A DNA stretch of 64,000 nucleotides from positions 1-64,000 of IMG/VR virus record IMGVR_UViG_3300047325_000130; one strand, written 5' to 3'. The position numbers and the translations under genes were made by a program. The notes beneath the pieces were generated by a model, which saw only the letters and a list, made by a program, of their open reading frames with translations, searched no databases and was not told the origin of the DNA. Of this stretch, positions 1 through 64,000 are shown one piece after another (position 1 is the first letter of the stretch; every line of letters begins with the position of its first letter). Source of the stretch: a virus.

Positions 1-105
1 CAAATCAGACATTATTTGATTTGTAGTAATATTTAATAGTTTGAATGCATTAGATATTTTTGATTTATTTGCATATTTCAATCTTAGCTTACTACTTCGG
101 ATCAT
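1..105 (-). CDS. TnpB-like (IS607/IS605 group) N-terminus, partial
   Basis: Reading leftwards from an ATG at 105, 35 codons stay open to the window edge. The product starts MIRSSKLRLKYANKSK, which resembles the N-terminus of TnpB nucleases of the IS200/IS605-IS607 group (typically M-I-R-S-S-K-x-x-L-K-F/Y-A-N). TnpB proteins are RNA-guided RuvC-type nucleases that maintain their transposon. The RuvC and zinc-finger parts would lie outside the window, so the call rests on the N-terminal motif and on the MerR-like TnpA remnant just upstream in the usual tnpA-tnpB order. It could be a fragment. Confidence 0.45.
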   Translation of the reverse strand, partial: MIRSSKLRLKYANKSKISNAFKLLNITTNQIMSDL

Positions 106-187
106 GTTGTAATCCGCAAGTAGTAAAATGTAGCCAAGCAGTTTTATATGTGATTGAATTTCTCTTAGCATATTCACTTAGTTTCAT
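92..187 (-). pseudogene. IS607-type TnpA remnant (MerR-like HTH start)
   Basis: A 31-codon frame begins MKLSEYAKRNSITYKTAW, which matches the very conserved start of the MerR-like helix-turn-helix in IS607-family TnpA serine recombinases. TnpA is normally about 200 residues, with a resolvase catalytic domain following the HTH. Here the similarity ends after about 21 residues and a stop follows, while a TnpB-like frame starts inside it at 105. The recombinase domain is absent, so this is a deletion remnant rather than an active recombinase. Alternatively it is a free-standing mini-HTH protein. Confidence 0.5.
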
Positions 188-273
188 ATTGTTATTTATG
201 CCAAAAACAATACTTAGCTATATTTAACTATGATTTTAATGATTAAATATCATACGTTTCCTACTTACATGGT

Positions 274-495
274 TCATTTGTATGCTCGATCTTCATAAGT
301 TAACCTATATTGTACATCATCTATTATTACTATATCATACATATATTTTAGATCAAATACTAATTGAAATGCATGTCGAGTTTTTAAAGAAATCCAGTTA
401 TTATTATCCAACTCTATGATTCTTCCGATATAATTTTCGGTTTGAAACCATTTGTTATATTCAAATGATATACAATCGTATTTTTTTAATTTCAT
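274..495 (-). CDS. small hypothetical protein of a paralogous C-terminal IDD-x-(Q/E)-Y-(R/K)-L family
   Basis: A 73-residue protein with no recognised domain. Its C-terminus (IIDDVQYRL) has the same pattern as four tandem plus-strand proteins at 8561-9526, which end in IDEIEYKL, VDEVEYKL, IDDEMQFRL and IDEMMFLML. All are 65-110 residues, rich in aromatic and acidic residues, and look like compact beta-rich folds. It overlaps the upstream gene (492-716) by four bases, so the two are probably translationally coupled. Function unknown. Confidence 0.6.
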   Translation of the reverse strand: MKLKKYDCISFEYNKWFQTENYIGRIIELDNNNWISLKTRHAFQLVFDLKYMYDIVIIDDVQYRLTYEDRAYK

Positions 496-716
496 CTTGA
501 TAACATATATTGAATTTGTTCTTCTACGGTAAGAAATACTGCGTTGCTTTTGTTTAGATAAAAATCAAATACCGAATAACTATCGTCGACATATGTTGAC
601 GACGTTTTACTTAGTATGTCGATATCATCCAAATATCGACATACTAAGATTTCCCTATTATAGGACGTAAAACTATCTATTACTTTAGCTAGTTTATTCT
701 CGTTAAGTATTATCAC
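492..716 (-). CDS. small hypothetical protein, GTG start
   Basis: I place the start at a GTG at 716, which overlaps the stop of the upstream gene (703-705) by 14 bases and has a purine-rich GAGGAC about 14 bases upstream. An ATG at 794 is also in frame but would give a 92-base overlap with the previous gene, unlike the short overlaps elsewhere. The 74-residue product ends in TVEEQIQYML, a weak version of the IDE-x-EYKL tail of the small paralogous family. Function unknown; the start is uncertain. Confidence 0.5.
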   Translation of the reverse strand: MIILNENKLAKVIDSFTSYNREILVCRYLDDIDILSKTSSTYVDDSYSVFDFYLNKSNAVFLTVEEQIQYMLSR

Positions 717-1035
717 GAATTTTTGTTTTACGTCCTCTTTTTTTACCTTTTGTCTTATTTTCCCCAGTCTCTTTAATATCATGAGTATCAGCATATCGAC
801 TTGGACTCATACCGTCTATTGCGAGAATTTCAGTATTTAAAGAAACTGTCATAGTAATTTCTCTATCGGTTATAACTAATTTTGGTTCATTATTTTTGTA
901 AACAATCTGTTGTAAAATTAAATCTCTTGGCTGATAAAATTGCGCACCAAACGCCGCAGTTACCGGAACATTTACTCTCATAATTGTACCAGCAGATAGT
1001 AGATCTTTATTAACTAAAGTTTCGATTAAGCTCAT
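703..1035 (-). CDS. hypothetical protein with basic C-terminal tail
   Basis: A 110-residue protein of unknown function. The first 80 residues look beta-rich (ITMTVSLNTEILAIDG). The last 25 are strongly basic (KTKGKKRGRKTKIRDN) and contain a GRK-type patch that could bind nucleic acid. A clear ribosome-binding site (AAAGGA) lies about 7 bases before the ATG, and a TATAAAATA box lies about 30 bases upstream on the minus strand. It heads a short minus-strand operon with the two small genes at 492-716 and 274-495. Confidence 0.65.
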   Translation of the reverse strand: MSLIETLVNKDLLSAGTIMRVNVPVTAAFGAQFYQPRDLILQQIVYKNNEPKLVITDREITMTVSLNTEILAIDGMSPSRYADTHDIKETGENKTKGKKRGRKTKIRDNT

Positions 1036-1206
1036 AGGATTTTTCCTTTATTATTTTTGTAGTATTTTATAGGTAGGTAAGAACGAATTGTGTATTAAGC
1101 TGATCTCTTTATTTTGTATTTTGTATCTATTTTGTTTTGCGGTTGGATCGAAACATACGAGGCATAGTGTTTGATTCCATGCCTTTTCTGCAGAATTGTC
1201 TAAATC

Positions 1207-3969
1207 CTAAGCAGTTATTGACTCCATTTCTATAGTTTCTTCCTTAACTGGTGTCACAATATATTCAAAAGATAATTTATTATCTTCAACATGAATAATT
1301 GCGCCACCGCCATTCTTTAATTGACCAAACAACATTTCCTTACTTAACGGTAATTTGATATGCTTCTGTATTACTCTTGCTAGTGGTCTTGCCCCCATAG
1401 CAGGATCAAATCCTTTTTCAACAAGCCATTTCTTAGCAGCATCATCTAATACCACACTGACAGATTTTTCTGCACTTTGTACGTTCAATTGATTAATATA
1501 CTTGTCAACAATACTGCGCATATTCTCAATGCTTAGTTTATTGAACTTAATTACATCGTCAAGTCTATTACGGAACTCGGGTGCAAAGTGCATATTAACA
1601 GCCTCGCCTGATTGATTCTCTTTGATTTCTCGACCAAAACCAATACCAGCTTTCTCAGAAGCGGCAGCACCGAGATTCGAAGTAAGAATCAAAATGACAT
1701 TTTTAGCGCTGATTGATTTGCCGTCACTATTAGTGATTTTGCCATAATCCATAATCTGCAGAAGAATATTGTAGATTGACGGATGGGCTTTTTCAATTTC
1801 ATCAAGCAATAATACACAATGCGGATGTTGTTCGATTGCATTTACGAGCAAACCAGAACCGGCACCGCCGTTGCTATATCCTACATACCCGGGAGGCGAG
1901 CCAATTAATTTACTAACCGAATGTGCCTCACTATATTCACTACAGTCAAAACGTACGAATCCAATACCTAATGTACTCGCTAATTTTTTACTTAATTCGG
2001 TATTGTGATGAACAAATTTATTACTTGTTTGGTATAAGTGGGTTGGATTAGAAACGGTTAAATCATAAAATAATGTTTCATTACTAATTGAAATGTCAGT
2101 AATTTGATGAATATCGCCGTCTGCATCTTTTACGGTATCACCAACTATTAGTTGGTCCGCAAATATTTCAAGTTTTTTACTATCTTTGATAATTTTGTGC
2201 TTATCGGCGCAGTGTATTGTTTCGTTATTTGAAAATGTAATTAATCTACCATTATCATTTTTAGTGATACCAGCTAATATCGGAGTCCAGTTTGAATTCT
2301 CGTCCTTTATTAAAATTTTTGAATTGATAAATTGTTCCTGACCCGGTTCAAATTTAATTAGTTCATATTCTTGCAATGCATCAAATAATTCGGAGATTGA
2401 AACAGTTGTTTCTATAAGCATGATCGAGTCCTTCTTACATTTTTGAGATCTGTGAGAAAGTATTATCTTATTCAATGCTTCTGGGATCTGAACAGTAATT
2501 TTTTGATCACCTGCCAAGCACTTGCCGCTACCTGTTGGACCAACAAACAAAAAATTACCGATTGGTTTTTCTGGATCGCGAAGACCGCTGCGGCTGATAT
2601 ACATATTGTTTACTAATGCATCAATTGCAACATCTTGACCAAATATTTCTTTCTTAAGAGCTGGCTCCAAATTTGCTAACTTGTCGGTGTCATCCTTGCC
2701 AACCGCATTAACAGGAACTCTTGCTATACGACTAACTTCTTCTTCAATTAGTTTGGCCGTAATTACAGTTTGTCTATCAGCAGACGGTTTAATTGCTTGC
2801 CATGCTGCAACACTATCGATTACGTCAATTGCTTTATCCGGCAAGCAACGATCTTGCACATATCTGGCAGTAAGATCCACTGCGGCATCAATTGCATCTG
2901 GATTATATGTAACGCCATGGAATTTTTCATAATATGGCGCAATACCACGGAGTATTTTCTTACTATCTTCAAGATTTGGTTCAACAATATCAATTTTTTG
3001 AAATCTACGAATAAGTGCTCTATCTTTTTCAATATGCTTACGATACTCCTCATTAGTTGTACTACCAATGCATCGTATCTCGCCCCTGCTCAGAGCAGGC
3101 TTTAACATATTAGCAGCATCAACACCGCCGTTGGCACCGCCAGCATTACCTGCACCCATAATCGAATGAATTTCGTCAATAAACAAAATAACATTTGGTG
3201 TTTTTTGTAAGGCAGTTATGATTTGCTTAACACGTTCTTCAAAGTCACCTCTAAATTTAGTGCCAGCAAGTAAGCTACCGATATCTAAACTATAGATGAT
3301 TTTGTTTAAAAGTTTTTCGGGAACATCGTTATCAACAATACGTTTTGCCAGACCTTCAACAATTATTGTCTTTCCAACGCCAGGGTCGCCTGTCATAATA
3401 ATATTGTTTTTAGTTCTACGGCACAAAATTTGTGCCATTTTTTCTACTTCAATTTCACGACCAATAAGAGGATCAATTTTACCATCTTTTGCTTTAGCAT
3501 TAAGGTTAATGCAGTAGGTATCGAGAATCTCTGCATTAGATTCAGATTCGTTTTCGCCTAATGCAGTATTAATAAGATCATCTCTTTTTGGTCCAAATTT
3601 ATCTAACCAATAGGCAGCGGCAGAATCCGGAGTGCCATAAATTGCTAATAGCAAATCAAGAGATGTAACGTAATCACGCTTATTAAATACTTCTTGGGTC
3701 TTAGCTTTTTTTATAATTGTTTTAAGTAATGAAGTTGCGGCCGGGCGCATACCATAGATTAGTTGTGGATAATTCCCTGGCATATCAAGATATGCAGCAT
3801 TTGCTTCATATAGTTTTTTAAAATCACAATCTGGTATAGAGTTGAATAAGTTTTCAATTGCTGGATCAAGCAAAATAGATGCAAGTAAATGTTCTAATGT
3901 AACAAGTTCATGATTTTTTTGACTAGCAATGTCGTAACTACTTTGTAAAATTTCTTCGAACGTTAACAT
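1207..3969 (-). CDS. clpA: ClpA-type AAA+ unfoldase interrupted by an intein
   Basis: Hsp100/Clp ATPase that unfolds proteins and feeds them to ClpP. A Clp N-domain (about 1-140) is followed by AAA+ D1 with Walker A GDPGVGKT near 193-200 and Walker B VILFIDEIH near 258, then D2 with Walker B LLLDEIEKAH near 718. D2 Walker A is split: GPTGSGK, a 173-residue intein (about 484-656), then T-E-L-S. Without the intein the protein is 747 residues, close to cellular ClpA (about 758). There is no ClpB middle coiled coil. An IGF tripeptide in AGIGFG (about residues 774-777) is like the ClpP-docking loop of ClpA/ClpX, so the partner is probably host ClpP. The ATG at 3969 forms TGATG with the def stop and has an AAGGAAA ribosome-binding site. 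Last gene of dnaJ-def-clpA. Confidence 0.93.
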   Translation of the reverse strand: MLTFEEILQSSYDIASQKNHELVTLEHLLASILLDPAIENLFNSIPDCDFKKLYEANAAYLDMPGNYPQLIYGMRPAATSLLKTIIKKAKTQEVFNKRDYVTSLDLLLAIYGTPDSAAAYWLDKFGPKRDDLINTALGENESESNAEILDTYCINLNAKAKDGKIDPLIGREIEVEKMAQILCRRTKNNIIMTGDPGVGKTIIVEGLAKRIVDNDVPEKLLNKIIYSLDIGSLLAGTKFRGDFEERVKQIITALQKTPNVILFIDEIHSIMGAGNAGGANGGVDAANMLKPALSRGEIRCIGSTTNEEYRKHIEKDRALIRRFQKIDIVEPNLEDSKKILRGIAPYYEKFHGVTYNPDAIDAAVDLTARYVQDRCLPDKAIDVIDSVAAWQAIKPSADRQTVITAKLIEEEVSRIARVPVNAVGKDDTDKLANLEPALKKEIFGQDVAIDALVNNMYISRSGLRDPEKPIGNFLFVGPTGSGKCLAGDQKITVQIPEALNKIILSHRSQKCKKDSIMLIETTVSISELFDALQEYELIKFEPGQEQFINSKILIKDENSNWTPILAGITKNDNGRLITFSNNETIHCADKHKIIKDSKKLEIFADQLIVGDTVKDADGDIHQITDISISNETLFYDLTVSNPTHLYQTSNKFVHHNTELSKKLASTLGIGFVRFDCSEYSEAHSVSKLIGSPPGYVGYSNGGAGSGLLVNAIEQHPHCVLLLDEIEKAHPSIYNILLQIMDYGKITNSDGKSISAKNVILILTSNLGAAASEKAGIGFGREIKENQSGEAVNMHFAPEFRNRLDDVIKFNKLSIENMRSIVDKYINQLNVQSAEKSVSVVLDDAAKKWLVEKGFDPAMGARPLARVIQKHIKLPLSKEMLFGQLKNGGGAIIHVEDNKLSFEYIVTPVKEETIEMESITA
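2002..2520 (-). mobile_element. mini-intein in the D2 Walker A motif of clpA
   Basis: The 173-residue insert begins with Cys (CLAGDQKITV, a splicing block A pattern) and ends FVHHN directly before extein Thr, the classic His-Asn end with a +1 Thr nucleophile. Block B-like NNETIHCADKHKI and a block F-like YDLTVSNPTHLY are visible. At this length it has splicing blocks only; I see no LAGLIDADG or HNH endonuclease. It sits between Lys and Thr of the P-loop GPTGSGK/T, so ATP binding in D2 requires splicing. Insertion into an invariant nucleotide-binding motif is typical of inteins. Confidence 0.93.
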
Positions 3970-4460
3970 CACTTTTTCCTTTTTTCGGCCTTAATAAGTT
4001 TCTTTTTAGCCATCATTAAACTAACCGGGCCTGCTCTATCGCTAAACAATATACCGTTAAGATGGTCATATTCATGCATCCATACAGCCGCCACCTCATC
4101 TTCAAGATTATGATTTTCCCTCAAACCGTCCTGATTAATCCAATTAACATTTATCCATTTAGGCCTTGATATTTTTAAGAATAAACCAGGGAAACTCAAA
4201 CAGCCTTCTGGACTTGTACTAGTATCAACACTTGCCATTGATATTTCCGGATTAATGCACGTTATAAACTGTTCGGTACTATTAAGTACAAATAATCTTA
4301 AGTCAATGCCAATTTGTGGTGCAGCAAGACCAACTGCATTATGTTTTCTAACAAATTGATGCATCTCATCAATGATTGGTTTTAATTCATCTAGTTTATC
4401 TAAATCTACATATTCGCACACCTTACGTAGCAAAGGGTCTTTATTACCAATGAGATGCAT
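3969..4460 (-). CDS. def: peptide deformylase
   Basis: Metalloenzyme that removes the N-formyl group from nascent proteins at the ribosome exit. All three family motifs are present in the 163-residue protein: GLAAPQIG (44-51), EGCLS (85-89, with the metal-binding Cys) and HEYDH (129-133, two metal His and the catalytic Glu). Length fits bacterial and phage enzymes (135-170). The start overlaps the dnaJ stop as TAATG and the stop overlaps clpA as TGATG, so the three genes are translationally coupled. Phage deformylases are best known from marine myoviruses, where they are proposed to help maturation of viral or photosystem proteins. Confidence 0.95.
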   Translation of the reverse strand: MHLIGNKDPLLRKVCEYVDLDKLDELKPIIDEMHQFVRKHNAVGLAAPQIGIDLRLFVLNSTEQFITCINPEISMASVDTSTSPEGCLSFPGLFLKISRPKWINVNWINQDGLRENHNLEDEVAAVWMHEYDHLNGILFSDRAGPVSLMMAKKKLIKAEKRKK

Positions 4461-5296
4461 TATTTGTTTTCCTCGTATGCGGCCTTAATTGCGTTTCTTA
4501 CTTTTTCTGATAAAGTAGGAACTGTCAAGTTTATTCCGATAATCATATCACCGAAGTTTTTTGAATCATTTAAAAATGGCATACCTTTTTTAGATACATT
4601 TAGATGCGTACCGTGCTGAGTAGCAGGGGGAATTTTAAGTTTAATTTTTGATTTATCTATACACTGTATTTCTACTTCAGTGCCAACCAATGCATCAAAT
4701 GCACTAAGATCTAGAATTTTTAATAGCTTTTCTCCAGATCTTTTAAATTCATCATTATCGGCTACATAAATTTGTACAATTAAATCTCCGGGCAATAATG
4801 CAGTATTGCTTTTATCGCCGTAACCGGCAAATTTAATAGTTTGGCCAGTTGATATGCCAGCTGGGATATCAACTTGAATTGGAGCAGTAGAATTGTTTAT
4901 TTGAATTGGAACCGATTTACCGTAATATGCATCTTCTAAATTAATACTTAATCGAACATGAATATCTCTATTTTTAGTCGGAGCCTGTTGTCTCTGATTA
5001 ATATTATACATGTGATTTAATATGTCATTTAAATCACCGAAATGATGTTGATGAAAACTGAACGAATGTCCTTGCTGTCCATATTTGCGCTGATTATCGT
5101 ATTGTTCACGCTTAGATTGATCACCCAATATATCATATGCTGCATTTATTTCTTTGAATCTTGTTTCAGATTCTTTACTGCCGCCATTTAAGTCAGGATG
5201 GTTTTTCTTTGCTAAGTCTTTGTAAACTTTTTTAATTTCTTCGGCCGTAGCGGTCTCGCTTACGCCTAAAACCGAATAATAATTTATTGCATCCAA
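4460..5296 (-). CDS. cbpA: DnaJ/CbpA-like J-domain co-chaperone
   Basis: Type II Hsp40. The N-terminal J-domain contains the HPD tripeptide (KKNHPDLNGG) that stimulates DnaK ATPase. A short linker containing His-Gln repeats follows, then two beta-sandwich substrate-binding domains (DIPAGISTGQTIKFAGYGD; KLKIPPATQHGTHLNVSKKG). There is no CxxCxGxG zinc domain, so it is CbpA-like rather than DnaJ. I choose a TTG start at 5296: it has GGAG 10 bases upstream and a sigma70-like -10 box only about 30 bases upstream. An ATG at 5320 would lie only four bases from that -10 box. First gene of the dnaJ-def-clpA operon; no DnaK is seen, so it presumably recruits host DnaK. Confidence 0.92.
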   Translation of the reverse strand: MDAINYYSVLGVSETATAEEIKKVYKDLAKKNHPDLNGGSKESETRFKEINAAYDILGDQSKREQYDNQRKYGQQGHSFSFHQHHFGDLNDILNHMYNINQRQQAPTKNRDIHVRLSINLEDAYYGKSVPIQINNSTAPIQVDIPAGISTGQTIKFAGYGDKSNTALLPGDLIVQIYVADNDEFKRSGEKLLKILDLSAFDALVGTEVEIQCIDKSKIKLKIPPATQHGTHLNVSKKGMPFLNDSKNFGDMIIGINLTVPTLSEKVRNAIKAAYEENK

Positions 5297-5323
5297 CTTA
5301 AATTTCTCCAATGATATCATTTA

Positions 5324-5351
5324 ATAATATCGTAGAAAGCGTAAAAGTCAA
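5324..5351 (-). promoter_or_regulatory. sigma70-like promoter of the dnaJ-def-clpA operon
   Basis: On the minus strand, -35 TTGACT (5351-5346) and -10 TATTAT (5329-5324) are separated by 16 bases and preceded by GG, giving GGTTGAC. The same GGTTGAC extended -35 recurs before other genes at 54.1, 54.9, 55.5 and 60.8 kb. Confidence 0.65.
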
Positions 5352-5386
5352 CCTTTACATACTCATATAATCGTACTTGATATTAG

Positions 5387-5394
5387 AATAAATA
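5387..5394 (+). promoter_or_regulatory. T4-like late promoter box (AATAAATA)
   Basis: AATAAATA about 35 bases upstream of the ATG of the membrane protein gene at 5430, followed by a purine-rich leader. It is a one-base variant of the T4 late consensus TATAAATA. Such AT-rich words occur by chance in this genome, so the call relies on position. Confidence 0.4.
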
Positions 5395-5429
5395 TTAGGA
5401 GATACACCACTTAGCGTAAGAGAACCAGA

Positions 5430-6140
5430 ATGGCTACACACAAATCGCCTCCGCCTAAGATGACAACCATAGAAGCGATTCTGCATTATTTGGTTAATAC
5501 AAAACCTTGGATTTTACTTGTACATTTATTTTATATAATAATGGTATGTATGGCATTAAGTGCAGCATATGTAGTCACATTCCATTGGGGTAGTGTTTTT
5601 GGTATCTACGCACAAGCATATGATTTAAGCAGATTTGGCGATAATTTAAAAACATCTGTACAAGATGATTCTAAAATTAATAGTCAACTAGAAAATGTAT
5701 TAAATGCATCGGGCGGTATAAGAGCTTATATGTATCGTTATCATGATGGTTTAGGTGCGGTCAGTGGCGTACAATTCTTTTTTGAATCAGCAACCGACGA
5801 AGTTATATCTCCGGGTACTACACGATTAATGAATTATCAGCAAAACATTCCAGCAAGTGTTGATTTTACAACCAATAACCAGTTTATACAGAATAAATGC
5901 GCTATCATAACTGATACAACAATTGACCCGCAGAGCCAAAATTATTTCTACTTTCAAAGTAGAGGGGCCAAAGCTATGGTTAGATGTCCGATATATGTTG
6001 ACAATGGCGACTTGTTTGGTTTCGTTGGTATAGATTTTGATCATACTATTACTGTTGCGGAAGCTGATGTTGTAAGCGGATTATTGCAATCGGCTGCACA
6101 ACAAATAGAACCATTATTCTCAACTCAATCTATACAATAG
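5430..6140 (+). CDS. membrane-anchored protein with GAF-like extracytoplasmic domain
   Basis: A 236-residue protein with one N-terminal transmembrane helix (about 28-52, ILLVHLFYIIMVCMALSAAY) and a large C-terminal domain. The pattern of the latter (YRYHDGLGAVSGV; RGAKAMVRCPIYVDNGDLFGFVGIDF) resembles a GAF/PAS-type sensor fold. The topology (short cytoplasmic N-terminus, one helix, about 180 residues outside) is also that of T4 holin T, but I see no sequence motif proving holin function. A late promoter-like box lies upstream. Either a membrane sensor or a lysis-timing protein; function unproven. Confidence 0.6.
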   Translation: MATHKSPPPKMTTIEAILHYLVNTKPWILLVHLFYIIMVCMALSAAYVVTFHWGSVFGIYAQAYDLSRFGDNLKTSVQDDSKINSQLENVLNASGGIRAYMYRYHDGLGAVSGVQFFFESATDEVISPGTTRLMNYQQNIPASVDFTTNNQFIQNKCAIITDTTIDPQSQNYFYFQSRGAKAMVRCPIYVDNGDLFGFVGIDFDHTITVAEADVVSGLLQSAAQQIEPLFSTQSIQ

Positions 6141-6207
6141 ATTGATTATTTTATCATCACATTTATAATAGATTTGATGAACCATTTTAAATCTGGATGT
6201 AAAATAT

Positions 6208-7689
6208 ATGAGAACAAGGTTTGCTCCGTCACCAACAGGCGATCTCCATATCGGGTCCTGTCGTACGGCTCTTTTTAATTTTCTGGCCGCAAAACATGCA
6301 GGCGGAGAGTTTAAGCTTCGTATCGAGGATACCGACAAAGAGCGCAATAGCGAATCTTCATTACAATCTATTAAAGATGGATTAGAATGGCTCGGATTGA
6401 TTCAAGATGGTGATATTGTGATGCAATCATCTGAAATTCAAAATCACCAAGATGCAGTGGTAAAACTAATTGCTACTGGTGCAGCATATCATTGCTATTT
6501 GTCTCAAAACGAAATAGATGCACAAAAGAAGTATTGTGAACAGGTTAAAAAACCTTATAGATATGATATGTCGTGGCGGCCAGACCAGCATGACAATGAA
6601 TTAGAATGGAAACAACACTTAGCTAAAAAAATCAACGATAACGTTCGGTCTGTGGTTCGACTCAAAATGCCGTTAAATGGAACAACTGAATTTGAGGATG
6701 TTATTCGTGGAAAACTCTCAATCAACAATTCCGAATTAGATGATTTTGTGATTTTGCGCGCAGACGGTACTCCGACGTATTTGCTAGCAGCAATTGTTGA
6801 CGATCATAATATGGGTATCACACATGTCATTCGTGGCGAAGACCATATTACCAATACCTTCAAGCAAATACAAATATATAAGGCGTTAGGGTGGGAGATA
6901 CCCACTTTTGCGCATATTTCGCTTATTCACGGAGAGGATGGTGCAAAACTATCAAAGCGGCATATGGCGATGTCGGTATTATCATTGCGTGATAACGGAT
7001 ATTTGCCCGAAGCAGTCAATAGTTATCTTGTCGGTCTTGGATGGGGGCATGCCTCTTCAAATTATTTGACTATGCAAGAAATGATTGAGCAATTTAATAT
7101 TACGCAAGTTGGTAAATCACCAAGTCGCTTAGACTTCGCCAAGCTTGATAATATTAACCATCATTTTCTGCAAAAGAGAGATGACTTTTCACTCAGTGAA
7201 ACGGTTCTTTCTAATTTACTTAGTCAACCGTTTGAGTTCGATACAAAACAATTATCACTTCGAACTGACATTGACTTGTCGTCTGTAGAAAAATTATCTA
7301 GTATGTCAGATGTATCGACACTTGTTTCATTGGCAATGATTTATCAAATGATGCCGCAACTAAAACCAAGAGCAAAAACATTAGTTGAATTAATAGATTC
7401 TGCAAAATATCTTTTCAAATTGCCAGAGTTTGATGATTCTGCCAAAGAAGTATTGACACAGAATTTTAATCTTCTGGGTAAATTACGCATACATTTTCAG
7501 TGTGGCGGCAAAGGCCTATCGGATTTTAATCTCGGTGATTTTAAGATGAAGGATGCTGCAATTACTCTTCGTGCTGCATTGTGCGGCAGTAAAACTTCTT
7601 CTGGTAGTATGGAGTCTATTGTCGAAGTTTTAGGCAAAACTGAGGTAATTTCACGCTTAAATACAACATACCATATTTTTACAAGGTAG
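6208..7689 (+). CDS. gltX: glutamyl-tRNA synthetase
   Basis: Class I aminoacyl-tRNA synthetase charging tRNA-Glu with glutamate. The 493-residue protein opens with the GluRS signature RFAPSPTGDLHIGS (HIGH-type motif HIGS at 14-17), has FKLRIEDTD, and carries KLSKR (KMSKS motif) at 247-251. Length matches bacterial GluRS (about 470-500), so the C-terminal anticodon-binding domain is present in length, although poorly conserved by eye. A phage GluRS is rare; known phage synthetases are few. No tRNA gene is seen nearby. It is the first gene of a plus-strand group with a small ORF and a nucleotidyltransferase. Confidence 0.93.
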   Translation: MRTRFAPSPTGDLHIGSCRTALFNFLAAKHAGGEFKLRIEDTDKERNSESSLQSIKDGLEWLGLIQDGDIVMQSSEIQNHQDAVVKLIATGAAYHCYLSQNEIDAQKKYCEQVKKPYRYDMSWRPDQHDNELEWKQHLAKKINDNVRSVVRLKMPLNGTTEFEDVIRGKLSINNSELDDFVILRADGTPTYLLAAIVDDHNMGITHVIRGEDHITNTFKQIQIYKALGWEIPTFAHISLIHGEDGAKLSKRHMAMSVLSLRDNGYLPEAVNSYLVGLGWGHASSNYLTMQEMIEQFNITQVGKSPSRLDFAKLDNINHHFLQKRDDFSLSETVLSNLLSQPFEFDTKQLSLRTDIDLSSVEKLSSMSDVSTLVSLAMIYQMMPQLKPRAKTLVELIDSAKYLFKLPEFDDSAKEVLTQNFNLLGKLRIHFQCGGKGLSDFNLGDFKMKDAAITLRAALCGSKTSSGSMESIVEVLGKTEVISRLNTTYHIFTR

Positions 7690-7697
7690 CAGCAGAA

Positions 7698-7835
7698 ATG
7701 CATAATAGCAGAAAGCTTCGAATGCAAGAGAAAATTCGATATTTAACTTGTGAAGTCGCAAGGCTTTGTTGCTATCCGCTTGTTCAATTTACAAAGCAAA
7801 GTTGGCCAAAATTATTAGTCAAGGATCAGAGTTAA
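7698..7835 (+). CDS. small basic protein, 45 residues
   Basis: A short frame lying exactly between gltX and the nucleotidyltransferase gene; its TAA abuts the next ATG. The product (MHNSRKLRMQEKIRYLTCEV and so on) is basic, with two adjacent Cys. No family recognised. Support comes from the tight packing and full open reading rather than from a strong ribosome-binding site. Confidence 0.45.
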   Translation: MHNSRKLRMQEKIRYLTCEVARLCCYPLVQFTKQSWPKLLVKDQS

Positions 7836-8564
7836 ATGTGTCATATCTTAATTCCGATGGGCGGACTTGGCACCAGATTTTCTGTAGCTGGATACGATAA
7901 ACCAAAACCATTGATAGAATTTCTAGGTAAACCAATGATTCGACATGTTGTTGAAAATCTAGGTTTGCATAATCATTACACTATATGTCTTCAACAATCT
8001 GTTTATGAAATGGATAAACCATTATTTGATTATTTGGCAAAACAAGTAAAAAAGATGGAATATGTTTTTATGAACGGACTTAGTGAAGGTCCGGCATCTA
8101 CTTGTCTACTGGCAAAACATTTAATAGACCACAGACAAATGTTAATAATAGCCAATTGTGACCAAATCATGGAATGGAATCAAACCAGGTTTGAAAAATG
8201 GTTTTATAACAAAGATAATTTTTATACTGGCGCGATTTTTACTTTTCCAAATGATGGTAATCATCTCAGTTATGCAGCTATAAATGAAAAAGGTTTAGTT
8301 ACTAAAACAGCTGAAAAAGAAATTATAAGTAAACATGCTACAACTGGCATATATGTGTTTGACCAAGGGCATGATTTTGTTTGGGCAGCAGAGCAAATGA
8401 TAGCTAAAAATATTCGCGCCCCCAATCGAGAATTTTATGTTGCTCCGGTATATAATGAATTAATCGAATGCGGTTTAAGAATTGCAATATATGATGATAT
8501 AAAACATTATCCGATTGGTACCCCAGTAGATCTACAAGAGTTCATTAAGAAAAATACTTTATGA
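7836..8564 (+). CDS. sugar-phosphate nucleotidyltransferase-like protein
   Basis: A 242-residue GT-A fold nucleotidyltransferase. It begins with the nucleotide-binding signature MGGLGTRF (8-15) followed by KPKPLIEFLGKPM, as in glucose-1-phosphate thymidylyl/uridylyltransferases. A metal-binding-type Asp occurs in IIANCDQIMEW, and a late FDQGHDFVWA segment resembles enzymes that adjust a hexose-1-phosphate. It probably makes an NDP-sugar or a related activated group for capsid, fibre, DNA or host-surface modification; the substrate cannot be read. The ATGA overlap with 8561 ties it to the small-gene cluster. Confidence 0.85.
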   Translation: MCHILIPMGGLGTRFSVAGYDKPKPLIEFLGKPMIRHVVENLGLHNHYTICLQQSVYEMDKPLFDYLAKQVKKMEYVFMNGLSEGPASTCLLAKHLIDHRQMLIIANCDQIMEWNQTRFEKWFYNKDNFYTGAIFTFPNDGNHLSYAAINEKGLVTKTAEKEIISKHATTGIYVFDQGHDFVWAAEQMIAKNIRAPNREFYVAPVYNELIECGLRIAIYDDIKHYPIGTPVDLQEFIKKNTL

Positions 8565-8761
8565 AAATAATACCAACTGTTGGAATGTTTCTAAGTTATA
8601 AATTTGAAGTTATAGAATATGTACAAATTGTTAAAATATCCGACAATCTCTTATATTTTGACGACAACAGCTATCTGCGAATAAATGATTTCAATGATAC
8701 CTATATCGATTATTATGGTGTAACCGAGATAGATGAAATAGAATATAAATTAAGAAAATGA
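8561..8761 (+). CDS. small paralogous protein 1 (IDEIEYKL tail)
   Basis: A 66-residue protein of unknown function, rich in Ile, Tyr and Asp, ending TEIDEIEYKLRK. It is the first of four consecutive small genes, each overlapping the next by the four bases ATGA, showing translational coupling. The shared C-terminal pattern with 8758, 8964, 9293 and the minus-strand gene at 274 suggests duplication followed by strong divergence. Confidence 0.65.
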   Translation: MKIIPTVGMFLSYKFEVIEYVQIVKISDNLLYFDDNSYLRINDFNDTYIDYYGVTEIDEIEYKLRK

Positions 8762-8967
8762 ACATACATACAGCAGATTTTAAATATATAAAATGCAGAC
8801 AATACAACGACGAAATATTTGTTTATGCAATACTTTTACATAATGAATCAGCTGATCGTATAAGAGTTGATTTTCGTACTTGGAACTGGTATGGTCCATT
8901 ATCTAAATTTCTTTCGAGCTTTGAAATCATATATGTCGACGAAGTTGAATACAAATTAGCATTATGA
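8758..8967 (+). CDS. small paralogous protein 2 (VDEVEYKL tail)
   Basis: A 69-residue protein ending YVDEVEYKLAL. Unknown function. Four-base overlaps with both neighbours. Contains FRTWNWYG, an aromatic cluster perhaps in a small beta barrel (SH3-like would fit size and composition, but this is inference). Confidence 0.65.
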   Translation: MNIHTADFKYIKCRQYNDEIFVYAILLHNESADRIRVDFRTWNWYGPLSKFLSSFEIIYVDEVEYKLAL

Positions 8968-9296
8968 GCTCAGATTTAGGTCGTGTTTTAGAAGAGCTTT
9001 GGATAATATTTGATTCTTACAAAGATAGTAGTGAGAAGGGTATGGTTAAATTAACAGATTTACTGCCCGGTCAATTCTTTAAAGTTTCATCCCTGTTTGG
9101 TAAGGTATTAAAAGTTGATACTCAAATTGAGAAAGCGCCGCTCAATAACACAATATTTATAACTTTTGAATTGTATTTTCGTAATAATTGGGTACTTCAT
9201 ACAATTAATTTGAAATATTTTTCAAATAATGATTTAGAAAAGAATATTTTTCAGATAATTGATGATGAAATGCAATTTAGGTTAATGATACAATGA
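8964..9296 (+). CDS. small paralogous protein 3 (IDDEMQFRL tail)
   Basis: A 110-residue protein with a family-like C-terminal core (LLPGQFFKVSSLFGKVLKVD then IIDDEMQFRL) preceded by about 40 extra residues. The LxPGQFFKV phrase compares with EDLVQGDYIRI in the next gene, supporting a common beta-barrel-like core. Unknown function; coupled to its neighbours by ATGA overlaps. Confidence 0.65.
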   Translation: MSSDLGRVLEELWIIFDSYKDSSEKGMVKLTDLLPGQFFKVSSLFGKVLKVDTQIEKAPLNNTIFITFELYFRNNWVLHTINLKYFSNNDLEKNIFQIIDDEMQFRLMIQ

Positions 9297-9526
9297 CACC
9301 AGAAGACCTGGTACAGGGAGATTATATCAGAATTAACTCCGGAGCATATGAAGGTGTTGGAATTTTTTATGCTAATACTTATGATTATGAGTTAGGTTTA
9401 TGTGCGCTAATCAAGGTATACAATAGAAGACATAATGGTTCATTAACATATTTTCCATATCACGAAAATTATACAGACTCGATGGAAGTAATAGACGAAA
9501 TGATGTTTTTGATGTTAAAATACTAA
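9293..9526 (+). CDS. small paralogous protein 4 (IDEMMFLML tail)
   Basis: A 77-residue protein; starts MTPEDLVQGDYIRINSGAYE and ends EVIDEMMFLMLKY. Last of the four coupled small paralogues. The D-L-x-x-G-D-Y-I/V-R-I pattern looks like the start of a small SH3/KOW-like barrel, but no family can be named. Confidence 0.62.
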   Translation: MTPEDLVQGDYIRINSGAYEGVGIFYANTYDYELGLCALIKVYNRRHNGSLTYFPYHENYTDSMEVIDEMMFLMLKY

Positions 9527-9534
9527 TCATTAAC

Positions 9535-9542
9535 AATAAATA
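9535..9542 (+). promoter_or_regulatory. T4-like late promoter box (AATAAATA)
   Basis: AATAAATA 24 bases before the ATG of the gene at 9567, which has its own ribosome-binding site (CCAGGAGAA). It separates the small-paralogue operon from the next pair of genes. Confidence 0.45.
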
Positions 9543-9566
9543 CTTTTAGCCGACCAGGAGAATGTA

Positions 9567-9755
9567 ATGGCAAAAGTAATTGAACAAACCGTAGTAATTA
9601 AATTTAGCCGAATGGTTAAAAACAATAACGATGCTGACACTGTTTTAACAAACGAAGTATTAGCGACATTGCTAGAATCAATACCGGAATTATGCGAGCA
9701 AATTGTAGATGATTCGGCAGTAGTAGTAGAACTTGATTTTGATCCAGCAGAGTAA
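9567..9755 (+). CDS. small acidic hypothetical protein
   Basis: A 62-residue acidic protein (pattern VVIKFSRMVKN, then ESIPELCEQIVDDSAVVVELDF). Strong AGGAGAA ribosome-binding site about 7 bases upstream. Its stop overlaps the next start as TAATG. No family recognised; it reads like a small alpha/beta protein present in one copy per late operon. Confidence 0.65.
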   Translation: MAKVIEQTVVIKFSRMVKNNNDADTVLTNEVLATLLESIPELCEQIVDDSAVVVELDFDPAE

Positions 9756-9925
9756 TGTCTAAGTTTCAAATATTTGTTTATATATGCAGATACAAATGGT
9801 ATTTGTTCACTCATGTACCTGAAATGAGTCTGATACAAGCAATTCGATATTCTACACCTTTTATAGAATATATGGGAGATCCAATAGACGATGCTAAGTC
9901 TGAAATGTCTTATATGGAACCGTAA
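9755..9925 (+). CDS. small hypothetical protein, 56 residues
   Basis: A frame starting at the ATG of TAATG and ending five bases before the convergent gene at 9930. The product begins MSKFQIFVYICRYKWYLF, is aromatic-rich at the start and acidic at the end (YMGDPIDDAKSEMSYMEP). Unknown function. Supported by coupling to 9567 and by filling the space exactly. Confidence 0.55.
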   Translation: MSKFQIFVYICRYKWYLFTHVPEMSLIQAIRYSTPFIEYMGDPIDDAKSEMSYMEP

Positions 9926-9929
9926 TCAG

Positions 9930-10493
9930 TTAACGACTATTCATATCTGCAACCGGATCAGTAAGAACAACTGTTTTACCGTTACGTAGCATAAAATTAT
10001 GATTATTAAAATCTAAAACTATTCCGCCGCCAACTAAATTTTCATCTATATCTATAATAGTCTTTGTTAGATTTTCGTATGGAGCTATTTGTTTTTGAAG
10101 TTCGGGAGTCAACTCCTTGCCCTGCGTATAATAACCTAACCATACATGTATAATATCCGCTAATTCATTTGTCGGCATTGGTTCTAATTTCTCAATTGGA
10201 ATCATAAAGAATTTATCTTTGCCTTTTCCAAACCAACGAATTTTACTCATTTTTGGTAAATGAGGATTTTTACCATTTTTTGATTCTACATATTTTACAA
10301 ATGTCAAATAAGCAATATCAATCGGTGGCGTATTAATTTTTAATACATAATTGTCGCCCTGCCTACAAAATACATCAGAATGTTTGCCATGTCCTATTCG
10401 TGAGAATCCATATCTTTTAAGCATTTCTTTTAATGCATTAGAGTTTCCAACTTCTGATATTTCGACCGATTCGAATAAATTAGATAATTTCAT
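9930..10493 (-). CDS. protein kinase-fold phage protein
   Basis: A 187-residue protein with an abbreviated kinase-like pattern. A glycine-rich loop (RIGHGKHSDVF, near 31-41) is followed by a VAIK-like YVLKI with candidate ATP-binding Lys, and late in the chain LDFNNHNFML then VVLTDPVA. The latter resembles the catalytic-loop D-x-x-x-x-N and DFG-like D-P segments of aminoglycoside-kinase-like folds. It begins MKLSNLFE, a start also seen in variant form at 63250 (MRISDLTE), which I associate with virion-type proteins of T4-like environmental phages. A perfect late promoter box lies only five bases before the ATG. Confidence 0.6.
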   Translation of the reverse strand: MKLSNLFESVEISEVGNSNALKEMLKRYGFSRIGHGKHSDVFCRQGDNYVLKINTPPIDIAYLTFVKYVESKNGKNPHLPKMSKIRWFGKGKDKFFMIPIEKLEPMPTNELADIIHVWLGYYTQGKELTPELQKQIAPYENLTKTIIDIDENLVGGGIVLDFNNHNFMLRNGKTVVLTDPVADMNSR

Positions 10494-10498
10494 ATCAG

Positions 10499-10506
10499 TA
10501 TTTATA
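10499..10506 (-). promoter_or_regulatory. T4 late promoter consensus TATAAATA
   Basis: An exact minus-strand TATAAATA ending five bases before the ATG at 10493. With T4 spacing, transcription would start at about the start codon itself, implying a leaderless message. Confidence 0.55.
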
Positions 10507-10518
10507 GAAACCTTACCT

Positions 10519-10526
10519 ACTAAATA
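10519..10526 (+). promoter_or_regulatory. late promoter-like box (ACTAAATA) before the first fibre gene
   Basis: ACTAAATA lies 25 bases before the ATG at 10551, with an AAGGCAG ribosome-binding site between. The CTAAATA form recurs before the fibre genes at 13205, 16870 and 25533. Confidence 0.5.
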
Positions 10527-10550
10527 GTGTACAATTTTAAGGCAGTTTTT

Positions 10551-11561
10551 ATGTTTAGTGTTGAATTACTTTCAAGTTCGAATGAAAAAATAAATGTTAC
10601 CGGGGCTCCTACTCGCGGTCCCGGATATTCATCAACTATAGGCAATAGTGGTACAGTCTCAATTAGCTTAGCAGATTTTACTGGTAGAATCTACATAGAA
10701 GGAAGTTTAGCAACAGATCCAAAATGGGATGACTGGTTTAGCATCCCCTTAACTGCACAAACAGATTATGTGCAATTCCCCCAAATACCGTTTGCACCAA
10801 CTAGCGGTAATTTAGGAGATAGTGGCAATTATGCTTATACATTTGCTGGTAATTTCGTTTGGATTCGAGCAAGAGTAGATAGAACTTATCTTAATCCTCC
10901 TCCCGGTAACACTGATTATGTCGGAGCGGTAATAAAGATACTTTTAAATTTTGGTGCAGTTAGTGGAACAAGTGCCGTAACATCCGGAGGTACACCCCCA
11001 GGTCCCGGCTTACCTTGGCCACAAGGGCCTAATTGGGCACAATTTGCAAATGATCCGTACGGAAATCAAATTTTGGGAATTACAGGTCCGACTGGGCCGA
11101 TGGCTATTAGTATTATTGGTCCAACTGGTCCGGCTGGCGGCGATGGACCTGCAGGCCCAGCTGGCGGTCCGACTGGACCAACAGGGTCAGGTTTCACTGG
11201 ACCTACCGGCGGCATTGGACCAACAGGTCCGAGTGCATACGGATATCAATTTACATTTACCGTAAATTTTGATATTACTGGAAGTGTTTCATCAGTTGCA
11301 AATTTACCAAATGGATGGGAAGCAACTATACCAACAGCCAGTACTTTACATATAACCGGTGTCACCGGGACGCCAAAACTTTTAGTATCATGGGGCCAGG
11401 CGCAAGTAAACGGTACCATTTATCAAAGTAGAGCAACGAATTCAATATTTTATGCTGCATATGATACAACTGTTCCTGGACAATTTATAATTTATGGGTT
11501 ATCCCCTAATAATGTCGGAACGGTTAACAGCGGTCAGTCTTTACTAACCGTGTCATTTTAA
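10551..11561 (+). CDS. collagen-like tail fibre protein
   Basis: A 336-residue structural protein. An N-terminal domain of about 150 residues (FSVELLSSSNEKINVTGAPT; GRIYIEGSLATDP) is followed by a short collagen-like stretch of Gly-Pro-Thr triplets (about 179-232), then a C-terminal beta-rich domain with YQFTFTVNFDITGSV. I start at the ATG at 10551, which has AAGGCAG upstream, rather than at an in-frame GTG at 10527. First gene of the fibre cluster. Probably an attachment or bushing component of the adhesin assembly. Confidence 0.75.
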   Translation: MFSVELLSSSNEKINVTGAPTRGPGYSSTIGNSGTVSISLADFTGRIYIEGSLATDPKWDDWFSIPLTAQTDYVQFPQIPFAPTSGNLGDSGNYAYTFAGNFVWIRARVDRTYLNPPPGNTDYVGAVIKILLNFGAVSGTSAVTSGGTPPGPGLPWPQGPNWAQFANDPYGNQILGITGPTGPMAISIIGPTGPAGGDGPAGPAGGPTGPTGSGFTGPTGGIGPTGPSAYGYQFTFTVNFDITGSVSSVANLPNGWEATIPTASTLHITGVTGTPKLLVSWGQAQVNGTIYQSRATNSIFYAAYDTTVPGQFIIYGLSPNNVGTVNSGQSLLTVSF

Positions 11562-11571
11562 GGAAACTTAG

Positions 11572-13146
11572 TTGAGCTTAATACCACTAGTTCCCAAAAG
11601 TTTATTTGTTAGCGTTACAAATATTTCAGTTCATAGTCTATGGAATGATCCTTCAAATCCAAATGATCCTTGGAAAAATTATCCATATCAATGGCAAGTT
11701 AATTTCTCAGTAACACCCCAGTCGCATAGTGATCCAAACAGCCCAAGACCGTATACCTATAATGGTCTTGATATAAACATAGGAGACTGGTTGGTATTTA
11801 CAGCTGACTCTAAATCCGTACAAGTTATTAGTTTTATATCACAAACCGATAGTGAAATTATCGCAATAGTAGAAGATGTTGATAGATATAATTTATATAA
11901 TGACTCTACACAAACCGGTGTAGGCATCGGTTATGTAAGTCAAAATAATTTAGTTATATCGACTGGTCCTGATGGTTTACCTATATTCTCTATACTACCA
12001 GATTACAGTGTTCCTTTTAATCTTATTAGCGACATAACTAATAGATTTATATTTCACAATTCAGTCACCGAATATGTTCCTGTATATCAACAAGATAATA
12101 TATTAGAAGTTGGACAACCATTAGGTCTTAATGCAAATGGATATTTTCCATCAGTTGCTGATACATCTGCATCAGACAGTGTCGTAATAGGTTTTGTTAG
12201 TACAACAAATCAACCCGGGAGTGGTTGGTTTACTTACAGGCCAATTGGTAGATACGTACAAAATATTTCACCTAACTTGCCAGGTGATCCGGGTGATGTA
12301 ATTTATCTAAGCACAATACCAGGGGAGCTAACTGCAACTCAACCAGAGTATGTTAATACAGCAGCCGTTTACATAAAAATAAACAATACCACAGGAATTA
12401 TGATTACTGGCACTGGATCCGGCAGTGGAGGTTTAGGTCCCACCGGACCAATTGGCCCTACTGGGGTACAAGGTCCTACAGGCGTTCCGGGTACTGCAAC
12501 CAATACCGGTGCAACCGGACCCACAGGTATTCAAGGCATAGTAGGTGATACTGGGCCAACCGGTATTGCTGGTGCAACAGGAGTTACAGGACCAACTGGT
12601 ATACAAGGTATTATCGGATATACTGGACCAACAGGCATGCAAGGGGCGACCGGAGTTACCGGGCCAACCGGTACTATAACCGTCAATGATCCTGCCGGAA
12701 GTATACAATTTAATAATGGTAATGACACACTAAACGGTACAAGTAATTTTGTATGGGATAATGTTAATAATCGAATGGGTATTAACAATCCAACTCCTTT
12801 ATCATCAATTCAGATTGAAGATGCTGGTATCGAAGCAACAACAGTATATTCAGCTACAACTTCTCAGATAATTGTAGATCAATTTCCGGTACCGTCATAT
12901 AGATCGGCGCATTATATGGTGCAAATAGTAGATCAATCAAATAGCTATTATCAAGTAAGTCAAATTTCAGTTATACATGATGGTGTTACAGTATTTTTAA
13001 ATGAATATAACGTTTTATCAACAACACCCAATAAGTTAGGACAATTTGACTCAAATATTAATATGGGCAATGTTCAACTATTATTTACTTCTATATCAAC
13101 CGATACAATGAAGCTATCGGTTATACGTTCTACTATAGCACCGTAA
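11572..13146 (+). CDS. tail fibre protein with collagen-like repeat, TTG start
   Basis: A 524-residue structural protein starting at TTG with AAGGAAA upstream. The N-terminal 285 residues are beta-rich, including a lipase-independent carbohydrate-like segment of unknown family. A Gly-Pro-Thr collagen-like region spans about 287-370, followed by a [21 protein letters not shown] segment in two short pieces typical of fibre shafts. The last 100 residues ([28 protein letters not shown]) match the C-terminus of the 13205 protein, so both carry the same terminal knob or trimerisation domain. Confidence 0.75.
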
Positions 13147-13157
13147 ATATTATTTAC

Positions 13158-13165
13158 GCTAAATA
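13158..13165 (+). promoter_or_regulatory. late promoter-like box (GCTAAATA)
   Basis: GCTAAATA 40 bases before the ATG at 13205; identical to the box before 16870. Confidence 0.5.
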
Positions 13166-13204
13166 CTTAGCGTATAGTAAAAAATAACAAGGTGTTTGAA
13201 ATAC

Positions 13205-15979
13205 ATGGCAACTAATATTGATTTTATTTTAAAACAAGGCCTGCAAGTTACTAATGCAGTAACCGTAGGATCTTATGTAGGATCATATGTTGCTCCTGCA
13301 AATAGTATGATTATTAGTGGATCAGTTGCTATTGGCACACCGACTGCTACAAACTTATTAACAGTTGCAAACGGAAATATTCAGGTTTCGACAGTTGGTT
13401 TTGGTTTAATATTCCCTGATGGTACAAGACAAACTACCGCAGCTACCGGGACGGCAGCACAGGGAACAGTAGGTTCTATTCAGGTTACTAATGGTACAGG
13501 ATCGTTCCAAGGCAATAGTAATTTTGTTTTTGACTCAAATAACGTAAGTGTAGGTATAGGCACAACGTTACCTGTTAATAATGGGTTAACGGTTATAAAT
13601 GCAAACAATCCTGCACTTTTTAGCACTAAAGCAGCTGGTGCAGATAATCAGATCATAGTTGGTAATAGTAGCACTGTTGGGACAGTTCTTGGATATTCTA
13701 CCAGCGGCTATTCATATATAAGAAATACCGGTTCAACATACGGTCTTATAATTGGACCGACTGGTAATATAGGAGTTTCATCTACCCTTGTATCAACATC
13801 AACTACCACAGGCGCATTAACAGTTGCCGGCGGTGTTGGTATTGCAGGAGCATTATATGTAGGCGGTATTTCTAATTTACCTACAATTGTTTCAACAGGC
13901 AGTTCATCACTTGGCGCAGTTACTATAACAGGTCAGTTAAGTAACGCTGGCAATACTTATACCAACGCTCTTTATTCTAATACACTTATAAGTGGTGCTT
14001 CGGTTGTTTCATCAGGTGTCATAACTGGTTCATCGATTGTAAGTAATACATCAGTCACCGGTGCTAATTTAATAGCAACAAGCGGTATTACCACACCTAC
14101 CTTAAGTGCGACTGGTACCATAACTGCAAATTCATTGGTAAGTAATACCGCAGTAACATCACAAACTGGTCAGTTTAATGCTACAACTGCTGCAACCAAT
14201 ACTACTTCTGGTGCATTACAGGTAGTAGGCGGTGCTGGCATTGGCGGTTCATTATATGTAGGCGGCAATTCACAATTCAATGGTAATTTAAGCGTACTTG
14301 GTAATTTACTGGTAAGTGGCAATTCAGTCGTCATCAATACAACTTCGTTGGCAGTTACGGATCCTGTAATTCAAGTAGGTGTTGGTTCAAATGATAGCAT
14401 CTTAACAGTTGATGATGGTCACGATCGCGGTATACTTATTAATTACTTCAATACAACTGCAATTAACGGCGAGTCGCAAGGCGATAATAATGCTTTCTTT
14501 GGTAGACAAGATTCAACCGGTAAACTAGTTTATCTTACTAACGTTTCACCTGGTACAACTAACGTAGCCAATCCTTTCCAAAGCGGTACAACTGTTTGGG
14601 GCGCTGCAGAATTTGGAAGTTTAACGTTAGCTAATGCTGCACCAAGTACAAGCACTGGTACAGGTGCATTAATTGTTACTGGTGGTGCTGGTATTGGCGG
14701 AAATGTATATATTGGCGGCACATTAAATGCAGGCGCAGCAACATTTACAACATTATCAAGCGGCGGCGCTATTACTGCACCTGCATTTATATCAACTGGT
14801 ACATCAACTTTTGCTAATATCGTAAGTAATTCTGGTATTACAACTGGTACATTAAGTGCATCTGGTACAATAACTGGTGCAACACTTGTAAGTAACGGAT
14901 CAGTAACTGGTACACAATTAATTTCATCCGGTGCAATAAACGGGGCCACCTTACAAACTACTGGTACAGCTACAGTCAATGCATTGGTTAGTAACTCATC
15001 TATTAGCGGTACATCACTTTCAATAAATGGTGGCATAGTTGGCACAACAATTAGTACAAGTGGTGCAGCATATCATAGTTCAATTGTAAGTAATTCATCA
15101 ATCAATACGGTTACGTTGATTGCATCTGGTGCAATAACAGGTTCTTCAATTGTAAGTAATTCATCTATCAATACGGTTACGTTGATTGCATCTGGTGCAA
15201 TAACAGGTTCTTCAATTGTAAGTAATTCATCTATCAATGGTGCTACTTTACAAACCACTGGTACAGCTACGGTTAATGCATTGGTAAGTAATGGTTCGAT
15301 AACTGGTACAACATTGCAAACTTCTGGTGCTGCAATTGTCAATAGTTTAGCATCAAACGGTGCAGTAAGTGGTAGCTCGTTATCTACAACAGGTGCGATA
15401 AATGGAGGAACATTACAAACTTCCGGTACAGCTACAGTTAATGCATTGGTTAGTAATACATCTATTACCGCAGCAAGCTTTAATACTGGTACATCGCAAG
15501 TTTCAGGAACAGAAACTGTTAATGCATTAATAGCCAATACTACTATAACAGCAAACAACGTAACGGTTGGCTCTGGAGGTTTAAGTGTAAGCGGACCGGT
15601 CGTTGGTAACGGTTATACCCAAACCGGTAACACATTTACAACAAGCAGTGGTGCAGTGGTAACGGTAGATAGTTGGTTAACGAATCAGTTTAGAACTGTT
15701 CAATATATTGCGCAAGTAACTGATAATACAAGTGGTTCTAATTTGTTTTATAGCACACAATTTATGATTATTCATGATGGTCCGAGCAACCCAGCTACAT
15801 ATATTGCCACAAACGTGTTCAAAACTGAGTATAATATTATGTACTCGGGCGGTGCACAGAATGTTGGAAGTTTTGATGCAACGTTAACAGGCGGCGGAAC
15901 AGTTGTATCAGTAACCTTTACACCATCATCTGCTACTAATAAAACAATACGTGTTGCTAGAACTTGCTTGCCGGTGTAA
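13205..15979 (+). CDS. long repetitive tail fibre protein
   Basis: A 924-residue fibre. I start at the ATG at 13205 with AAGGTG upstream, not at an in-frame TTG at 13196. The N-terminus (NIDFILKQGLQVTNAVTVGS) matches that of the 16870 protein, suggesting the same docking site. LIFPDGTRQTTAATG is shared with the giant fibre at 25533. Residues about 250-800 are degenerate 22-24-residue repeats (pattern SNSSI-x-x-x-T-L-x-x-S/T-G-A-I-x-G) consistent with a triple beta-helical shaft. The last 100 residues share the IHDG-type knob with 11572. No enzymatic motif. Confidence 0.8.
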   Translation: MATNIDFILKQGLQVTNAVTVGSYVGSYVAPANSMIISGSVAIGTPTATNLLTVANGNIQVSTVGFGLIFPDGTRQTTAATGTAAQGTVGSIQVTNGTGSFQGNSNFVFDSNNVSVGIGTTLPVNNGLTVINANNPALFSTKAAGADNQIIVGNSSTVGTVLGYSTSGYSYIRNTGSTYGLIIGPTGNIGVSSTLVSTSTTTGALTVAGGVGIAGALYVGGISNLPTIVSTGSSSLGAVTITGQLSNAGNTYTNALYSNTLISGASVVSSGVITGSSIVSNTSVTGANLIATSGITTPTLSATGTITANSLVSNTAVTSQTGQFNATTAATNTTSGALQVVGGAGIGGSLYVGGNSQFNGNLSVLGNLLVSGNSVVINTTSLAVTDPVIQVGVGSNDSILTVDDGHDRGILINYFNTTAINGESQGDNNAFFGRQDSTGKLVYLTNVSPGTTNVANPFQSGTTVWGAAEFGSLTLANAAPSTSTGTGALIVTGGAGIGGNVYIGGTLNAGAATFTTLSSGGAITAPAFISTGTSTFANIVSNSGITTGTLSASGTITGATLVSNGSVTGTQLISSGAINGATLQTTGTATVNALVSNSSISGTSLSINGGIVGTTISTSGAAYHSSIVSNSSINTVTLIASGAITGSSIVSNSSINTVTLIASGAITGSSIVSNSSINGATLQTTGTATVNALVSNGSITGTTLQTSGAAIVNSLASNGAVSGSSLSTTGAINGGTLQTSGTATVNALVSNTSITAASFNTGTSQVSGTETVNALIANTTITANNVTVGSGGLSVSGPVVGNGYTQTGNTFTTSSGAVVTVDSWLTNQFRTVQYIAQVTDNTSGSNLFYSTQFMIIHDGPSNPATYIATNVFKTEYNIMYSGGAQNVGSFDATLTGGGTVVSVTFTPSSATNKTIRVARTCLPV
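15079..15238 (+). repeat. 66-bp near-perfect tandem repeat in the fibre gene
   Basis: Units start at 15079, 15145 and 15211 (66-bp period, 22 residues). The first two differ at one visible base and the third breaks off after 28 bases. Such identity within an otherwise diverged repeat region points to recent unit duplication by slippage or unequal recombination. Confidence 0.85.
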
Positions 15980-15982
15980 ACA

Positions 15983-16753
15983 TTAGAGAACCATATTCTC
16001 TATAGCCATAACAAACTTTTGCAAATCAATTGCATAGAATCCGCTTGAATTCAAATTGTTAATTTCGATGACCTTATATTCGTCATTTTGTAGATCTGCA
16101 ATGTCAATCACAAATCCTCGGGCCGGACACCAAATATCAATCATTTTTTGCGCAAATGCAATCGCACCATCATCTACTAGAGCTTGATAATTTTGATTTA
16201 AAGCTCTGGCATATCTTTTGCCGTACTGAGACTGTCCAACAATCTTACCATCTACCACAAAAAATCTAAATTCTTTAGAGATGTTTTTGGGTGATGCATA
16301 AGAAACCATTGTATCAGCAGTTAAGCTACCATACGTTTCGCCAAGATTAATAACACGATGCCGCCATTCATCAAAATCATTATAGTCAAATACCGTTCCG
16401 TTGAAAGATTTTGTATCTTCGCAAGGACGAATAAACAAGGTATCCCAATGTTTATCTACCTCTGAGAATTTACAAACTTTAGAATCATAGTTCAAAAGAT
16501 GATCACCGTAATGCTTTAACCAAATTCTATAGTCGTGATTTTCATTCATAAAGGATCCGGGATACCATCCTCGTTGTTTAGCAATTTTTGCTAATGTAAT
16601 CGAACCGCAAACCATAATTGGATTTGTTGGTTCGATATGTGGAATAGTTGGTGGTAAGTCAGCAGAGAAAGGGACTACTTTTACAACTATATATGGTATT
16701 TGAAATTTATCTAATGTATCAACAAGAGCACAATAGCCTTCTTTGTTGAACAA
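15983..16753 (-). CDS. ATP-grasp protein, R2K clade
   Basis: An ATP-grasp ligase-like protein. FIRPCEDTKSFNGTVF, EFRFFVVDGKIVGQSQY and the late FVIDIADLQNDEYKVIEINN give the ATP- and metal-binding pattern of the R2K clade (Arg and two Lys). Members of this clade are common in phages and conflict-type loci and are proposed to form amide bonds on peptides or proteins. It is the only minus-strand gene in the fibre cluster, so fibre or host-surface modification is a plausible inference. The first usual start is TTG at 16753, but the frame is open upstream and encodes WIIQDN, which looks family-like, without an ATG. The true start is therefore unclear. Confidence 0.82.
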   Translation of the reverse strand: MFNKEGYCALVDTLDKFQIPYIVVKVVPFSADLPPTIPHIEPTNPIMVCGSITLAKIAKQRGWYPGSFMNENHDYRIWLKHYGDHLLNYDSKVCKFSEVDKHWDTLFIRPCEDTKSFNGTVFDYNDFDEWRHRVINLGETYGSLTADTMVSYASPKNISKEFRFFVVDGKIVGQSQYGKRYARALNQNYQALVDDGAIAFAQKMIDIWCPARGFVIDIADLQNDEYKVIEINNLNSSGFYAIDLQKFVMAIENMVL

Positions 16754-16785
16754 ATTATCTTGAATGATCCAATGTATGACATTAT

Positions 16786-16812
16786 TATAATCAAAGTTTG
16801 AATTTTGTCAAT
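16786..16812 (-). promoter_or_regulatory. sigma70-like promoter of the ATP-grasp gene
   Basis: A minus-strand consensus -35 TTGACA (16812-16807) and -10 TATAAT (16791-16786) with a 15-base spacer. It faces away from the late-type box at 16823 serving the next fibre gene, so the ATP-grasp gene may be expressed early while its neighbours are late. Confidence 0.55.
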
Positions 16813-16822
16813 TCAATTTCTG

Positions 16823-16830
16823 CTAAATAT
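16823..16830 (+). promoter_or_regulatory. late promoter-like box (GCTAAATA)
   Basis: GCTAAATA 40 bases upstream of the ATG at 16870, the same word and spacing as before 13205. Confidence 0.5.
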
Positions 16831-16869
16831 AGATACTTAATAATAAGCCAATAGCGGAAAGGGAAGTGA

Positions 16870-19800
16870 ATGGCGTATAATACACCTGACTTTATAGTCA
16901 AGAATGGTCTGCAGGTATCATCCAATATCATTGTAGGATCATATGCAAATAATATAAATGTTCATCCATCTTCCAATGGTATAATCGTAAGTGGGAATGT
17001 TGGTATCGGTACGTCAACACCGACATCGCCATTAACTGTTATTGGTAATATTCAAATAGGTAATACATCGACAATCGGCGGCGTAGTATTTGCAGATTCT
17101 ACATTTCAGTCAACTGCTGGCTTGCCGTTAACAGGCGGTAAAGTAAACGGTAATTTAACAGTTACTGGTATATTAGATGTTTCAAATTCAAGTGTATCAA
17201 CACTTGAAATTAATACAACTGGCTCAAATTCTCCTGCATATTTTTTTACTGTAAATGATTCTTTAAATACGCTTCAGTTATCTAGTAATAGTAGCGGTGG
17301 TATTCTTACTATTGCTAATACAGGGGCTTTAACTTTTACTCATACAATTAATGCAAACTACGGATTCAACGTTCTTGGTAATACCTCTCTTACCAACACT
17401 ACTACAACTAATTTCACTGCAAATAGTGCTAGTATATCAGGCAATCTTTCTGTTAATGGAAATATTACCTCACTTGGTAATATAGGTGTTGGTAGCGGTT
17501 TTGGTGTTGTTTTTGGTGATGGTAGTTATCAAACCACCGCAAGTCAAAACGGCGTTTATGTAGGTAATGTATTATACGGAAATCTGCAAGCTGGAAACAA
17601 TGTCACATTTACAACAGTTGGAAATAATTTACAAATTTCATCTAGCTTAGTTAATGCATCTTCTTCAACTGTTACATCTTCACATGCTGGTGCTTTTTCT
17701 GCTAGAACTCTTGCGTCAATTGAAGGTCAGTTGGTTAACGTAAAAGATTTTGGTGCGGTCGGAGATGGATCTACAGATGATGCTCCATCCATAAACTATG
17801 CTATACAATATGCTAATCCGGGAGATGTGATTTATTTTCCCCCAAGTCAATATGGTTATGCAATAGGTAGTACAATAAATGTTTCATCAAATTTAACATT
17901 TTTTGCATATGCAGGATCAGTTGTGCTTAAACCAACTACAACCAACACATCTGGCGTAATATTATTCGGTGCGGTAGTAATTTCAAATGTTAACGTAATT
18001 GGTATTACATTTGATGGCGGCGGCACAAGTTTTGGTACTTCATATCCTGCTGTACAATGTTATAAATGCGTTAATTTTCAATTTGATAATTGCACATTTC
18101 AAAACATTCGAGGAATTGGATGTAATATGTCTGATAATAATTTTACCGGATTTATAAATTGTAATTTCAATAATATTGGTAATTACTGGCAGATTTCAGG
18201 TAATACTGCTGATAGATATCAAGGTATCGCTTGGTCGTGTGATTCTAATCTTGTCGGTACAGACGGTTTTGGTAATTATGTTTTAAATTCTACATTACAA
18301 AACATTGGGTTAGATGCGATTAGTATTGGATCACAAACTAATTTCATATGTCGATCAAATGAAATGTATCTTAGTAATAATCAAGCGGTCCTACTTGCTA
18401 ATACTGCGTCTGCATTTGGTGCTGGCATATATTCTGGTGGTGCAAATATATTAGTTATAACTGACAATATAATATATGGTGCTAGTGGTAATGGTATTGA
18501 CGTATACGGAGCAACACAATTAACAGTTGCAGAAAATTCTATTACCGCATGTTCACAAACCGGAATCTTAGTAGCTGCTGGTGTATCAGGTATAGCAGTT
18601 ACAGGTGTTACCGTTGTTGGTAACATGGTATCTAATAATAATCAATCAGCGGCATTTTCTACTATTCTAACAGGTGGTATCTGTGTTGTATCTTCTAATA
18701 CTCAATCAGGTATCAACGACGTTGTTATTTCTGCAAATACTTGTATAGATAATCAGGCAACCAAAACTCAGCAATATGGCTTATATATAAGTAGCTATCA
18801 GGCAATTCCGGGTTTATGGATAGATCAAAATAATTATTTTGGGCCAAGTTTATATGCACCATTATATGCAATCGTTAACGGAACTGTTCTTACCTATAAT
18901 CAGTTTAGAAATTCTAACATTGCAATAACCGGAAATAACATAGTATTTTCGAATGGTTCGTATATAAGTACTGCGCCTACACCTGTACTTATTTCAAGTA
19001 ACAGTAATGTTTTTACAACGTCTACATTATCTACATTAATTGTTTCTGGTAATTATACTTTATCATACGGTTCTGGTCCTGCAACCATAGTTCAATCTAA
19101 TGCTATTACAAGTGGTAGCGGAACCAATACGCTAGCAAGTAATGTTAGTATCGGAAATTATATATTCATTGCCAGACCAGTAAATGGAACTTCTCCAACC
19201 ACAGAAGCCGGATATCCTTTACTATCGGTTATTACTACAACAAGCACCAATTATAACGTTGGCGTATATGGCGGGTTTGCTACCTCTACTGCTAAACCAA
19301 GTTATAGTGTTGTAGCTGGTGGTTATATAGCAGAAGTTTCTGGTGTATCAGCGGTAACTACCGAAACATTTAATATCAATGTATCTAATTCAACATATTC
19401 ATTTACAACTAATTTACCAACAGCAAATGATTTGTATTTTTTCATACCCCATATTAATACAAACTATACAAATTCAGCTTCTGGATTCTCACCTTACGGT
19501 GTATCACAAGCAACACCATTTTTAACAACACCTGGCCAAACACCTGGTACATTTTTGGGTGTTGCAGATATAGCTGCAAGTGGCTCTCAAAAAATATCAT
19601 GGGTCGACTCAACAAGAACATATTCTAACGGTCTTGGTATACATTTAATAGGTAATGTAAGCACAACGTTAGGCGGCGGCGGTGTTAATTTTGGTAACGT
19701 GCTGTATCAGAATGTACAAGCTGGCAATAACATTGTTATGACTAATGTCGCTGGTAATTTACAAATTTCTGCAACTATTGCCGCTTCGGTAAATGCATTG

Positions 19801-20619
19801 TCAGGTAATGCTATTTTAAATTTTGGAGCAGGAACTGATACTGCAAACGTAACAGTTTACACAAATAATGTTACCTCAGCTTCGCAGATTCAAGCTTGGG
19901 TAATGGCATCATCTATCAATAATATTAACGGTACCAATGATGCTGATTCACATTTAATTGCATCACAATTTCTTACACTGACCTGCGGCAATATAGTTGC
20001 AGGAAGCAGTTTTACAATATTTGGATTAGTTGATTCCCCGCATGAATTAACAGGAGAAATTGTTGTCCAATGGAGCGGGGCTGGCGTTGGTACAGCAACA
20101 GGTCCTACCGGACCGAGCGGGCCGACAGGCGTTCCTGGATCTGCAACAAATACTGGTGCAACTGGCCCAACTGGTTATACGGGTCCTACTGGTCCAACAG
20201 GGGTCCCTGGTACCGCAACTAATACAGGTGCAACTGGTCCAACTGGCCCATCTGTTGCTAACGTAGCGTTATTAAATACCTTTCAAACTTTTACTGCTAC
20301 TCAAGCATCTACTATTCAAGCTCTTACATATGCAGCAACAGTAACAATTGATTTAACACAGGGAAATGATGCGGCTATTACATTATATGGCAATTGCATT
20401 TTTGCTAACCCATCTACAATGCCTATCGGTACATCAGGTCATATTAAAATTGCTCAAGATAGTACAGGATCAAGAACTATTACTTGGGGAACTTATTGGA
20501 AATTTGGGTCCGCAGGAACGCCTGTATTAAGTAACGCAGCAAATGCAGTCGACGTTTTATTTTATTGGGTAATGGATAGTGTTCATGTCGTCGCAGCATT
20601 GATTAACGGGGTACAATAA
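16870..20619 (+). CDS. tail fibre/tailspike with pectate-lyase-type beta-helix
   Basis: A 1249-residue protein. The N-terminus ([18 protein letters not shown]) matches the 13205 fibre docking region. From about residue 290 it has [14 protein letters not shown], the signature of pectate_lyase_3-type right-handed beta-helices, continued by rungs to about 680. These folds bind or cut polysaccharides on host surfaces. A collagen-like GPTG stretch lies near 1076-1130. The last 120 residues ([18 protein letters not shown]) match the C-terminus of the protein at 46035, a shared knob. Good ribosome-binding site (AAAGGGAAG). Enzymatic activity cannot be read from sequence alone. Confidence 0.85.
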
Positions 20620-20621
20620 CA

Positions 20622-23600
20622 ATGTTAATGGGATCGGCGTTAATGGGATTTGGCCAAAAAAGTGTTTTAGACAATTTGTCTGTAACGCCGGTCATTGCAT
20701 TTTCAGTTAGAAAAATGACTGTAAATTATACTGGAAAATGTATCAATGTTCGTAGATCAAGTGATAATACAACAATGGATATCGGCTTTATTGGTAGCCA
20801 ATTAGATACCACTACATTATTAAATTTTGTTGGTACTGGTAATGGTTATGTAACAACTTGGTATAATCAAGGTACATATGGGTCATCATGCAATGTCACA
20901 CAAAATAATACATCAAATCAGCCGCAAATTGTATCATCTGGCGTAGTGTTAACTTGTTATGGTGTACCTGCATTACAATTTTTAGCTACAAACAATTGTG
21001 CATTATCTAATAGTGCAGGTTATGCTATGTATAATGCAGGTGCATTTACCTTAAATCTTGTACAAAATACTATTTCAGTACCTACTTCTACATACCCTGC
21101 ATTTGTTACTAATAATTATAACGGCTTCGGCGGCCTGGGTATAGGGCCAGCTCCGGTATCACCATATACATTAGAAATTTGGGAAAATGCACAAGGTAAT
21201 TCTGGGTTTTCATCGGTGTCTAACCTTCAACTAAATGCATCTAGTATTATTAGTATCACATCTGCATTGGGTTTATCGGGTGGATCTCTTACAGCAACAG
21301 CCTACCAAAACAGTGTTAGTGCTGGATCGACAACACTAAATTCTATCGGCAGTCAGGGGCCGGGTTTTGTAATTGGTACGTTTGGCGGCAGCAGCCTGAA
21401 CCCAATCAATGGTTATTTACAAGAAATAACAGTTTTTACTTCAGTTTTATCAACGCAAGATCGCCTGACGTTAGAAGGTAGTCAAACAAATTTTTATCTT
21501 AATAAATTAGTTCTCGATCAATTAACCTCAGGTTTACCAACAGTTGCATATAGTTTAAGACAATTAACAAGTACGTACTCTGGCCCAGCAATTACAGTAA
21601 TAAGATCAAGTGATAATACTACTTCAAATATAAGTTTTTCAAATGGCACACTTAATACCTCTGCACTTCTTAGCTTTGTTGGTAATGCAAATGCATATGT
21701 AACAACTTGGTATAATCAAGGAAGCTTAGGTGGTTCAGCTAATCTTATTCAAACAGTAACTTCTGCCCAGCCTCAAATTGTTATTAACGGATCTATTGTA
21801 ACATTTGGCGGTGAGCCGTCATTATTATTTTCCGGTGCACAAGATTTATATTCTACAGGAACTCCTCAGGTAGTAGCTACAACCGGTGTCTGGACTGTTA
21901 ATGCTGTAACCGGTACTACCAGTTCAACTTCGGTACCTATTATTGCAGCCGATCCTTCTGGTGCAGCTGGCAGTCGTATTTTTTCACTTCGTCTTAGTAC
22001 TGGGGGTCTTTACGCCTTGGCGTTTAATTCTGCAGGAAATTTATTTTCTACAGGATCAACTCTTAGTACTCCGCAGACTGTGGTTACTGCAATACAAAAT
22101 AACACAACACTTGCATCATTTACAAATGGGCGAACTGATGCAACTTCTACAACTGGGACAATGTATGGCGGCGCCGTAACACTTCGAATTGGGTTAGACG
22201 GTGCAGCATCACTTTACTATACTGGGTATATTTCTGAAACAACGGTTTTTGCATCTGCACTTTCTACAGCAGATCGTACAACATTAGAAAACAGTCAGAT
22301 AAATTTCTATCCTCAACTAGTTCTTGATCAATTAGCCTCAGGTCTTCCGCCAGTAGCATATAGTTTACGCCTATTAACAAATACATATGCCGGCCCAGCA
22401 ATTAATGTTGTTCGATCAAGTGATAATACTACTTCAAATATAAGTTTTTCAAATGGCACACTTAATACCTCTGCACTTCTTAGCTTTGTTGGTAATGCAA
22501 ATGCATATGTAACAACTTGGTATAATCAAGGAACTTTGGGTGCAGCAGGAAATGCAGTACAAGCAACTATAGCAAATCAGCCACAAATTGTCATTAATGG
22601 TGTAGTCAAAACCTGGAATGGATTTCCTGCTGTATACTTTGGAGGTTCAAACGTTTTAACATCTATATCAGGAAATGTCCAAGTTGTAAATCCAACTACA
22701 GGAACGATAACTGTTGGTGTAGTAGCAAACACAATAAGTACCGCGCAGCAGGATATATTTGTACAAGATAACGGTACTCGAGTTTTTACAATGAGAACGC
22801 AAGGTTCTAATACCAACACTCCTTACTTTCAAATTTTTAATACAGGTGCTACCGGAACAACCGCTGGCTCGTCAACCTATCCTTATAATATATATGGTGG
22901 TACATTTGATGGAACAAACGTTAAAGTATTTGGTAACGGAATTAATACCGGTATTACTACTTTTTCTGGAAATTTAGAAACTGGTACGCAACACGTATCA
23001 ATTGGTGCGACTCCTAGTAATACCTTATCTTTTATTGGATCGATATCTGAAGCAACTGCGTTCCCGGCTGCATTGTCAACTTCTGACCTTACTACATTAT
23101 TTGGAAATCAACAATCGTATTATCTAACAAATATACTCGATGCATTGAGTGTCGGAGTTCCGGTAATAGCATATAGCTTAAGACAGCTTACTAAGACGTA
23201 TACTGGTCCTGCTATCACTGTTCAACGATCATCAGATAATGCAACATTAAATATTGGTTTTGTTAACGGCCAGTTAGATACAACTACCTTATTAGCATTT
23301 GTTGGCACAGGTACCGGATATGTAACTACGTGGTATAATCAGGGTACATTAGGAAGCATAGCTAATGTTGTAAATACAACGACTGCTAGCCAGCCGCAAA
23401 TCGCGGTAAGTGGTTCTATTAACTCAACTGGAGGTAGACCTTCTTTACTATTCAGCACTTCGTCTGCAACAATTCTCTATACTGTTTCTACCGCAGTGCA
23501 GGTTACTACAACGGGAGCATGGTCAGGTAATATGGTTACGTATTCAAACCTTTCTGGTGCCAATGGCTACAACACACCGCTGTCTGTCAATTTATTAAAC

Positions 23601-23987
23601 GGATCTGTATCAGCTGAATTTTATTTTAGACAATTAGTATCAGGTGGTGCAGGCCGTATTGCTGCTTTTAATTCTAGCGGTAATACCGGAACAATAGCAT
23701 CTAGCAGTAGTGCTCTCCCAACTACGCAAATGATCTGGTCAGCAACACAAAACAATACAACGTTGGCTTCGTTCGTAAACGGATCATCTTACGCTAGCAC
23801 AGGAGTAACCGCTCCATTATCTACCGTACCAACGTCAATTCTTCTTGGTAATGGCGGTGCAGGAATAGGTTATAACTATAACGGTACAATAAGCGAAGTT
23901 ATCTTGTGTGGTACAGCATTATCAACAACAGATCGACAAATACTCGAACATAACCAGGAATATTATTTCTCAATTACTGGGGTATAA
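20622..23987 (+). CDS. fibre protein with four arabinofuranosidase-like modules
   Basis: 1121 residues built from four tandem modules of about 270-290. Each starts with PV-I/V-A-Y-S-L-R and carries YVTTWYNQG, with RSSDN and a D-TTLL-x-FVG segment. This pattern is that of the alpha-L-arabinofuranosidase B catalytic-domain fold, a LamG-like jelly roll often found in phage fibres as a sugar-binding unit. Module starts are near residues 20, 305, 575 and 845. I do not assert catalysis. The gene begins two bases after the 16870 stop and is probably cotranslated. Modules 2 and 3 share a 120-bp identical DNA segment. Confidence 0.8.
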   Translation: MLMGSALMGFGQKSVLDNLSVTPVIAFSVRKMTVNYTGKCINVRRSSDNTTMDIGFIGSQLDTTTLLNFVGTGNGYVTTWYNQGTYGSSCNVTQNNTSNQPQIVSSGVVLTCYGVPALQFLATNNCALSNSAGYAMYNAGAFTLNLVQNTISVPTSTYPAFVTNNYNGFGGLGIGPAPVSPYTLEIWENAQGNSGFSSVSNLQLNASSIISITSALGLSGGSLTATAYQNSVSAGSTTLNSIGSQGPGFVIGTFGGSSLNPINGYLQEITVFTSVLSTQDRLTLEGSQTNFYLNKLVLDQLTSGLPTVAYSLRQLTSTYSGPAITVIRSSDNTTSNISFSNGTLNTSALLSFVGNANAYVTTWYNQGSLGGSANLIQTVTSAQPQIVINGSIVTFGGEPSLLFSGAQDLYSTGTPQVVATTGVWTVNAVTGTTSSTSVPIIAADPSGAAGSRIFSLRLSTGGLYALAFNSAGNLFSTGSTLSTPQTVVTAIQNNTTLASFTNGRTDATSTTGTMYGGAVTLRIGLDGAASLYYTGYISETTVFASALSTADRTTLENSQINFYPQLVLDQLASGLPPVAYSLRLLTNTYAGPAINVVRSSDNTTSNISFSNGTLNTSALLSFVGNANAYVTTWYNQGTLGAAGNAVQATIANQPQIVINGVVKTWNGFPAVYFGGSNVLTSISGNVQVVNPTTGTITVGVVANTISTAQQDIFVQDNGTRVFTMRTQGSNTNTPYFQIFNTGATGTTAGSSTYPYNIYGGTFDGTNVKVFGNGINTGITTFSGNLETGTQHVSIGATPSNTLSFIGSISEATAFPAALSTSDLTTLFGNQQSYYLTNILDALSVGVPVIAYSLRQLTKTYTGPAITVQRSSDNATLNIGFVNGQLDTTTLLAFVGTGTGYVTTWYNQGTLGSIANVVNTTTASQPQIAVSGSINSTGGRPSLLFSTSSATILYTVSTAVQVTTTGAWSGNMVTYSNLSGANGYNTPLSVNLLNGSVSAEFYFRQLVSGGAGRIAAFNSSGNTGTIASSSSALPTTQMIWSATQNNTTLASFVNGSSYASTGVTAPLSTVPTSILLGNGGAGIGYNYNGTISEVILCGTALSTTDRQILEHNQEYYFSITGV
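21604..21723 (+). repeat. 120-bp exact direct repeat, copy 1
   Basis: Identical base for base to 22414-22533. It encodes the SSDNTTSN to YVTTWYNQG core of module 2 in the arabinofuranosidase-like fibre. Flanks differ, so only the core was duplicated or homogenised. Confidence 0.95.
22414..22533 (+). repeat. 120-bp exact direct repeat, copy 2
   Basis: Second copy of the repeat at 21604-21723, within module 3 of the same gene. Identity at synonymous positions implies recent duplication or gene conversion. Confidence 0.95.
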
Positions 23988-23992
23988 TTCTA

Positions 23993-24000
23993 TATAAATA
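23993..24000 (+). promoter_or_regulatory. T4 late promoter consensus TATAAATA
   Basis: Exact TATAAATA 25 bases before the ATG at 24026, with AGGAAG as ribosome-binding site between. This is the cleanest T4-type late promoter in the fibre region. Confidence 0.65.
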
Positions 24001-24025
24001 AACAACAATATAATAGGAAGTTTTC

Positions 24026-25480
24026 ATGCCATTTCAAATTGCCAGCGGTAACAATACTGCTAATATAGCTAACGTAGATTCTAACAGCAATTTATTTGTT
24101 AACTTGCCAACGGTTGCAACTCAAGCTGGGTATGTTAAGGCTAATCACGAAGTAGATTCTGGTGCTGTTACTGGTATATCGTTGGTTCGTTCGCCAAAGG
24201 TAACAGTTGGTAGAAATATGCAAGTTGTATCAGAGTCACCTATATTATATGAGTTTTTTAATTATACTGCTGGCCAAAATACCGCAGATTTTAAATACTT
24301 AACAACCACACTTACTGTTGCATTTACGGTAACTGGTGCGCAGTTCAACAGTGGTGCAGTAACTTCTGCAGGCGAAGCACTTTTGCAAAGTTATAGATCT
24401 ATACCTATGTATAGTGATGGTGGCATAACAGCTACATTTAACGCATCTTTATCAATAGCTCCGGTTGCAAACTTTCAGGCAGAATTTGGGTTCTTTTCTC
24501 AAAGCGGTTCAGCCCCATATACTCCAAATGATGGTGCATATTTTCGTTATACTCCAGCTGGTTTAATCGGCGTTGCTAACTTCAACGGTACAGAATCAAC
24601 AACCGGTACATTGATTCCTGCAAGCTCATCTACATTAACTCAGGCTACTACATATCAGATAATTGTATTTCCGACCAAGGTTGAATTTTGGCAGATTGGT
24701 ACATCGGGGTCAATTGCTGCTGTATTATTAGGATCATTGTTCAACGCAACATCGATGCCATTTACATCTGGTGCATTGCCTGTAAGTATCCGACAATTAA
24801 ATACTGCAACCACCTCATCTGCAATACAGTTAAAGGTGGCTTGGTTAGAAGCATCATTTAATGATTTTGAAGCTAACAAGCCCTGGGCTCATGCATTAGC
24901 AGGTGATGGTGCAATGATCTATCAAGGTCAGAACGGCGGATCAATGGGCACAACTGCATTATTTGCAAACTCAAGTAATCCAACCGCAGCCGTGCCGTCA
25001 AATACAACCGCAGCATTAGGTTCTGGTTTGGGTGGCAATTTCTGGTCAACTGCTACAATTGCTGTTAATACAGATGGTATTATTTCAAGTTATCAGAATC
25101 CTCTTGGTTCAACAACTCAGCAACCGAGAGGTATGTATATAACCGCAATAAGAATAGATAGTGCAATTCAAACAACATTAACTGGCGGCCCATTTATTCT
25201 ACAATGGAGTTTAGCATTTGGCCACACCTCAGTTTCTTTGGCAACTGCTGAAGGTGCAGCATCTAAAGCACCCAGACGTATTGCGTTGGGAATACAAACA
25301 TTTTCAACATCACCCGGTCTTACTGCCGGTAATATAGCAGCACCATTATCCAGCACCTTTACTACGCCAATTTATATAAATCCGGGCGAGTTTATTCAAA
25401 CGGTTTATAAGAACATCGGTACTGTTGGTACCGCCGGAACAATTGCGCATTCAATTACATTTGACGGATATTGGGAGTGA
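24026..25480 (+). CDS. virion structural protein (fibre/baseplate-associated)
   Basis: A 484-residue protein. It starts MPFQIASGNNTANIANVDSN, is Ala/Thr/Ser-rich and lacks Cys, as is usual for virion structural proteins. It ends in a beta-rich domain (ALGIQTFSTSP; YINPGEFIQTVYKNIG; SITFDGYWE) resembling head- or tail-decoration folds. No domain can be named. It has its own TATAAATA promoter and AGGAAG ribosome-binding site and sits between two fibre genes, so a role as adaptor or fibre subunit is likely. Confidence 0.65.
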   Translation: MPFQIASGNNTANIANVDSNSNLFVNLPTVATQAGYVKANHEVDSGAVTGISLVRSPKVTVGRNMQVVSESPILYEFFNYTAGQNTADFKYLTTTLTVAFTVTGAQFNSGAVTSAGEALLQSYRSIPMYSDGGITATFNASLSIAPVANFQAEFGFFSQSGSAPYTPNDGAYFRYTPAGLIGVANFNGTESTTGTLIPASSSTLTQATTYQIIVFPTKVEFWQIGTSGSIAAVLLGSLFNATSMPFTSGALPVSIRQLNTATTSSAIQLKVAWLEASFNDFEANKPWAHALAGDGAMIYQGQNGGSMGTTALFANSSNPTAAVPSNTTAALGSGLGGNFWSTATIAVNTDGIISSYQNPLGSTTQQPRGMYITAIRIDSAIQTTLTGGPFILQWSLAFGHTSVSLATAEGAASKAPRRIALGIQTFSTSPGLTAGNIAAPLSSTFTTPIYINPGEFIQTVYKNIGTVGTAGTIAHSITFDGYWE

Positions 25481-25498
25481 TACCATATTTTGATTCCA

Positions 25499-25506
25499 AC
25501 TAAATA
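25499..25506 (+). promoter_or_regulatory. late promoter-like box (ACTAAATA) of the giant fibre gene
   Basis: ACTAAATA 27 bases before the ATG at 25533; same word as before 10551. Confidence 0.5.
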
Positions 25507-25532
25507 AAACAAGTAAGAATTAAAAGGCTTTT

Positions 25533-28500
25533 ATGGTAAAAATTATTTCTGATGATCCATCGTCGGTATTACAAGTTGAAGGTGCAGTTGAATTAGGTGC
25601 TGCGGCATCAGAAGGTATTCTATTTCCTGATGGTACACGACAAATAACAGCAGCTACCGGTTCCGGTGGCGGTGGTGGTGGCAAAAGCGGTACTGGTCCT
25701 ACTGGTCCAAGAGGTGCACCTGGTCCTACTGGTCCTGCCGGAGGTGGTGGTGGTGGCGGAAGTGGTACTGGTCCTACAGGCCCTACTGGTCCGGGAGGAT
25801 CATTGGGCAATGGCGAAGCTGTTTTAATTCAAACAAGCCCCATATTTAATGATAATAACAATGGTGCAATGAACATTGTTCTTACTCAAACACCAGTTGC
25901 AAACAACATAATTCTTGCTGTAGGTGTTTGTGCGGCTGGCGGGTATATAGATGCACCTACTACATTTACCCAAGTGTCACTCGCGGTTCAACCAAATGGC
26001 TTACAAGTATATGTATGGAAAAGACGTGTAGAAATTGGTGATACTACTAATATTGTAACCTTCGCAGCAAGTCATCAATCACAAGCACAAGCATTTGAAT
26101 ATTCGGGTGTAGGCAACTTTCAAGTTAGTATCGCATCAGGTGTTGATACCATCTCACAAGGAAATGTCGGAGTTGTTTTGCCCGGCTATATTGCTAACGT
26201 AAATCTACCAACAAGACTTGTAAGTATATTTGGACCAAATCTTGATAATGCACAACCACAATTATCAACCGGTTTGGAAGTTTTTACCAAACTTTATCTT
26301 ACACAACTATCCGGATTGTTTTCTATTGCACAAATTGAAAATTTAGATACCATTCCAGCTACTGTATCTTTCAATGGTGTAACATCTGGTGGTAATCTTA
26401 TTAATTCCGCTTACCTATGGAAGATGATAATTGATATCGAACCATATGGTACTTCTCTTACAAGTTTAGGCGATGTTGTTCTCCCCCCTAACCCGGCACC
26501 AGGAAACGTATTAGCATTTGGATCAGATCTCAATTGGCATAGTAAATCTTTATCACTAGAAGATGCTAACGATGTCGTAATAAATGATCTTTCAAATGGT
26601 CAAATACTTGCATGGGATGCATCTACAGGTGTGTGGCATAACGTGCCCCCGGTTGGTGCAACTGGTGCACAAGGTGTTACTGGACCAACAGGCGCACAAG
26701 GTACTGCCGGTCCAATGGGTACCCCGGGATCTGCAACTAATACTGGCGCGACCGGGCCGCAAGGTGTTCAAGGTATAGTAGGACCTACGGGACCTACCGG
26801 TGTAGCAGGTACAGCAGTTAATACAGGTGCAACTGGTCCAACTGGATATACTGGTCCTCAAGGTGTTACAGGTCCTCAAGGTGATGACGGACAACCAGGT
26901 ACCGCAGCAAATACAGGTGCAACAGGACCTACCGGACCACAAGGATTTAGCATAACTGGTCCTACAGGTACACCGGGTACGGCTGTTAATACAGGTTCTA
27001 CAGGTGCTATCGGACCTCAAGGGCCAACCGGTAATACTGGACCAACTGGTGCTGCCGGCGCCGCCGCTAACACAGGTTCTACTGGGCCAACCGGACCACA
27101 AGGAAATACTATAATTGGTCCAACTGGTGCACCCGGAACACCCGGTACAGCAGTTAATACAGGCGCAACTGGTCCAACTGGTGCTCCCGGTCAAAATGGA
27201 TCAACTGGACCACAAGGTATACCTGGTACGGCAACTAATACTGGTGCTCAAGGGCCTACTGGTCCTGCAGGCCAAAATGGTATAAATGGTCAGAATGGCG
27301 CTCAAGGGCCTACTGGGTTGCCTGGAACAGCAACTAATACTGGTGCTACAGGAGCAACCGGTCCGCAAGGATTAATTGGGCCAACCGGAGCTACAGGTAT
27401 TCCCGGTACGGCTGTTAATACAGGTGCTACTGGACCAACCGGACCGCTTGGCATACAAGGTAACACAGGACCTGCATCTACAGTAACTGGGCCAACTGGT
27501 ATTCAAGGTGCAACAGGACCTACAGGTACCCAAGGTATACCGGGATATGCAACTAATACCGGTGCGACTGGCCCTACAGGTCTGCAAGGCATTCAGGGAA
27601 ATACTGGACCAACTGGTATTCCCGGTATTGCAACTAATACTGGCGCAACTGGTCCAATAGGCAATACAGGTCCTACTGGTTATACTGGGCCTCTTGGGCC
27701 AACAGGCTTTATCGGAGAAACTGGTGATCGCGGACCAACTGGGTATACCGGTCCAACAGGTGTGCCGGGATCTGCAACTAATACTGGTGCTACCGGTCCT
27801 GTTGGTTCACAAGGTCCTACCGGTTATACCGGTGCCACTGGTGCAGGAGCTACCGGGCCGCAAGGAAATACTGGTCCGACTGGCGTTACAGGACCTCAAG
27901 GTATTGTTGGTGGTATAGGGCAAACCGGTGCAACTGGACCTCAAGGCGCAACTGGTGCAACGGGTTCAGCAGGAACAAATGGTGTTACTGGGCCAACTGG
28001 TGTAGCTGGTACGGCTGTTAATACAGGCGCTACTGGACCAATTGGACGTACCGGTGCTACCGGTGCTGCATCAATAGTAACAGGGCCAACAGGTGTTACA
28101 GGAGCTACTGGACCACAGGGCATTCAAGGTCCTGTTGGTATAGGTATTACTGGTGCGCAAGGATCTCAAGGTGCAACTGGTCCAACTGGTTATAATGGAT
28201 CAGATGGAGCCACAGGTCCTACAGGTGTCCCAGGATCTGCAACTAATACTGGTGCTACCGGGGCAACAGGTGCTACTGGCGCAGCAGGAACAAATGGATA
28301 TACTGGTCCAACTGGTGCGCAAGGTACTCCGGGATCTGCAACTAATACTGGGGCTACTGGCCCTACTGGAACGGCAGGTCAAACTGGAGCCACAGGTCCT
28401 ACAGGTGTCGGGGCTACTGGCGTAACGGGCCCGGCGGGATCACAAGGTACTGCTGGTGTAACAGGTGCAACTGGTCCAACGGGTGTTGCTGGTATTGCAA

Positions 28501-31500
28501 CTAATACCGGTGCAACTGGACCTCAAGGCGCAACTGGTGCAACGGGTTCAGCAGGAACAAATGGTGTTACTGGGCCAACTGGTGTAGCTGGTACGGCTGT
28601 TAATACAGGCGCTACTGGACCTCAAGGCGACATCGGACCTACTGGTACTCAAGGTCCAACTGGGGTCACCGGAGCAGCGTCGACAATAACTGGTCCAACT
28701 GGGGTCACCGGTCCGACAGGTAATGATGGATCTGCAACTAATACAGGTGCGACAGGTCCGCAAGGCGATATCGGGCCAACCGGAGTTACAGGTCCAACTG
28801 GTTCAGCAGGTACCGCAGCAAATACCGGTGCAACTGGGCCAACTGGTGTTACAGGTCCTACGGGAATCGGTGCTACAGGAGCAACTGGCGCACAAAGTAC
28901 AGTTACTGGTCCTACTGGTTATACAGGACCATCTGGGGTACAAGGTCCTACAGGACAAGCCGGAACATTGGGTGTCACGGGTCCTACTGGGTTGCCTGGT
29001 CAAAATGGTATCTTATTAAGTAATGTTCAAATACAAACATTAACAGGTGACGGATCAACTACTACATTTACAATGCCATTCACTCCAGCAAGTGCTAACA
29101 ATCTGTTAGTTGATATTGACGGCCTTGCACAAACTGCAAATGTTGCATTTACTACAAATGCTAATTCGATCACCTTTGCTTCTGCCCCGGCATTAAATTC
29201 AAACATTGCAATAACAAATCTAGTATTAGGCGATGCTGAATCTAATTTTATCGAAGTTCAAGCAAATAACGTTGTTCTTACAAATAACTTATCGGTATTA
29301 AATTTTAGGGATGGTTTCTCAGTAACCAATACAAATGGCGATATAATAATTGATTCATTGGGATCAGGTGGTATATTATATGAACCTGGTATTCCTCTTA
29401 TTAATGCAACATTAGGTACAATTTATAGTAGAACCGATGCTACACCTGGTGCGAGAGTATTTGTTGCTCAATCCGGCGGAACTGCTCCTTTATCTACACT
29501 ACAACAAACAGATGGAGCAGTTCATCTTTACTTGTTAAATGATTCAACTTCTACTGCGGTTGATATAGGAAGTAGTCCTGCTAACGGTACATATGTTAAC
29601 AATTACATACAACATTATCCATCTGTTGTAAAAGATGAAGATTATTGTACATATATGAATAATGGATATGTTGTATTACCATTCTCTAATCCTCCAGTTA
29701 ATGCAACTACCGGTGCATTCACATTTGAATTTGTTTTTAATGCAAATGTATTAGCAAATTCATTTATACTTAACAGTTCTCACACTGACACAACTGGAAC
29801 TGGGTTTAGACTGTATACGAGTGGTTCTTATATAGGTTTCAATCCTGTATTTACAGGCGCGCCGGGCTTCCAGCAACTTGGTGCAAATTATAACGTTAAT
29901 ACTACCTACCATCTGGCAATAACATATGACGGATCTTATTGCAAATTTTATCTAAATGGTATTATGATGCAAGAGGTTCCAATTACTGGTACATTAACCG
30001 GCGGCACCTCTGATATTGGGTTTGGTACTGGTGATACTGTCGGTGTTGGCAATTATCCATTTTATGCGTATGTTCAAAATTTAGCATTTTATAATGTTGC
30101 TTTAACAGCAACACAAGTTAGTAATCACGCGGAATCAGTGACTGAGGCTGGTACACAATGGCAGCCAGTATCATCAATTGATTTACAAATTAATGGTTCT
30201 GATCAAGGTCAAGTAACTGCAATTAATTTCATCGGTACATCTAATATATCAGTATTAGACGGTATTGCTAATGTATCTATAGGAAGCGGTGGTGCCGGTG
30301 CTGCTAATATAACTGTTTCGTCTAACGGAAATGTTCTCACGAATTCAGTTAAAACATTGGATTTCATAAATGGTTTTGATGTTACGACAGACGGCTCAGG
30401 CAATGTTTTTATAAACGCAACGTCGGTTGGAAATTATCAATCACCTGTTACATTAGATGTAAGTGCAAATAGTGGGCAGACTATAGGAAACGGTTTTACA
30501 ACGGTAGGTTTACCAAACGTTAATACTGATACTAATAATGGTTGGAACACTTCTACAAATCTATATACAATTCCGATAACTGGTACATATTTAATTATAT
30601 CTAAATTACGTTTTACAGATGGTGTAACAAGCGGTGTCAGTTATGGTCAAGGTGTAAACAATAATAACAATATAGATGGTTCTTGGTTTCAATGGTTTGA
30701 AACCAATCCGGAAAGAAACGGCAGTCTTAATGTAAGAGTTCTTTATTGCACTGCTGGCGAACAAATTAATATGTATGCATATTCAAATGATTCATTTGAA
30801 ATTTCAGCTGCTGAATTAAACATATTATTAATAGCTTCGTCAGCCGGACTATCAAACATAACAATTGAATCAAATAATAATGTTATTGGATACGCAAATA
30901 CATTTAATTTTGGAAGTGGGTTCAATGTAACAGTTTCAAATAATATTGTAAACGTTAATAGCATCGGCGGCAGTAGCATCGGCTGCGCCGGCGGTGGTAT
31001 TCTAGCAAGCAATAACTTTATCGTTAAACAGCCCAAGGTCGTACAGACCGCGAGCGCCCGTATACTTTCAAATACCCCTACTTGTACTTTTCCAGCAGCT
31101 ACCACTCCGGGTAACATGGTTGTTTGCTTGATTATGTGTGCTAGTGATACCGCTGTATGGAGTCCATATGGCTTTACGGTAGACTATTCAGGAATAGCTG
31201 CTGGTGCTAGTAGTGGCGGCTACTATACGGGTCTGCCGACCTACGCCCAAAATATGTATTTAGGTCACTCCTTTGTTACCAGTACAAATACTCTAATGAG
31301 TGTATCTTCAAATGGTGGGTTTAGTGACTGCGGTTTGATGATTATTGCAGAAGTTGAAAACGCCGTTGGGTTGGATTTCGATGTATTTGCATTTTCATCT
31401 ACTTCTGCTAACACGGCTAGTATAACGGCCGTTGCTAATTCCTATCAGGGCATCGGTGGCGATATTATCATTGGGGCAGAATGGGATACTGCTGTTGCTG

Positions 31501-34500
31501 GAGCTATTTCCACTACAGCTACCAATGCGGTTAATACTATCTACGACGTACCTTCAGGGTCATCCGGAAATCACTTTGGTGTGAGTGCGTATACTACGTT
31601 GCAAGCCGCACAATCTATTCCCATTACTGTAACCACGAACAGTAACGTAGAAGCGCCGTATATGGTAGTGGTAAAGCCTATTCCTGGTTATGGTACTTTA
31701 TCAATAACCCCTACCGGTTTATATAACAGACCTTCTTTGTCTAGTTTTACTTGGTTAAATCAAGGAACGGCTACCGCTGTTGATCATAGCGGAGGTCCGC
31801 TATCTATTCTTGCCCCCTCCGTAGCAGGTCCAAGCTCCAACTACCGCCTATTAATACAACCTATACCCGGCACAATTTTTAGCTTGATTGCAGAAATTGG
31901 GAGTGAGTCTCCCAATATAAGCTATAACGTTAATGGTATTTATATTTATGACTCTAATTCAGGTAAACTCGCGGGCTTAGAATATATTAGAAATGCTGGC
32001 GAGTTTACTATAGAGTATTTAAATAGTGCTACAAGTTATAACTCAGCACCAGCTTCTTTGCTATACAGCAACCAGGAATCATTTTGGTACAAAATTAACT
32101 GTGATGGTACCAATTTGACTTATTGGGTTAGTTCTGATGGTTGGGATTGGTTATTGCTGTATACTTCTTCTATGACAGCTTTTCTACCCGCTATTACGCA
32201 CGTTGGTTTTGGTGGTGATCCTTTTGCTAGCTCTAGTACCTTTGCGCAAGCAAACTATAAACTAAAAAATTGGTCGTTAGCTGCTACGGCAGATCAACCT
32301 AATTATACCCCACCTGTTCCTGGAATTGGCAGCCCGACGAAACTAAATATTCTTCAAAGCCTTGACTTTACTACGGCTACTAGCAATCGCGTACAGGATA
32401 GCGTTCAAAATAACAACGCCTTCATTGTGAACTGGAGTAATAGTGCGCAAACCAGTCTAGGTTACACCACTGATGGTTCAAGTATGTATATTGACCCTGG
32501 TCCGGTCGTAATGGGGCGTTATTTCTTTACAGTAGCTATTCGGTTTAAGACAACTAGCACGACTACCGGTTCCTCCTATTACCAGGATCCCTCGCTTTAT
32601 AACCTCGCCTTGAATGGCTCGGGCTATGATGGTGGGATTACAATTCATAATGGTTATATTGCACACTGGGCTTCACCGGGGGGTGCAGAAGTTAACACTG
32701 ATTTTAGTGCTGTATCTAATATTCTCGTAAATGACGGTAATTTTCATACGGTGGTTTGGATTTGGGATGGCACCAACATCCGGTTGTACATAGATGGAGT
32801 TAATGCAGGGGTTGATTATACTGGAGGTATTACTCTTTGTTATGGCAATCGTCCTGGCTCTGAAGTCGGTTGCAATCCGTGGATGGGCCGTGTTAATCAA
32901 AACGATTTTTCTACTGCAACTGCTGGCGGATTAGCGGCTACTTTTGCTCAGTTAAGAATTTATGATCATGCTTTAAGCCCGGCTGATATCACTAAACTTA
33001 ATCTAACGGTGCCTGCCAATCAACAAAGCTATCTTCCTTCGGCTAATAATGGTAGTGCTGGGATTATTTATGAAGGTACTTCTTATACCACTATTGCAGC
33101 AGGAAATAATGTTACGATTACCCCAAGTGGTGGTACTCTGACGATTAGTTCTACCGGAAGCGGTGGCGGCGGCGGTGGCGGTGGTGGCGGATCAGGTGGT
33201 ATTAGTACTTACTCTGCAGGCTCAAGTGTATCTAAAAGTATTACGGCTGCTACTTCATGGAATCCCGTACCCGATTTAGCTATTACAATTCAGGGTACAG
33301 GAGTTATTCAAAACTTTTTACTGTCATATTCTATTGAGCATAATGGTTCACACGCTAATTTCTTTGGCGTAAGTTTAGATGGTACTGTGGTATACCCACA
33401 AGAATTTGCAAGTAGCGAATATACATTTGTTTCAAATCTTACTTCTGACAGCATGTATGCTTTTGCTCGTAATTCGTTGCCTATTCAAATTCCTGCAGAT
33501 AACGCATCGCATACCGTTAAAATTATAACACAGGTTGCAGATACTGTTTCAAACTACACAATTTTTGAACATTTTATGTCGATGATCTCCTTATTACCAT
33601 CGACAGGAAGTACTTCAGGTACCCCTGTTGTATTTGGAGTTTATCAATCCACAGGTCAAAATATTCCTGCCCAAACCTTTACCAAAGTACTATTGGATAC
33701 AAAGGAATTTGACAACACTAGCTCTTTTAATCTAGCTAATTCAAGATTTCAGCCTAATGTAGCAGGCTATTACCAAATAAATGGTGCGGTAAATTACCCT
33801 TCCTCTGATTCAAATACTCTAGCTACTATCTATAAAAATGGCTCTGAATTTAAGCGAGGTAGCCAAGCTAATGGAACTTATGGTCAGATTGTATCTGCTT
33901 TAGTTTATCTAAATGGCTCAACTGACTACTTGGAACTTTGGACCTACAATGGCAGTGGTGATATTGCACAACCAACGGCCGAACAAACCTATTTTAATGG
34001 GGCATTGCAGGTATCTGGCTCCTCCATTACGTATGGTAATAGTTCAGTAACTTCTATCGTAGCGGGCAACAATACAGAACTATCTTTAACTAATGGTGCT
34101 TTAACAATTAACAGCACCGGATCCGAATCGTTGTTGATTACAAACGGAACAACAAATATTGTTAATCCTGTTACATTAGAATTTACTGGTGCATCTATAC
34201 TTACAGAAGGCATGTTTCCGAGCACTGTAGCTCCGTCATATGTTCAATCAAATACAGGCGGCGGTGATAGCATATCCTCAGGATCAGCTGTAACCATTGG
34301 CAATATTATTGTTGTATCATTTTTAAGTTTAGGTAATATTACTGGTGTAACGGTATCAGATAATCTTGGCAGCGTTTATACATCAGTCGCACAAATTTCA
34401 GAGCAGTCTAATAATTTTAATGTATTTGTCGGAAAAGTTGCTGCATCTGGCATTATAACAATCAGTGTAGCAGGCGGTCCAAATAATTACGATAGAATAG

Positions 34501-37500
34501 CGTTTATGGAGGTGGCAGGTGCCACCTCCATAGTTAATGCTACAGCATCACTATATGGCAACAGTTCGCCGGAATCATTATCAATTACAACTACACAAGA
34601 AAATTGTTTCCTTGTAGCATTGGTAGGCGGCTATCATAATAATAGCAGCTTTTCATTTAATTCACCATTTATATTAACAACTGAATCAAATGGTAGTGAT
34701 GGAAATGGTATAGGTTACGCATCTGCAAATGCTGCAGGAACATATACTCTAACTGCAAACATAGTCGGCAATTCAGATAACTGGCCAATAATAATTATTG
34801 CACTTGAAAATCCTACAACTGTTTCGGCTGTAATTAATATACCCGGTGTGCAGTATAATGGCAATCTTATAACTTCTATCACAAATGGATCTGGTATAGA
34901 TTTATCTATATCAAATAGCAATCTTACCATTAATACAACAAGTTCATTTAACGTAAATGTTAGTTCTTTAACAACTACAGTCAACGACTTAGTAATCGGT
35001 AACGGTATAGAGGCAAACATTGTAGAAACCGTTGCATCATCGCCTATTATTATTCAATCAAACGGTGGGTCAAACACAACATTAACCTTTGCATCATCGC
35101 CTACTATTAGTAACTATGCACTATTCATTGTTTTCTGGGTCCCTGGGGTAGCAGCTAGCGCTCCTGCACCGTCTGCAGGATTAACATTAATTGGTACTGC
35201 TACTATACCAGGAGGACAAGCAAATGTGTATGGCGGAGTAATAACTTCTAATTCAACATCAGCATTATCTGTAAATTACAACGGGTCTGGTTCATGTTTT
35301 GAAATAGAGAATGTAAGAAATGTTACAACTCCAACTGCTGATAATTGGACACAAACAGGCAGTTCGCCGGCGTACACATTAAGTTTTACCATTCCTACAA
35401 ATACACAAAATTCAATAGTGTTCTTTATCGGCGAACTTTATAATGGTAGTCAAGCAGGCAATACTCCTACTATAACAAATCTTCTTCCAATCGGAAGCAC
35501 AATTGATTATAATATATATAACAATTCAAACGAATGCTATCAACAAGGACATACTCCGGTATTAACGAATACCGAAAATGTTATTATTAGTATGATAGAA
35601 AATAATGATATTATGGGTGCAAGCCGGCCGGGAATTATTTACTTTATGGTTGAAGGTGTCACAGTATCAAAAACTGATCTAGAAATTTCTGTACCTTATA
35701 TGACTGCAGAGCAATCAGGTAATTTGTTAGGGTCATTCACAACATTAAACTTAGGAAATCAGTTAACTGGTGCTGTAAATGGTAATGTATTAACGGTTTC
35801 CGGATCTAATCTAACATTAACCGATGGTGTTTTTGATATTGTTAATCCGTCAATACTAACTGTTAAAAACTTAAATCTATCATCTACCTTTATACCAAAA
35901 ACAATTTCAATCGTGCAATCTGCAGGATTGCCATATGGTAGCAGTTCAAGCGGAAGTGTTACATTAGGAACTATTCCTACCGAAAATAATTTGGTTATTA
36001 TGTCGTATATGGGATCTGGTGCGTTTAGTGGATTCTTAGGTACATTACAAGTATCTGGTAGTGATTACGGAATATATACCTGGATAGCCGACGGCGTAAC
36101 AAACCCAACAGCATATGTATCCGGTAGCAATAATGGCGTTATAGCTATAGTAGAAATAGCAAATGCTGGTATAATATCTACTACATCTGGTACAAATACC
36201 AGCTTAGCAGGCGGATCATTGGGTTATGAAAATAATTTCACATTACCTACAACTACATTAGCAAATTCGTTTGTATTATGGTTAGACGGTTTTGCAGAAC
36301 CCGGATTCAATGAAAATGCAACTTCTAATTTATCAAATTCAACTTTGCTTTCTGTAAACGGGCCAGGTAATTATACGGTATTCTCAGCAGGATGTGGATA
36401 TACTAATACAGCCGGTAGTACTGTATTAACACTTTCAACCCAACAAAATGTGACAGGTAATCCGTTTGCTGCAATCGTAATTCAACCTGCATATACTACA
36501 TCATCTGATGTATCAATCGAACCAAATATACCAATTTTACAAAGTGGTAATGTTATTGGTAATGCAACGACATTTGGTACAGGGTACGGTCTTACTGCTA
36601 ATGTGACAAATGGTATTGCTACATTTGCAACCGATCTTCCGACATTAATGGTAACTGACGGCGTTTCAATTCTACCAGATATAACAACTATAAAAGTACA
36701 AAATTTAAATTTAGAGAGTATTGGTACATTACCAGAGATTGTTCAATTAACTGGTGCATCAACCGGAATGTTAACACTTCCATCGACTGCGACAATAGGT
36801 AATTACTTAGTAATTATTATCGCATCTGGTGTTGGCTCAAGTATGCCATCTGTTCCGGCAGCATATCAAAATTTAACGGAATTTGATAATAATTCTCAGG
36901 GAGTATCAATTGCAATATTTGGTGGTATAATTACAGATGATAATACATCAGTTGATTTAGGATCAAATTCTGATTACAGTGCTTCGATATACGAAATTTC
37001 TAATGTAAGTGCAGTTTATGCAACTTCTGGTAACCCGCTATATTCAAACGGCGGATATTCGTTCCCATCTTCAAATTTTACTATGCCCGGTATAGCAATA
37101 TTTGCAACACATATTGCCGGCGGAACGTCGGTATCAAACATAATACCGACCGGCGCAATATCGGATGGATCATGGTTTAATTCGCACTCTAATCAGGAGG
37201 CTTTTCATACCGGAGGAATTACTGGCGGAATTGTAACATTAGGTTATACCGGCAATAACCCAGAAAATATTAATGCGTATGCGCAAATTTCAATTTTTGG
37301 TACATCTGGTGGCGGAGTTCAATTAACTGCACCAAGCTTGTCATTTAATAGTAATGTTTTTCAAAATGTAACAAATATTAACTTTGTAAGTCCCGTTGCG
37401 AATACAGTAGTTATGGAAGGCGGTAATGTAACTGTTAACTTGCCGGCTCCTTTGGCATTTGCTGGGAAATATTCGTCTGACCTTGGGCCAAATGGAGCAA

Positions 37501-38846
37501 ACACTCGAGCAATTGGCACAACCTACACAAACACTACAAGTTCAGCCATTTTTGTTTCTGTTATAGTTAACAATGGTGGTACTATCGGCACCGGCGCCCA
37601 AGTTTCAATAAACGGTGTCGCAATACCGATGCTATGGCAAAGCGAAATAAATTCACCAACATATCGCGGCTCTTTGGTATTTCTGGTTGATCCAAACGAT
37701 GAATATAAAGTTGATGTCGCAGCTGGTTATCCTTCGGGCGTAGTTGTCGAGTCTTGGAGCGAACGCCCTATCTCCAACGGCCTAACCCAGGGCGGTGCAA
37801 TTGAACTTGTTAGCGTGCAAAATATAACCAACGAAGGATCGATTATATTCCCAATTGAGCCCGGATATGATTATAAAATAGTTGGGCATGGTGTAAGTGC
37901 AAGTACAACAAATGTGTTGGCCGTACAAATGGGCAATGGCTCGCCGGTAACATGGGATTCTTCATCTAATTATTACTGGCAAAATACTTCAGCAGGAGGA
38001 TCAGACGGTGGTGGCCCTACCGGAAGTATTGTAATTTCTGGTGCATTTGCTTCTGGGGCCAGTGCTGCTATCTCATTAGACTTCACTGGTTTAAACACCA
38101 ATGCTACTGGCGGATATGACGTTATTATGGATGGTATCTTTTCATTCCAGAGTCATAAAATCACAGGGTATTATAACTGTTCGGTAGGTAGCACGTCAGC
38201 CATACAACTTTATGTATCTGCTGGCACAATCAGCGGCAACTTCTACCTCTATCGCCGCTCGCTTACAAATGTTGTAGCTGGTAATAATTCACCTTACACA
38301 ATGCCTTTATTGGGCAATAATTTCACAATCGCCAATCAACCAGCAGGTGCGACCGCAGCAAACAGTTCGACCGGAATTTCGATGTTTACCCCAACGAACG
38401 GTAGGGCGCTGCTTGCACTTTTAGACAATACTGCGGTTGGTGCGACGGCTACTATTGAGTTAGGAATTAATTTTCAAAATGCCAATAATGATGCAATCAT
38501 GGGACTATATTTAATTGACAGCGACAACAAAGTAATAATTTTTGGTCCAGATAGTAACCCGACTGTAAATTCTTTAGGTCTTGTGGCATATTGGGATGGG
38601 TATTCAAATTATGCTGGAACCATTTCCTTCAGTGCGGGCTCTTACACCGCGCCAACTTTTTTAAAAATTGTGTATAATGGAACTTCGCTAAGTTTTTATG
38701 CCGGTAATGATCTTAACGCAATGCTTCCATTACATACGGAGTCGTCTACCGCGTATCTCGGTACAATTATCGGTTGTGGTATTTTTCAAGAGGCTGAAAG
38801 CGGACCAATTGCCGGTACTGCATTTCATTATAACCATACAAGTTAA
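25533..38846 (+). CDS. giant collagen-like multidomain tail fibre/adhesin, 4437 residues
   Basis: One frame of 13.3 kb. Approximate order: short N-terminal peptide with [16 protein letters not shown] (shared with 13205); Gly-rich linkers; first adhesin domain (95-290); collagen-like Gly-Pro-Thr/Gly-Ala-Thr region (372-1159); LamG-like domain (1322-1532); C1q-like domain (1632-1769); a second LamG-type pair (2052-2492); a poly-Gly hinge; another C1q-like domain (2696-2829); four diverged adhesin modules of about 230 residues (2869-3922); and a tip domain (3969-4437). No Cys-rich or enzymatic motif. It probably trimerises through the collagen-like shaft and displays several carbohydrate-binding heads. 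Segments encoding about 1815-2865 and the tip look compositionally different from the rest. Confidence 0.85.
27924..28039 (+). repeat. 116-bp exact direct repeat in the collagen-like region, copy 1
   Basis: Identical to 28506-28621, 582 bases further on (194 codons, in frame). This suggests expansion of the shaft by recombination between repeats. Confidence 0.92.
28506..28621 (+). repeat. 116-bp exact direct repeat in the collagen-like region, copy 2
   Basis: Second copy of the repeat at 27924-28039. Recombination between the copies would shorten the shaft by 194 residues while keeping the frame. Confidence 0.92.
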
Positions 38847-38853
38847 GTTAAAA

Positions 38854-38889
38854 ACGTTGGTTGCGCCGCCTTTTTAAGCGCGCCAACGT
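38854..38889 (+). terminator. hairpin after the giant fibre gene
   Basis: ACGTTGG pairs with CCAACGT, with an inner GCGC/GCGC helix and a T-rich loop, 8 bases after the stop at 38846. Likely a terminator or a 3'-end stabilising hairpin; the run of T lies in the loop, not after the stem, so factor-independent termination is not certain. Confidence 0.55.
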
Positions 38890-39010
38890 CATATAAAATA
38901 CCCGTAGCTTTGCTTCACACTAGCTACAAACGGAACAGTTGAAATTAGTGCGGAATGAAGCCACTATGCCGCACTGTACCAAAGGTACAACCTAAGTTGG
39001 TAACGACGGC
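38890..39010 (+). other. hairpin-rich intergenic segment, possible small RNA
   Basis: After the first hairpin there are GTAGCT/AGCTAC (38904-38927), AGTGCGG/CCGCACT (38947-38975) and TGTACC-AAA-GGTACA (38975-38989), then CAAC/GTTG (38988-38999). A TATAAAATA word at 38892-38900 could start transcription. The density of stems in 120 bases is unlike other gaps here. No known RNA family recognised. Confidence 0.35.
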
Positions 39011-39033
39011 GGCAGTATCTATCAAATTAATTT

Positions 39034-39627
39034 ATGGAAAACAGAATAAATAATAACATGGATCATCCTTTTATAGAACTAATTGTAAAAAATTTATTAG
39101 ACTTGCCGGAAGCAAAACTATGGCAAGATACTGTAGACTCGGCCGCCCCAAGCGGTTTACCGACTTCGATTGAACTTAATAAAAAGAACAGTCGTTTTTA
39201 TAAAATAAAAAGAAAGAAATCATTCGCATATGTAATACCATTAACAAGAGATTTAAACGAGGACGAAGCATTAGCAATTACAAAAGCATGGGTTGCTGCG
39301 TGGGATAACAAAAAAACAGATTTCGTAATTAATTTCAGTACCAAGGGTAAACAAAAAACTCAAATAAAGAAATTTAAAAAATCTAAATTAGATGCTATTG
39401 CTTTAGAGGCTGCTAAATTAAGTCACACAAAATGGTATCAACAACAAGTAGACGATGGTTGGGGTTATGGTCCAAAACTAGATACTACTATACATAAACA
39501 TCCGCTTTTACTTCCGTGGGATCAATTAGCAGAAAAATATAAAACGCAAAGAATTCAACAATTTTTAGATTTAATGGAAGTATTAAATCAAATGAAATTA
39601 GCTATTGTTTACGACGATCAGATCTAG
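39034..39627 (+). CDS. RyR-domain protein
   Basis: A 197-residue protein. The C-terminal 70 residues (KWYQQQVDDGWGYGPKLD; HKHPLLLPWDQLAEKYK) match the RyR domain (W-x-Y-G ... HP-x-L-x-P-W/Y-x-x-L-x-x-x-x-K). In prokaryotes and phages this fold has been linked to nucleotide-ligand sensing and conflict systems. The first 60 residues are helical and basic. Start uncertain: ATG at 39034, or ATG at 39058, which lies five bases after an AATAAATA box; neither has a clear ribosome-binding site. The gene leads a plus-strand group ending in the LRR array. Confidence 0.7.
   Translation: MENRINNNMDHPFIELIVKNLLDLPEAKLWQDTVDSAAPSGLPTSIELNKKNSRFYKIKRKKSFAYVIPLTRDLNEDEALAITKAWVAAWDNKKTDFVINFSTKGKQKTQIKKFKKSKLDAIALEAAKLSHTKWYQQQVDDGWGYGPKLDTTIHKHPLLLPWDQLAEKYKTQRIQQFLDLMEVLNQMKLAIVYDDQI
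39045..39052 (+). promoter_or_regulatory. possible late box (AATAAATA), leaderless arrangement
   Basis: AATAAATA ends five bases before the ATG at 39058, the same distance as for the gene at 9930-10493. If used, translation would begin at 39058. Confidence 0.3.
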
Positions 39628-39649
39628 AATTTAAGGCAGCATAGATATA

Positions 39650-40192
39650 ATGCATCAAAATTATTGTATTTCATCTGCTATACAACAAGTTGAGAGAACT
39701 GAACTAAATCAGCTCTTAATTAGCGGAAATTGTCAACAATATCAATGGGCTACATTCCTAAATAATCAAAGAGCTTGTCATGCTGCAATTGAAGCAAAAA
39801 AGGTAATAACCCAAGCCGAATTAATGAGAACAGGGCGGTTAAGTCAAGATTTAAGTAAGATGGGATATAACTGCAAAAATCCAAAATTGCCATTAAGTTA
39901 TATTACCCAAGCATTTGTAAATTATGTATCTAGTATTTCGGTTTCAAAACTATGGGCACATATATACTTAAGATATTTAATTGATATCGGAACATCGTCC
40001 CTTATAAAAGTTTCTATTAATTTACCATCCGTATCGTTAGACTTTGACAATAGTGATTTATGTCTTAATTATATAAGAGAACATATGATAGATATAGATG
40101 AAGAAGAGATGAATTCGGCATTAAATTGGTTATTAACTGGATACGATCAATTATATTGGTTAATTAAAAATCCATCGGAAATAACAACATGA
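39650..40192 (+). CDS. heme-oxygenase-like helical protein
   Basis: A 180-residue all-helical protein. The pattern WATFLNNQRACHAAIE, then RLSQDLSKMG, then KLWAHIYLRYLIDIG resembles the heme-oxygenase-like fold, where the third element is normally H-x-Y-x-R-Y-L-G-D-L-S-G-G. The GG motif is replaced by GTSS, so heme cleavage may be lost; I cannot confirm a proximal His ligand. Possible roles are heme binding or another HO-fold (e.g. thiaminase/PqqC-like) activity. Its stop overlaps the next start as ATGA. Confidence 0.5.
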   Translation: MHQNYCISSAIQQVERTELNQLLISGNCQQYQWATFLNNQRACHAAIEAKKVITQAELMRTGRLSQDLSKMGYNCKNPKLPLSYITQAFVNYVSSISVSKLWAHIYLRYLIDIGTSSLIKVSINLPSVSLDFDNSDLCLNYIREHMIDIDEEEMNSALNWLLTGYDQLYWLIKNPSEITT

Positions 40193-40833
40193 CCAGATTT
40201 TTGACTGACGAAGAACAGATAAGAGCTTGGATAAATGTAAATTGTAATGATAGAGCGCAACAAATTCGTCGCGATGATATTGAAATAAAAGATGACTGTG
40301 TCAGGGTCAACTCGACATTAAATATTTCGAATGACAACCTAAAAGAAATACTGGTGCAATTTTCTTTTTCAAAAAATTTTTACTGCTATAATACCAAACT
40401 TACTACATTGGTTGGTTCTCCGATAGTAGTACAAGGAAATTTTGAATGTAGCGATACTGCTATAACATCGTTAAAAGGACCAGAACTAGTATATGGTAAC
40501 TTTATTTGCAAAGGAACAAAAATAACAAATTTTATTGGATGTCCTAATGTTACTGGTTATATAGATGCATATAATAACAAATTAACATCTATAGATGGAC
40601 TTCCATCAAATTTTGATAATATTTCTATTTCATATGATCCAAATCTGGCAGTATTAAAATTTATAAAATTAAACATATCCGAAGTATATCTCATTGTTGG
40701 CAGCATACTTCTTAGTAAAAGTTCTACAATTATTAATAAATATTTACAAAATTATGAGCCACTTAAAAAAAGAATATTAGCTTGTCAAAAAGAACTAATA
40801 GATAATGGCTTTATAGGCAATGCCTTATGGTAA
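40189..40833 (+). CDS. leucine-rich-repeat-like protein 1
   Basis: A 214-residue protein. About six degenerate repeats of the type C-x-N-x-K-L-T-S-L-x-G-x-P-x-x-V-x-G-x-F form a short solenoid. They are followed by the C-terminal block LKFIKLN ... CQKELIDNGFIGNALW that ends all members of the array. It has a unique 60-residue N-terminus and is the most diverged member, so probably the oldest copy. The start of the next gene lies inside its last codons (ATGGTAA). Confidence 0.75.
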   Translation: MTRFLTDEEQIRAWINVNCNDRAQQIRRDDIEIKDDCVRVNSTLNISNDNLKEILVQFSFSKNFYCYNTKLTTLVGSPIVVQGNFECSDTAITSLKGPELVYGNFICKGTKITNFIGCPNVTGYIDAYNNKLTSIDGLPSNFDNISISYDPNLAVLKFIKLNISEVYLIVGSILLSKSSTIINKYLQNYEPLKKRILACQKELIDNGFIGNALW

Positions 40834-41339
40834 AAATAGAAGAGTATTTTCAAATAGGTGATTATACAATCAAAGATGGATTGATTTCCACTGGTGATAA
40901 TGTCAAATTAATTAAAAAAGTTAAAAAATTACCAGTTCAATTCGGTCATGTTGGTGGTAGTTTTAGTTGTTATAACAATCAACTCACTTCTTTAGTTGGA
41001 TGTCCTGAATCAGTTGGTGATTATTTTAGTTGTGATAAAAATCAACTCATTTCTTTAGAAGGAGCTCCTAAATCAGTTAGTGGTGGTTTTTATTGTGGTA
41101 ATAATAAACTCACTTCTTTAGAAGGTGCACCTAAAGAAGTTGGTGGTTATTTTTATTGTGATTGGACAGAAAATCTACCTTTACTAAGATTGGTAAGATA
41201 TAAAAAAATAGAAACATACAATAATCAAGTGAATACAATTATAAGAAAATATTCCAATCATACTCCATTAAAAGAAGCCATTTTATTATGTCAGAAAGAA
41301 CTGATTGATAACGGCTTTGTAGGAAATGCAGCGTGGTAG
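40827..41339 (+). CDS. leucine-rich-repeat-like protein 2
   Basis: A 170-residue member with four repeats (pattern NNQLTSLVGCPESVGD, period about 22 residues). The N-terminal leader EEYFQIGDYTIKDGLIST is shared with members 3-5, and the tail LLRLVRYKKIETYNNQVNTI to QKELIDNGFVGNAAW is conserved. The repeats place Leu, Pro and Cys at fixed positions, as in a beta-solenoid or LRR-type binding surface. No signal peptide or enzyme domain. Confidence 0.75.
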   Translation: MVKIEEYFQIGDYTIKDGLISTGDNVKLIKKVKKLPVQFGHVGGSFSCYNNQLTSLVGCPESVGDYFSCDKNQLISLEGAPKSVSGGFYCGNNKLTSLEGAPKEVGGYFYCDWTENLPLLRLVRYKKIETYNNQVNTIIRKYSNHTPLKEAILLCQKELIDNGFVGNAAW

Positions 41340-42037
41340 ATATAAAAGAATATTTTGAAATAAAAAATTACACTATAAAAGATGGATTGATTTCCGTCGA
41401 TGGTAATGTTTCATTAATCAAGAAAGTAAAAAAACTACCTTTTAAATTTGGTCAAATTGGTGGTTATTTTTATTGTTCTGAAAATCAACTAACTTCGTTA
41501 GTTGGGTGTCCAAATGAAGTTGGTGGTGATTTTTATTGTAATAATAATAAACTTACTTCTTTAGTTGAGAGTCCAAATAAAGTTGGAGGTAATTTTGATT
41601 GTTACAATAATAAACTTATGTCTTTAGCCGGAGCTCCAAAATCCGTTGGAGGTTATTTTGATTGTGCTAATAATCAACTCACCTCTTTAGAGGGAGCTCC
41701 GCAATCAGTTGGCGGTTATTTTTATTGTGCTTATAATCAACTCACTTCTTTAGAAGGAGCTCCAAATTCAGTTGGTATTTATTTTGATTGTCGTTATAAT
41801 AAACTCACTTCTTTAGAAGGAGCTCCTAAAGAAGTTGGTGGTAGTTTTTATCTTTCCTGGTCAAAAGATTTACCTTTACTAAGATTGGTAAGATATAAAA
41901 AAGTAGAAACATATAATAATGATCAAGTAAATGATATTATAAACAAATATTCTAATCATAAGCCATTAAAAGAAGCCATCATTGGTTGTCAGAAAGAACT
42001 AATAGATAATGGCTTTATAGGTAATGCAGCATGGTAG
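41333..42037 (+). CDS. leucine-rich-repeat-like protein 3
   Basis: A 234-residue copy with about seven repeats; the same leader and tail as its neighbours. Repeat number differs from member 2 by insertion of whole 66-base units, so the genes change length by unit gain or loss. The next gene starts inside the terminal GCATGGTAG, giving a seven-base overlap. Confidence 0.75.
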   Translation: MVDIKEYFEIKNYTIKDGLISVDGNVSLIKKVKKLPFKFGQIGGYFYCSENQLTSLVGCPNEVGGDFYCNNNKLTSLVESPNKVGGNFDCYNNKLMSLAGAPKSVGGYFDCANNQLTSLEGAPQSVGGYFYCAYNQLTSLEGAPNSVGIYFDCRYNKLTSLEGAPKEVGGSFYLSWSKDLPLLRLVRYKKVETYNNDQVNDIINKYSNHKPLKEAIIGCQKELIDNGFIGNAAW

Positions 42038-42729
42038 ATATAAAAGAATATTTTAGAATAGATGATTATACAATCAAAGATGGATTAATTTCTACCAATG
42101 ATGATGTTGAATTAATCAAGAAAGTAAAAGAATTACCAGTTCAATTCGGTTATGTTGGCGGTTATTTTTATTGTTATGATAATCAACTCACTTCTTTAGA
42201 AGGATCTCCGGAATCCGTTGGTGACGATTTTTATTGTTCTGAAAATCAACTAACTTCGTTAGTTGGGTGTCCAAATGAAGTTGGCGGCGGTTTTGTTTGT
42301 CGTGATAATCAACTCACTTCTTTGGAAGGATCTCCACAATCGGTAGGTAATGGTTTTTACTGTCATAATAATCAACTCACTTCTTTAGACGGAGCTCCTG
42401 AATCCGTTGACGGTGATTTTGATTGTCGTAATAATCTACTTACTTCTTTAGCTGGATCTCCGCAATCCGTTGGTGGTAGTTTTAATTGTTCTAATAATAA
42501 ACTCACCTCTTTAGAAGGAGCTCCAAAATTCGTTGGCGGTTATTTTTATTGTGGTTGGTCAGAAAATTTACCATTACTAAGATTAGTAAGATATAAAAAA
42601 GTACAAACATATAGTCGAGTAAATGAAATTATAAGAAAATATTCTTATCATAAGCCATTAAAAGAAGCTATATTATTATGTCAGAAAGAACTAATTGATA
42701 ATGGCTTTGTAGGAAACGCAGCATGGTAG
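42031..42729 (+). CDS. leucine-rich-repeat-like protein 4
   Basis: A 232-residue copy with about seven repeats. Very similar in DNA to member 3 over leader, several units (NQLTSLVGCPNEVGGG) and tail. Hypervariable residues fall between the conserved Leu and Pro positions, as expected for a ligand-binding face under diversification; this is inference. Confidence 0.75.
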   Translation: MVDIKEYFRIDDYTIKDGLISTNDDVELIKKVKELPVQFGYVGGYFYCYDNQLTSLEGSPESVGDDFYCSENQLTSLVGCPNEVGGGFVCRDNQLTSLEGSPQSVGNGFYCHNNQLTSLDGAPESVDGDFDCRNNLLTSLAGSPQSVGGSFNCSNNKLTSLEGAPKFVGGYFYCGWSENLPLLRLVRYKKVQTYSRVNEIIRKYSYHKPLKEAILLCQKELIDNGFVGNAAW

Positions 42730-43221
42730 ATATAAAAAATATTTTCAAATAGAAAATTATACCATAAAAGATGGATTAATTTCTACTGATGATGATGTCA
42801 GATTAATCAAGAAAGTTGAAAAATTACCTTTTAAATTCGGTCATATTGGTGGTTATTTTGATTGTCGTAATAATAAACTCATTTCTTTAGAGGGTGCTTC
42901 AAAATACGTTGGCGGCAGTTTTTCTTGCGCTTATAATAAACTCACTTCTTTAGAAGGAGCTCCGCAATCAGTTGGTGTTATGATAATAAACTCACTTCTT
43001 TAGAAGGAGCTCCGCAATCAGTTGGTGGCAGTTTTTATCTTACTTGGTCAGAAAATTTACCATTACTAAGATTGATAATATATCAAACTGTACAAACATT
43101 CAATAGTCAAGTAGATAAAATTATAGGAAAATATTGTAATCATAAACCATTAAAAGAAGCCATATTATTATGTCAGAAAGAACTAATAGATAACGGCTTT
43201 ATAGGGAATGCAGCATGGTAA
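42723..43221 (+). pseudogene. leucine-rich-repeat-like protein 5, frameshifted
   Basis: Begins like members 3 and 4 but has ATAAAAAATATT where they have ATAAAAGAATATT. One base is missing, and the frame stops after nine codons. A second lesion near 42978 removes most of a repeat unit (GTTGGTGTTATGATAATAA). Beyond both, the leader, repeats and tail down to GNAAW are clearly recognisable. Either a decayed array end or base errors; the two independent lesions favour decay. Confidence 0.85.
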
Positions 43222-43242
43222 AGCCGGGGTTACCCCGGCTTT
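43220..43242. terminator. bidirectional terminator between the LRR array and hsp20
   Basis: A perfect 10-bp stem AAAGCCGGGG/CCCCGGCTTT with loop TTA. On the plus strand it is followed by ACTTTT; on the minus strand by TACCATGC. It separates convergent genes. Confidence 0.85.
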
Positions 43243-43252
43243 ACTTTTAAAC

Positions 43253-43717
43253 TTATTCGCTTTTAGCGATAAGCTCTGGTTCTAATTTAGGTAAAATTTT
43301 TGTTGTATCAATTGGTATCAATCTTGCTTTTCGAGCTTCCGGTATCTCTCTTGTAAGATCAATTGTCAACAAACCATTTGTCAAACTAGCCGAAACAACA
43401 TTTACATGTTGTTCTAGATAGAATGATCGTTTAAACGATCTACCTGCAATACCTCTATACAAGATTTGTTTTGATTCTTCTTCTTTTTTCTTACCTTCTA
43501 TAGTAAGACGATTTTCTTCCTGAGAAACATCAATTTCAGATTCACCAAAACCTGCAACCGCAAGCGTAAGTCTGTATTGATTTTCAGAAACTTCCTCTAA
43601 ATCATAGTGAGGATATGAAGAAGTATCATATCTAAAATTGTTTAGAGCTCGAATTGTTGGTGAGAAACCAATTGCAAAACGATGTAGGTCATCAAATAGT
43701 TCATTAAATGTAGTCAT
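43253..43717 (-). CDS. small heat-shock protein Hsp20 (IbpA-like)
   Basis: 154 residues. The alpha-crystallin domain spans about 37-135: YDLEEVSENQYRLTLAVAG, FGESEIDVSQEENRLTIEG, YRGIAGRSFKRSFYLEQHV and NGLLTIDLTREIPE. The last is followed by a short C-terminal tail with KARLIPI, where the I-x-I-type motif seats into neighbouring subunits. An ATP-independent holdase that would keep viral or host proteins soluble during infection, complementing DnaJ and ClpA encoded at the left. Strong AAGGAGAC ribosome-binding site. I see no clear thermosensor in the leader. Confidence 0.93.
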   Translation of the reverse strand: MTTFNELFDDLHRFAIGFSPTIRALNNFRYDTSSYPHYDLEEVSENQYRLTLAVAGFGESEIDVSQEENRLTIEGKKKEEESKQILYRGIAGRSFKRSFYLEQHVNVVSASLTNGLLTIDLTREIPEARKARLIPIDTTKILPKLEPELIAKSE

Positions 43718-43864
43718 TTTATTGTCTCCTTAAAAAGCGAGTTTAGTTTTTAAGACCTCTTATGAGCATCTTATAATGACAAGTTTATGTCGTCCAATAT
43801 AAGTTGTCAAGTAACTTGATAAAATTTTTCAATAAATTTAATTTGATTTCTATAAATTAATCAT

Positions 43865-43872
43865 TATAAATA
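43865..43872 (+). promoter_or_regulatory. T4 late promoter consensus TATAAATA
   Basis: Exact TATAAATA 86 bases before the ATG of the vWA gene at 43958. The leader contains small hairpins (e.g. GCTCGAAGTGAGC at 43881-43893). Confidence 0.55.
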
Positions 43873-43957
43873 TATTTAATGCTCGAAGTGAGCAGGTTAT
43901 GAGGCAGCGAAGACCATTCGGTGATGAGTGGCAGTAAAGACCTCAAAGGACAATAGA

Positions 43958-44752
43958 ATGAACAACAATGGTAATCTACCAAATGCGTTTCCTGGCGCGC
44001 CAAATTTAAATTTAAATATTCAGGTAAATCAAAACGTACCAACCGGTACATCAACTACATCAGTACCATATATTGGTTATAAATTTCAAAAAGCAGGAAC
44101 AAATGGCAATTTAATTGCAGTTCTACTTGATGAAAGTGGCAGTATGAATTCTTGTAGACATGCAACCATTGCAGGTTTTAATGAGTTTGTATTAGGACAA
44201 AAATCAGTTTCTAATGCCGGTGCTGCATATCTAACTCTTAATAAATTTGATTCACCCAAAATTACAACTGTTTACGCTGACAGAATTATTTCCGAAGTAC
44301 CAGAATTAACAACATCAACTTATACACCAAACGGTGGTACTAATTTGTATGATGGTATTGGTTATACTATCGAACAAGTAAATAATGCACTTGCAAAAAT
44401 CCCAGAAGATTCTCGTCCAGGTGTAACAATTGTTATTACAACTGATGGACAAGAGAATTCTAGCAATAAATTTACCAGCGCAAAAATTAAAGAAATGGTT
44501 GCTGCTACTGAAGAAGCTGGGTGGAGCTACCTATTTTTAGCTGCTAACCTGGATTCATTTGCAGTTGGGTCTGCATTCGGTATGAATGCAATGAATTCTG
44601 TTAATTATAGCACATCTAAAATGGGTGCAACAATGACTGCATTAAATTCTACTGTAACTAAAATGAGAGTAGCAAAAACAGCTGGTTTAGGTACTGAAGC
44701 AGTATATGCATCTGCTATGTTTACTGACCAAGAACGCAATGATATAGTTTAA
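43958..44752 (+). CDS. von Willebrand factor A (vWA) domain protein
   Basis: A 264-residue protein. After a flexible Asn/Pro-rich N-terminus it has a vWA fold with complete MIDAS residues: DESGS (D58, S60, S62), the Thr in NGGTNLYDG, and the Asp in ITTDGQENS. This predicts metal-dependent protein-protein binding. I start at the ATG at 43958 with AAAGGA upstream. No transmembrane segment. It lies 11 bases before the next gene and both are followed by a terminator, forming a two-gene unit. Phage vWA proteins of this type are often annotated as tellurite-resistance-like; the true role is unknown. Confidence 0.85.
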   Translation: MNNNGNLPNAFPGAPNLNLNIQVNQNVPTGTSTTSVPYIGYKFQKAGTNGNLIAVLLDESGSMNSCRHATIAGFNEFVLGQKSVSNAGAAYLTLNKFDSPKITTVYADRIISEVPELTTSTYTPNGGTNLYDGIGYTIEQVNNALAKIPEDSRPGVTIVITTDGQENSSNKFTSAKIKEMVAATEEAGWSYLFLAANLDSFAVGSAFGMNAMNSVNYSTSKMGATMTALNSTVTKMRVAKTAGLGTEAVYASAMFTDQERNDIV

Positions 44753-44763
44753 GGAGAAGAAAC

Positions 44764-45561
44764 ATGCAAAGTTCAGATACACTTTACTCACTACAAGTAC
44801 GACCAAATGGTCGTACTATAGCAGACGAATATTTACATCAAAATGCAACATGGATAGAAGGAAGAGATGGGTCAAAATATGATGTCATTATCGGAAATAA
44901 AAGCTCTACCAAAGCGTTATTCATTGTTGCGATCGATGGGTTAGATGTAATAGAAGGCAAACCAGCAGGAACTCAAAGTCAGGGTTATGTTGTTAATCCT
45001 TATAGTACCGTAACTATTCCTGGCTGGAAACTTAATAATCAAGAAGCTGCTGAATTTTATTTCAGCAGGAAATCTGAAAGTTATGTAAATGCAATAGGCG
45101 GCAATACTGCAAATACTGGCGTTATTGGTGCAATGATATTTCGTGAGAAGCAACAACAAACCATTTGGCCTTTTCTCATGAATGGTTATCCTTATTCAAC
45201 AGGAACAGCAGCTAACCCAGGTATATGGCGTTCTTATTCTAATCAAGTAGGATCGGGTGTAAGTTTAAATCAATCTTGTGTTGCTAACTCAATTGCATCA
45301 ATAAGTGCAAATAATGCAGTAACACAAGACGTTGGTACTGGTTTTGGTGAGGCAACAGGATTTAATACTTCTCAAGTATCATTTATCAGAGAGGATGAAA
45401 ATAATCCAACTGCTATTTTAGCAATGTACTACAATACAGCTAAAAACTTGCAGAAAATGGGAATACAATTACGTTCTAAAAACAACGTAGGATATAGTCC
45501 TAATCCTTTCCCGGCGGTTACCGGAACAGGGTGTGTTCCTCCAACAGACTGGGTTAAATAA
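44764..45561 (+). CDS. hypothetical protein paired with vWA gene
   Basis: A 265-residue soluble protein. The pattern GRTIADEYLHQNATWIEGRD, VTIPGWKLNNQEAAEFYFS and GAMIFREKQQ suggests a beta-rich fold, followed by a low-complexity Ser/Asn-rich part and ending in SFIREDENNPTAILAMYY. I do not recognise a family. AAGGAGAAG ribosome-binding site. Cotranscribed with the vWA gene, so a partner or substrate of it is a reasonable inference. Confidence 0.7.
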   Translation: MQSSDTLYSLQVRPNGRTIADEYLHQNATWIEGRDGSKYDVIIGNKSSTKALFIVAIDGLDVIEGKPAGTQSQGYVVNPYSTVTIPGWKLNNQEAAEFYFSRKSESYVNAIGGNTANTGVIGAMIFREKQQQTIWPFLMNGYPYSTGTAANPGIWRSYSNQVGSGVSLNQSCVANSIASISANNAVTQDVGTGFGEATGFNTSQVSFIREDENNPTAILAMYYNTAKNLQKMGIQLRSKNNVGYSPNPFPAVTGTGCVPPTDWVK

Positions 45562-45570
45562 CCTTTGTAT

Positions 45571-45596
45571 AGAAAGGGTCTTTTAAGACCCTTTCT
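45571..45596 (+). terminator. rho-independent terminator of the vWA operon
   Basis: A 10-bp stem AGAAAGGGTC/GACCCTTTCT with loop TTTTAA, followed by TCTT, 10 bases after the stop at 45561. Confidence 0.85.
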
Positions 45597-45622
45597 TCTT
45601 GAATAGTTATTATATTATTAAT

Positions 45623-46013
45623 ATGAAAATCATAATAACATCGCATGATGAAGCTGCAATACATAAATTAAATGCAAATTATATTCTTAGTTTGACAGAA
45701 TATCGACCACTATTTTATAGTGGCGGAGAGCTTATAGACAACGCAGATTGTCTTGCTCCAAATCGAAACTTTGATTGTTCATTGTCACGCAGGTGTCAGT
45801 CGTAGTACCGCAATATCTGTTGCAATTTTAATTCAGGATGGAATGACATACGAAGATGCATTCCATTATGTGATTACAATAAGAAATTCCGCATACCCTA
45901 ATAAAAAATTAGTCGAATTAACTGATAAGCATTTTGGGCTAAACAGCAATTACATTAAGTTTTACAATAAATGGTTGAATACAAATCAAACTGATAAATT
46001 GATCTTGTCATAA
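45623..46013 (+). pseudogene. dual-specificity/tyrosine phosphatase-like, frameshifted
   Basis: The N-terminal frame (MKIIITSHDEAAIHKLNANY; ILSLTEY) and the C-terminal frame with the active-site loop IVHCHAGVSRSTA (C-x5-R) are both family-like but lie in different frames. A one-base (+1) shift is needed between about 45742 and 45760, at GTCTTGCTCC. Joined, the protein would be about 130 residues, the length of small phage cysteine phosphatases. The HCxAGxxRS loop is intact, so the gene was functional recently or the break is a sequencing error. Confidence 0.75.
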
Positions 46014-46034
46014 ACCCACTCCGAGTCGAAGTAA

Positions 46035-47021
46035 TTAAACAGCAAATCCATTATGTATAAAACAAGCTATTTGCGTAGAGCTTAATACCGTAAAAGATAA
46101 AATATCAATTGAATTTGATGCTGTACTTAAAATTGGAGTTATCCCACCAGGAAATAGCCAATTTGATCCAAAGGATATAGTCCTATGTCCTGTTGCATCT
46201 TGGGTACAAACTATTTGTCCTGAATTTCCTACGGTAACAGATGTCGGATTCAGTAATGTTACGTTTCCTGTTAAAGTAAAAAAGAAATTACTTGTGTTTG
46301 ATAAATTTAATGATATATTTGATGATGCAGTAATAACATTTGGAACAAGTATACTAGTTGATGCAATAACATTAGATGCATTTACGGTATTAGTTACATT
46401 AACATTCCCACTAAATTGCCCATTAAATGCATTAACAACAAAATTGCCATTTGTAGTAAACGTAACATTTTGTTGAGTCTGAGTGTTACCTGTATAGGTA
46501 AGACCTTGGCTTTCAGCGTCTTCTATATCAAAATTTATATTTCCTGCTTGGAAATATATTCCCGCGCCCGGCAAACTACCAGCGCCAATTTCAACTTCCG
46601 AATAACCAGAATAGATATATTGATCGCCATCTGAACCAGCCCAATAGAATTGACTTGGACTCATAGTTAACATAGTTGTTGTATTTACAAATGAACTACC
46701 TGAGAAATTTTGTGTGCTTACTACCAATCCGTTTGGACCAGTAGTGATAACGCCATTTAGATTTGTGCTATCAGACGAATAAAAAGTTTCAGCTGAATTT
46801 GGAGTGGTTGTTGAACCAATTGCAGGTAGTGATGATGCAGTAAAAAAATTGGGTAACGATACATTGCTCCCGCCATTACTACCAACCACTATACCACCTG
46901 GGGTAATTCCGTCATGAAGTGACAAAGTATTGTTCAATGGATTGATAATTAAAGTTCCATTCTCAGCGACATATGTATTGCCGTTTTCATATATTCTTTT
47001 AGTTACTACTTTATCTACCAT
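46035..47021 (-). CDS. tail fibre-like protein
   Basis: A 328-residue structural protein. The N-terminus has TLSLHDGITPGGIVVGSN, a motif of Mtd/hyaluronidase-type fibre N-domains (x-H/G-D-G-x-T-P-G-G). Ser/Thr/Asn-rich middle. The C-terminal 60 residues (GQIVCTQDATGHRTISFG) match the end of the large beta-helix fibre (16870), so it bears the same knob. I start at the ATG at 47021 rather than at an in-frame TTG at 47033. It is convergent with the phosphatase and distant from the main cluster, so possibly an alternative or accessory fibre. Confidence 0.75.
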   Translation of the reverse strand: MVDKVVTKRIYENGNTYVAENGTLIINPLNNTLSLHDGITPGGIVVGSNGGSNVSLPNFFTASSLPAIGSTTTPNSAETFYSSDSTNLNGVITTGPNGLVVSTQNFSGSSFVNTTTMLTMSPSQFYWAGSDGDQYIYSGYSEVEIGAGSLPGAGIYFQAGNINFDIEDAESQGLTYTGNTQTQQNVTFTTNGNFVVNAFNGQFSGNVNVTNTVNASNVIASTSILVPNVITASSNISLNLSNTSNFFFTLTGNVTLLNPTSVTVGNSGQIVCTQDATGHRTISFGSNWLFPGGITPILSTASNSIDILSFTVLSSTQIACFIHNGFAV

Positions 47022-47045
47022 ATTTTTTACCAATTAATTTTAAAC

Positions 47046-47053
47046 TATTTATT
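47046..47053 (-). promoter_or_regulatory. T4-like late promoter box (AATAAATA)
   Basis: A minus-strand AATAAATA 24 bases before the ATG at 47021. Confidence 0.4.
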
Positions 47054-47059
47054 TGAATT

Positions 47060-47366
47060 TGTGACTTAATGATGAAAGGTGTAAACACCTAATTCACTAT
47101 TCGTTTTTCGATAAATCTCAAACTCATACGTTCATTAATTTAGATATAACGATAGTTTTCTTTTTCTTTTTGATATGGAATGGTAGCCATAAGATCCCCG
47201 TTGCCGGGAAATCTTATTTTGTTGGACGTATAGCCTTGGTAATCATATTGTTCATGTGTTCTCTGGCGGTTGTCCGGTACCAGATATCTTATATAAGAAA
47301 ATCATTATTACATGATGCCATATAAGAAATATGTGCTTAGATCTGAGATAAACTCAACAGCGGCAA
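47060..47366. other. noncoding, hairpin-bearing interval
   Basis: No convincing gene. Two strong stems are visible. ATAAGAT/ATCTTAT with an inner CCCG/CGGG spans 47189-47217 and is followed by TTTT on the plus strand. TCTGG/CCAGA with inner CGG/CCG spans 47261-47285. A smaller GGTGT/ACACC hairpin lies at 47079-47090. The first could be a terminator of an unseen small RNA. Confidence 0.4.
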
Positions 47367-47397
47367 AATAAACAACATTACCAACAAGTTGTTTATT
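47367..47397 (-). terminator. terminator-like hairpin of the small gene at 47409
   Basis: A 10-bp stem AATAAACAAC/GTTGTTTATT with an 11-base loop; on the minus strand it is followed by TTTG and lies 12 bases after the stop at 47409. Confidence 0.5.
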
Positions 47398-47408
47398 CCT
47401 GAACAGTG

Positions 47409-47570
47409 TCATGTCTGACAAGTTCCTTTTGTTTTGAAAATTAAATTTCTTTCGGTTGCGTCATAAGGTGATACATATTGTCCCTTATTGTCCTTCGAGC
47501 TGTCGACAGCCATTCGTGCTTTTTTCGCTTCGCACAATGCATGATTTAATAGTCTAATAAATGTTCTCAT
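47409..47570 (-). CDS. small hypothetical protein, 53 residues
   Basis: MRTFIRLLNHALCEAKKARM and so on, ending FKTKGTCQT. Helical N-terminus, polar C-terminus. No ribosome-binding site at the ATG, but a TATAAT-type -10 lies about 45 bases upstream on the minus strand and a terminator-like hairpin follows the stop. It is open further upstream without a better start. Marginal. Confidence 0.4.
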   Translation of the reverse strand: MRTFIRLLNHALCEAKKARMAVDSSKDNKGQYVSPYDATERNLIFKTKGTCQT

Positions 47571-47647
47571 CGATCGCAATATCAAAACTAGCAATTGATC
47601 GAATGAAAAAACATTATATCGAGCTTTAATGATAAATAGAATTGAAT

Positions 47648-47842
47648 ATGAAGGCGGCTGCAAATGCAGCATTTGGCGAGATTGCACAATTGTATGAAGA
47701 TGAACAATATAAAATATTGAAGTTATCTGGCATTAAAACTACCGCTTCTGTTGGTGATGTTTCATTGTCTGATAAAGATATTGAAAAAGCTGTATATGCT
47801 CATGCCAGGTTAGAAGCTGCTAGATTAGTTGGTAGCAGATGA
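47648..47842 (+). CDS. small hypothetical protein, 64 residues
   Basis: MKAAANAAFGEIAQLYEDEQ and so on: helical, acidic, ending ARLEAARLVGSR. An ATAAATA word lies nine bases before the ATG (47633-47639), so if that is the promoter the leader would be almost absent. Followed by a bidirectional terminator. Unknown function. Confidence 0.55.
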   Translation: MKAAANAAFGEIAQLYEDEQYKILKLSGIKTTASVGDVSLSDKDIEKAVYAHARLEAARLVGSR

Positions 47843-47883
47843 TATTGGTATAACTATGATCAAAACTTTTGAATTTTAAATAG

Positions 47884-47912
47884 GATAGGGATACCCATTG
47901 GGTATTCCTATC
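47884..47912. terminator. bidirectional terminator between convergent genes
   Basis: A 13-bp stem GATAGGGATACCC/GGGTATTCCTATC (one G-T pair), loop ATT, between the plus-strand gene ending at 47842 and the minus-strand gene ending at 47918. Confidence 0.8.
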
Positions 47913-47917
47913 TATAG

Positions 47918-48272
47918 CTATTTTGGAAATAAATCTTCTAAGATTTCTGGAACTCGATAATTAATACTACCAAAGGCAAGAGCGATCGCTAATATTAGAG
48001 ATTCTGCTTCTTGTTTGGTTAACGGACCTTTGGTAGCCGGCAATAATGCCGCACGCAAAATATCTTCAGCATACTTTGAAGCAGATATTGTAGCGTGTGC
48101 TATATCCTGAAATTTGCCGTAAGTAACTTTGTTGGCTTCGCGTTTTGCGCGTTTTACTAGTTCGGGCTCACATTCTTTACATAGGCGGGGAAAGCCTTGT
48201 CCACCTTCAAGCAAGTTGCCGGCATTGCTCGCACATATCGCCATTCAAAACCATGTCAGAATATTCGCCCAT
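47918..48272 (-). pseudogene. phage zinc-ribbon-like small protein, frameshifted
   Basis: The true start is the ATG at 48272 with a perfect AGGAGAG ribosome-binding site; it reads MGEYSDMVLNGDMCEQC, a start I know from many phage small proteins. After CEQCRQL the frame stops. A +1 shift near 48208-48219 continues as LEGGQGFPRLCKECEPEL, restoring the C-x2-C ... C-x2-C zinc pattern and about 75 more residues. A 108-codon frame starting at 48244 is only the downstream part. Either a one-base error or recent inactivation. Confidence 0.8.
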
Positions 48273-48310
48273 TTTACTCTCCTGCCCTATATCATCTAAT
48301 ATCATTTCAA

Positions 48311-48344
48311 AAAGAAATAGTAGGGGTAACCCTACTATTTCTTT
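48311..48344 (-). terminator. terminator of the nadM-nadV operon
   Basis: A perfect 15-bp stem AAAGAAATAGTAGGG/CCCTACTATTTCTTT with a four-base GTAA loop, nine bases after the nadV stop. AT-rich base followed by TTTGAAA on the minus strand. Confidence 0.85.
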
Positions 48345-48352
48345 CTTGACCG

Positions 48353-49738
48353 TTATACTTGATTAGATCTGGCTCTAACTTCTGCAAAGGTGTGGTCGAC
48401 AAGCAATTCGCCGTTCTTCCAAACCGGCTGCAAGATATCTGCTGCACCGTTCATATCTTCGATCTTGACAGTCTCATACTTATCGTTTTTGCGGATTAAT
48501 GCAAGACGACCCTTTTTGCTGGTCTTACCAGGATCAGTAATCGGGTTCTTAAAGATATCCCGCCATTCACCTTCAATACAAATTGCACTTGCCTTCTGAG
48601 CAAATCTTAGAGTATCTCGATTTACCATTTGGGTAAGTCCGCCGCCCATACCGAGAGCAAGGTTATCGGTAGAGTAGCCCGCATCGTTTAGGTTTTTTAA
48701 AATTACCGGAATGCTTTCTGCTGTAATACCATCACCTTGGATACAACGAACATGGTTAAGTACTTTGTAACCTTTCTTGTTTACAACAGATCCAAACTTG
48801 GCATCTAGTTTGGTAATAACCTCTGTCGGGACAGTATTTGGATCGCCGGAGTCTGGACGTACAACAAGAAGTGCGCCGCTTTCAACAATCTCGGTCTTCA
48901 AACGCTCGCCCCAAATATAATCAATAGCATTCCAAAGGTCGTATGTATCAGACACACATGCTAGCAATGCACCAGGTTTTGCGAATTGATTTAGCATGTT
49001 TTTAAATGCATCAAATTCGCCGTTTCGGCCATAGCTACTAATTGTGCTATGTTCGGAAGCTGGGATAGAAAATCCAGGCATCTCTCCGCCATAGAAGTTC
49101 ATTGCGTACAACAAACCTTCAACAGTATCAGATCCCATGAAGTTTACTAAATGTGCTGCACCACCGATTCCTGCAGACTCGCTACTGGAAACACCACGAG
49201 CACTAAAATCGTGAAGTTTGAAGGCAATCTGCCCTTCTGGATCATCACTGGTTAGCTGCAAACTTTTCATTATCGCTTGTTTGCAAGTCCAACTATTGGT
49301 TGCAACCGTAGTTGGAAACCATACTGCACGCAAAATTGCAGTTTCCATAAAGCTCACTAACCAAGCAAATCCTGGTTCGGTATTAGTGATTTGTACTAAT
49401 ACATTATGACCCGGTATAATAGTACCTTCGGGTACTGCTGTAATAAGCAATGGTAGCTTACCGTTAAGACGTACTGCAATATCCATCCAGCCATCGTAGT
49501 CGAAAATACCCGGACCCATATGACTATCGACAATAAGTTTTGCTTCTTCAACGTCGGCGACCGTAATCGGTGCCATACCTTTTAAAAACATCTGCAGGCC
49601 AAAGAATACAGTGCGGTCCCATTTGCCGCCTCGACTTTCAATATAAGCGGATAGATATTCGGACTTGTTAGGGTACTGCTTGTGATGAGAATATTTGTAA
49701 GAATCTGTCTTCAGAATTGTGTTCTTTAAATTATACAT
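48353..49738 (-). CDS. nadV: nicotinamide phosphoribosyltransferase (NadV/NAMPT)
   Basis: 461 residues. Converts nicotinamide plus PRPP to NMN. Type II phosphoribosyltransferase features are clear: an N-terminal NTILKTDSYKYSHHKQYP, YIESRGGKWDRTVFFG, the HDFSARGVSSSESAGIGGAAH core with the GVSSSESA substrate loop, SIPASEHST, VRPDSGDP binding the PRPP phosphates, and LGMGGGLTQ. Length matches NAMPT (460-490). It follows nadM by 40 bases in the same direction, making a complete two-step route from nicotinamide to NAD+. Confidence 0.96.
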   Translation of the reverse strand: MYNLKNTILKTDSYKYSHHKQYPNKSEYLSAYIESRGGKWDRTVFFGLQMFLKGMAPITVADVEEAKLIVDSHMGPGIFDYDGWMDIAVRLNGKLPLLITAVPEGTIIPGHNVLVQITNTEPGFAWLVSFMETAILRAVWFPTTVATNSWTCKQAIMKSLQLTSDDPEGQIAFKLHDFSARGVSSSESAGIGGAAHLVNFMGSDTVEGLLYAMNFYGGEMPGFSIPASEHSTISSYGRNGEFDAFKNMLNQFAKPGALLACVSDTYDLWNAIDYIWGERLKTEIVESGALLVVRPDSGDPNTVPTEVITKLDAKFGSVVNKKGYKVLNHVRCIQGDGITAESIPVILKNLNDAGYSTDNLALGMGGGLTQMVNRDTLRFAQKASAICIEGEWRDIFKNPITDPGKTSKKGRLALIRKNDKYETVKIEDMNGAADILQPVWKNGELLVDHTFAEVRARSNQV

Positions 49739-49778
49739 TGCAAAAACTCCTTTTGCGGGTTTATCTTAAGGTCTATCC

Positions 49779-50876
49779 TTAAGAATTTATAAAATATTTG
49801 ATTATATCCATATGGTCTTCGAACATCATATCTCGACGAACTTTATGGATAGGAAACCATTTGGCCTTTTCAGCATCATCGCCACCTTTTACGCGAACTA
49901 AGTTTACTTCGTTTGGCAGCTTGATATGAAATGCATGAGTAATAGTTCTACCTCTGGCACTTCGATTTGGCGAATCAAACACGCATTGATTTACAATGCT
50001 TCCACGTAAAACTGGTTCGGGTAATTTAATTGCGGTTTCTTCTCGCAATTCACGCATTGCTGCATCAATAATCCATTCATCCTTATTGATAAATCCTCCG
50101 GGAAGGGCATAAAGTCCTCTGCCCGGAACAGCACGCCGCTTGATAAGTAGAATATGTCCAGACTGTTCTACCAAACAGTCAACAGTTACAAATGTTGGCG
50201 GATAAGGAGAATTAATCCACTGCCGATGATAATCGGTAATGTGTTCATACTCTTCTACAATATATTTGTATCCCTCAGTCTTCATAAACTTTGTGAGAAA
50301 TTCCTTAACACCGGTTGGGATAAGTTTTTGGCAATCCTTATCACCTACATTATGTCCATCAGCGTCTTTTAACCAAAGGTCGCCAATATTGGAGAAATAT
50401 GCCTGACGCATCGGCGTACTGCTGAGTCCGGTTGTATCAGGGACTTCGATATTATCTCCCCATTGCGGGAAGAGTTTTAGGTAATAGCTAGTATGGTCTT
50501 TGCTATGTCCAATAAGAGAAATTTTTGGAAAATTAATCTCATTTTCGCGTTGGTTGTAGATTTTATTGACCGTTTCGTCTACCACTCTTTGAACGGAAGT
50601 AATCCATCCGGTATCATCATATGCGGTATCCTCAACTACTGCAAAATGCACACGATCAAGCTCATCACTACAAAGAGATGATTCAATCATCTTAATTCGT
50701 TCGATTGTGGAAAAAGGATTACGATGGCCTCGTGGCATATTTGCCGAGCCGATGATAATCAATAAATTGTCTGCTTTTTCTAGTGCTCGATGTACAACGC
50801 CGAGATGACCTAAGTGAAAAATTTGAAATCTGCCCATAAACACAGCCAGATCGATAATTTTAACTCGTTTGCTCAT
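49779..50876 (-). CDS. nadM: bifunctional NMN adenylyltransferase/Nudix hydrolase
   Basis: 365 residues. The N-terminal NMNAT domain has MGRFQIFHLGH (HxGH at 21-24), GSANMPRGHRNPF and the GLSSTPMR motif. It makes NAD+ from NMN and ATP. The C-terminal domain has the Nudix box GGFINKDE-x7-RELREE, which in homologues hydrolyses ADP-ribose. Together with nadV it can rebuild NAD+ from nicotinamide, and the Nudix half could remove ADP-ribose made by NAD-depleting defences. A TATAAATA box lies about 50 bases upstream on the minus strand. Confidence 0.95.
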   Translation of the reverse strand: MSKRVKIIDLAVFMGRFQIFHLGHLGVVHRALEKADNLLIIIGSANMPRGHRNPFSTIERIKMIESSLCSDELDRVHFAVVEDTAYDDTGWITSVQRVVDETVNKIYNQRENEINFPKISLIGHSKDHTSYYLKLFPQWGDNIEVPDTTGLSSTPMRQAYFSNIGDLWLKDADGHNVGDKDCQKLIPTGVKEFLTKFMKTEGYKYIVEEYEHITDYHRQWINSPYPPTFVTVDCLVEQSGHILLIKRRAVPGRGLYALPGGFINKDEWIIDAAMRELREETAIKLPEPVLRGSIVNQCVFDSPNRSARGRTITHAFHIKLPNEVNLVRVKGGDDAEKAKWFPIHKVRRDMMFEDHMDIIKYFINS

Positions 50877-50927
50877 TGTAATAGTGCTCCACTATTGATG
50901 TCTAAGAAAGTCTATCTTTCTATGTTG

Positions 50928-50935
50928 TATTTATA
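50928..50935 (-). promoter_or_regulatory. T4 late promoter consensus TATAAATA before nadM
   Basis: Exact minus-strand TATAAATA, 51 bases before the nadM ATG. Late-type expression of an NAD salvage operon would be unexpected if it is an early counter-defence, so an unseen early promoter may also exist. Confidence 0.5.
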
Positions 50936-51000
50936 GTATCATGTAGCATTAAATGCAAATATAATAAAAAATTATTTTATCTGATTTGATCTGCCTCGGG

Positions 51001-51291
51001 CTATGTCAATGCGGGTTCGCGGGGAATTATGGTAATATCACTCCCCTTATAAGGGCCATCCAGAAGAACTGCCCTGTACCAGTTACACATACGGTCGTGA
51101 AATGTTAGAGGCATGACCCGCACCATGCATCCGTCGAGCGTGTCATATTCCGGCCCCAGCGCGAACTCTTTTCCAACATGATCTTCAGAAACGATGGGCT
51201 CTTCTGGCCACGGCAGGGTGTTGTCTAGCCGCCCGTATTTGTCGATCATGATGTTATCTATGGCACACTTCAGGGACTGTATGATGTTCAT
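51001..51291 (-). CDS. hypothetical protein in the G+C-rich block
   Basis: A 96-residue protein starting MNIIQSLKCAIDNIMIDKYG and ending PREPALT. The centre (EFALGPEYDTLDGCMVRVMP; WYRAVLLDGPYKGSDI) looks like a small beta-barrel. No family recognised. An in-frame TTG at 51333 is possible but overlaps the preceding gene. Base composition differs from the surrounding A+T-rich genes and is shared with the next four minus-strand features. Confidence 0.5.
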   Translation of the reverse strand: MNIIQSLKCAIDNIMIDKYGRLDNTLPWPEEPIVSEDHVGKEFALGPEYDTLDGCMVRVMPLTFHDRMCNWYRAVLLDGPYKGSDITIIPREPALT

Positions 51292-51311
51292 TTGATCTAT
51301 ATAGCTACTAG

Positions 51312-51631
51312 TTAAGAAAATTCGTATGGGCAAAGATCATATGCGCCTTTGCCCGGCGTCGCCTTATCATCGAAGCCTTCATGGCGTCGCCAGTTTTCGC
51401 CGCGACAAGTGATGACCATAAGCATTTCTTCCGGCCTCACCTCACGGTGGTATTCATCAAGGATTTTTGTGCAGGGTTGCGACCAGGAATACCCAATCCG
51501 AAAGCTCTTTGTGGCGGTTATCAACGTAGGGCAAACGCCCATCCCGCGCTGCTTTTGCCAATATGTTCGCTTGTATCGCCGCGCCCGCAACAGTCGCAGA
51601 CGTTTTCGTGTAGATAGTAATTCGTTCCCAT
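51312..51631 (-). pseudogene. MGTNYY-type phage protein, two frameshifts
   Basis: Starts at the ATG at 51631 with GGAG upstream: MGTNYYLHENVCDCCGRGD, then HIGKSSAGWAFA. This is the recognisable start of a phage family with a CxxC-type zinc site and the HIGKSSAGW motif. The frame then shifts +1 near a CCC run (about 51539) to give VDNRHKELSDWVF, and +1 again at an AAAAA run (about 51470) to give LDEYHREVRPEEML through to KGAYDLCPYEFS. Both lesions are consistent with one extra base in a homopolymer, so base errors are as likely as decay. Confidence 0.8.
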
Positions 51632-51659
51632 TTTTGGCTCCGGGGGTTAAGTTGAGTGG

Positions 51660-51878
51660 TTAAGGCAGCAGCCATGAATCATCTGAACCGAGACCCATAG
51701 CAATATTTAATTCAGCTTGGATTGCTCGCTCAGCGAAACTTTCGTCATATTCTCTAGTTGTACGTTGAGGCTCTCCATTTCCACCGTGTTTGGCGTTGAT
51801 GTGTTGCTTGCAGTCGTTAATTTGTTTGAAATATTTTCCGCAGCGGGGGCAGGTACAGGTTTTGTCTGTCTGGCTCAT
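51660..51878 (-). CDS. C2H2 zinc-finger protein
   Basis: A 72-residue protein with a classical finger CPRCGKYFKQINDCKQHINAKH at about 10-31 (quoted in two parts in families as C-x2-C-x12-H-x4-H), then an acidic helical tail ending DDSWLLP. Likely nucleic-acid binding. The start overlaps the previous gene by four bases (ATGA). Confidence 0.7.
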   Translation of the reverse strand: MSQTDKTCTCPRCGKYFKQINDCKQHINAKHGGNGEPQRTTREYDESFAERAIQAELNIAMGLGSDDSWLLP

Positions 51879-52123
51879 AGGTCGAGGTCTTCCAGGGTGA
51901 GGTTTGGGTGGATGGTGCGGCCAGTTTTGGTGAAGTGGGAGATTTGGTTAGGGGAATAGGTTGGGAAGCTGGGCGTCGCAGACGCATGGGCTGGAGGTGG
52001 TGGGGTGAGGAGTTTGCGGAGTGTGGCCTCCGCTGTGTCGCGTTTGAGGGAAAGTTCTCGGCCGGATGGGAGGGTTACTACCAGCTCGCCTTGGAGGCCG
52101 AGGGAAACGAGGAGGGCAGTCAT
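51875..52123 (-). CDS. hypothetical protein with Pro-rich linker
   Basis: 82 residues. MTALLVSLGLQGELVVTLPS suggests a small beta domain, then AEATLRKLLTPPPPAHA, and a polar tail ending LTLEDLDL. Ribosome-binding site CAGGAG eight bases upstream. G+C-rich codon use. Overlaps the zinc-finger gene by four bases. An overlapping plus-strand frame (51908-52141) is a shadow. Confidence 0.6.
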   Translation of the reverse strand: MTALLVSLGLQGELVVTLPSGRELSLKRDTAEATLRKLLTPPPPAHASATPSFPTYSPNQISHFTKTGRTIHPNLTLEDLDL

Positions 52124-52189
52124 TGGGGTTCTCCTGGTTGATGGTCAAGGAGGTTTTGGAGGAGGTTGGCGATATCGAGGGCGGTGACA
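52120..52189 (-). pseudogene. truncated 3' end of a G+C-rich gene
   Basis: A frame reading VTALDIANLLQNLLDHQPGE to a TGA overlapping the next ATG, with no start codon. It begins abruptly at the stop of the A+T-rich gene 52190-52519. I read it as the cut end of a gene from the donor of the 51.0-52.2 kb block. Confidence 0.45.
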
Positions 52190-52519
52190 TTATCTAAATA
52201 AAAAATAATTGTTTAATAGCCCATTGATATTGTCGGCACCTGCGTTATTAGCACTATGTACTTTAAATGAAAAATTATCAGGCATGCTGTTTGTATCAAG
52301 GTCAAGATTAACAAGGTACTTAGCAAAATCAAATCCGCTTGGAACATGACCATTTAAATCTTCGCCCAAATCATGATCAAACGAAACTTCAATTGGCCAA
52401 CCGCGAACAGATATCAATGCCACTGCTTCGTTCATAGACCTGCATACTACCCAATTGATGTCATTTGGATATGTCCATTTTGGATCACGAATATCGTCAA
52501 GAAATAAACGGTAAGTCAT
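52190..52519 (-). CDS. cyclic-phosphate processing receiver domain (cPP_Rec) protein
   Basis: A 109-residue receiver-like protein. YRLFLDDIRDPKWTYP at the N-terminus, WVVCRSMNEAVALI, then VSFDHDLGED and a late FKVHSANNAGADNINGLL match the cyclic-phosphate processing receiver family, proposed to act on RNA or nucleotide cyclic phosphates. Asp residues in LDDIRDP and the DHDLG motif would bind metal. I start at the ATG at 52519 with AAGGAGATAAT, not at an in-frame upstream codon. Found often near phage RNA-repair genes. Confidence 0.8.
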   Translation of the reverse strand: MTYRLFLDDIRDPKWTYPNDINWVVCRSMNEAVALISVRGWPIEVSFDHDLGEDLNGHVPSGFDFAKYLVNLDLDTNSMPDNFSFKVHSANNAGADNINGLLNNYFLFR

Positions 52520-52520
52520 A

Positions 52521-52640
52521 TTATCTCCTTTTAGTTTTGCCTTGCAATACAACTTTTGCTACAGTAATTACTATAGACAACGTTGCTAATCCTGCTCCAA
52601 TATATGCATAATTAAGAAGTTCTTGAATTGCCGCCGCCAT
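52521..52640 (-). CDS. small single-pass membrane protein, 39 residues
   Basis: MAAAIQELLNYAYIGAGLAT then LSIVITVAKVVLQGKTKRR: one hydrophobic helix (about 11-33) followed by a positive tail, giving N-out/C-in topology. Strong AAAGGAGAA ribosome-binding site. Its stop codon overlaps the ribosome-binding site of the cPP_Rec gene. Too small for homology by eye; could be a small holin or regulator. Confidence 0.6.
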   Translation of the reverse strand: MAAAIQELLNYAYIGAGLATLSIVITVAKVVLQGKTKRR

Positions 52641-52729
52641 TTAATTCTCCTTTAATTTTTTAACATGTTTTTGGTTCAATTGCAAACAAAATACGTCCTG
52701 TATTTTTATTATGTCTGCGACTTTATTTT

Positions 52730-52942
52730 TCACACTTCACCTACATCGTGCAGCAAACGATCTGAGGCTTGAATTTTGTTTTTAGTTACATTTGCGCGCA
52801 TACGAGAAAGGTCATTGCCCAATGATTTGGCTTCGTCTAAATCTTCCGGCTTCAAACGTCCTCCGAGAGCTTTCAAAATAAGACGAAGCTCGGCAGTATC
52901 AACGTTAAGCGACCAAATCTCTTTCATACCAACTTCAGCCAT
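52730..52942 (-). CDS. small helical hypothetical protein
   Basis: A 70-residue protein. LNVDTAELRLILKALGGRLK then EDLDEAKSLGNDLSRMRANV suggests two or three amphipathic helices. Starts three bases after the upstream stop with a GGAGG ribosome-binding site inside the end of that gene. Unknown function. Confidence 0.65.
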   Translation of the reverse strand: MAEVGMKEIWSLNVDTAELRLILKALGGRLKPEDLDEAKSLGNDLSRMRANVTKNKIQASDRLLHDVGEV

Positions 52943-52945
52943 TTC

Positions 52946-54082
52946 CTAAGCCTCCAAAAATTTGCAACGTGTAACCAGCGTGCTTTTTACACCGCGGAAC
53001 TCATCGTGCTTCTTAACCGTACCTTTTAGCACTGCGGTTGTTCCATCCGCCGGCCCATTGGACGTAGTAGCAAACCAAGTCAAAACGTTTTGATTTTCAT
53101 CCTCGAACTTCCAAAGAATGCTTCCGGTGTCGAGAGGTTTACGAAGAAGCACCGTTACTTGTACTTCGATTTTATCACCAATCTTACCAATAAAATCAGA
53201 TACGTTAGTTTGCTTTGGTGCAGCATTTTTCTGGTTCATCATGTAAACGCCTACAATGCTTGCCGCAAGTCCAACTGACCGATTGGTAATAAATTCGGCA
53301 TCAGCAATAACACTGATATTATGCTCATAATCGTTCTTATCTTGTTTATCTGCAATCTGCTGAGCCCATTCAATTGCAGAAGCTGCAACGGCTTGATCTT
53401 CGGGGAGAATCTCTAGTTTAACAAAATCCTCAAATCTAGAATAGTAAAAATCAATTGCCATATCTGAGGTTGAGCGCATTCCGGTTTCAGTAGCCTTTTT
53501 ACGAGAAACCCAACCATATTTGCGGACAATTGCCGCGGTACATGCGGTGAATTTTTCCATATCGATTGTCGGAAAGTTTGGGGTAAAGGACTGTGCTGTA
53601 TGTAGTTTAGAAACGTCCTCCTGCATTTGACTAATAATTACAGCCAAGCGAGCCATTTTAGCAGGATCGTGTCCGGCACCAATAAAATCATTTAAACAAG
53701 TTTTGCCGACCTGTTTATAAGTGGTTTCGTTCCGCAATACATATGTGTTACGGCGAAACCGATTTACATGGCAATGTTCGCATACCGGATCCTCAGTCCG
53801 GAAATTTTCCGGAACGGTTTCGCACGGCATGCACCTGACAATATTACCTGTATCATGTGTATGATCAATTGTTGCAACAAAGTCCCAACCATTAATTTTG
53901 AATGCAGGGGTATCGATGTAAATTTTAAAAAATTCGCCTTTTGCAGGGCTAATTATGCGTGCAGAAACAATATATTGGATGTGATCAAACCCAAGCTTAA
54001 CAGACTTGCGGTCCACTTTAAGCATAAGAGTCTTGAATTTCATCAGATTTGACGCTGGAATTTCAAACTCAAAACGGCTCAT
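52946..54082 (-). CDS. hypothetical protein with zinc-binding N-terminal region
   Basis: A 378-residue protein. Cysteines at RCMPCE, VCEHCHVNRFRR and VGKTCLNDFIG form a likely zinc knuckle near residues 82-128. The middle is helical. The C-terminal 100 residues (GDKIEVQVTVLLRKPL; TAVLKGTVKKHDEFRGVKST) look like an OB fold. I know similar proteins in many phage early regions, presumably DNA- or RNA-binding, but no named family. Ribosome-binding site AGGAGC. A sigma70-like promoter lies directly upstream. Confidence 0.7.
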   Translation of the reverse strand: MSRFEFEIPASNLMKFKTLMLKVDRKSVKLGFDHIQYIVSARIISPAKGEFFKIYIDTPAFKINGWDFVATIDHTHDTGNIVRCMPCETVPENFRTEDPVCEHCHVNRFRRNTYVLRNETTYKQVGKTCLNDFIGAGHDPAKMARLAVIISQMQEDVSKLHTAQSFTPNFPTIDMEKFTACTAAIVRKYGWVSRKKATETGMRSTSDMAIDFYYSRFEDFVKLEILPEDQAVAASAIEWAQQIADKQDKNDYEHNISVIADAEFITNRSVGLAASIVGVYMMNQKNAAPKQTNVSDFIGKIGDKIEVQVTVLLRKPLDTGSILWKFEDENQNVLTWFATTSNGPADGTTAVLKGTVKKHDEFRGVKSTLVTRCKFLEA

Positions 54083-54106
54083 TTTCTGCTCCTATATCGT
54101 CCGCGT

Positions 54107-54134
54107 ATAATAGCATATTGCAGCCAAAAGTCAA
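54107..54134 (-). promoter_or_regulatory. sigma70-like early promoter with extended -35
   Basis: Minus-strand TTTGGTTGACT (the -35 TTGACT at 54134-54129) and -10 TATTAT (54112-54107), 16-base spacer, about 25 bases before the ATG at 54082. Confidence 0.7.
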
Positions 54135-54158
54135 CCAAATTTTGAACTATTTTTAAGC

Positions 54159-54443
54159 CTACAACTGCTTTTTAGGTTCGTATGCTATTGCAAGCTTTCC
54201 GGATTTTGTGCGTTCTGTTCCATAACCAATGATTTCGCCGGTATTACCGCCGATGCGAATTATAACATTGGTATCGGCATGTGCAACGCTAATTACTTGC
54301 GTTTGTCCGGTAATATACGTTCTATTCCCGCTAGCAGTATCAAACTCACGAATTGCCATCGCAACTTTTTTGCCAAAAGTTGGATCTCTCTCGATCTCAT
54401 CGAGGCGATCCAATAGAATAACTAAAGATGCATTAAAACCCAT
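54159..54443 (-). CDS. phage hypothetical protein (MGFNASLVI family)
   Basis: 94 residues: MGFNASLVILLDRLDEIERD then FGKKVAMAIREFD, and a C-terminal beta part (TQVISVAHADTNVIIRIGGN). It is a recurrent small phage protein of unknown function in my memory; no catalytic motif. Ends before the promoter at 54107. Confidence 0.65.
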   Translation of the reverse strand: MGFNASLVILLDRLDEIERDPTFGKKVAMAIREFDTASGNRTYITGQTQVISVAHADTNVIIRIGGNTGEIIGYGTERTKSGKLAIAYEPKKQL

Positions 54444-54504
54444 TGTAAAACTCCTATTTTATCGCACTTGCGAATTTGGACAATGTTTGAACTTTTTATT
54501 TAGG

Positions 54505-54849
54505 TTATGCTCCGGCCATTTCGCGTATATCGCTATTCAAAGTAGGTTTCAGTTGCGAAATAAGCTGCCGCTCAATTTTATGTGCAGGAGCTTTACCTCT
54601 CACAGTATCAAGTACTACAAAAGTAAAAGCTTCTGGACCATGCTCGCGTATAGCAACGCAAAGAGACCAATTCTTGTCTTCATTTATAGCGCGCCCAACA
54701 TGTTTAGCAAAGCGTCTACGGACACTTGCATCAATGCCGCCGTCTTTATGCGTTATGCCAATATAAAAATCCCCGTTTGGTGCTTCAAGCTGATAGATAA
54801 TGTGGGTTCTATCGGAGCGTTTTTTGCGGGGTTTAGCTTGCTTGTCCAT
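54505..54849 (-). CDS. GIY-YIG-type nuclease domain protein
   Basis: 114 residues. The GIY-YIG pattern is HIIYQLEAPNGDFYIGITHK at 18-37, followed by SVRRRFAKHV (catalytic Arg), NWSLCVAIREHG, and IERQLISQLKPTLN, where the Glu binds metal. No additional DNA-binding module beyond a basic N-terminus (KQAKPRKKRSDR), so it is a compact endonuclease, perhaps homing-like or repair. The ATG at 54849 follows the -10 box by five bases, implying a leaderless message. Confidence 0.8.
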   Translation of the reverse strand: MDKQAKPRKKRSDRTHIIYQLEAPNGDFYIGITHKDGGIDASVRRRFAKHVGRAINEDKNWSLCVAIREHGPEAFTFVVLDTVRGKAPAHKIERQLISQLKPTLNSDIREMAGA

Positions 54850-54854
54850 TCCGT

Positions 54855-54882
54855 ATAATAACATATTGCAGTCAAACGTCAA
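54855..54882 (-). promoter_or_regulatory. sigma70-like early promoter with extended -35
   Basis: Minus-strand TTTGGTTGACG (-35 at 54882-54877), -10 TATTAT (54860-54855), 16-base spacer. Transcription is expected to start at or next to the ATG of the GIY-YIG gene. Confidence 0.65.
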
Positions 54883-54937
54883 CCAAAAAAACGTCCAATT
54901 TTCTCACAAAATTTCGATATTTTGAATGTTTTTTTGG

Positions 54938-54965
54938 TTGACAGGACGAAAATCCATGTTAAAAT
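54938..54965 (+). promoter_or_regulatory. sigma70-like early promoter with extended -35
   Basis: TTTTGGTTGACA, -35 at 54938-54943 and -10 TAAAAT at 54960-54965, 16-base spacer. Divergent from the promoter at 54855-54882. The gene follows at 54987 with TTGGAG as ribosome-binding site. Confidence 0.7.
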
Positions 54966-54986
54966 CCAAGCCTTGGAGAACTAAAA

Positions 54987-55423
54987 ATGCCATCTATTTT
55001 ACGCGATGATCAGCTAATACAAAAGCTTAAAATTCAGTTAAGGGCACAAGATAGTTATATAGCGTTTAAAAGCGCACAGAGCACCGTACAAGTGCGCGAA
55101 GTGCTTTTATGGTATAGTGACTACGCTATTGTTGCAGGTACTGTAGCAGACGATTTTCCAAGTGTTGGACCTGCAAATCCGGACGGTGATTGCTTAATTT
55201 GTGTGCCGTTTATGGATATTTTGACGATTTTAACGTCTATCGAATACAGAAATTTAGTATTGATATATCTGTTGAAACAGCTGAAGAGATTTGCCAAGAG
55301 TTTTGGAAGAGCGAATTATTTTTTAATTTACCGCCTATGCCTTGTGCTAAAGCAGTTCTTCCTCACCTTATAATGCATTTTTTGGTTGACTGTGGACAAA
55401 ATGGTGCTAGTGTCCGAGCGTAA
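54987..55423 (+). pseudogene. hypothetical early protein, one-base frameshift
   Basis: The first frame encodes MPSILRDDQLIQKLKIQL to about NPDGDCLI. A -1 shift near 55190-55205 gives YGYFDDFNVYRIQKFSID, then AEEICQEFWKSELFF to the stop at 55423. Both halves are protein-like and the second halves of the original frames are not (SIEYRNLVLIYLLKQL). Joined, it is about 145 residues. Family unknown. Clear promoter and ribosome-binding site upstream. Confidence 0.65.
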
Positions 55424-55469
55424 TTGAAATAAAAACAAATAACAATTTAGCATTTTGGTTATTTTTTGG

Positions 55470-55498
55470 TTGACCAATATGTCCAAAACTGCTAAATT
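55470..55498 (+). promoter_or_regulatory. sigma70-like early promoter with extended -35
   Basis: TTTTTTGGTTGACC, -35 at 55470-55475 and -10 TAAATT at 55493-55498, 17-base spacer, before the DNA-binding-like gene at 55551. Confidence 0.6.
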
Positions 55499-55550
55499 GG
55501 ACTTGTAAGACGTGCTTAAAACTTTCAAAACTTTTAAAAAGGAAAATCAT

Positions 55551-56006
55551 ATGTCGACTGATAAAAAGCTTTTTACGATTGCTGGTACTTCCGTTCATGA
55601 AGGTAAGCTGAGTGTTCGTGTTGCAACCGGTAAGATTTCTGTACGCGAAGGTGTGTTGCGCCGGAATGATCATACCGAAATTAAACTTTTTGAATTGCCG
55701 CAGCCGATGACGCGCGCGGATGCTGCTGCGTATATCGAAACGCTGAATGGTAACTTCCCTGCACCTGCTCCGAAGCCCGCAAAGGCGAAAAAGGAGAAGA
55801 TTGCAAAGGAGAAGAAGGAGAAGCTCGCAAAGCCTGCGAAGATTGAAGCGAAGGCAGTTAAGGCCGAAGTTGTCGAAGCGCCGCCGGCGCCCCTTGCACT
55901 AACTCCGGAGCAGAAGATTGCGGCGAAGCGCGAGCGTGATGCTGCTCGTAAGCGTGAGCAGCGTGCAAAGGCTAAAGAAGCTAAGGCGGAGGCTATTGCT
56001 GCTTAA
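55551..56006 (+). CDS. nucleoid-protein-like basic protein with H1-type tail
   Basis: 151 residues. The N-terminal domain (about 8-66; FTIAGTSVHEGKLSVRVATG; NDHTEIKLFELPQPMT) is shared with the protein at 56596. The C-terminus (70-151) is Ala/Lys/Pro/Glu-rich (KPAKAKKEKIAKEKKEKLAK; RDAARKREQRAKAKEAKAEA), like histone H1 or bacterial HU/AlgP tails that coat DNA. Starts at the ATG at 55551 with AAAAGGAAAA upstream. Codon use is G+C-richer than neighbours, typical of highly expressed or Ala-rich tails. Likely binds DNA; function inferred. Confidence 0.75.
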   Translation: MSTDKKLFTIAGTSVHEGKLSVRVATGKISVREGVLRRNDHTEIKLFELPQPMTRADAAAYIETLNGNFPAPAPKPAKAKKEKIAKEKKEKLAKPAKIEAKAVKAEVVEAPPAPLALTPEQKIAAKRERDAARKREQRAKAKEAKAEAIAA

Positions 56007-56034
56007 AATACGCAAACAAACCTAAGGTTTTTAG

Positions 56035-56062
56035 AAAATGCTCCGTAATTACGGAGCATTTT
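56035..56062 (+). terminator. rho-independent terminator
   Basis: A perfect 28-bp palindrome AAAATGCTCCGTAA/TTACGGAGCATTTT, 28 bases after the stop at 56006. Confidence 0.85.
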
Positions 56063-56527
56063 CATGAGTAACATAGATTTTACCATGCGTTAACATGTAT
56101 CACCGTGAATTTAATGGGAGTGCGTAACAACCAAAAATCACATAAATTTGGTAAAATCAATTATATTTTTTGATATTTTTTGGTAAGTTTTTAAAATTAA
56201 ACACTATTTAAATAAAAACACAAAATCGTTATAAGCAAAACGAAAATAGATAGTTTGATTTACATTTAGTAAAATAGCAGTTGCTATCTATAAACTTTTA
56301 AAACACGCGAAATTTACATATATATTATTTTTCGCTAATACGAAAAAATTACTGTTTGTCAAACAGTTTGATGAAATATTACAAAATTTTAACTTGGAAA
56401 ATTAATTAAGGCTGTTACTTAAAGAGTATGGCACAGGTGAACCAAATGTTGGTTAGAATTTTGCAATAGACTGTTAAAAAGACTTGATAGTTTAAGTAAA
56501 AGAAACTAATATTTGGTTACTAAATGC
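56063..56527. other. A+T-rich noncoding island with a palindrome
   Basis: About 465 bases without a convincing gene. Contains ACTGTTTG-T-CAAACAGT (56351-56367), many A/T runs, TTTTTTGATATTTTTTGG at 56164-56181 and a TTTAAATAAA stretch. Position between two strong early transcription units and low complexity would suit a replication origin or an operator region; nothing proves either. Confidence 0.4.
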
Positions 56528-56557
56528 TTACAACGATTGTGCATTATATGGTATAAT
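56528..56557 (+). promoter_or_regulatory. sigma70-like promoter, extended -10
   Basis: TGGTATAAT (consensus -10 TATAAT at 56552-56557 with TG extension) and a weak -35 TTACAA at 56528-56533, about 39 bases before the ATG at 56596. Confidence 0.6.
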
Positions 56558-56595
56558 GTACAAGTCAATAACAGACTATATACGGAGTAAGACTT

Positions 56596-56946
56596 ATGGA
56601 AAATACGGAAAATACGGAAAATGCTGAGCGCACCTTCAATGTGGTTGGGACCTCAATGCTCGAACGTCAACGTAAGCTACGGTTTGCGTCTGGTTCGGCA
56701 AGGACCCGTGCAAACATACTGAAGAGACACAATCACCGCGAAGTTCAGCTAATTGAACTTCCGAAGCCGATGACCAAGGCTGAGGCAATTGCGTGGTTGC
56801 AGAATAAAGTTGGTATCAAGCCGGCAGCTGATGTAGCTGATATAGATTTGAAGCAGATAGCTACCGGACTAAAGGAAGTGATGAAGAGCTTGCCGCCGCA
56901 GCAAGCACCAAAACGAGGTCGCCCGGTAAAAGAGACGACCGCGTAA
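56596..56946 (+). CDS. nucleoid-protein-like paralogue with AT-hook tail
   Basis: 116 residues; paralogue of 55551. FNVVGTSMLERQRKLRFASG, RTRANILKRHNHREVQLIEL and ELPKPMTKAEAIAWLQ align with its N-terminal domain. Instead of the Lys/Ala tail, the C-terminus has PKRGRPVKE, an AT-hook core (R-G-R-P) that binds the minor groove of A+T DNA. The N-terminus has a three-fold ENT repeat. Own extended -10 promoter and terminator. Probably a DNA-binding regulator or nucleoid organiser. Confidence 0.75.
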   Translation: MENTENTENAERTFNVVGTSMLERQRKLRFASGSARTRANILKRHNHREVQLIELPKPMTKAEAIAWLQNKVGIKPAADVADIDLKQIATGLKEVMKSLPPQQAPKRGRPVKETTA

Positions 56947-56973
56947 CAGTAGTTACGTGACTTCCGTAAAAGG

Positions 56974-56995
56974 TAGGCGGCTTACTGGCCGCCTA
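56974..56995 (+). terminator. rho-independent terminator
   Basis: Stem TAGGCGGC/GCCGCCTA with loop TTACTG followed by TTCTTTT, 28 bases after the stop at 56946. Confidence 0.85.
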
Positions 56996-57157
56996 TTCTT
57001 TTGCCTGAATTTTGAATACAACCATACCGTGTAAAAATTTGAAATACAACCATAAATATATTTGACAACTATTACATGTTAGACTAACTTCTAGTTAAGT
57101 TTGTGTAATTGCAAAAAATTAACAGACCCAACGGTTATAAAAATTGGGGTAGGTTGT

Positions 57158-57421
57158 ATGATTCGAAAATTTTCAACTGCGGTTACTAGCATTCAATATA
57201 ATGATGAAGACTTAACTAGAGTTTATATCGAGCTCTATGATAGAGCATTTACTTTAGAAGGACCGAATGCCGTTGTTCTTTTAAAAGAATGCTTTGTTGC
57301 CGTAAACATGTTTGCACATGGCGGTAATGAAGAATTTGAATTTGAACATGATAACTTTCATAATTGGCTAGACGATACTATTTCGGCATTAGTAGATATG
57401 CCGGCGATTGTTATGCATTGA
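57158..57421 (+). CDS. hypothetical acidic protein
   Basis: 87 residues from the ATG at 57158 (GGGGTAGG upstream); an in-frame TTG at 57101 would add 19 residues. MIRKFSTAVTSIQYNDEDLT; then ECFVAVNMFAHGGNEEFEFE and FHNWLDDTISALVDMPAIVM. Acidic, single domain, unknown. Confidence 0.6.
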   Translation: MIRKFSTAVTSIQYNDEDLTRVYIELYDRAFTLEGPNAVVLLKECFVAVNMFAHGGNEEFEFEHDNFHNWLDDTISALVDMPAIVMH

Positions 57422-57490
57422 ATCTATGAAAGTTACTTCTAATCTTTTGAGGGCCAAATCATCAAAGCCTGACCTGCCATCGATTTACTT

Positions 57491-57532
57491 ATTTGATAAT
57501 TGATCAAATAATAGCAAATATATATTTGATCA
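57491..57532. promoter_or_regulatory. triple ATTTGAT/ATCAAAT half-site array
   Basis: ATTTGAT (57491-57497), ATCAAAT (57503-57509) and, with opposite arm, ATTTGAT-CA (57524-57532) form two overlapping inverted repeats just before the membrane protein gene at 57544. A candidate operator; no regulator known. Confidence 0.4.
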
Positions 57533-57543
57533 GGATTTATTGC

Positions 57544-57783
57544 ATGTTATTGTATTTCTTTTATATTGCTGCATCTGTTGTACTTCTATGGTTTTTTGTA
57601 AAAAACTATTGGTTTTTAATTTTTGGACGAAGAAATTCTGTCAATAAGACTGGGTTACCGGCCCACCAACGATATAGAAATGCTTTGCTAGACGAGGTTG
57701 CTAATGCCATTTCGTCCAAAACAGAATTAATGAATAGTAAATATTTTTCTGATTTTGTCCTGTCATTAAAAGACATTCAATAA
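57544..57783 (+). CDS. small membrane protein
   Basis: 79 residues. The N-terminal helix MLLYFFYIAASVVLLWFFV is followed by an aromatic patch and a soluble tail (YRNALLDEVANAISSKTELM). AGGA ribosome-binding site. N-terminal anchor topology with cytoplasmic or periplasmic tail undetermined. Function unknown. Confidence 0.6.
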   Translation: MLLYFFYIAASVVLLWFFVKNYWFLIFGRRNSVNKTGLPAHQRYRNALLDEVANAISSKTELMNSKYFSDFVLSLKDIQ

Positions 57784-57821
57784 TTGGTTTACTTTAGTAA
57801 TGTTTTATGCTACATTGTAGT

Positions 57822-58382
57822 ATGAATATTGTTGAAAAAATGGATATATTTGCAACAGCGGCTCATGCTGCTGTTGGACAGGTACGAAAATACACAGGTG
57901 AACCATATATTGTTCATCCAAGACATGTACGAGAAATCTTACTTAAATTTTGTACAAGTGAGGTTACTCCGGAAATGGAAGCAATTGCCCTTGGACATGA
58001 TGTATGCGAAGATACTGATGTAACAATTGAATTGATTGACGAAATTTTTGGAAAAGAAATTGCCGAAGGCATTGGTTGGTTAACTGATGTCAGTAAACCG
58101 AGCGACGGTAATCGAAAAGTACGTAAGGAAATTGATAGGCAGCATACCGTTCAAGCTCCGGTTAGATTCAAAAATATTAAAATATCTGACTTGATCAGTA
58201 ATACGTATAGTATACGCGAGCATGATCCAAATTTTGCCGAAGTGTACTTAAAAGAAAAAGCTGCATTGCTTGCGAGTTGTGATGATGCTGATCCCGGACT
58301 ACTAGCAGAAGCTCATCGAATTTTGACAGAATCGATTTCTATTTTAGAAAACGAGCGGTTACAAGCTTCTCTTAAGAAATAG
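57822..58382 (+). CDS. SpoT/MESH1-like HD hydrolase
   Basis: 186 residues. HD-domain phosphohydrolase of the (p)ppGpp-hydrolase group: FATAAHAAVGQVRKYTGEPY with HP, then GHDVCEDTDVT supplying the HD metal pair, then WLTDVS, IKISDLISNT with conserved Asp-Asn. No synthetase or TGS/ACT part, so a small alarmone hydrolase (MESH1/SAH-like) is the best reading; substrates could also be other phosphorylated nucleotides. Two ATGs (57807, 57822) lack a ribosome-binding site; I prefer 57822. Its 3' end overlaps the convergent gene at 58372 by 11 bases. Confidence 0.8.
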   Translation: MNIVEKMDIFATAAHAAVGQVRKYTGEPYIVHPRHVREILLKFCTSEVTPEMEAIALGHDVCEDTDVTIELIDEIFGKEIAEGIGWLTDVSKPSDGNRKVRKEIDRQHTVQAPVRFKNIKISDLISNTYSIREHDPNFAEVYLKEKAALLASCDDADPGLLAEAHRILTESISILENERLQASLKK

Positions 58383-58578
58383 AATCGTAAAATTGTTCGG
58401 CTCTTGCGCGTGTAGCAAAGTTTTTTGTTTCCACATCTCGGTCACTATCCCATGTAACTGAAAAATGAGAACCTTCGTCGGTTAGTTGTTTAACTCCGAT
58501 TCGGCGCATGGTTCTAGTATCGTATAACGGATGTTCCTCTAGAACCGTACCTTCGATTATTAAATCTTTTACTTTCAT
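58372..58578 (-). CDS. small hypothetical protein
   Basis: 68 residues from MKVKDLIIEG. Contains LEEHPLYDTRTMRRIGVKQL and FSVTWDSDRDVETKNFATRA, ending in EQFYDS. Acidic/basic mix, no known family. A GATAAATAT box 30-40 bases upstream on the minus strand may be its promoter. Confidence 0.55.
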   Translation of the reverse strand: MKVKDLIIEGTVLEEHPLYDTRTMRRIGVKQLTDEGSHFSVTWDSDRDVETKNFATRARAEQFYDSIS

Positions 58579-58667
58579 ATTTTTATCCAAGTTAAAACTA
58601 TATTTATCTATCCAATAAAAGTTTTGCCTGGTTGATCTTTTATAAAAATTTTGTTAAATATATCGTT

Positions 58668-58832
58668 ATGAGTAAGAAATCGATATCGCGCGAAATTAAA
58701 ATCGCACCTATTCAAAAGCGGCGGCGCGCGATTGAACTCTTTGCGGTTGATTCTCCGTTTCGTGCAAAAATTACACCAGTTAAAAAGCCTTATAAACGTA
58801 AACCAAAGCATCAAAATCAACCTCCGGAGTAG
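58668..58832 (+). CDS. small basic phage protein
   Basis: 54 residues, highly basic. RRRAIELFAVDSPFRAKITP then VKKPYKRKPKHQNQ follows the pattern of a common phage small protein (LF-x-x-x-x-P-F-R-x-x-V ... KRKPKH). Probably nucleic-acid binding or an assembly factor; unproven. Start at the ATG at 58668. Confidence 0.6.
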   Translation: MSKKSISREIKIAPIQKRRRAIELFAVDSPFRAKITPVKKPYKRKPKHQNQPPE

Positions 58833-58838
58833 GTAACT

Positions 58839-59066
58839 ATGATACCGATTGACTTGCAAAAAGAGTATTATAACAAAATTCGAAAATTTTGGAACACTGT
58901 CATTCCTGGACTAGAAGATCAAACTCTGGAGTTTGATATAAAAACATCAATTTTTAATGCTCTTCAAAAGCGCGGCCATTATGCTTTAGGTATTTCTGGT
59001 GGTCCGGACGATATACTTAATGCTTTACGTGACGACGGATTTGAAATTACACGTAAAAAGAAATGA
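58839..59066 (+). CDS. hypothetical protein
   Basis: 75 residues: MIPIDLQKEYYNKIRKFWNT; FDIKTSIFNALQKRGHYALG; DDILNALRDDGFEITRKKK. Mostly helical, basic end. Follows 58668 by six bases in the same direction. No family. Confidence 0.6.
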   Translation: MIPIDLQKEYYNKIRKFWNTVIPGLEDQTLEFDIKTSIFNALQKRGHYALGISGGPDDILNALRDDGFEITRKKK

Positions 59067-59106
59067 TCCCGTCAAAGCCTTCTATTGAGGGCGCTTGGGG
59101 TGAGCG

Positions 59107-59114
59107 TATAAATA
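59107..59114 (+). promoter_or_regulatory. T4 late promoter consensus TATAAATA
   Basis: Exact TATAAATA 23 bases before the ATG at 59138, with ACAAGGAT as ribosome-binding site between. This decides the start of the next gene. Confidence 0.65.
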
Positions 59115-59137
59115 GTATATCATTACAAGGATATACT

Positions 59138-59770
59138 ATGTCGCACACCGAAGATATGAGAAAACTAATCAAGTTATTAGAAGCATCTGAACCATATGTC
59201 GGTCCGGACAAATACCTTCTTGACCCTGATGTAGAATATAGTGCAGAAGGTAAGAAAAAAGGCGAAATAAACAAAGTCGTTGCAAGATTAAAAAGTATTG
59301 CAAGCGGACGTTATACTCGTCTTGCAAATAATGTAAGAAGAATCGGTGAACTACAAACAGAGATTGAAAAATTAGATCAAGAAGCTAAAGAAGATGCTCG
59401 CGAAGCAATTGCTGATTTGTTTCATGCTAAAGATAGTATCTATACACGAGTTGTTGAGACTGTGAGTTTTGTAATCAAATTAACCGCTGATCCAAAACCT
59501 ACCACAACAGTAAAATATGAAAAAGTTTTAACTGATTTAGAACAACATTTGACTCCGCAACTACGGGTAATTTTAGAAGATCTTAAAGTCAAATATTCTA
59601 CTGAAACAACTAAAGCGGCTGCGTTAACTATTCAAGGCCCTGGGCCAAAAAAGAAAGTAGAAGAATCTTTTGAAAATGATCCGTTTGCAGCTTATCTTAA
59701 TAAGATTGAAAATTGGGCTAGGAAATATGATCAAGTTTTAGATTCTTTGGAAAACGAAGTCTTCAATTGA
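59138..59770 (+). CDS. coiled-coil virion-type protein
   Basis: 210 residues. Helical throughout with heptad-like RRIGELQTEIEKLDQEAKED and later DLEQHLTPQLRVILEDLKVK. Starts MSHTEDMRKLIKLLEASEPY, a start style common to late proteins of T4-like environmental phages. An earlier in-frame ATG at 59063 would place the late promoter inside the gene, so I reject it. Probably a structural or scaffold protein; no domain named. Confidence 0.65.
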   Translation: MSHTEDMRKLIKLLEASEPYVGPDKYLLDPDVEYSAEGKKKGEINKVVARLKSIASGRYTRLANNVRRIGELQTEIEKLDQEAKEDAREAIADLFHAKDSIYTRVVETVSFVIKLTADPKPTTTVKYEKVLTDLEQHLTPQLRVILEDLKVKYSTETTKAAALTIQGPGPKKKVEESFENDPFAAYLNKIENWARKYDQVLDSLENEVFN

Positions 59771-59801
59771 CATTTTTAAAAGCGTAACATACGCTTTGTA
59801 A

Positions 59802-60245
59802 ATGTTGATATTATTAGTATATGTTTTTTTTATTTTAGCGATTGCATGTTGTAATTATTCAATAATATATAAACGCAATTATCCTGCTCGACAACTCAAA
59901 AAAGATTTAAAATCCGGGCAAGCAAAACATGTAGAATTATTTCATTGGAATGGTAAGATAGTAGCTGTTATTGCATATAAAATTAACAATATATGGGTTG
60001 CACCTTTCACTGACGGAACTTGTTATAAACAGCAGGACCATAAGTTTTTAGTAAAATTAAACGATGATGGCAGTACTGTACCATATACAGGGGAGAAGTT
60101 AGATTTTGTTAAATGTTGGTTACCTGTTGACGATGATGAAAAAATATTGATGTTACTTAAAAATGAAGACTATATAAGAAATCATTTTAAAAATATTGAT
60201 AATTCCTGGCTACACGAATCTTTTAGAAAAAGATATGGTAGATGA
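59802..60245 (+). CDS. single-pass membrane protein
   Basis: 147 residues with an N-terminal helix (MLILLVYVFFILAIACCNYS) and a soluble domain of about 110 residues (ARQLKKDLKSGQAKHVELFH; WVAPFTDGTCYKQQDHKFLV). Ends four bases inside the next gene. The second gene has a related layout, so the two may be distant paralogues or partners in the envelope. Function unknown. Confidence 0.6.
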   Translation: MLILLVYVFFILAIACCNYSIIYKRNYPARQLKKDLKSGQAKHVELFHWNGKIVAVIAYKINNIWVAPFTDGTCYKQQDHKFLVKLNDDGSTVPYTGEKLDFVKCWLPVDDDEKILMLLKNEDYIRNHFKNIDNSWLHESFRKRYGR

Positions 60246-60788
60246 AAATTCTATTACTTGAAATATTTAAATTACTATCATCTATAATTATATCTATATT
60301 ATATATTTCATATATGGTATCAACATTACATTCTGGTTTTTATATTGGATGTATTATCACTATTGTATATTCGTTCTTATTGGTTTTTATAAACGTTAAT
60401 ACGTTTAAGAGAGTTAAACGAATTATACGACTTATAAAAGGTATAGAATATCAAGTAATATTGGTCGATTTCGATGGAGACTCGTATCTTGCAAGTGCAG
60501 TAAAAATTAAGGATGATATTTTTGCAAAATATTATTATTACACAGATAGCAATTACTTACGTTTATTAGATGGACGGCACTGTTCTTCACCCGGATTTAG
60601 ATAACCATCATATTAGCTTTTGGGAACCAGGTCATATTAGATTTTGGGAACCAAGTAGTATAGATGATAAAATACAGATGCGGTTAACTGTAGGCAATTA
60701 CATTGGGGATTATCTAATGTCATTAAATGACGGTGGTTACGAAATTAAAAAGAAGAACTTAAAAAAGTACTGCGGAAAAGAGTCCTAA
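60242..60788 (+). pseudogene. membrane protein broken by a one-base shift
   Basis: The first frame gives two hydrophobic helices (IFKLLSSIIISILYISYMVS; YIGCIITIVYSFLLVFINV) and a domain to YYYYTDSNYLRLLDG. It then runs to an early stop. A +1 shift at GATGGACGGCAC (about 60568-60580) continues as GTVLHPDLDNHHISFWEPGH through to KKKNLKKYCGKES. The joined product is about 180 residues. Either an extra base in GG or genuine decay. Confidence 0.65.
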
Positions 60789-60794
60789 ATTTGG

Positions 60795-60823
60795 TTGACA
60801 TATAGTTCAATGTATGCTATTGT
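60795..60823 (+). promoter_or_regulatory. sigma70-like early promoter with extended -35 before the ligase
   Basis: TTTGGTTGACA, -35 TTGACA at 60795-60800 and -10 TATTGT at 60818-60823, 17-base spacer; ligase ATG at 60848. Confidence 0.7.
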
Positions 60824-60847
60824 GAACAACATATAAGGGGTTTAAAT

Positions 60848-62281
60848 ATGAAAACAGCGACCGATGTAATTGCAAAGCTTGAAGCTCATAATGGTAAACT
60901 CGAAAAAGAGCAAATTGTTAAGGATGCATTTGCAGCTGGTATTTTTGAGTTTTTTGAAGCCGCTGCAATGGCATATAATAAACTACGCAGTTTTGGTGTT
61001 AAGCAAGTTCCGCTGATTGAGGATGAGGACGAGCCCGGGTTTGTTTCAACTTTTACTTGGGATCATTTTAAGATACTTGTTGCCAAACTTGAATCTCGCG
61101 AATTGACAGGTAATGCTGCGCGGGATGCGCTTCGTGCCGCAGCCGATAAATGCACTGTTCGTGATTGGAATGGATTTTATCGTCGAGTACTTATCCGTGA
61201 TTTTAAATGTGGTGCGGGTGAGGGTACAATCAATCGTGCTCTTGCGGATTTAATGAAAGCAACAAAAGACAAGAAAATTAAGGCTGAATTGCTTAGGCAC
61301 ATGGTTCCTGAATTTAGTGTGCAACTTGCTAAGAACGGCGACGATCATCCAAAGAAAATGACCGGTATCAAATTGCTTGATCCCAAGTTGGATGGTTGTC
61401 GATTAACTACGATAATTGATATCGTCGATAAAACAGTAACTCAATATACCCGCCATGGAGCAATTAACGATCGCTTCACTAATATTACAACTGCACTTGC
61501 TAAACTAATCCCTCTTCTAAAACGTAGTGTTGTTCTAGACGGCGAAGTAGTTAGTCAAAACTTTCAGCAGATGATGACTCAGCTAAATCGAAAAACTGCT
61601 GACACGCGCGATGCTAAGCTTGCATTGTTTGATATTATCGCATTGGATGATTTTAAAAAGCTTCAAGACCCGGATCCTGAAGTAAAAAGTACTGCAAGCA
61701 AAATTACTCAAACAAAACGTCACGAAGAATTGGTCGAACTTATTCCTTTGTTGCAGCAAGTGTCAGGTGATACAGTTTACGTTATTCCTAAGTTGTCGGT
61801 AGATTTGAATACCGTCGAAGGACAACAGACCTTCAAAGAATTCAATAATACAACGGTCGCTGCTGGGTTTGAAGGTATTATGGTTAAGGATCCGATGGCG
61901 TCATATGAATGTGATCGCACATTTGCTTGGCTAAAAATAAAACCGTTCATTACCGTTGATCTAGAAATTATCGACGTTCTCCCTGGTAACGCAGGCAGTA
62001 AGTATGAAAAGACTTTGGGCCGACTTGTTTGTAAAGGTGAAGAACAAGGAAAGAAAGTCAAAACCAAGTGCGGTGGCGGGTTTAGCGACAAGCAACGTGA
62101 TGAAATTTGGACAGCATTTAAAAAGAATCCAAAGTCGGTTATTGGTTTAATTGTTGAGATCAAGGGAGACTGCTTGACCCTTAGTGCGGATGATGATTTA
62201 GATTTAGCAGAAGACGAATGGAGTGTACGTTTTCCGGTGTTTATGCGGTTCCGTGGGCAAGTACGGGGAGAAAAGATTTGA
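60848..62281 (+). CDS. ATP-dependent DNA ligase
   Basis: 477 residues, T4-type. Nucleotidyltransferase motifs in order: I (KLDG in LLDPKLDGCR, near 180-185, adenylated Lys), III (SVVLDGEVV), IV (FEGIMVKDP) and V (AWLKIKPF). The N-terminal 170 residues are a T4-like DNA-binding region; a C-terminal OB domain follows motif V. Seals nicks during replication and recombination. AGGGG ribosome-binding site and a strong early promoter upstream. Length equals T4 gp30 (487). Confidence 0.95.
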   Translation: MKTATDVIAKLEAHNGKLEKEQIVKDAFAAGIFEFFEAAAMAYNKLRSFGVKQVPLIEDEDEPGFVSTFTWDHFKILVAKLESRELTGNAARDALRAAADKCTVRDWNGFYRRVLIRDFKCGAGEGTINRALADLMKATKDKKIKAELLRHMVPEFSVQLAKNGDDHPKKMTGIKLLDPKLDGCRLTTIIDIVDKTVTQYTRHGAINDRFTNITTALAKLIPLLKRSVVLDGEVVSQNFQQMMTQLNRKTADTRDAKLALFDIIALDDFKKLQDPDPEVKSTASKITQTKRHEELVELIPLLQQVSGDTVYVIPKLSVDLNTVEGQQTFKEFNNTTVAAGFEGIMVKDPMASYECDRTFAWLKIKPFITVDLEIIDVLPGNAGSKYEKTLGRLVCKGEEQGKKVKTKCGGGFSDKQRDEIWTAFKKNPKSVIGLIVEIKGDCLTLSADDDLDLAEDEWSVRFPVFMRFRGQVRGEKI

Positions 62282-62283
62282 AC

Positions 62284-62472
62284 ATGAAACTCCGGCATTT
62301 TTTGCAGACGGTTGTAAATCAATTTGAGAGTTATCCTGACGATGAAGTGCTAACGCTGGGTGATTGGCTTGAGTCCAACGACCCTGCCGAGCCGGACCTG
62401 TGTTTCCGGGGTGTTTTCAAAATTAAGGTGGGAGACTTTCGCGCTTGGCTTAATGAAACCAATGATAGTTAG
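62284..62472 (+). CDS. small acidic hypothetical protein
   Basis: 62 residues starting MKLRHFLQTVVNQFESYPDD with GGGGAG about 14 bases upstream, two bases after the ligase stop. Acidic, one domain (LGDWLESNDPAEPDLCFRGV). Probably cotranslated with the ligase; function unknown. Confidence 0.6.
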   Translation: MKLRHFLQTVVNQFESYPDDEVLTLGDWLESNDPAEPDLCFRGVFKIKVGDFRAWLNETNDS

Positions 62473-62802
62473 ATGGCAAGTGCTCGCAGTACCATATCGG
62501 ACCGATCTATGATTCTTTTCAAATTGACTTTAACGAATCCGTTTATTAAAGAGAAATTTATTTCTGGTTGGGATAAATTTTATAAACTTAATAAACATAA
62601 AGTATTTGAGATTGATACTCATTATTATTCTAAATCTTTGTTCGAATTAGATGTAGATTTAAATTGGCTAGGGAGGGATCATGCTGGTCCAGAAATCTCA
62701 ATAGCACTGTTTGGGTTTACTATTCGTTTAGTAATTTATGACATTCGGCATTGGGATTATGATAAAAACACCTGGCTTACGGAGAAGAGTAATGCGTTTT
62801 AA
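62473..62802 (+). CDS. phage hypothetical protein (FKLTLTNPF family)
   Basis: 109 residues, starting directly after the previous stop. MILFKLTLTNPFIKEKF, HKVFEIDTHYYSKSLFELDV and a GRDHAGPEISIALFGF/RLVIYDIRHWD end form a pattern I know from many small phage proteins of unknown role. An alternative start is the ATG at 62509, closer to family N-termini. Confidence 0.65.
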   Translation: MASARSTISDRSMILFKLTLTNPFIKEKFISGWDKFYKLNKHKVFEIDTHYYSKSLFELDVDLNWLGRDHAGPEISIALFGFTIRLVIYDIRHWDYDKNTWLTEKSNAF

Positions 62803-63070
62803 ACAGTTGTCTCCCAAGTTCTTTCCATTTTTAGGAGCAATAATTTTACTTGTATTTTCAATTAAATGGACTACAAATTGGACACAAGATGAACTTGGTT
62901 GGGTCTGCAGCGGTCTCAAAATGATTTTTCAGCATTTAACAGGTACTCCGTTAATTAACGATACAGTGCATATTTCATTCGTTGTGGCATTGCTCATAAA
63001 TGTATTTACATGCTTTAGTATGTTGGTATTTGATTTTTGGATTTGGGTTGTACATGCAATTTTTGGATAA
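62792..63070 (+). CDS. two-helix membrane protein
   Basis: 92 residues from the ATG at 62792 with ACGGAG upstream; it overlaps the previous gene by 11 bases. Helices FFPFLGAIILLVFSIKW and HISFVVALLINVFTCFSMLV plus an aromatic end. A holin-like size and topology, but nothing specific. Followed by a hairpin. Confidence 0.6.
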   Translation: MRFKQLSPKFFPFLGAIILLVFSIKWTTNWTQDELGWVCSGLKMIFQHLTGTPLINDTVHISFVVALLINVFTCFSMLVFDFWIWVVHAIFG

Positions 63071-63080
63071 AATATCCAAA
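63062..63080 (+). terminator. hairpin at the end of the ligase operon
   Basis: TTTGGATA/TATCCAAA with loop AAA, overlapping the stop codon at 63070. It isolates the following late-promoter RNA from read-through. Confidence 0.55.
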
Positions 63081-63086
63081 TAAATA
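63079..63086 (+). promoter_or_regulatory. T4-like late promoter box (AATAAATA) of the structured RNA
   Basis: AATAAATA, with predicted start about six to eight bases downstream, i.e. at about 63092-63094, where the closing stem of the RNA candidate begins. Confidence 0.5.
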
Positions 63087-63090
63087 TTAT

Positions 63091-63218
63091 TGTGGTAAGG
63101 AAAGTCTACCTACCGGTTGGCGCCGACAGAGTAGGTAGAGCAGGGATTGCAACTCTGTAAACGGAGAATGGGAAAACGGAGCGGACTTAACGTAGTTTGA
63201 TACCTCACCGGCCACATG
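63091..63218 (+). ncRNA. compact structured RNA candidate, RNase P-like core signals
   Basis: Noncoding 128-base stretch, G+C-richer than its surroundings. Stems: closing TGTGG (63091-63095)/CCACA (63212-63216); AAGTCT (63102-63107)/GGACTT (63183-63188); TACCTAC (63107-63113)/GTAGGTA (63131-63137), which competes for 63107; and CTCTG (63153-63157)/CGGAG (63162-63166). AGGAAAGTC followed at the far end by CGGACTTAACG, with a GTAAAC loop between, is reminiscent of the bacterial RNase P P4 helix and the CR-IV/CR-V regions. It is far shorter than known bacterial RNase P RNAs and would lack the specificity domain. Bounded by late-type boxes on both sides. Alternatives: an unrelated phage regulatory RNA. 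Confidence 0.55.
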
Positions 63219-63221
63219 TTA

Positions 63222-63229
63222 AATAAATA
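63222..63229 (+). promoter_or_regulatory. T4-like late promoter box (AATAAATA)
   Basis: AATAAATA directly after the RNA candidate and 20 bases before the ATG at 63250; identical word to the one before the RNA. Confidence 0.5.
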
Positions 63230-63249
63230 TAGGATAACTTGGGTATTAT

Positions 63250-64000
63250 ATGAGAATTAGTGACTTAACAGAAAATTTAGTAGAATCGTATAGTTTGAAT
63301 AGTTCTCGTATAGAACATCCGGAAGACCTGGTCTTAGAAGCTGCTGGATCAGGTGCAATCCAAGCGGTTAGAGCATTAGAGTACGCAGTATCAAATCCAG
63401 ATTCAATAACTTTTAAACCAGACGGCAAGCCTGCTATTATTTGGGGGAAAGACGAGAACGGATTTACAATGGGCGACAAATATATGTTCAAAAAACAAAC
63501 AATGCCCAGGTCAGTAACTGAAATCGACGCTATACTATTAAGTCGCCGCGGTGGCGGCCGAGAAGACTTAATTGATATGTATAAAAGACTTTGGCCAATA
63601 TTTGAACAATCACTTAAACCAGAATTTAAAGGTTTTGTGATGGGAGATTTAATGTGGAATAAAACTCCCACCATTGTCAAATCAAATTATGAATTTAAAC
63701 CAAATACGGTAACATATACTGTAGAAGTTAATTCTGAATTAGGGCAAGAAATTAGTAAGAGCATTGCTGGTATTGTCGCTCATAGTTATTTTTCTAGTAT
63801 AGGCGGCACTGGATCACATATTCTTGATTTTAACCAATTGAATACAAATGGTAAATTATTGATAATTAGTGATCATTTTACCAGCTCACCAAACATAGTA
63901 AGACCTATTAAGCTAACTCAATTGGAAGATTTTGTATTGCAACAAAGACCTTTAATCAATGCATTCTTTCAATCCGGTATACAAGATCTCGGCGGAATAT
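63250..64000 (+). CDS. DUF6267-like nucleotidyltransferase-fold protein, partial
   Basis: 250 codons to the window edge. MRISDLTENLVE then EHPEDLVLEAAGSGAIQAVR, ITFKPDGKPAIIWGKDENG and GFVMGDLMW. I know this pattern from large virion-associated proteins of cyanophage-like myoviruses (DUF6267); the K-P-D-G-K-P segment looks like motif I of covalent nucleotidyltransferases (K-x-D-G). Function unproven. Late promoter-like box upstream. The 3' end is outside the window. Confidence 0.7.
   Translation, partial: MRISDLTENLVESYSLNSSRIEHPEDLVLEAAGSGAIQAVRALEYAVSNPDSITFKPDGKPAIIWGKDENGFTMGDKYMFKKQTMPRSVTEIDAILLSRRGGGREDLIDMYKRLWPIFEQSLKPEFKGFVMGDLMWNKTPTIVKSNYEFKPNTVTYTVEVNSELGQEISKSIAGIVAHSYFSSIGGTGSHILDFNQLNTNGKLLIISDHFTSSPNIVRPIKLTQLEDFVLQQRPLINAFFQSGIQDLGGI

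What the first reader, a model, noticed from the sequence alone, without database searches (positions are those of the whole stretch)
2002..2520. Mini-intein inside the D2 P-loop of a phage ClpA
Seen: GPTGSGK is followed by a Cys-starting, HHN-ending 173-residue insert and then Thr-Glu-Leu. Known: inteins splice with Cys1, block B His, terminal His-Asn and a +1 nucleophile, and often sit in P-loops. Inference: ClpA is inactive until splicing, so host conditions (redox, temperature) could gate the unfoldase. An intein in phage clpA at this exact Lys/Thr position is unusual to my knowledge.
Basis: partly seen in the sequence, partly recalled or inferred. Interest (0 to 1): 0.7.

Follow-up and report, generated by a model that had tools for sequence, protein, structure and literature searches.

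The report
Re-fused split intein in phage ClpA
A phage protein-unfolding motor carries a self-removing protein insert in its second ATP-binding loop, and its closest relatives in other phages are cut into two genes at the same point, so this copy looks like two halves that have joined up again.

Summary
The ClpA reading frame 3972-1207 (minus strand, 921 aa) carries a 173-aa insert at 2520-2002, between Lys and Thr of the D2 Walker A motif (GPTGSGK|T). It begins with Cys, ends HHN and is followed by Thr. It is an intein: the predicted fold matches intein structures along its whole length, and the splicing residues are present. Pfam's intein model stays below its cut-off.

The new part is its kinship. 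Four distinct relatives at the same site (45-48% identical) and two more distant ones at the D1 P-loop are naturally split inteins: an N-piece of 24-30 aa, a stop, then a C-piece with its own ribosome-binding site and ATG. The spacer is about 1.1-1.5 kb with an endonuclease-like gene, or only 116 or 33 nt. The window's copy is contiguous. Its only in-frame ATG, preceded by AAGGA, lies where the C-pieces start, and the model is disordered just there. I read it as a split intein that lost its endonuclease and fused again. The trees do not settle this direction.

Split inteins turned out to be common in P-loops of uncultured phages' Clp ATPases. Two phages encode Clp in three pieces. Nothing supports redox or temperature gating.

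The parts
1207..3972 (-). clpA-like gene, 921 codons plus stop, intein included
2521..3972 (-). N-extein: N-domain, D1 (GDPGVGKT uninterrupted) and the start of D2 up to GPTGSGK
2002..2520 (-). intein, 173 aa, no homing endonuclease
1207..2001 (-). C-extein: rest of D2 from Thr+1 (TELSKKLA) with stop codon
2488..2520 (-). block A, CLAGDQKITVQ, Cys1 nucleophile
   Evidence: sequence; matches the IntN pieces of relatives; block names recalled
2443..2520 (-). stretch equivalent to the separate IntN piece of relatives (codons 1-26)
   Evidence: IntN is 26, 26, 28, 26, 24 and 30 aa in L010, L014, L022, L050, L129, L143
2422..2442 (-). linker codons 27-33 (KCKKDSI) at the split point; model disordered at residues 25-32
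2429..2433 (-). AAGGA, Shine-Dalgarno-like, 7 nt before the ATG
   Evidence: pairing as strong at 11 of 198 in-frame internal ATGs
2419..2421 (-). ATG, codon 34, the only in-frame ATG of the intein; lies one codon before the IntC start codons of relatives in the alignment
2002..2421 (-). stretch equivalent to the separate IntC piece (140 aa)
2188..2223 (-). block B region, IHCADKHKII, His108 kept, the usual Thr replaced by Ala as in the relatives
2029..2073 (-). block F, LFYDLTVSNPTHLYQ
1999..2019 (-). block G, KFVHHN and Thr+1
3969..4460 (-). peptide deformylase gene, upstream neighbour
   Evidence: deformylase also precedes the Clp gene in phage Phosso
4460..5320 (-). DnaJ-like gene, next upstream neighbour
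   Evidence: reading of the sequence; the PHROG families hit have no named function; dnaJ also precedes clpA in phages Atu_ph07 and Callisto

Best explanation
The insert is a class 1 mini-intein (Cys1, terminal Asn, Thr+1) that separates the catalytic Lys from the Thr of the D2 Walker A motif of a phage ClpA. The 102-kDa precursor cannot have a working D2 site until the intein cuts itself out and ligates the flanks to an 82-kDa ClpA. The intein most likely descends from an atypically split intein: an ancestor had a short IntN gene piece, a spacer with a freestanding homing endonuclease gene, and an IntC gene piece with its own ribosome-binding site. The endonuclease was lost, the spacer shrank, and the two pieces came into one frame again, leaving a 7-codon linker that still holds AAGGA and the old start codon. 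Shown by computation: site, residues, predicted fold, split relatives with the same break, relic-like ATG. Inferred: splicing, ATPase inactivity of the precursor, direction of the change.
For: Exact insertion at GPTGSGK|T. Profile of four family members finds PDB inteins: 7 of the 8 listed hits, best gp41-1 at E 0.0032. Model pLDDT 81, pTM 0.74; the only stretch under 50 is residues 25-32. Foldseek's best 50 are inteins or intein-like domains, best E 9.2e-7; VIA-align Z up to 16.9, rmsd 2.5 over 150 residues. Six relatives (L010, L014, L022, L050 at D2; L129, L143 at D1) are all split at the homologous place, IntN 24-30 aa, IntC from a start codon with a purine-rich site upstream (AGGAG, AAGAGG, AAAGGG, AAAGGA, AAGGAG, AAGGAG), spacers 116, 33, 1186, 1168, 1066, 1548 nt. 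L022, L050, L129 and L143 spacers hold endonuclease-like ORFs; that of L022 matches that of L017 at E 3e-12. The window's only intein ATG lies at the IntC start with AAGGA 7 nt before it; pairing this strong occurs at 11 of 198 in-frame internal ATGs of the genes I took in the window, and ATG is 1.2% of codons. Since all six relatives, outgroups included, are split, a single change on the window's branch is the shortest account.
Against: The trees do not fix the direction: keeping the four split D2 rows as a clade without the window is not rejected (p-AU 0.368 with 17 rows; 0.436 with 7 rows). Exteins of the four split lineages form a clade (100/99) without the window, whose extein is nearest to intein-less phage Phosso, so the intein history is not a simple copy of the gene's history. 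The window's linker DNA does not align with the L014 spacer better than shuffled linker (442 of 2000 shuffles reach the score). Pfam Intein_splicing matches only at 17.1-18.9 bits against a cut-off of 35.8 and found nothing in the genome search. Block B lacks the usual Thr.
Confidence: 0.62

Rival explanations
1. The intein has always been contiguous; split relatives arose from such a form, and the AAGGA-ATG is chance.
For: The intein tree does not reject a split clade without the window; contiguous inteins exist in a distant relative at a P-loop, the large terminase of Klebsiella phages (159 aa, about 26% identical), and in L015 at the same Clp site (173 aa, no ATG near the split point).
Against: Both outgroup rows nearest to the family (L129, L143) are split at the same place, so at least two separate splits at one place would be needed. 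The only ATG of the intein falls at the IntC start with a Shine-Dalgarno-like site.
Confidence: 0.25
2. The internal site is still used: the gene makes the contiguous precursor and also a separate IntC-C-extein protein of 404 residues, so cis and trans products coexist.
For: AAGGA with a 7-nt spacer and ATG; duplex energy -5.4, as strong at only 9 of the 33 gene starts I took and close to the split relatives' starts (-5.3 to -7.3).
Against: No expression data; no separate IntN piece exists, so the short product would have no partner except a cleaved or stalled precursor.
Confidence: 0.13
3. The window's copy is really split, and a base error in the metagenome assembly hides a stop codon in the linker.
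For: Codons 26-30 (CAA AAA TGT AAG AAG) are each one substitution from a stop (reading), and a stop is expected there from the relatives.
Against: No sign of an error; the frame is open over all 33 codons before the ATG. Reads are not available here.
Confidence: 0.08
4. The intein is a sensor that gates ClpA by redox state or temperature.
For: P-loop inteins with conditional splicing are described (RadA, PMC5790916, abstract start and passages seen).
Against: Cys28 and Cys104 are not conserved in the four nearest relatives; nothing in the sequence points to a sensor.
Confidence: 0.06

Closest known systems
Atypically split inteins (AceL-TerL, VidaL, PolB16 OarG type)
   Same: Short IntN, long IntC; print gives IntN of about 15-25 aa (PMC12707363, first part of the introduction read; PMC10189870, passages). 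The split relatives have IntN of 24-30 aa. VidaL is among the best structure matches.
   Different: The window's copy is contiguous. In its family the break lies before the helix that holds the LPIxxLF motif, whereas in the second group of Clp split inteins it lies after the corresponding motif. I recall the latter as the AceL-TerL place; not checked.
Fractured genes with split inteins and an EDxHD/Vsr-type homing endonuclease (Dassa 2009; paper not held; known through PMC12350094 passages)
   Same: In L022, L050, L129 and L143 a freestanding endonuclease-like ORF sits between the two intein halves.
   Different: Host gene is a Clp ATPase; the window has no endonuclease (nothing found, without a positive control) and no break. 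The endonuclease assignment of L022 and L050 rests on similarity to L017 and reading, as Pfam gave no match.
P-loop Lys|Thr mini-inteins (TerL1-a of mycobacteriophages, RadA of Pyrococcus horikoshii)
   Same: Same kind of place in the Walker A motif (PMC5050341 and PMC5790916, passages); RadA intein is among the top fold matches.
   Different: Different host protein; low sequence identity (14-17%).
TerL intein of Klebsiella Taipeivirus phages (AB797215)
   Same: Nearest annotated-phage relative by sequence, 25.9% over residues 16-173, E about 1e-5; also inside a GK|T motif.
   Different: Contiguous, 159 aa; the distance from Cys1 to the EEL/SEL helix motif is about 20 residues shorter than in the window.

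Membership tests
Class 1 intein (mini-intein) | Cys or Ser as first residue at the N-terminal splice junction | tested here: met
   Cys1 directly after GPTGSGK; Cys1 in all six split relatives
Class 1 intein (mini-intein) | Block B His | tested here: met
   His108, invariant in A3. The usual Thr three residues before is Ala here and in the relatives
Class 1 intein (mini-intein) | Penultimate His and C-terminal Asn, followed by Cys/Ser/Thr | tested here: met
   HHN|T; H172 and N173 invariant in A3
Class 1 intein (mini-intein) | HINT fold | tested here: met
   Predicted model only: pLDDT 81, Z up to 16.9 with inteins
Class 1 intein (mini-intein) | In-frame within a conserved host protein that is complete without it | tested here: met
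   Intein-less Clp of phage Phosso runs through this site as FKGPTGVGKTEVAK
Class 1 intein (mini-intein) | No homing endonuclease domain (mini-intein) | tested here: met
   173 aa, aligned to intein structures from residue 1 to 173
Class 1 intein (mini-intein) | Self-excision with ligation of the exteins | not testable with these tools
   needs expression
Atypically split intein | IntN and IntC encoded as separate polypeptides | tested here: not met
   Window: one open frame. So it is not filed as a split intein; relatives meet it
Atypically split intein | Break 15-30 residues after the first residue, with own start for IntC | tested here: inconclusive
   AAGGA-ATG at codon 34, use not shown

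The most novel reading that the evidence does not exclude
This is a natural split intein that has fused again and closed its homing cycle (split with endonuclease, endonuclease lost, spacer shrunk, re-fusion), and its internal start is still alive, so one gene yields a cis-splicing precursor and a free IntC half at once.
Probability: 0.13. Interest if true: 0.72.

Novelty: new variant of a known kind. Interest (0 to 1): 0.55.

Why it matters
Split inteins are usually treated as an end state (my understanding). A family in which one insertion site shows the whole series, from a 1.2-kb spacer with endonuclease through 116 and 33 nt to an in-frame fusion, would let the homing cycle of split inteins be tested directly. 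The family also supplies new short-IntN inteins for protein chemistry, with the P-loop as native context, and suggests that phage Clp unfoldases can depend on one or two trans-splicing events before they can work.

Tried and rejected
Family models: Pfam and NCBIfam give no match over cut-off for the insert, PHROGs none at E below 0.1, phmmer of the single sequence against PDB only noise; the profile of four sequences was needed. The single insert sequence found no locus in viral contigs. A Tudor_RapA match (E 0.008, under cut-off) covers about 29 residues and I set it aside. DNA alignment of the window's linker with the L014 spacer: not better than shuffles. Trees: the intein tree puts the window with L010 and L014 at 88/81 but with a long branch, and the AU tests do not decide. 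In A2 MAFFT placed the ends of the short IntN rows wrongly, so I dropped the four IntN rows before folding (A3). Extein tree: L002-L009, L056, L058, L060 and L061 dropped out because my pattern for the D2 P-loop did not match them; 16 rows stayed. Of the 6 genome contigs matches only L042 is a Clp; the rest are chance or other ATPases by reading. Of the 25 loci added by the wider D2 pattern most are chance or other proteins; L076 (same contig as L050), L082 and L094 are Clp D2 by reading. Of 56 D1-pattern stretches I count 19 as Clp D1, by reading of the flanks; BLAST with the window's ClpA was run on four of them. Literature: nine searches of the PMC library listed no paper on an intein in a Clp AAA+ subunit nor on a natural re-fused split intein; this covers open-licence papers only, judged from listings, abstract starts and the passages I opened. 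ClpP inteins are known.

Full report
The window lies in an IMG/VR virus record of 103,636 bases. On its minus strand, 3972-1207, is a 921-codon frame whose product matches ClpA (TIGR02639, E 2.6e-257; phrog_4871, E 3.3e-243). Next to it stand a peptide deformylase and a DnaJ-like gene; deformylase or dnaJ also precede Clp genes in phages Phosso, Atu_ph07 and Callisto. The 173-residue insert occupies 2520-2002, exactly between Lys and Thr of GPTGSGK|T. The D1 P-loop (GDPGVGKT) is intact.

The insert is an intein. It has Cys1, His108 in block B, FYDLTV and THLYQ of block F, HHN at the end and Thr as the next residue (block names are recalled). Pfam's Intein_splicing model sees it only weakly (17.1 bits with flanks, 18.9 bits for its last 140 residues, cut-off 35.8). 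A profile of four family members finds inteins in PDB (gp41-1, Cat, VidaL, PolB16, RadA; E 0.0032 to 0.11). AlphaFold2 with an 8-row alignment of window and locus sequences gives pLDDT 81 and pTM 0.74; the model matches RadA, VidaL and TFIIB inteins (Foldseek E 9e-7 to 2e-6; VIA-align Z 16.9, rmsd 2.5 over 150 residues for the best). The masses are 101.9, 82.4 and 19.6 kDa for precursor, spliced ClpA and intein.

Related loci change the picture. A pattern for FxGPTGxGKC found 30 viral contigs; all 30 encode a Clp relative of the window's N-extein, and in 22 of 30 the frame stops 26-36 residues after the Cys, while 8 run on. For 10 of the 22 the script found the second half, ending in HN, followed by the rest of D2. 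One of six matches in species genomes is a Clp with a contiguous intein, in a Berkelbacteria MAG.

The nearest relatives of the window's intein are L010/L048 (one contig), L014/L049 (one contig), L022/L036 (two contigs, identical over the stretch compared) and L050/L051 (two contigs, identical in the part compared): 45-48% identical over about 140 residues. All are split. IntN is 26, 26, 28 and 26 residues; IntC begins at its own ATG with a ribosome-binding-like site; stop-to-ATG distances are 116, 33, 1186 and 1168 nt. In L022 and L050 the spacer holds an ORF of 360 and 362 aa on the opposite strand without Pfam match; the L022 ORF resembles the spacer ORF of L017 (E 3e-12), and spacer ORFs of L018, L019 and L038 touch the models DUF559 or MTES_1575, only one above cut-off (DUF559 in L038); that these are nuclease-like is recalled. 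Two more distant members sit in the D1 P-loop, L129 (about 38% identical to the window) and L143, again split, IntN 24 and 30 aa, IntC starts preceded by AAGGAG, spacers 1066 and 1548 nt with endonuclease-like ORFs by reading.

In the window the corresponding place is codons 27-33. The DNA there reads ...TGTAAGAAGGACTCGATC-ATG: AAGGA, 7 nt, and the only in-frame ATG of the intein, one codon before the aligned IntC starts. The model is disordered exactly at residues 25-32. Among 198 in-frame internal ATGs of the 33 genes I took in the window, 11 have upstream pairing as strong; ATG is 1.2% of codons. My rough estimate from these two figures that such a pair falls within one codon of the right place is 0.2%.

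Direction of change. All six relatives are split, outgroup rows included, so re-fusion in the window's line needs one change and ancestral continuity needs more. The trees do not prove it: the window falls inside the split group (88/81), yet a split clade without it is not rejected (p-AU 0.368; 0.436). The exteins of the four split lineages form a clade without the window (100/99), and the window's extein is nearest to intein-less Phosso (58% identity), so the intein probably moved between ClpA lineages or was lost in some. The linker shows no nucleotide similarity to the L014 spacer beyond chance. I put re-fusion at about 0.62 and the bare claim of an intein well above 0.9.

How it works, by inference from established intein chemistry: Cys1 attacks the Lys-Cys bond, the chain moves to Thr+1, Asn173 cyclises and the exteins join, restoring GPTGSGK-T. 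Until then the D2 site lacks its continuous Walker A motif. Splicing was not shown here. No sign of conditional control was found.

Wider observation. A pattern for G(D/E)PGxGKC found 56 viral stretches; by reading, 19 are Clp D1 sites, and in all 19 the frame stops 24-42 residues after Cys; two pairs of these share their core sequence. In L018 and L038 both P-loops are interrupted and all three gene pieces are present, so Clp would need two trans-splicing events; the two IntC halves in each phage are 64% and 66% identical (79 of 124 and 82 of 124 positions), which raises the question how wrong joins are avoided.

Literature. Lys|Thr P-loop inteins are classic in phage terminases (PMC5050341, passages). 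Atypically split inteins with IntN of 15-25 aa are known (PMC12707363, first part of the introduction read; PMC10189870, passages). Fractured genes with an EDxHD/Vsr-type endonuclease are known (Dassa 2009, not held; cited in PMC12350094, passages). Jumbo-phage ClpA is known (PMC7824862, passages). I found no paper on inteins in Clp ATPase subunits or on natural re-fusion in nine searches of open-licence papers.

Noticed in passing
L018 (reverse strand) and L038: Clp ATPase encoded in three pieces: split inteins in both the D1 and the D2 P-loop, with IntC halves 64-66% identical to each other within one phage. Looks like obligatory double trans-splicing.
   Followed up: partly
L096, L100, L101, L107, L108, L115, L125, L128, L129, L136, L137, L141, L142, L143, L146 and L012, L018, L034, L038: Nineteen uncultured-phage loci with an apparent IntN of 24-42 aa right after the D1 Walker A Lys of Clp-like proteins; Clp assignment by reading except for four.
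   Followed up: partly
L114, L132, L097, L099, L102, L106, L121: Short Cys-led stretches ending 16-30 aa after GxPGxGK in other ATPases, possibly further split inteins.
   Followed up: no
L051:3006-4358: Frame that looks like an IntC followed by a replicative helicase from SGKS on, so a second split intein close to the split Clp gene.
   Followed up: no
L046 (AB797215.1) CDS 2210-4420: Large terminase of Klebsiella Taipeivirus phages contains a contiguous 159-aa intein-like insert at SGK|T, annotated only as terminase.
   Followed up: partly
L129: A ClpS-like 102-aa ORF lies just upstream of the split clpA (by reading).
   Followed up: no
window 25533-38846: One frame of 4437 codons, not identified.
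   Followed up: no
window 48353-49738: Nicotinamide phosphoribosyltransferase-like gene (phrog_448, E 7.4e-154), NAD salvage in the phage.
   Followed up: no

Follow-up and report, generated by a model that had tools for sequence, protein, structure and literature searches.

The window analyzed here is a 64,000-nucleotide stretch (positions 1 to 64,000) of the IMG/VR record IMGVR_UViG_3300047325_000130, a linear virus sequence of 103,636 bases from an uncultured large phage. The record is probably a piece of a larger jumbo phage; for one conserved protein, the best named matches are PA5oct-like Pseudomonas phages (~286 kb), at 31% identity. Near the right end of the window, a gap separates the stop codon of an upstream ORF at 63070 from the start of a DUF6267 ORF at 63250. 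According to the ORF listing, this gap contains only frames of 33 to 42 codons and no sizeable reading frame, in line with the initial annotation, which had described 63079–63229 as noncoding and as holding a compact, late-expressed structured RNA with RNase P-like elements. All of the motifs named in that annotation are present at 63079–63229, in the order claimed. The features of the gap and of the gene to its right are as follows.

63079–63086, + strand: putative T4-type late promoter (left), AATAAATA, taken from the sequence as −13 to −6
63092–63216, + strand: predicted structured RNA of ~125 nt, based on a promoter-defined 5′ end, fold, closure, and GC content
63091–63096, + strand: 5′ strand of the predicted terminal helix P1, UGUGGU (pairing probability 0.79–1.00)
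63098–63106, + strand: CR-I-like word AGGAAAGTC, from sequence
63105–63139, + strand: predicted main hairpin UCUACCUAC...GUAGGUAGA (outer nine pairs, probability 0.87–1.00)
63140–63150, + strand: predicted small hairpin GCA/UGC (pairing probability 0.71–0.76)
63153–63166, + strand: predicted hairpin CUCUG-UAAA-CGGAG (pairing probability 0.52–0.54)
63182–63192, + strand: CR-V-like word CGGACTTAACG, from sequence (real CR-V is CCCGGCUUA)
63182–63199, + strand: predicted hairpin CGGACU/AGUUUG, built from the supposed CR-V bases (pairing probability 0.74–0.77)
63211–63216, + strand: 3′ strand of P1, GCCACA (pairing probability 0.79–1.00)
63222–63229, + strand: second putative late promoter, AATAAATA, which would serve the DUF6267 gene (sequence and motif enrichment)
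63250–64000 (to 64350 in the record), + strand: DUF6267 gene of 366 codons (Pfam PF19782, E = 5.6e-19)

The RNA interval stands out by its composition. Its GC content is 0.52, compared with a mean of 0.31 (sd 0.06) for the 4821 noncoding 125-nt windows of the 103.6-kb record, and it ranks at the top of all of these. Further GC-rich noncoding gaps occur in the record and may be missed genes.

Late promoters of T4 carry TATAAATA at −13 to −6 (PMC1524935). Two copies of AATAAATA, both with A instead of T as the first base, are found at 63079–63086 and 63222–63229, and the flanking late-promoter boxes that had been noted on each side of the RNA are thus in place. Reading the left box as −13 to −6 predicts +1 at G63092. 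Upstream of genes in this record, ATAAATA ranks first among 21 permutations (12 regions, the mean being 6.6), and it also leads, strongly, in phages whose DNA ligase is related (10 compared with 0.6). Counted over the whole window regardless of position, the late-box motif is not enriched, so it is the placement of the motif alone that is informative. Being TATAAATA-like and belonging to a motif enriched before genes, the two boxes are, judged by sequence, putative T4-type late promoters. Across the genome and some 170 related loci, this site was the only one found with a promoter–RNA–promoter layout. At record position 90141 (L118:10141), another gap has a AATAAATATA late-type box with a hairpin (GTTGTCACACAAAGGTGACA) directly after it.

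A transcript spanning 63092–63216 would begin with GUGGU and end with GCCACA, and its ends would therefore pair. G63092 is the first G of the terminal helix GUGGU/GCCAC, the 3′ strand of which stops six bases short of the right promoter. The RNA is predicted to form a closed multibranch loop comprising P1, the long hairpin at 63105–63139, with an inner stem GUUG/CGAC (pairing probability 0.84–0.86), and three smaller hairpins. Two complementary segment pairs had been singled out in the initial annotation. The closing pair TGTGG (63091–63095) and CCACA (63212–63216) is predicted to be paired; AAGTCT (63102–63107) and GGACTT (63183–63188) could pair in principle but do so with a probability of 0.00, and forcing them together costs about 7 kcal/mol.

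The folding energy of the promoter-defined 125-mer is −38.9 kcal/mol, compared with −32.3 ± 3.6 kcal/mol for 1000 dinucleotide shuffles (p = 0.037), which by itself is a modest gain. The closure of the ends was equaled in only 0.3% of 1000 such shuffles (p = 0.003), and closure and energy were jointly matched in none of 1000. The fold is strand specific (z of −2.2 on the plus and −0.6 on the minus strand), folding of the minus strand being no better than that of shuffles. Sliding windows placed over the gap irrespective of the promoter gave no folding outliers, and other gaps scored better; the structural support hence depends on the promoter-defined ends. Closure of P1 also varies with the end of the transcript, dropping to 0.07–0.12 once 150 DUF6267 coding bases are included. 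Because closure weakens in long transcripts, the predicted fold requires a separate or processed RNA.

Searches for relatives were negative at several levels. Scanning the window and the remainder of the record against Rfam gave nothing above threshold, the only subthreshold match in the window being RF02914 at 12.4 bits (cutoff 35.6), and the RNA had no blastn match among phage records and plasmids. Exact-match pattern scans of viral and bacterial contigs yielded nothing or, where the matches were read, hits in coding frames. A single-sequence covariance model (R1), sensitive to close relatives only, recovered just the RNA itself when run over ~1.8 Mb of loci plus 46 different whole records, PA5oct among them. 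Upstream of DUF6267 genes in relatives, the preceding gene abuts or overlaps, and the RNA is absent; it is likewise absent from the DNA ligase and DNA polymerase relatives, which show partial synteny. In locus L109, a GC-rich run that follows a late box was rejected as an RNA since it lies within an ORF, and the 12-mer repeated at 102875 is of the kind expected by chance. With no homologue by BLAST, patterns, or covariance model, in collections that may lack close kin of this record, the RNA is an orphan here.

The protein encoded to the right of the RNA shows the ligase-like motifs KxDG, GDLL, EGYV, and KLV(D/N)R in an alignment. Motifs common to DUF6267 proteins are KxDG, G(Y/F)xxxD, EG(Y/F)(V/I), and KLV(D/N)R or KFVDR, a set typical of covalent nucleotidyltransferases, DNA and RNA ligases among them. 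The predicted structural model (pLDDT 85) has DNA/RNA ligases as its top PDB matches, with E values of only 0.1–0.2, giving a weak lead toward a ligase-type covalent nucleotidyltransferase. Longer DUF6267 relatives (~625 aa) have an additional N-terminal domain whose GSTG...SGDLDLAVD motif resembles that of polymerase-beta-type nucleotidyltransferases.

Several other loci in the record and its relatives deserve mention. The DNA ligase gene is intact in this window; in relatives it is split at one shared site (L113:5350-6330, L114:4000-5050, and L115:6870-7920) by breaks of ~0.9–1.0 kb, each with a free-standing Vsr-type homing endonuclease-like ORF and none with an Rfam intron match, a layout suggestive of a split intein in a fractured gene. 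At 1207–3972 on the minus strand, a Clp-type AAA+ ATPase has its second P-loop (GPTGSGK/T) interrupted by ~165 residues; this insert, which starts with C and ends with HHN, is from its sequence apparently a mini-intein. An intein is also present in the family B DNA polymerase (70781–74956 of the record). At 48353–50876 on the minus strand, a nicotinamide phosphoribosyltransferase gene adjoins a bifunctional NMN adenylyltransferase/Nudix gene, forming an NAD salvage pair; such pairs have been reported to counteract phage defenses that deplete NAD. A TnpB/OrfB IS605-type gene (L118:16777-17943, record 96777–97946; Pfam OrfB_IS605, Cas12f1-like TNB) has a GC-rich palindromic right end and shows no similarity to the RNA studied here. 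Four tandem paralogous genes at 40189–42729 encode repeat proteins of the L-x-x-L-x-G-x-P-x-x-V type with a weak LRR match, and a 4437-codon gene at 25533–38846 has long collagen-like GPTG repeats, its product probably being a tail fiber or virion surface protein.

The proposal that the locus encodes an extremely reduced RNase P RNA, which would process tRNAs, draws on the occurrence of AGGAAAGTC, GTAAAC (63157–63162), and CGGACTTAACG in the proper order. The exact triad AGGAAAGTC..GTAAAC..GG(N)CTTA was found in none of 500 Markov-simulated 64-kb windows, a figure that applies to motifs selected after reading; a looser GGAAAGTC triad occurred in 1.8% of the simulated windows and AGGAAAGTC alone in 25%. 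The CR-I and CR-V comparisons, AAGGAAAGUCU against GAGGAAAGUCC and GAGCGGACUUA against ACCCGGCUUA, likewise concern motifs picked post hoc. None of the Rfam RNase P covariance models matched up to E = 10 under permissive filters, whereas five real RNase P RNAs used as positive controls, four of them from records deposited as phages, reached 252–334 bits. Helix P4 of RNase P carries a bulged U that binds a catalytic metal (PMC11143913). In real P4, AAG-U-CC stands against GGCUU with the U bulged, but here AAGUCU/GGACUU would be fully paired, with A opposite U; moreover, the supposed P4 overlaps the main hairpin with its 5′ half and forms a separate hairpin with its 3′ half. A single base between P1 (to 63096) and AGGAAAGTC (from 63098) leaves no room for P2, P3, and the P2/P4 pseudoknot. 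Gapped alignments to the five RNase P RNAs, which take in the conserved regions of the specificity domain as well, equaled those of shuffles (p = 0.10–0.29, or 0.17–0.87 with CR-I masked). ARAGORN detected no tRNA or tmRNA genes in the 103.6-kb record, which may be incomplete, and the need for RNase P that had been suggested from tRNA processing is thereby removed. Taken as a whole, an RNase P identity is very improbable. A full RNase P RNA match of 252 bits occurs in Microcystis phage MaAM05 (MW495066.1, L230:1462-1861), whose 274-kb record was submitted as a complete phage genome; the match has a peptidoglycan transglycosylase gene close by and is either phage borne or host sequence misfiled.

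Three further readings were weighed. The interval could be a foreign or decayed GC-rich fragment with no functional RNA, its fold and motif resemblance having arisen by chance; conservation was not found in related phages, the energy p value is only 0.037, and GC content by itself raises folding stability. Against this, the ends are sealed precisely where the promoter predicts the start (closure p of 0.003, both measures 0/1000), and two promoter-like sites tightly enclose the interval; we consider a chance fragment doubtful, if readily conceivable. Alternatively, the fold could serve the DUF6267 message as a structured 5′ leader, carried by left-promoter transcripts and affecting their stability or translation, while the right promoter yields a leader-free message, as in the arrangement of T4 gene e. 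The shared strand, the lack of a terminator in between, and a start codon 34 nt beyond the fold are all compatible with such a leader, and T4 provides a precedent for a late promoter inside or after an inhibitory structure (PMC3014915). Yet predictions of start-region accessibility show no consistent difference between transcripts (0.20–0.46 for read-through and promoter-1, 0.26–0.59 for promoter-2), the fold is self-closed with the start region outside it, and in DUF6267 relatives a leader of this kind is absent, the preceding gene abutting or overlapping; a leader role thus seems unlikely. As for a short protein across the interval, the minus strand does offer an open frame, of 42 codons at 63087–63215, but by a rough estimate a 43-codon open frame in one of the six frames has about an even chance at this composition, and the neighboring genes and promoter-like sites are on the plus strand, which makes a coding function hardly credible.

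We consider 63092–63216 to be probably a late-transcribed structured RNA, a small phage gene; that it is a separate noncoding RNA gene of ~125 nt is a more specific reading, for and against which we see the balance as even. Of the initial proposal, a compact structured RNA expressed late is supported by the promoter geometry, the sealed ends, the fold, and the GC content, and the RNase P identity is not supported. We computed the sequence features, the promoter-like boxes and their enrichment, the fold and closure relative to shuffles, the GC outlier, and the absence of a known-family match, and we infer transcription, 3′ processing, action in trans, and a protein partner. In the proposed scheme, a late sigma factor/RNA polymerase would initiate at G63092 from the left AATAAATA, and the transcript ends would be sealed by P1 (5–6 pairs) enclosing four hairpins. 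No intrinsic terminator-like site was found between the RNA and DUF6267, and for this reason release by cleavage is proposed: transcription would probably continue toward DUF6267, with the RNA freed by cleavage in the AU-rich tail. The right promoter would drive the DUF6267 message independently. The RNA would most likely act in trans, as a stable molecule to which a protein of the phage or its host would bind late in infection. A functional link to the DUF6267 protein is speculation, and a new class of late structural RNA working with that protein, for example as guide, substrate, or scaffold, is a long shot.

To our knowledge, few noncoding RNAs have been described in large T4-type phages. 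A discrete gene for a late RNA, its ends defined by promoters, would offer a clean way to test the role of such RNAs. It would not demonstrate an RNase P encoded by a phage. Being an orphan for which no homologue was found, it is for now a candidate only. The phi29 pRNA is compact, with sealed ends and a self-complementary hairpin loop. The RNA described here is similarly compact and sealed and has a hairpin with a self-complementary loop (GCGC), but it has no Rfam match at the gathering threshold or to E = 10, and the phage is not a phi29-like podovirus. With bacterial RNase P RNA (RF00010/RF00011), it shares CR-I-, CR-IV-, and CR-V-like short words in the same order; at one third of the length, however, it lacks the bulged-U P4, P2/P3, the P2–P4 pseudoknot, and a covariance match. 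RNAC and RNAD of T4 are small phage RNAs whose role is unexplained (PMC3014915), and our candidate resembles them as a small noncoding RNA of a large T4-type phage. RNAC and RNAD come from a tRNA region, whereas the present record has no tRNA genes, and the candidate has its own late-type promoter and shows no Rfam similarity. The leader of T4 gene e, with its internal late promoters (PMC3014915), offers a parallel in combining RNA structure and late promoters beside a start codon; here, in contrast, the structure is already closed ahead of the second promoter, with the start region outside it.
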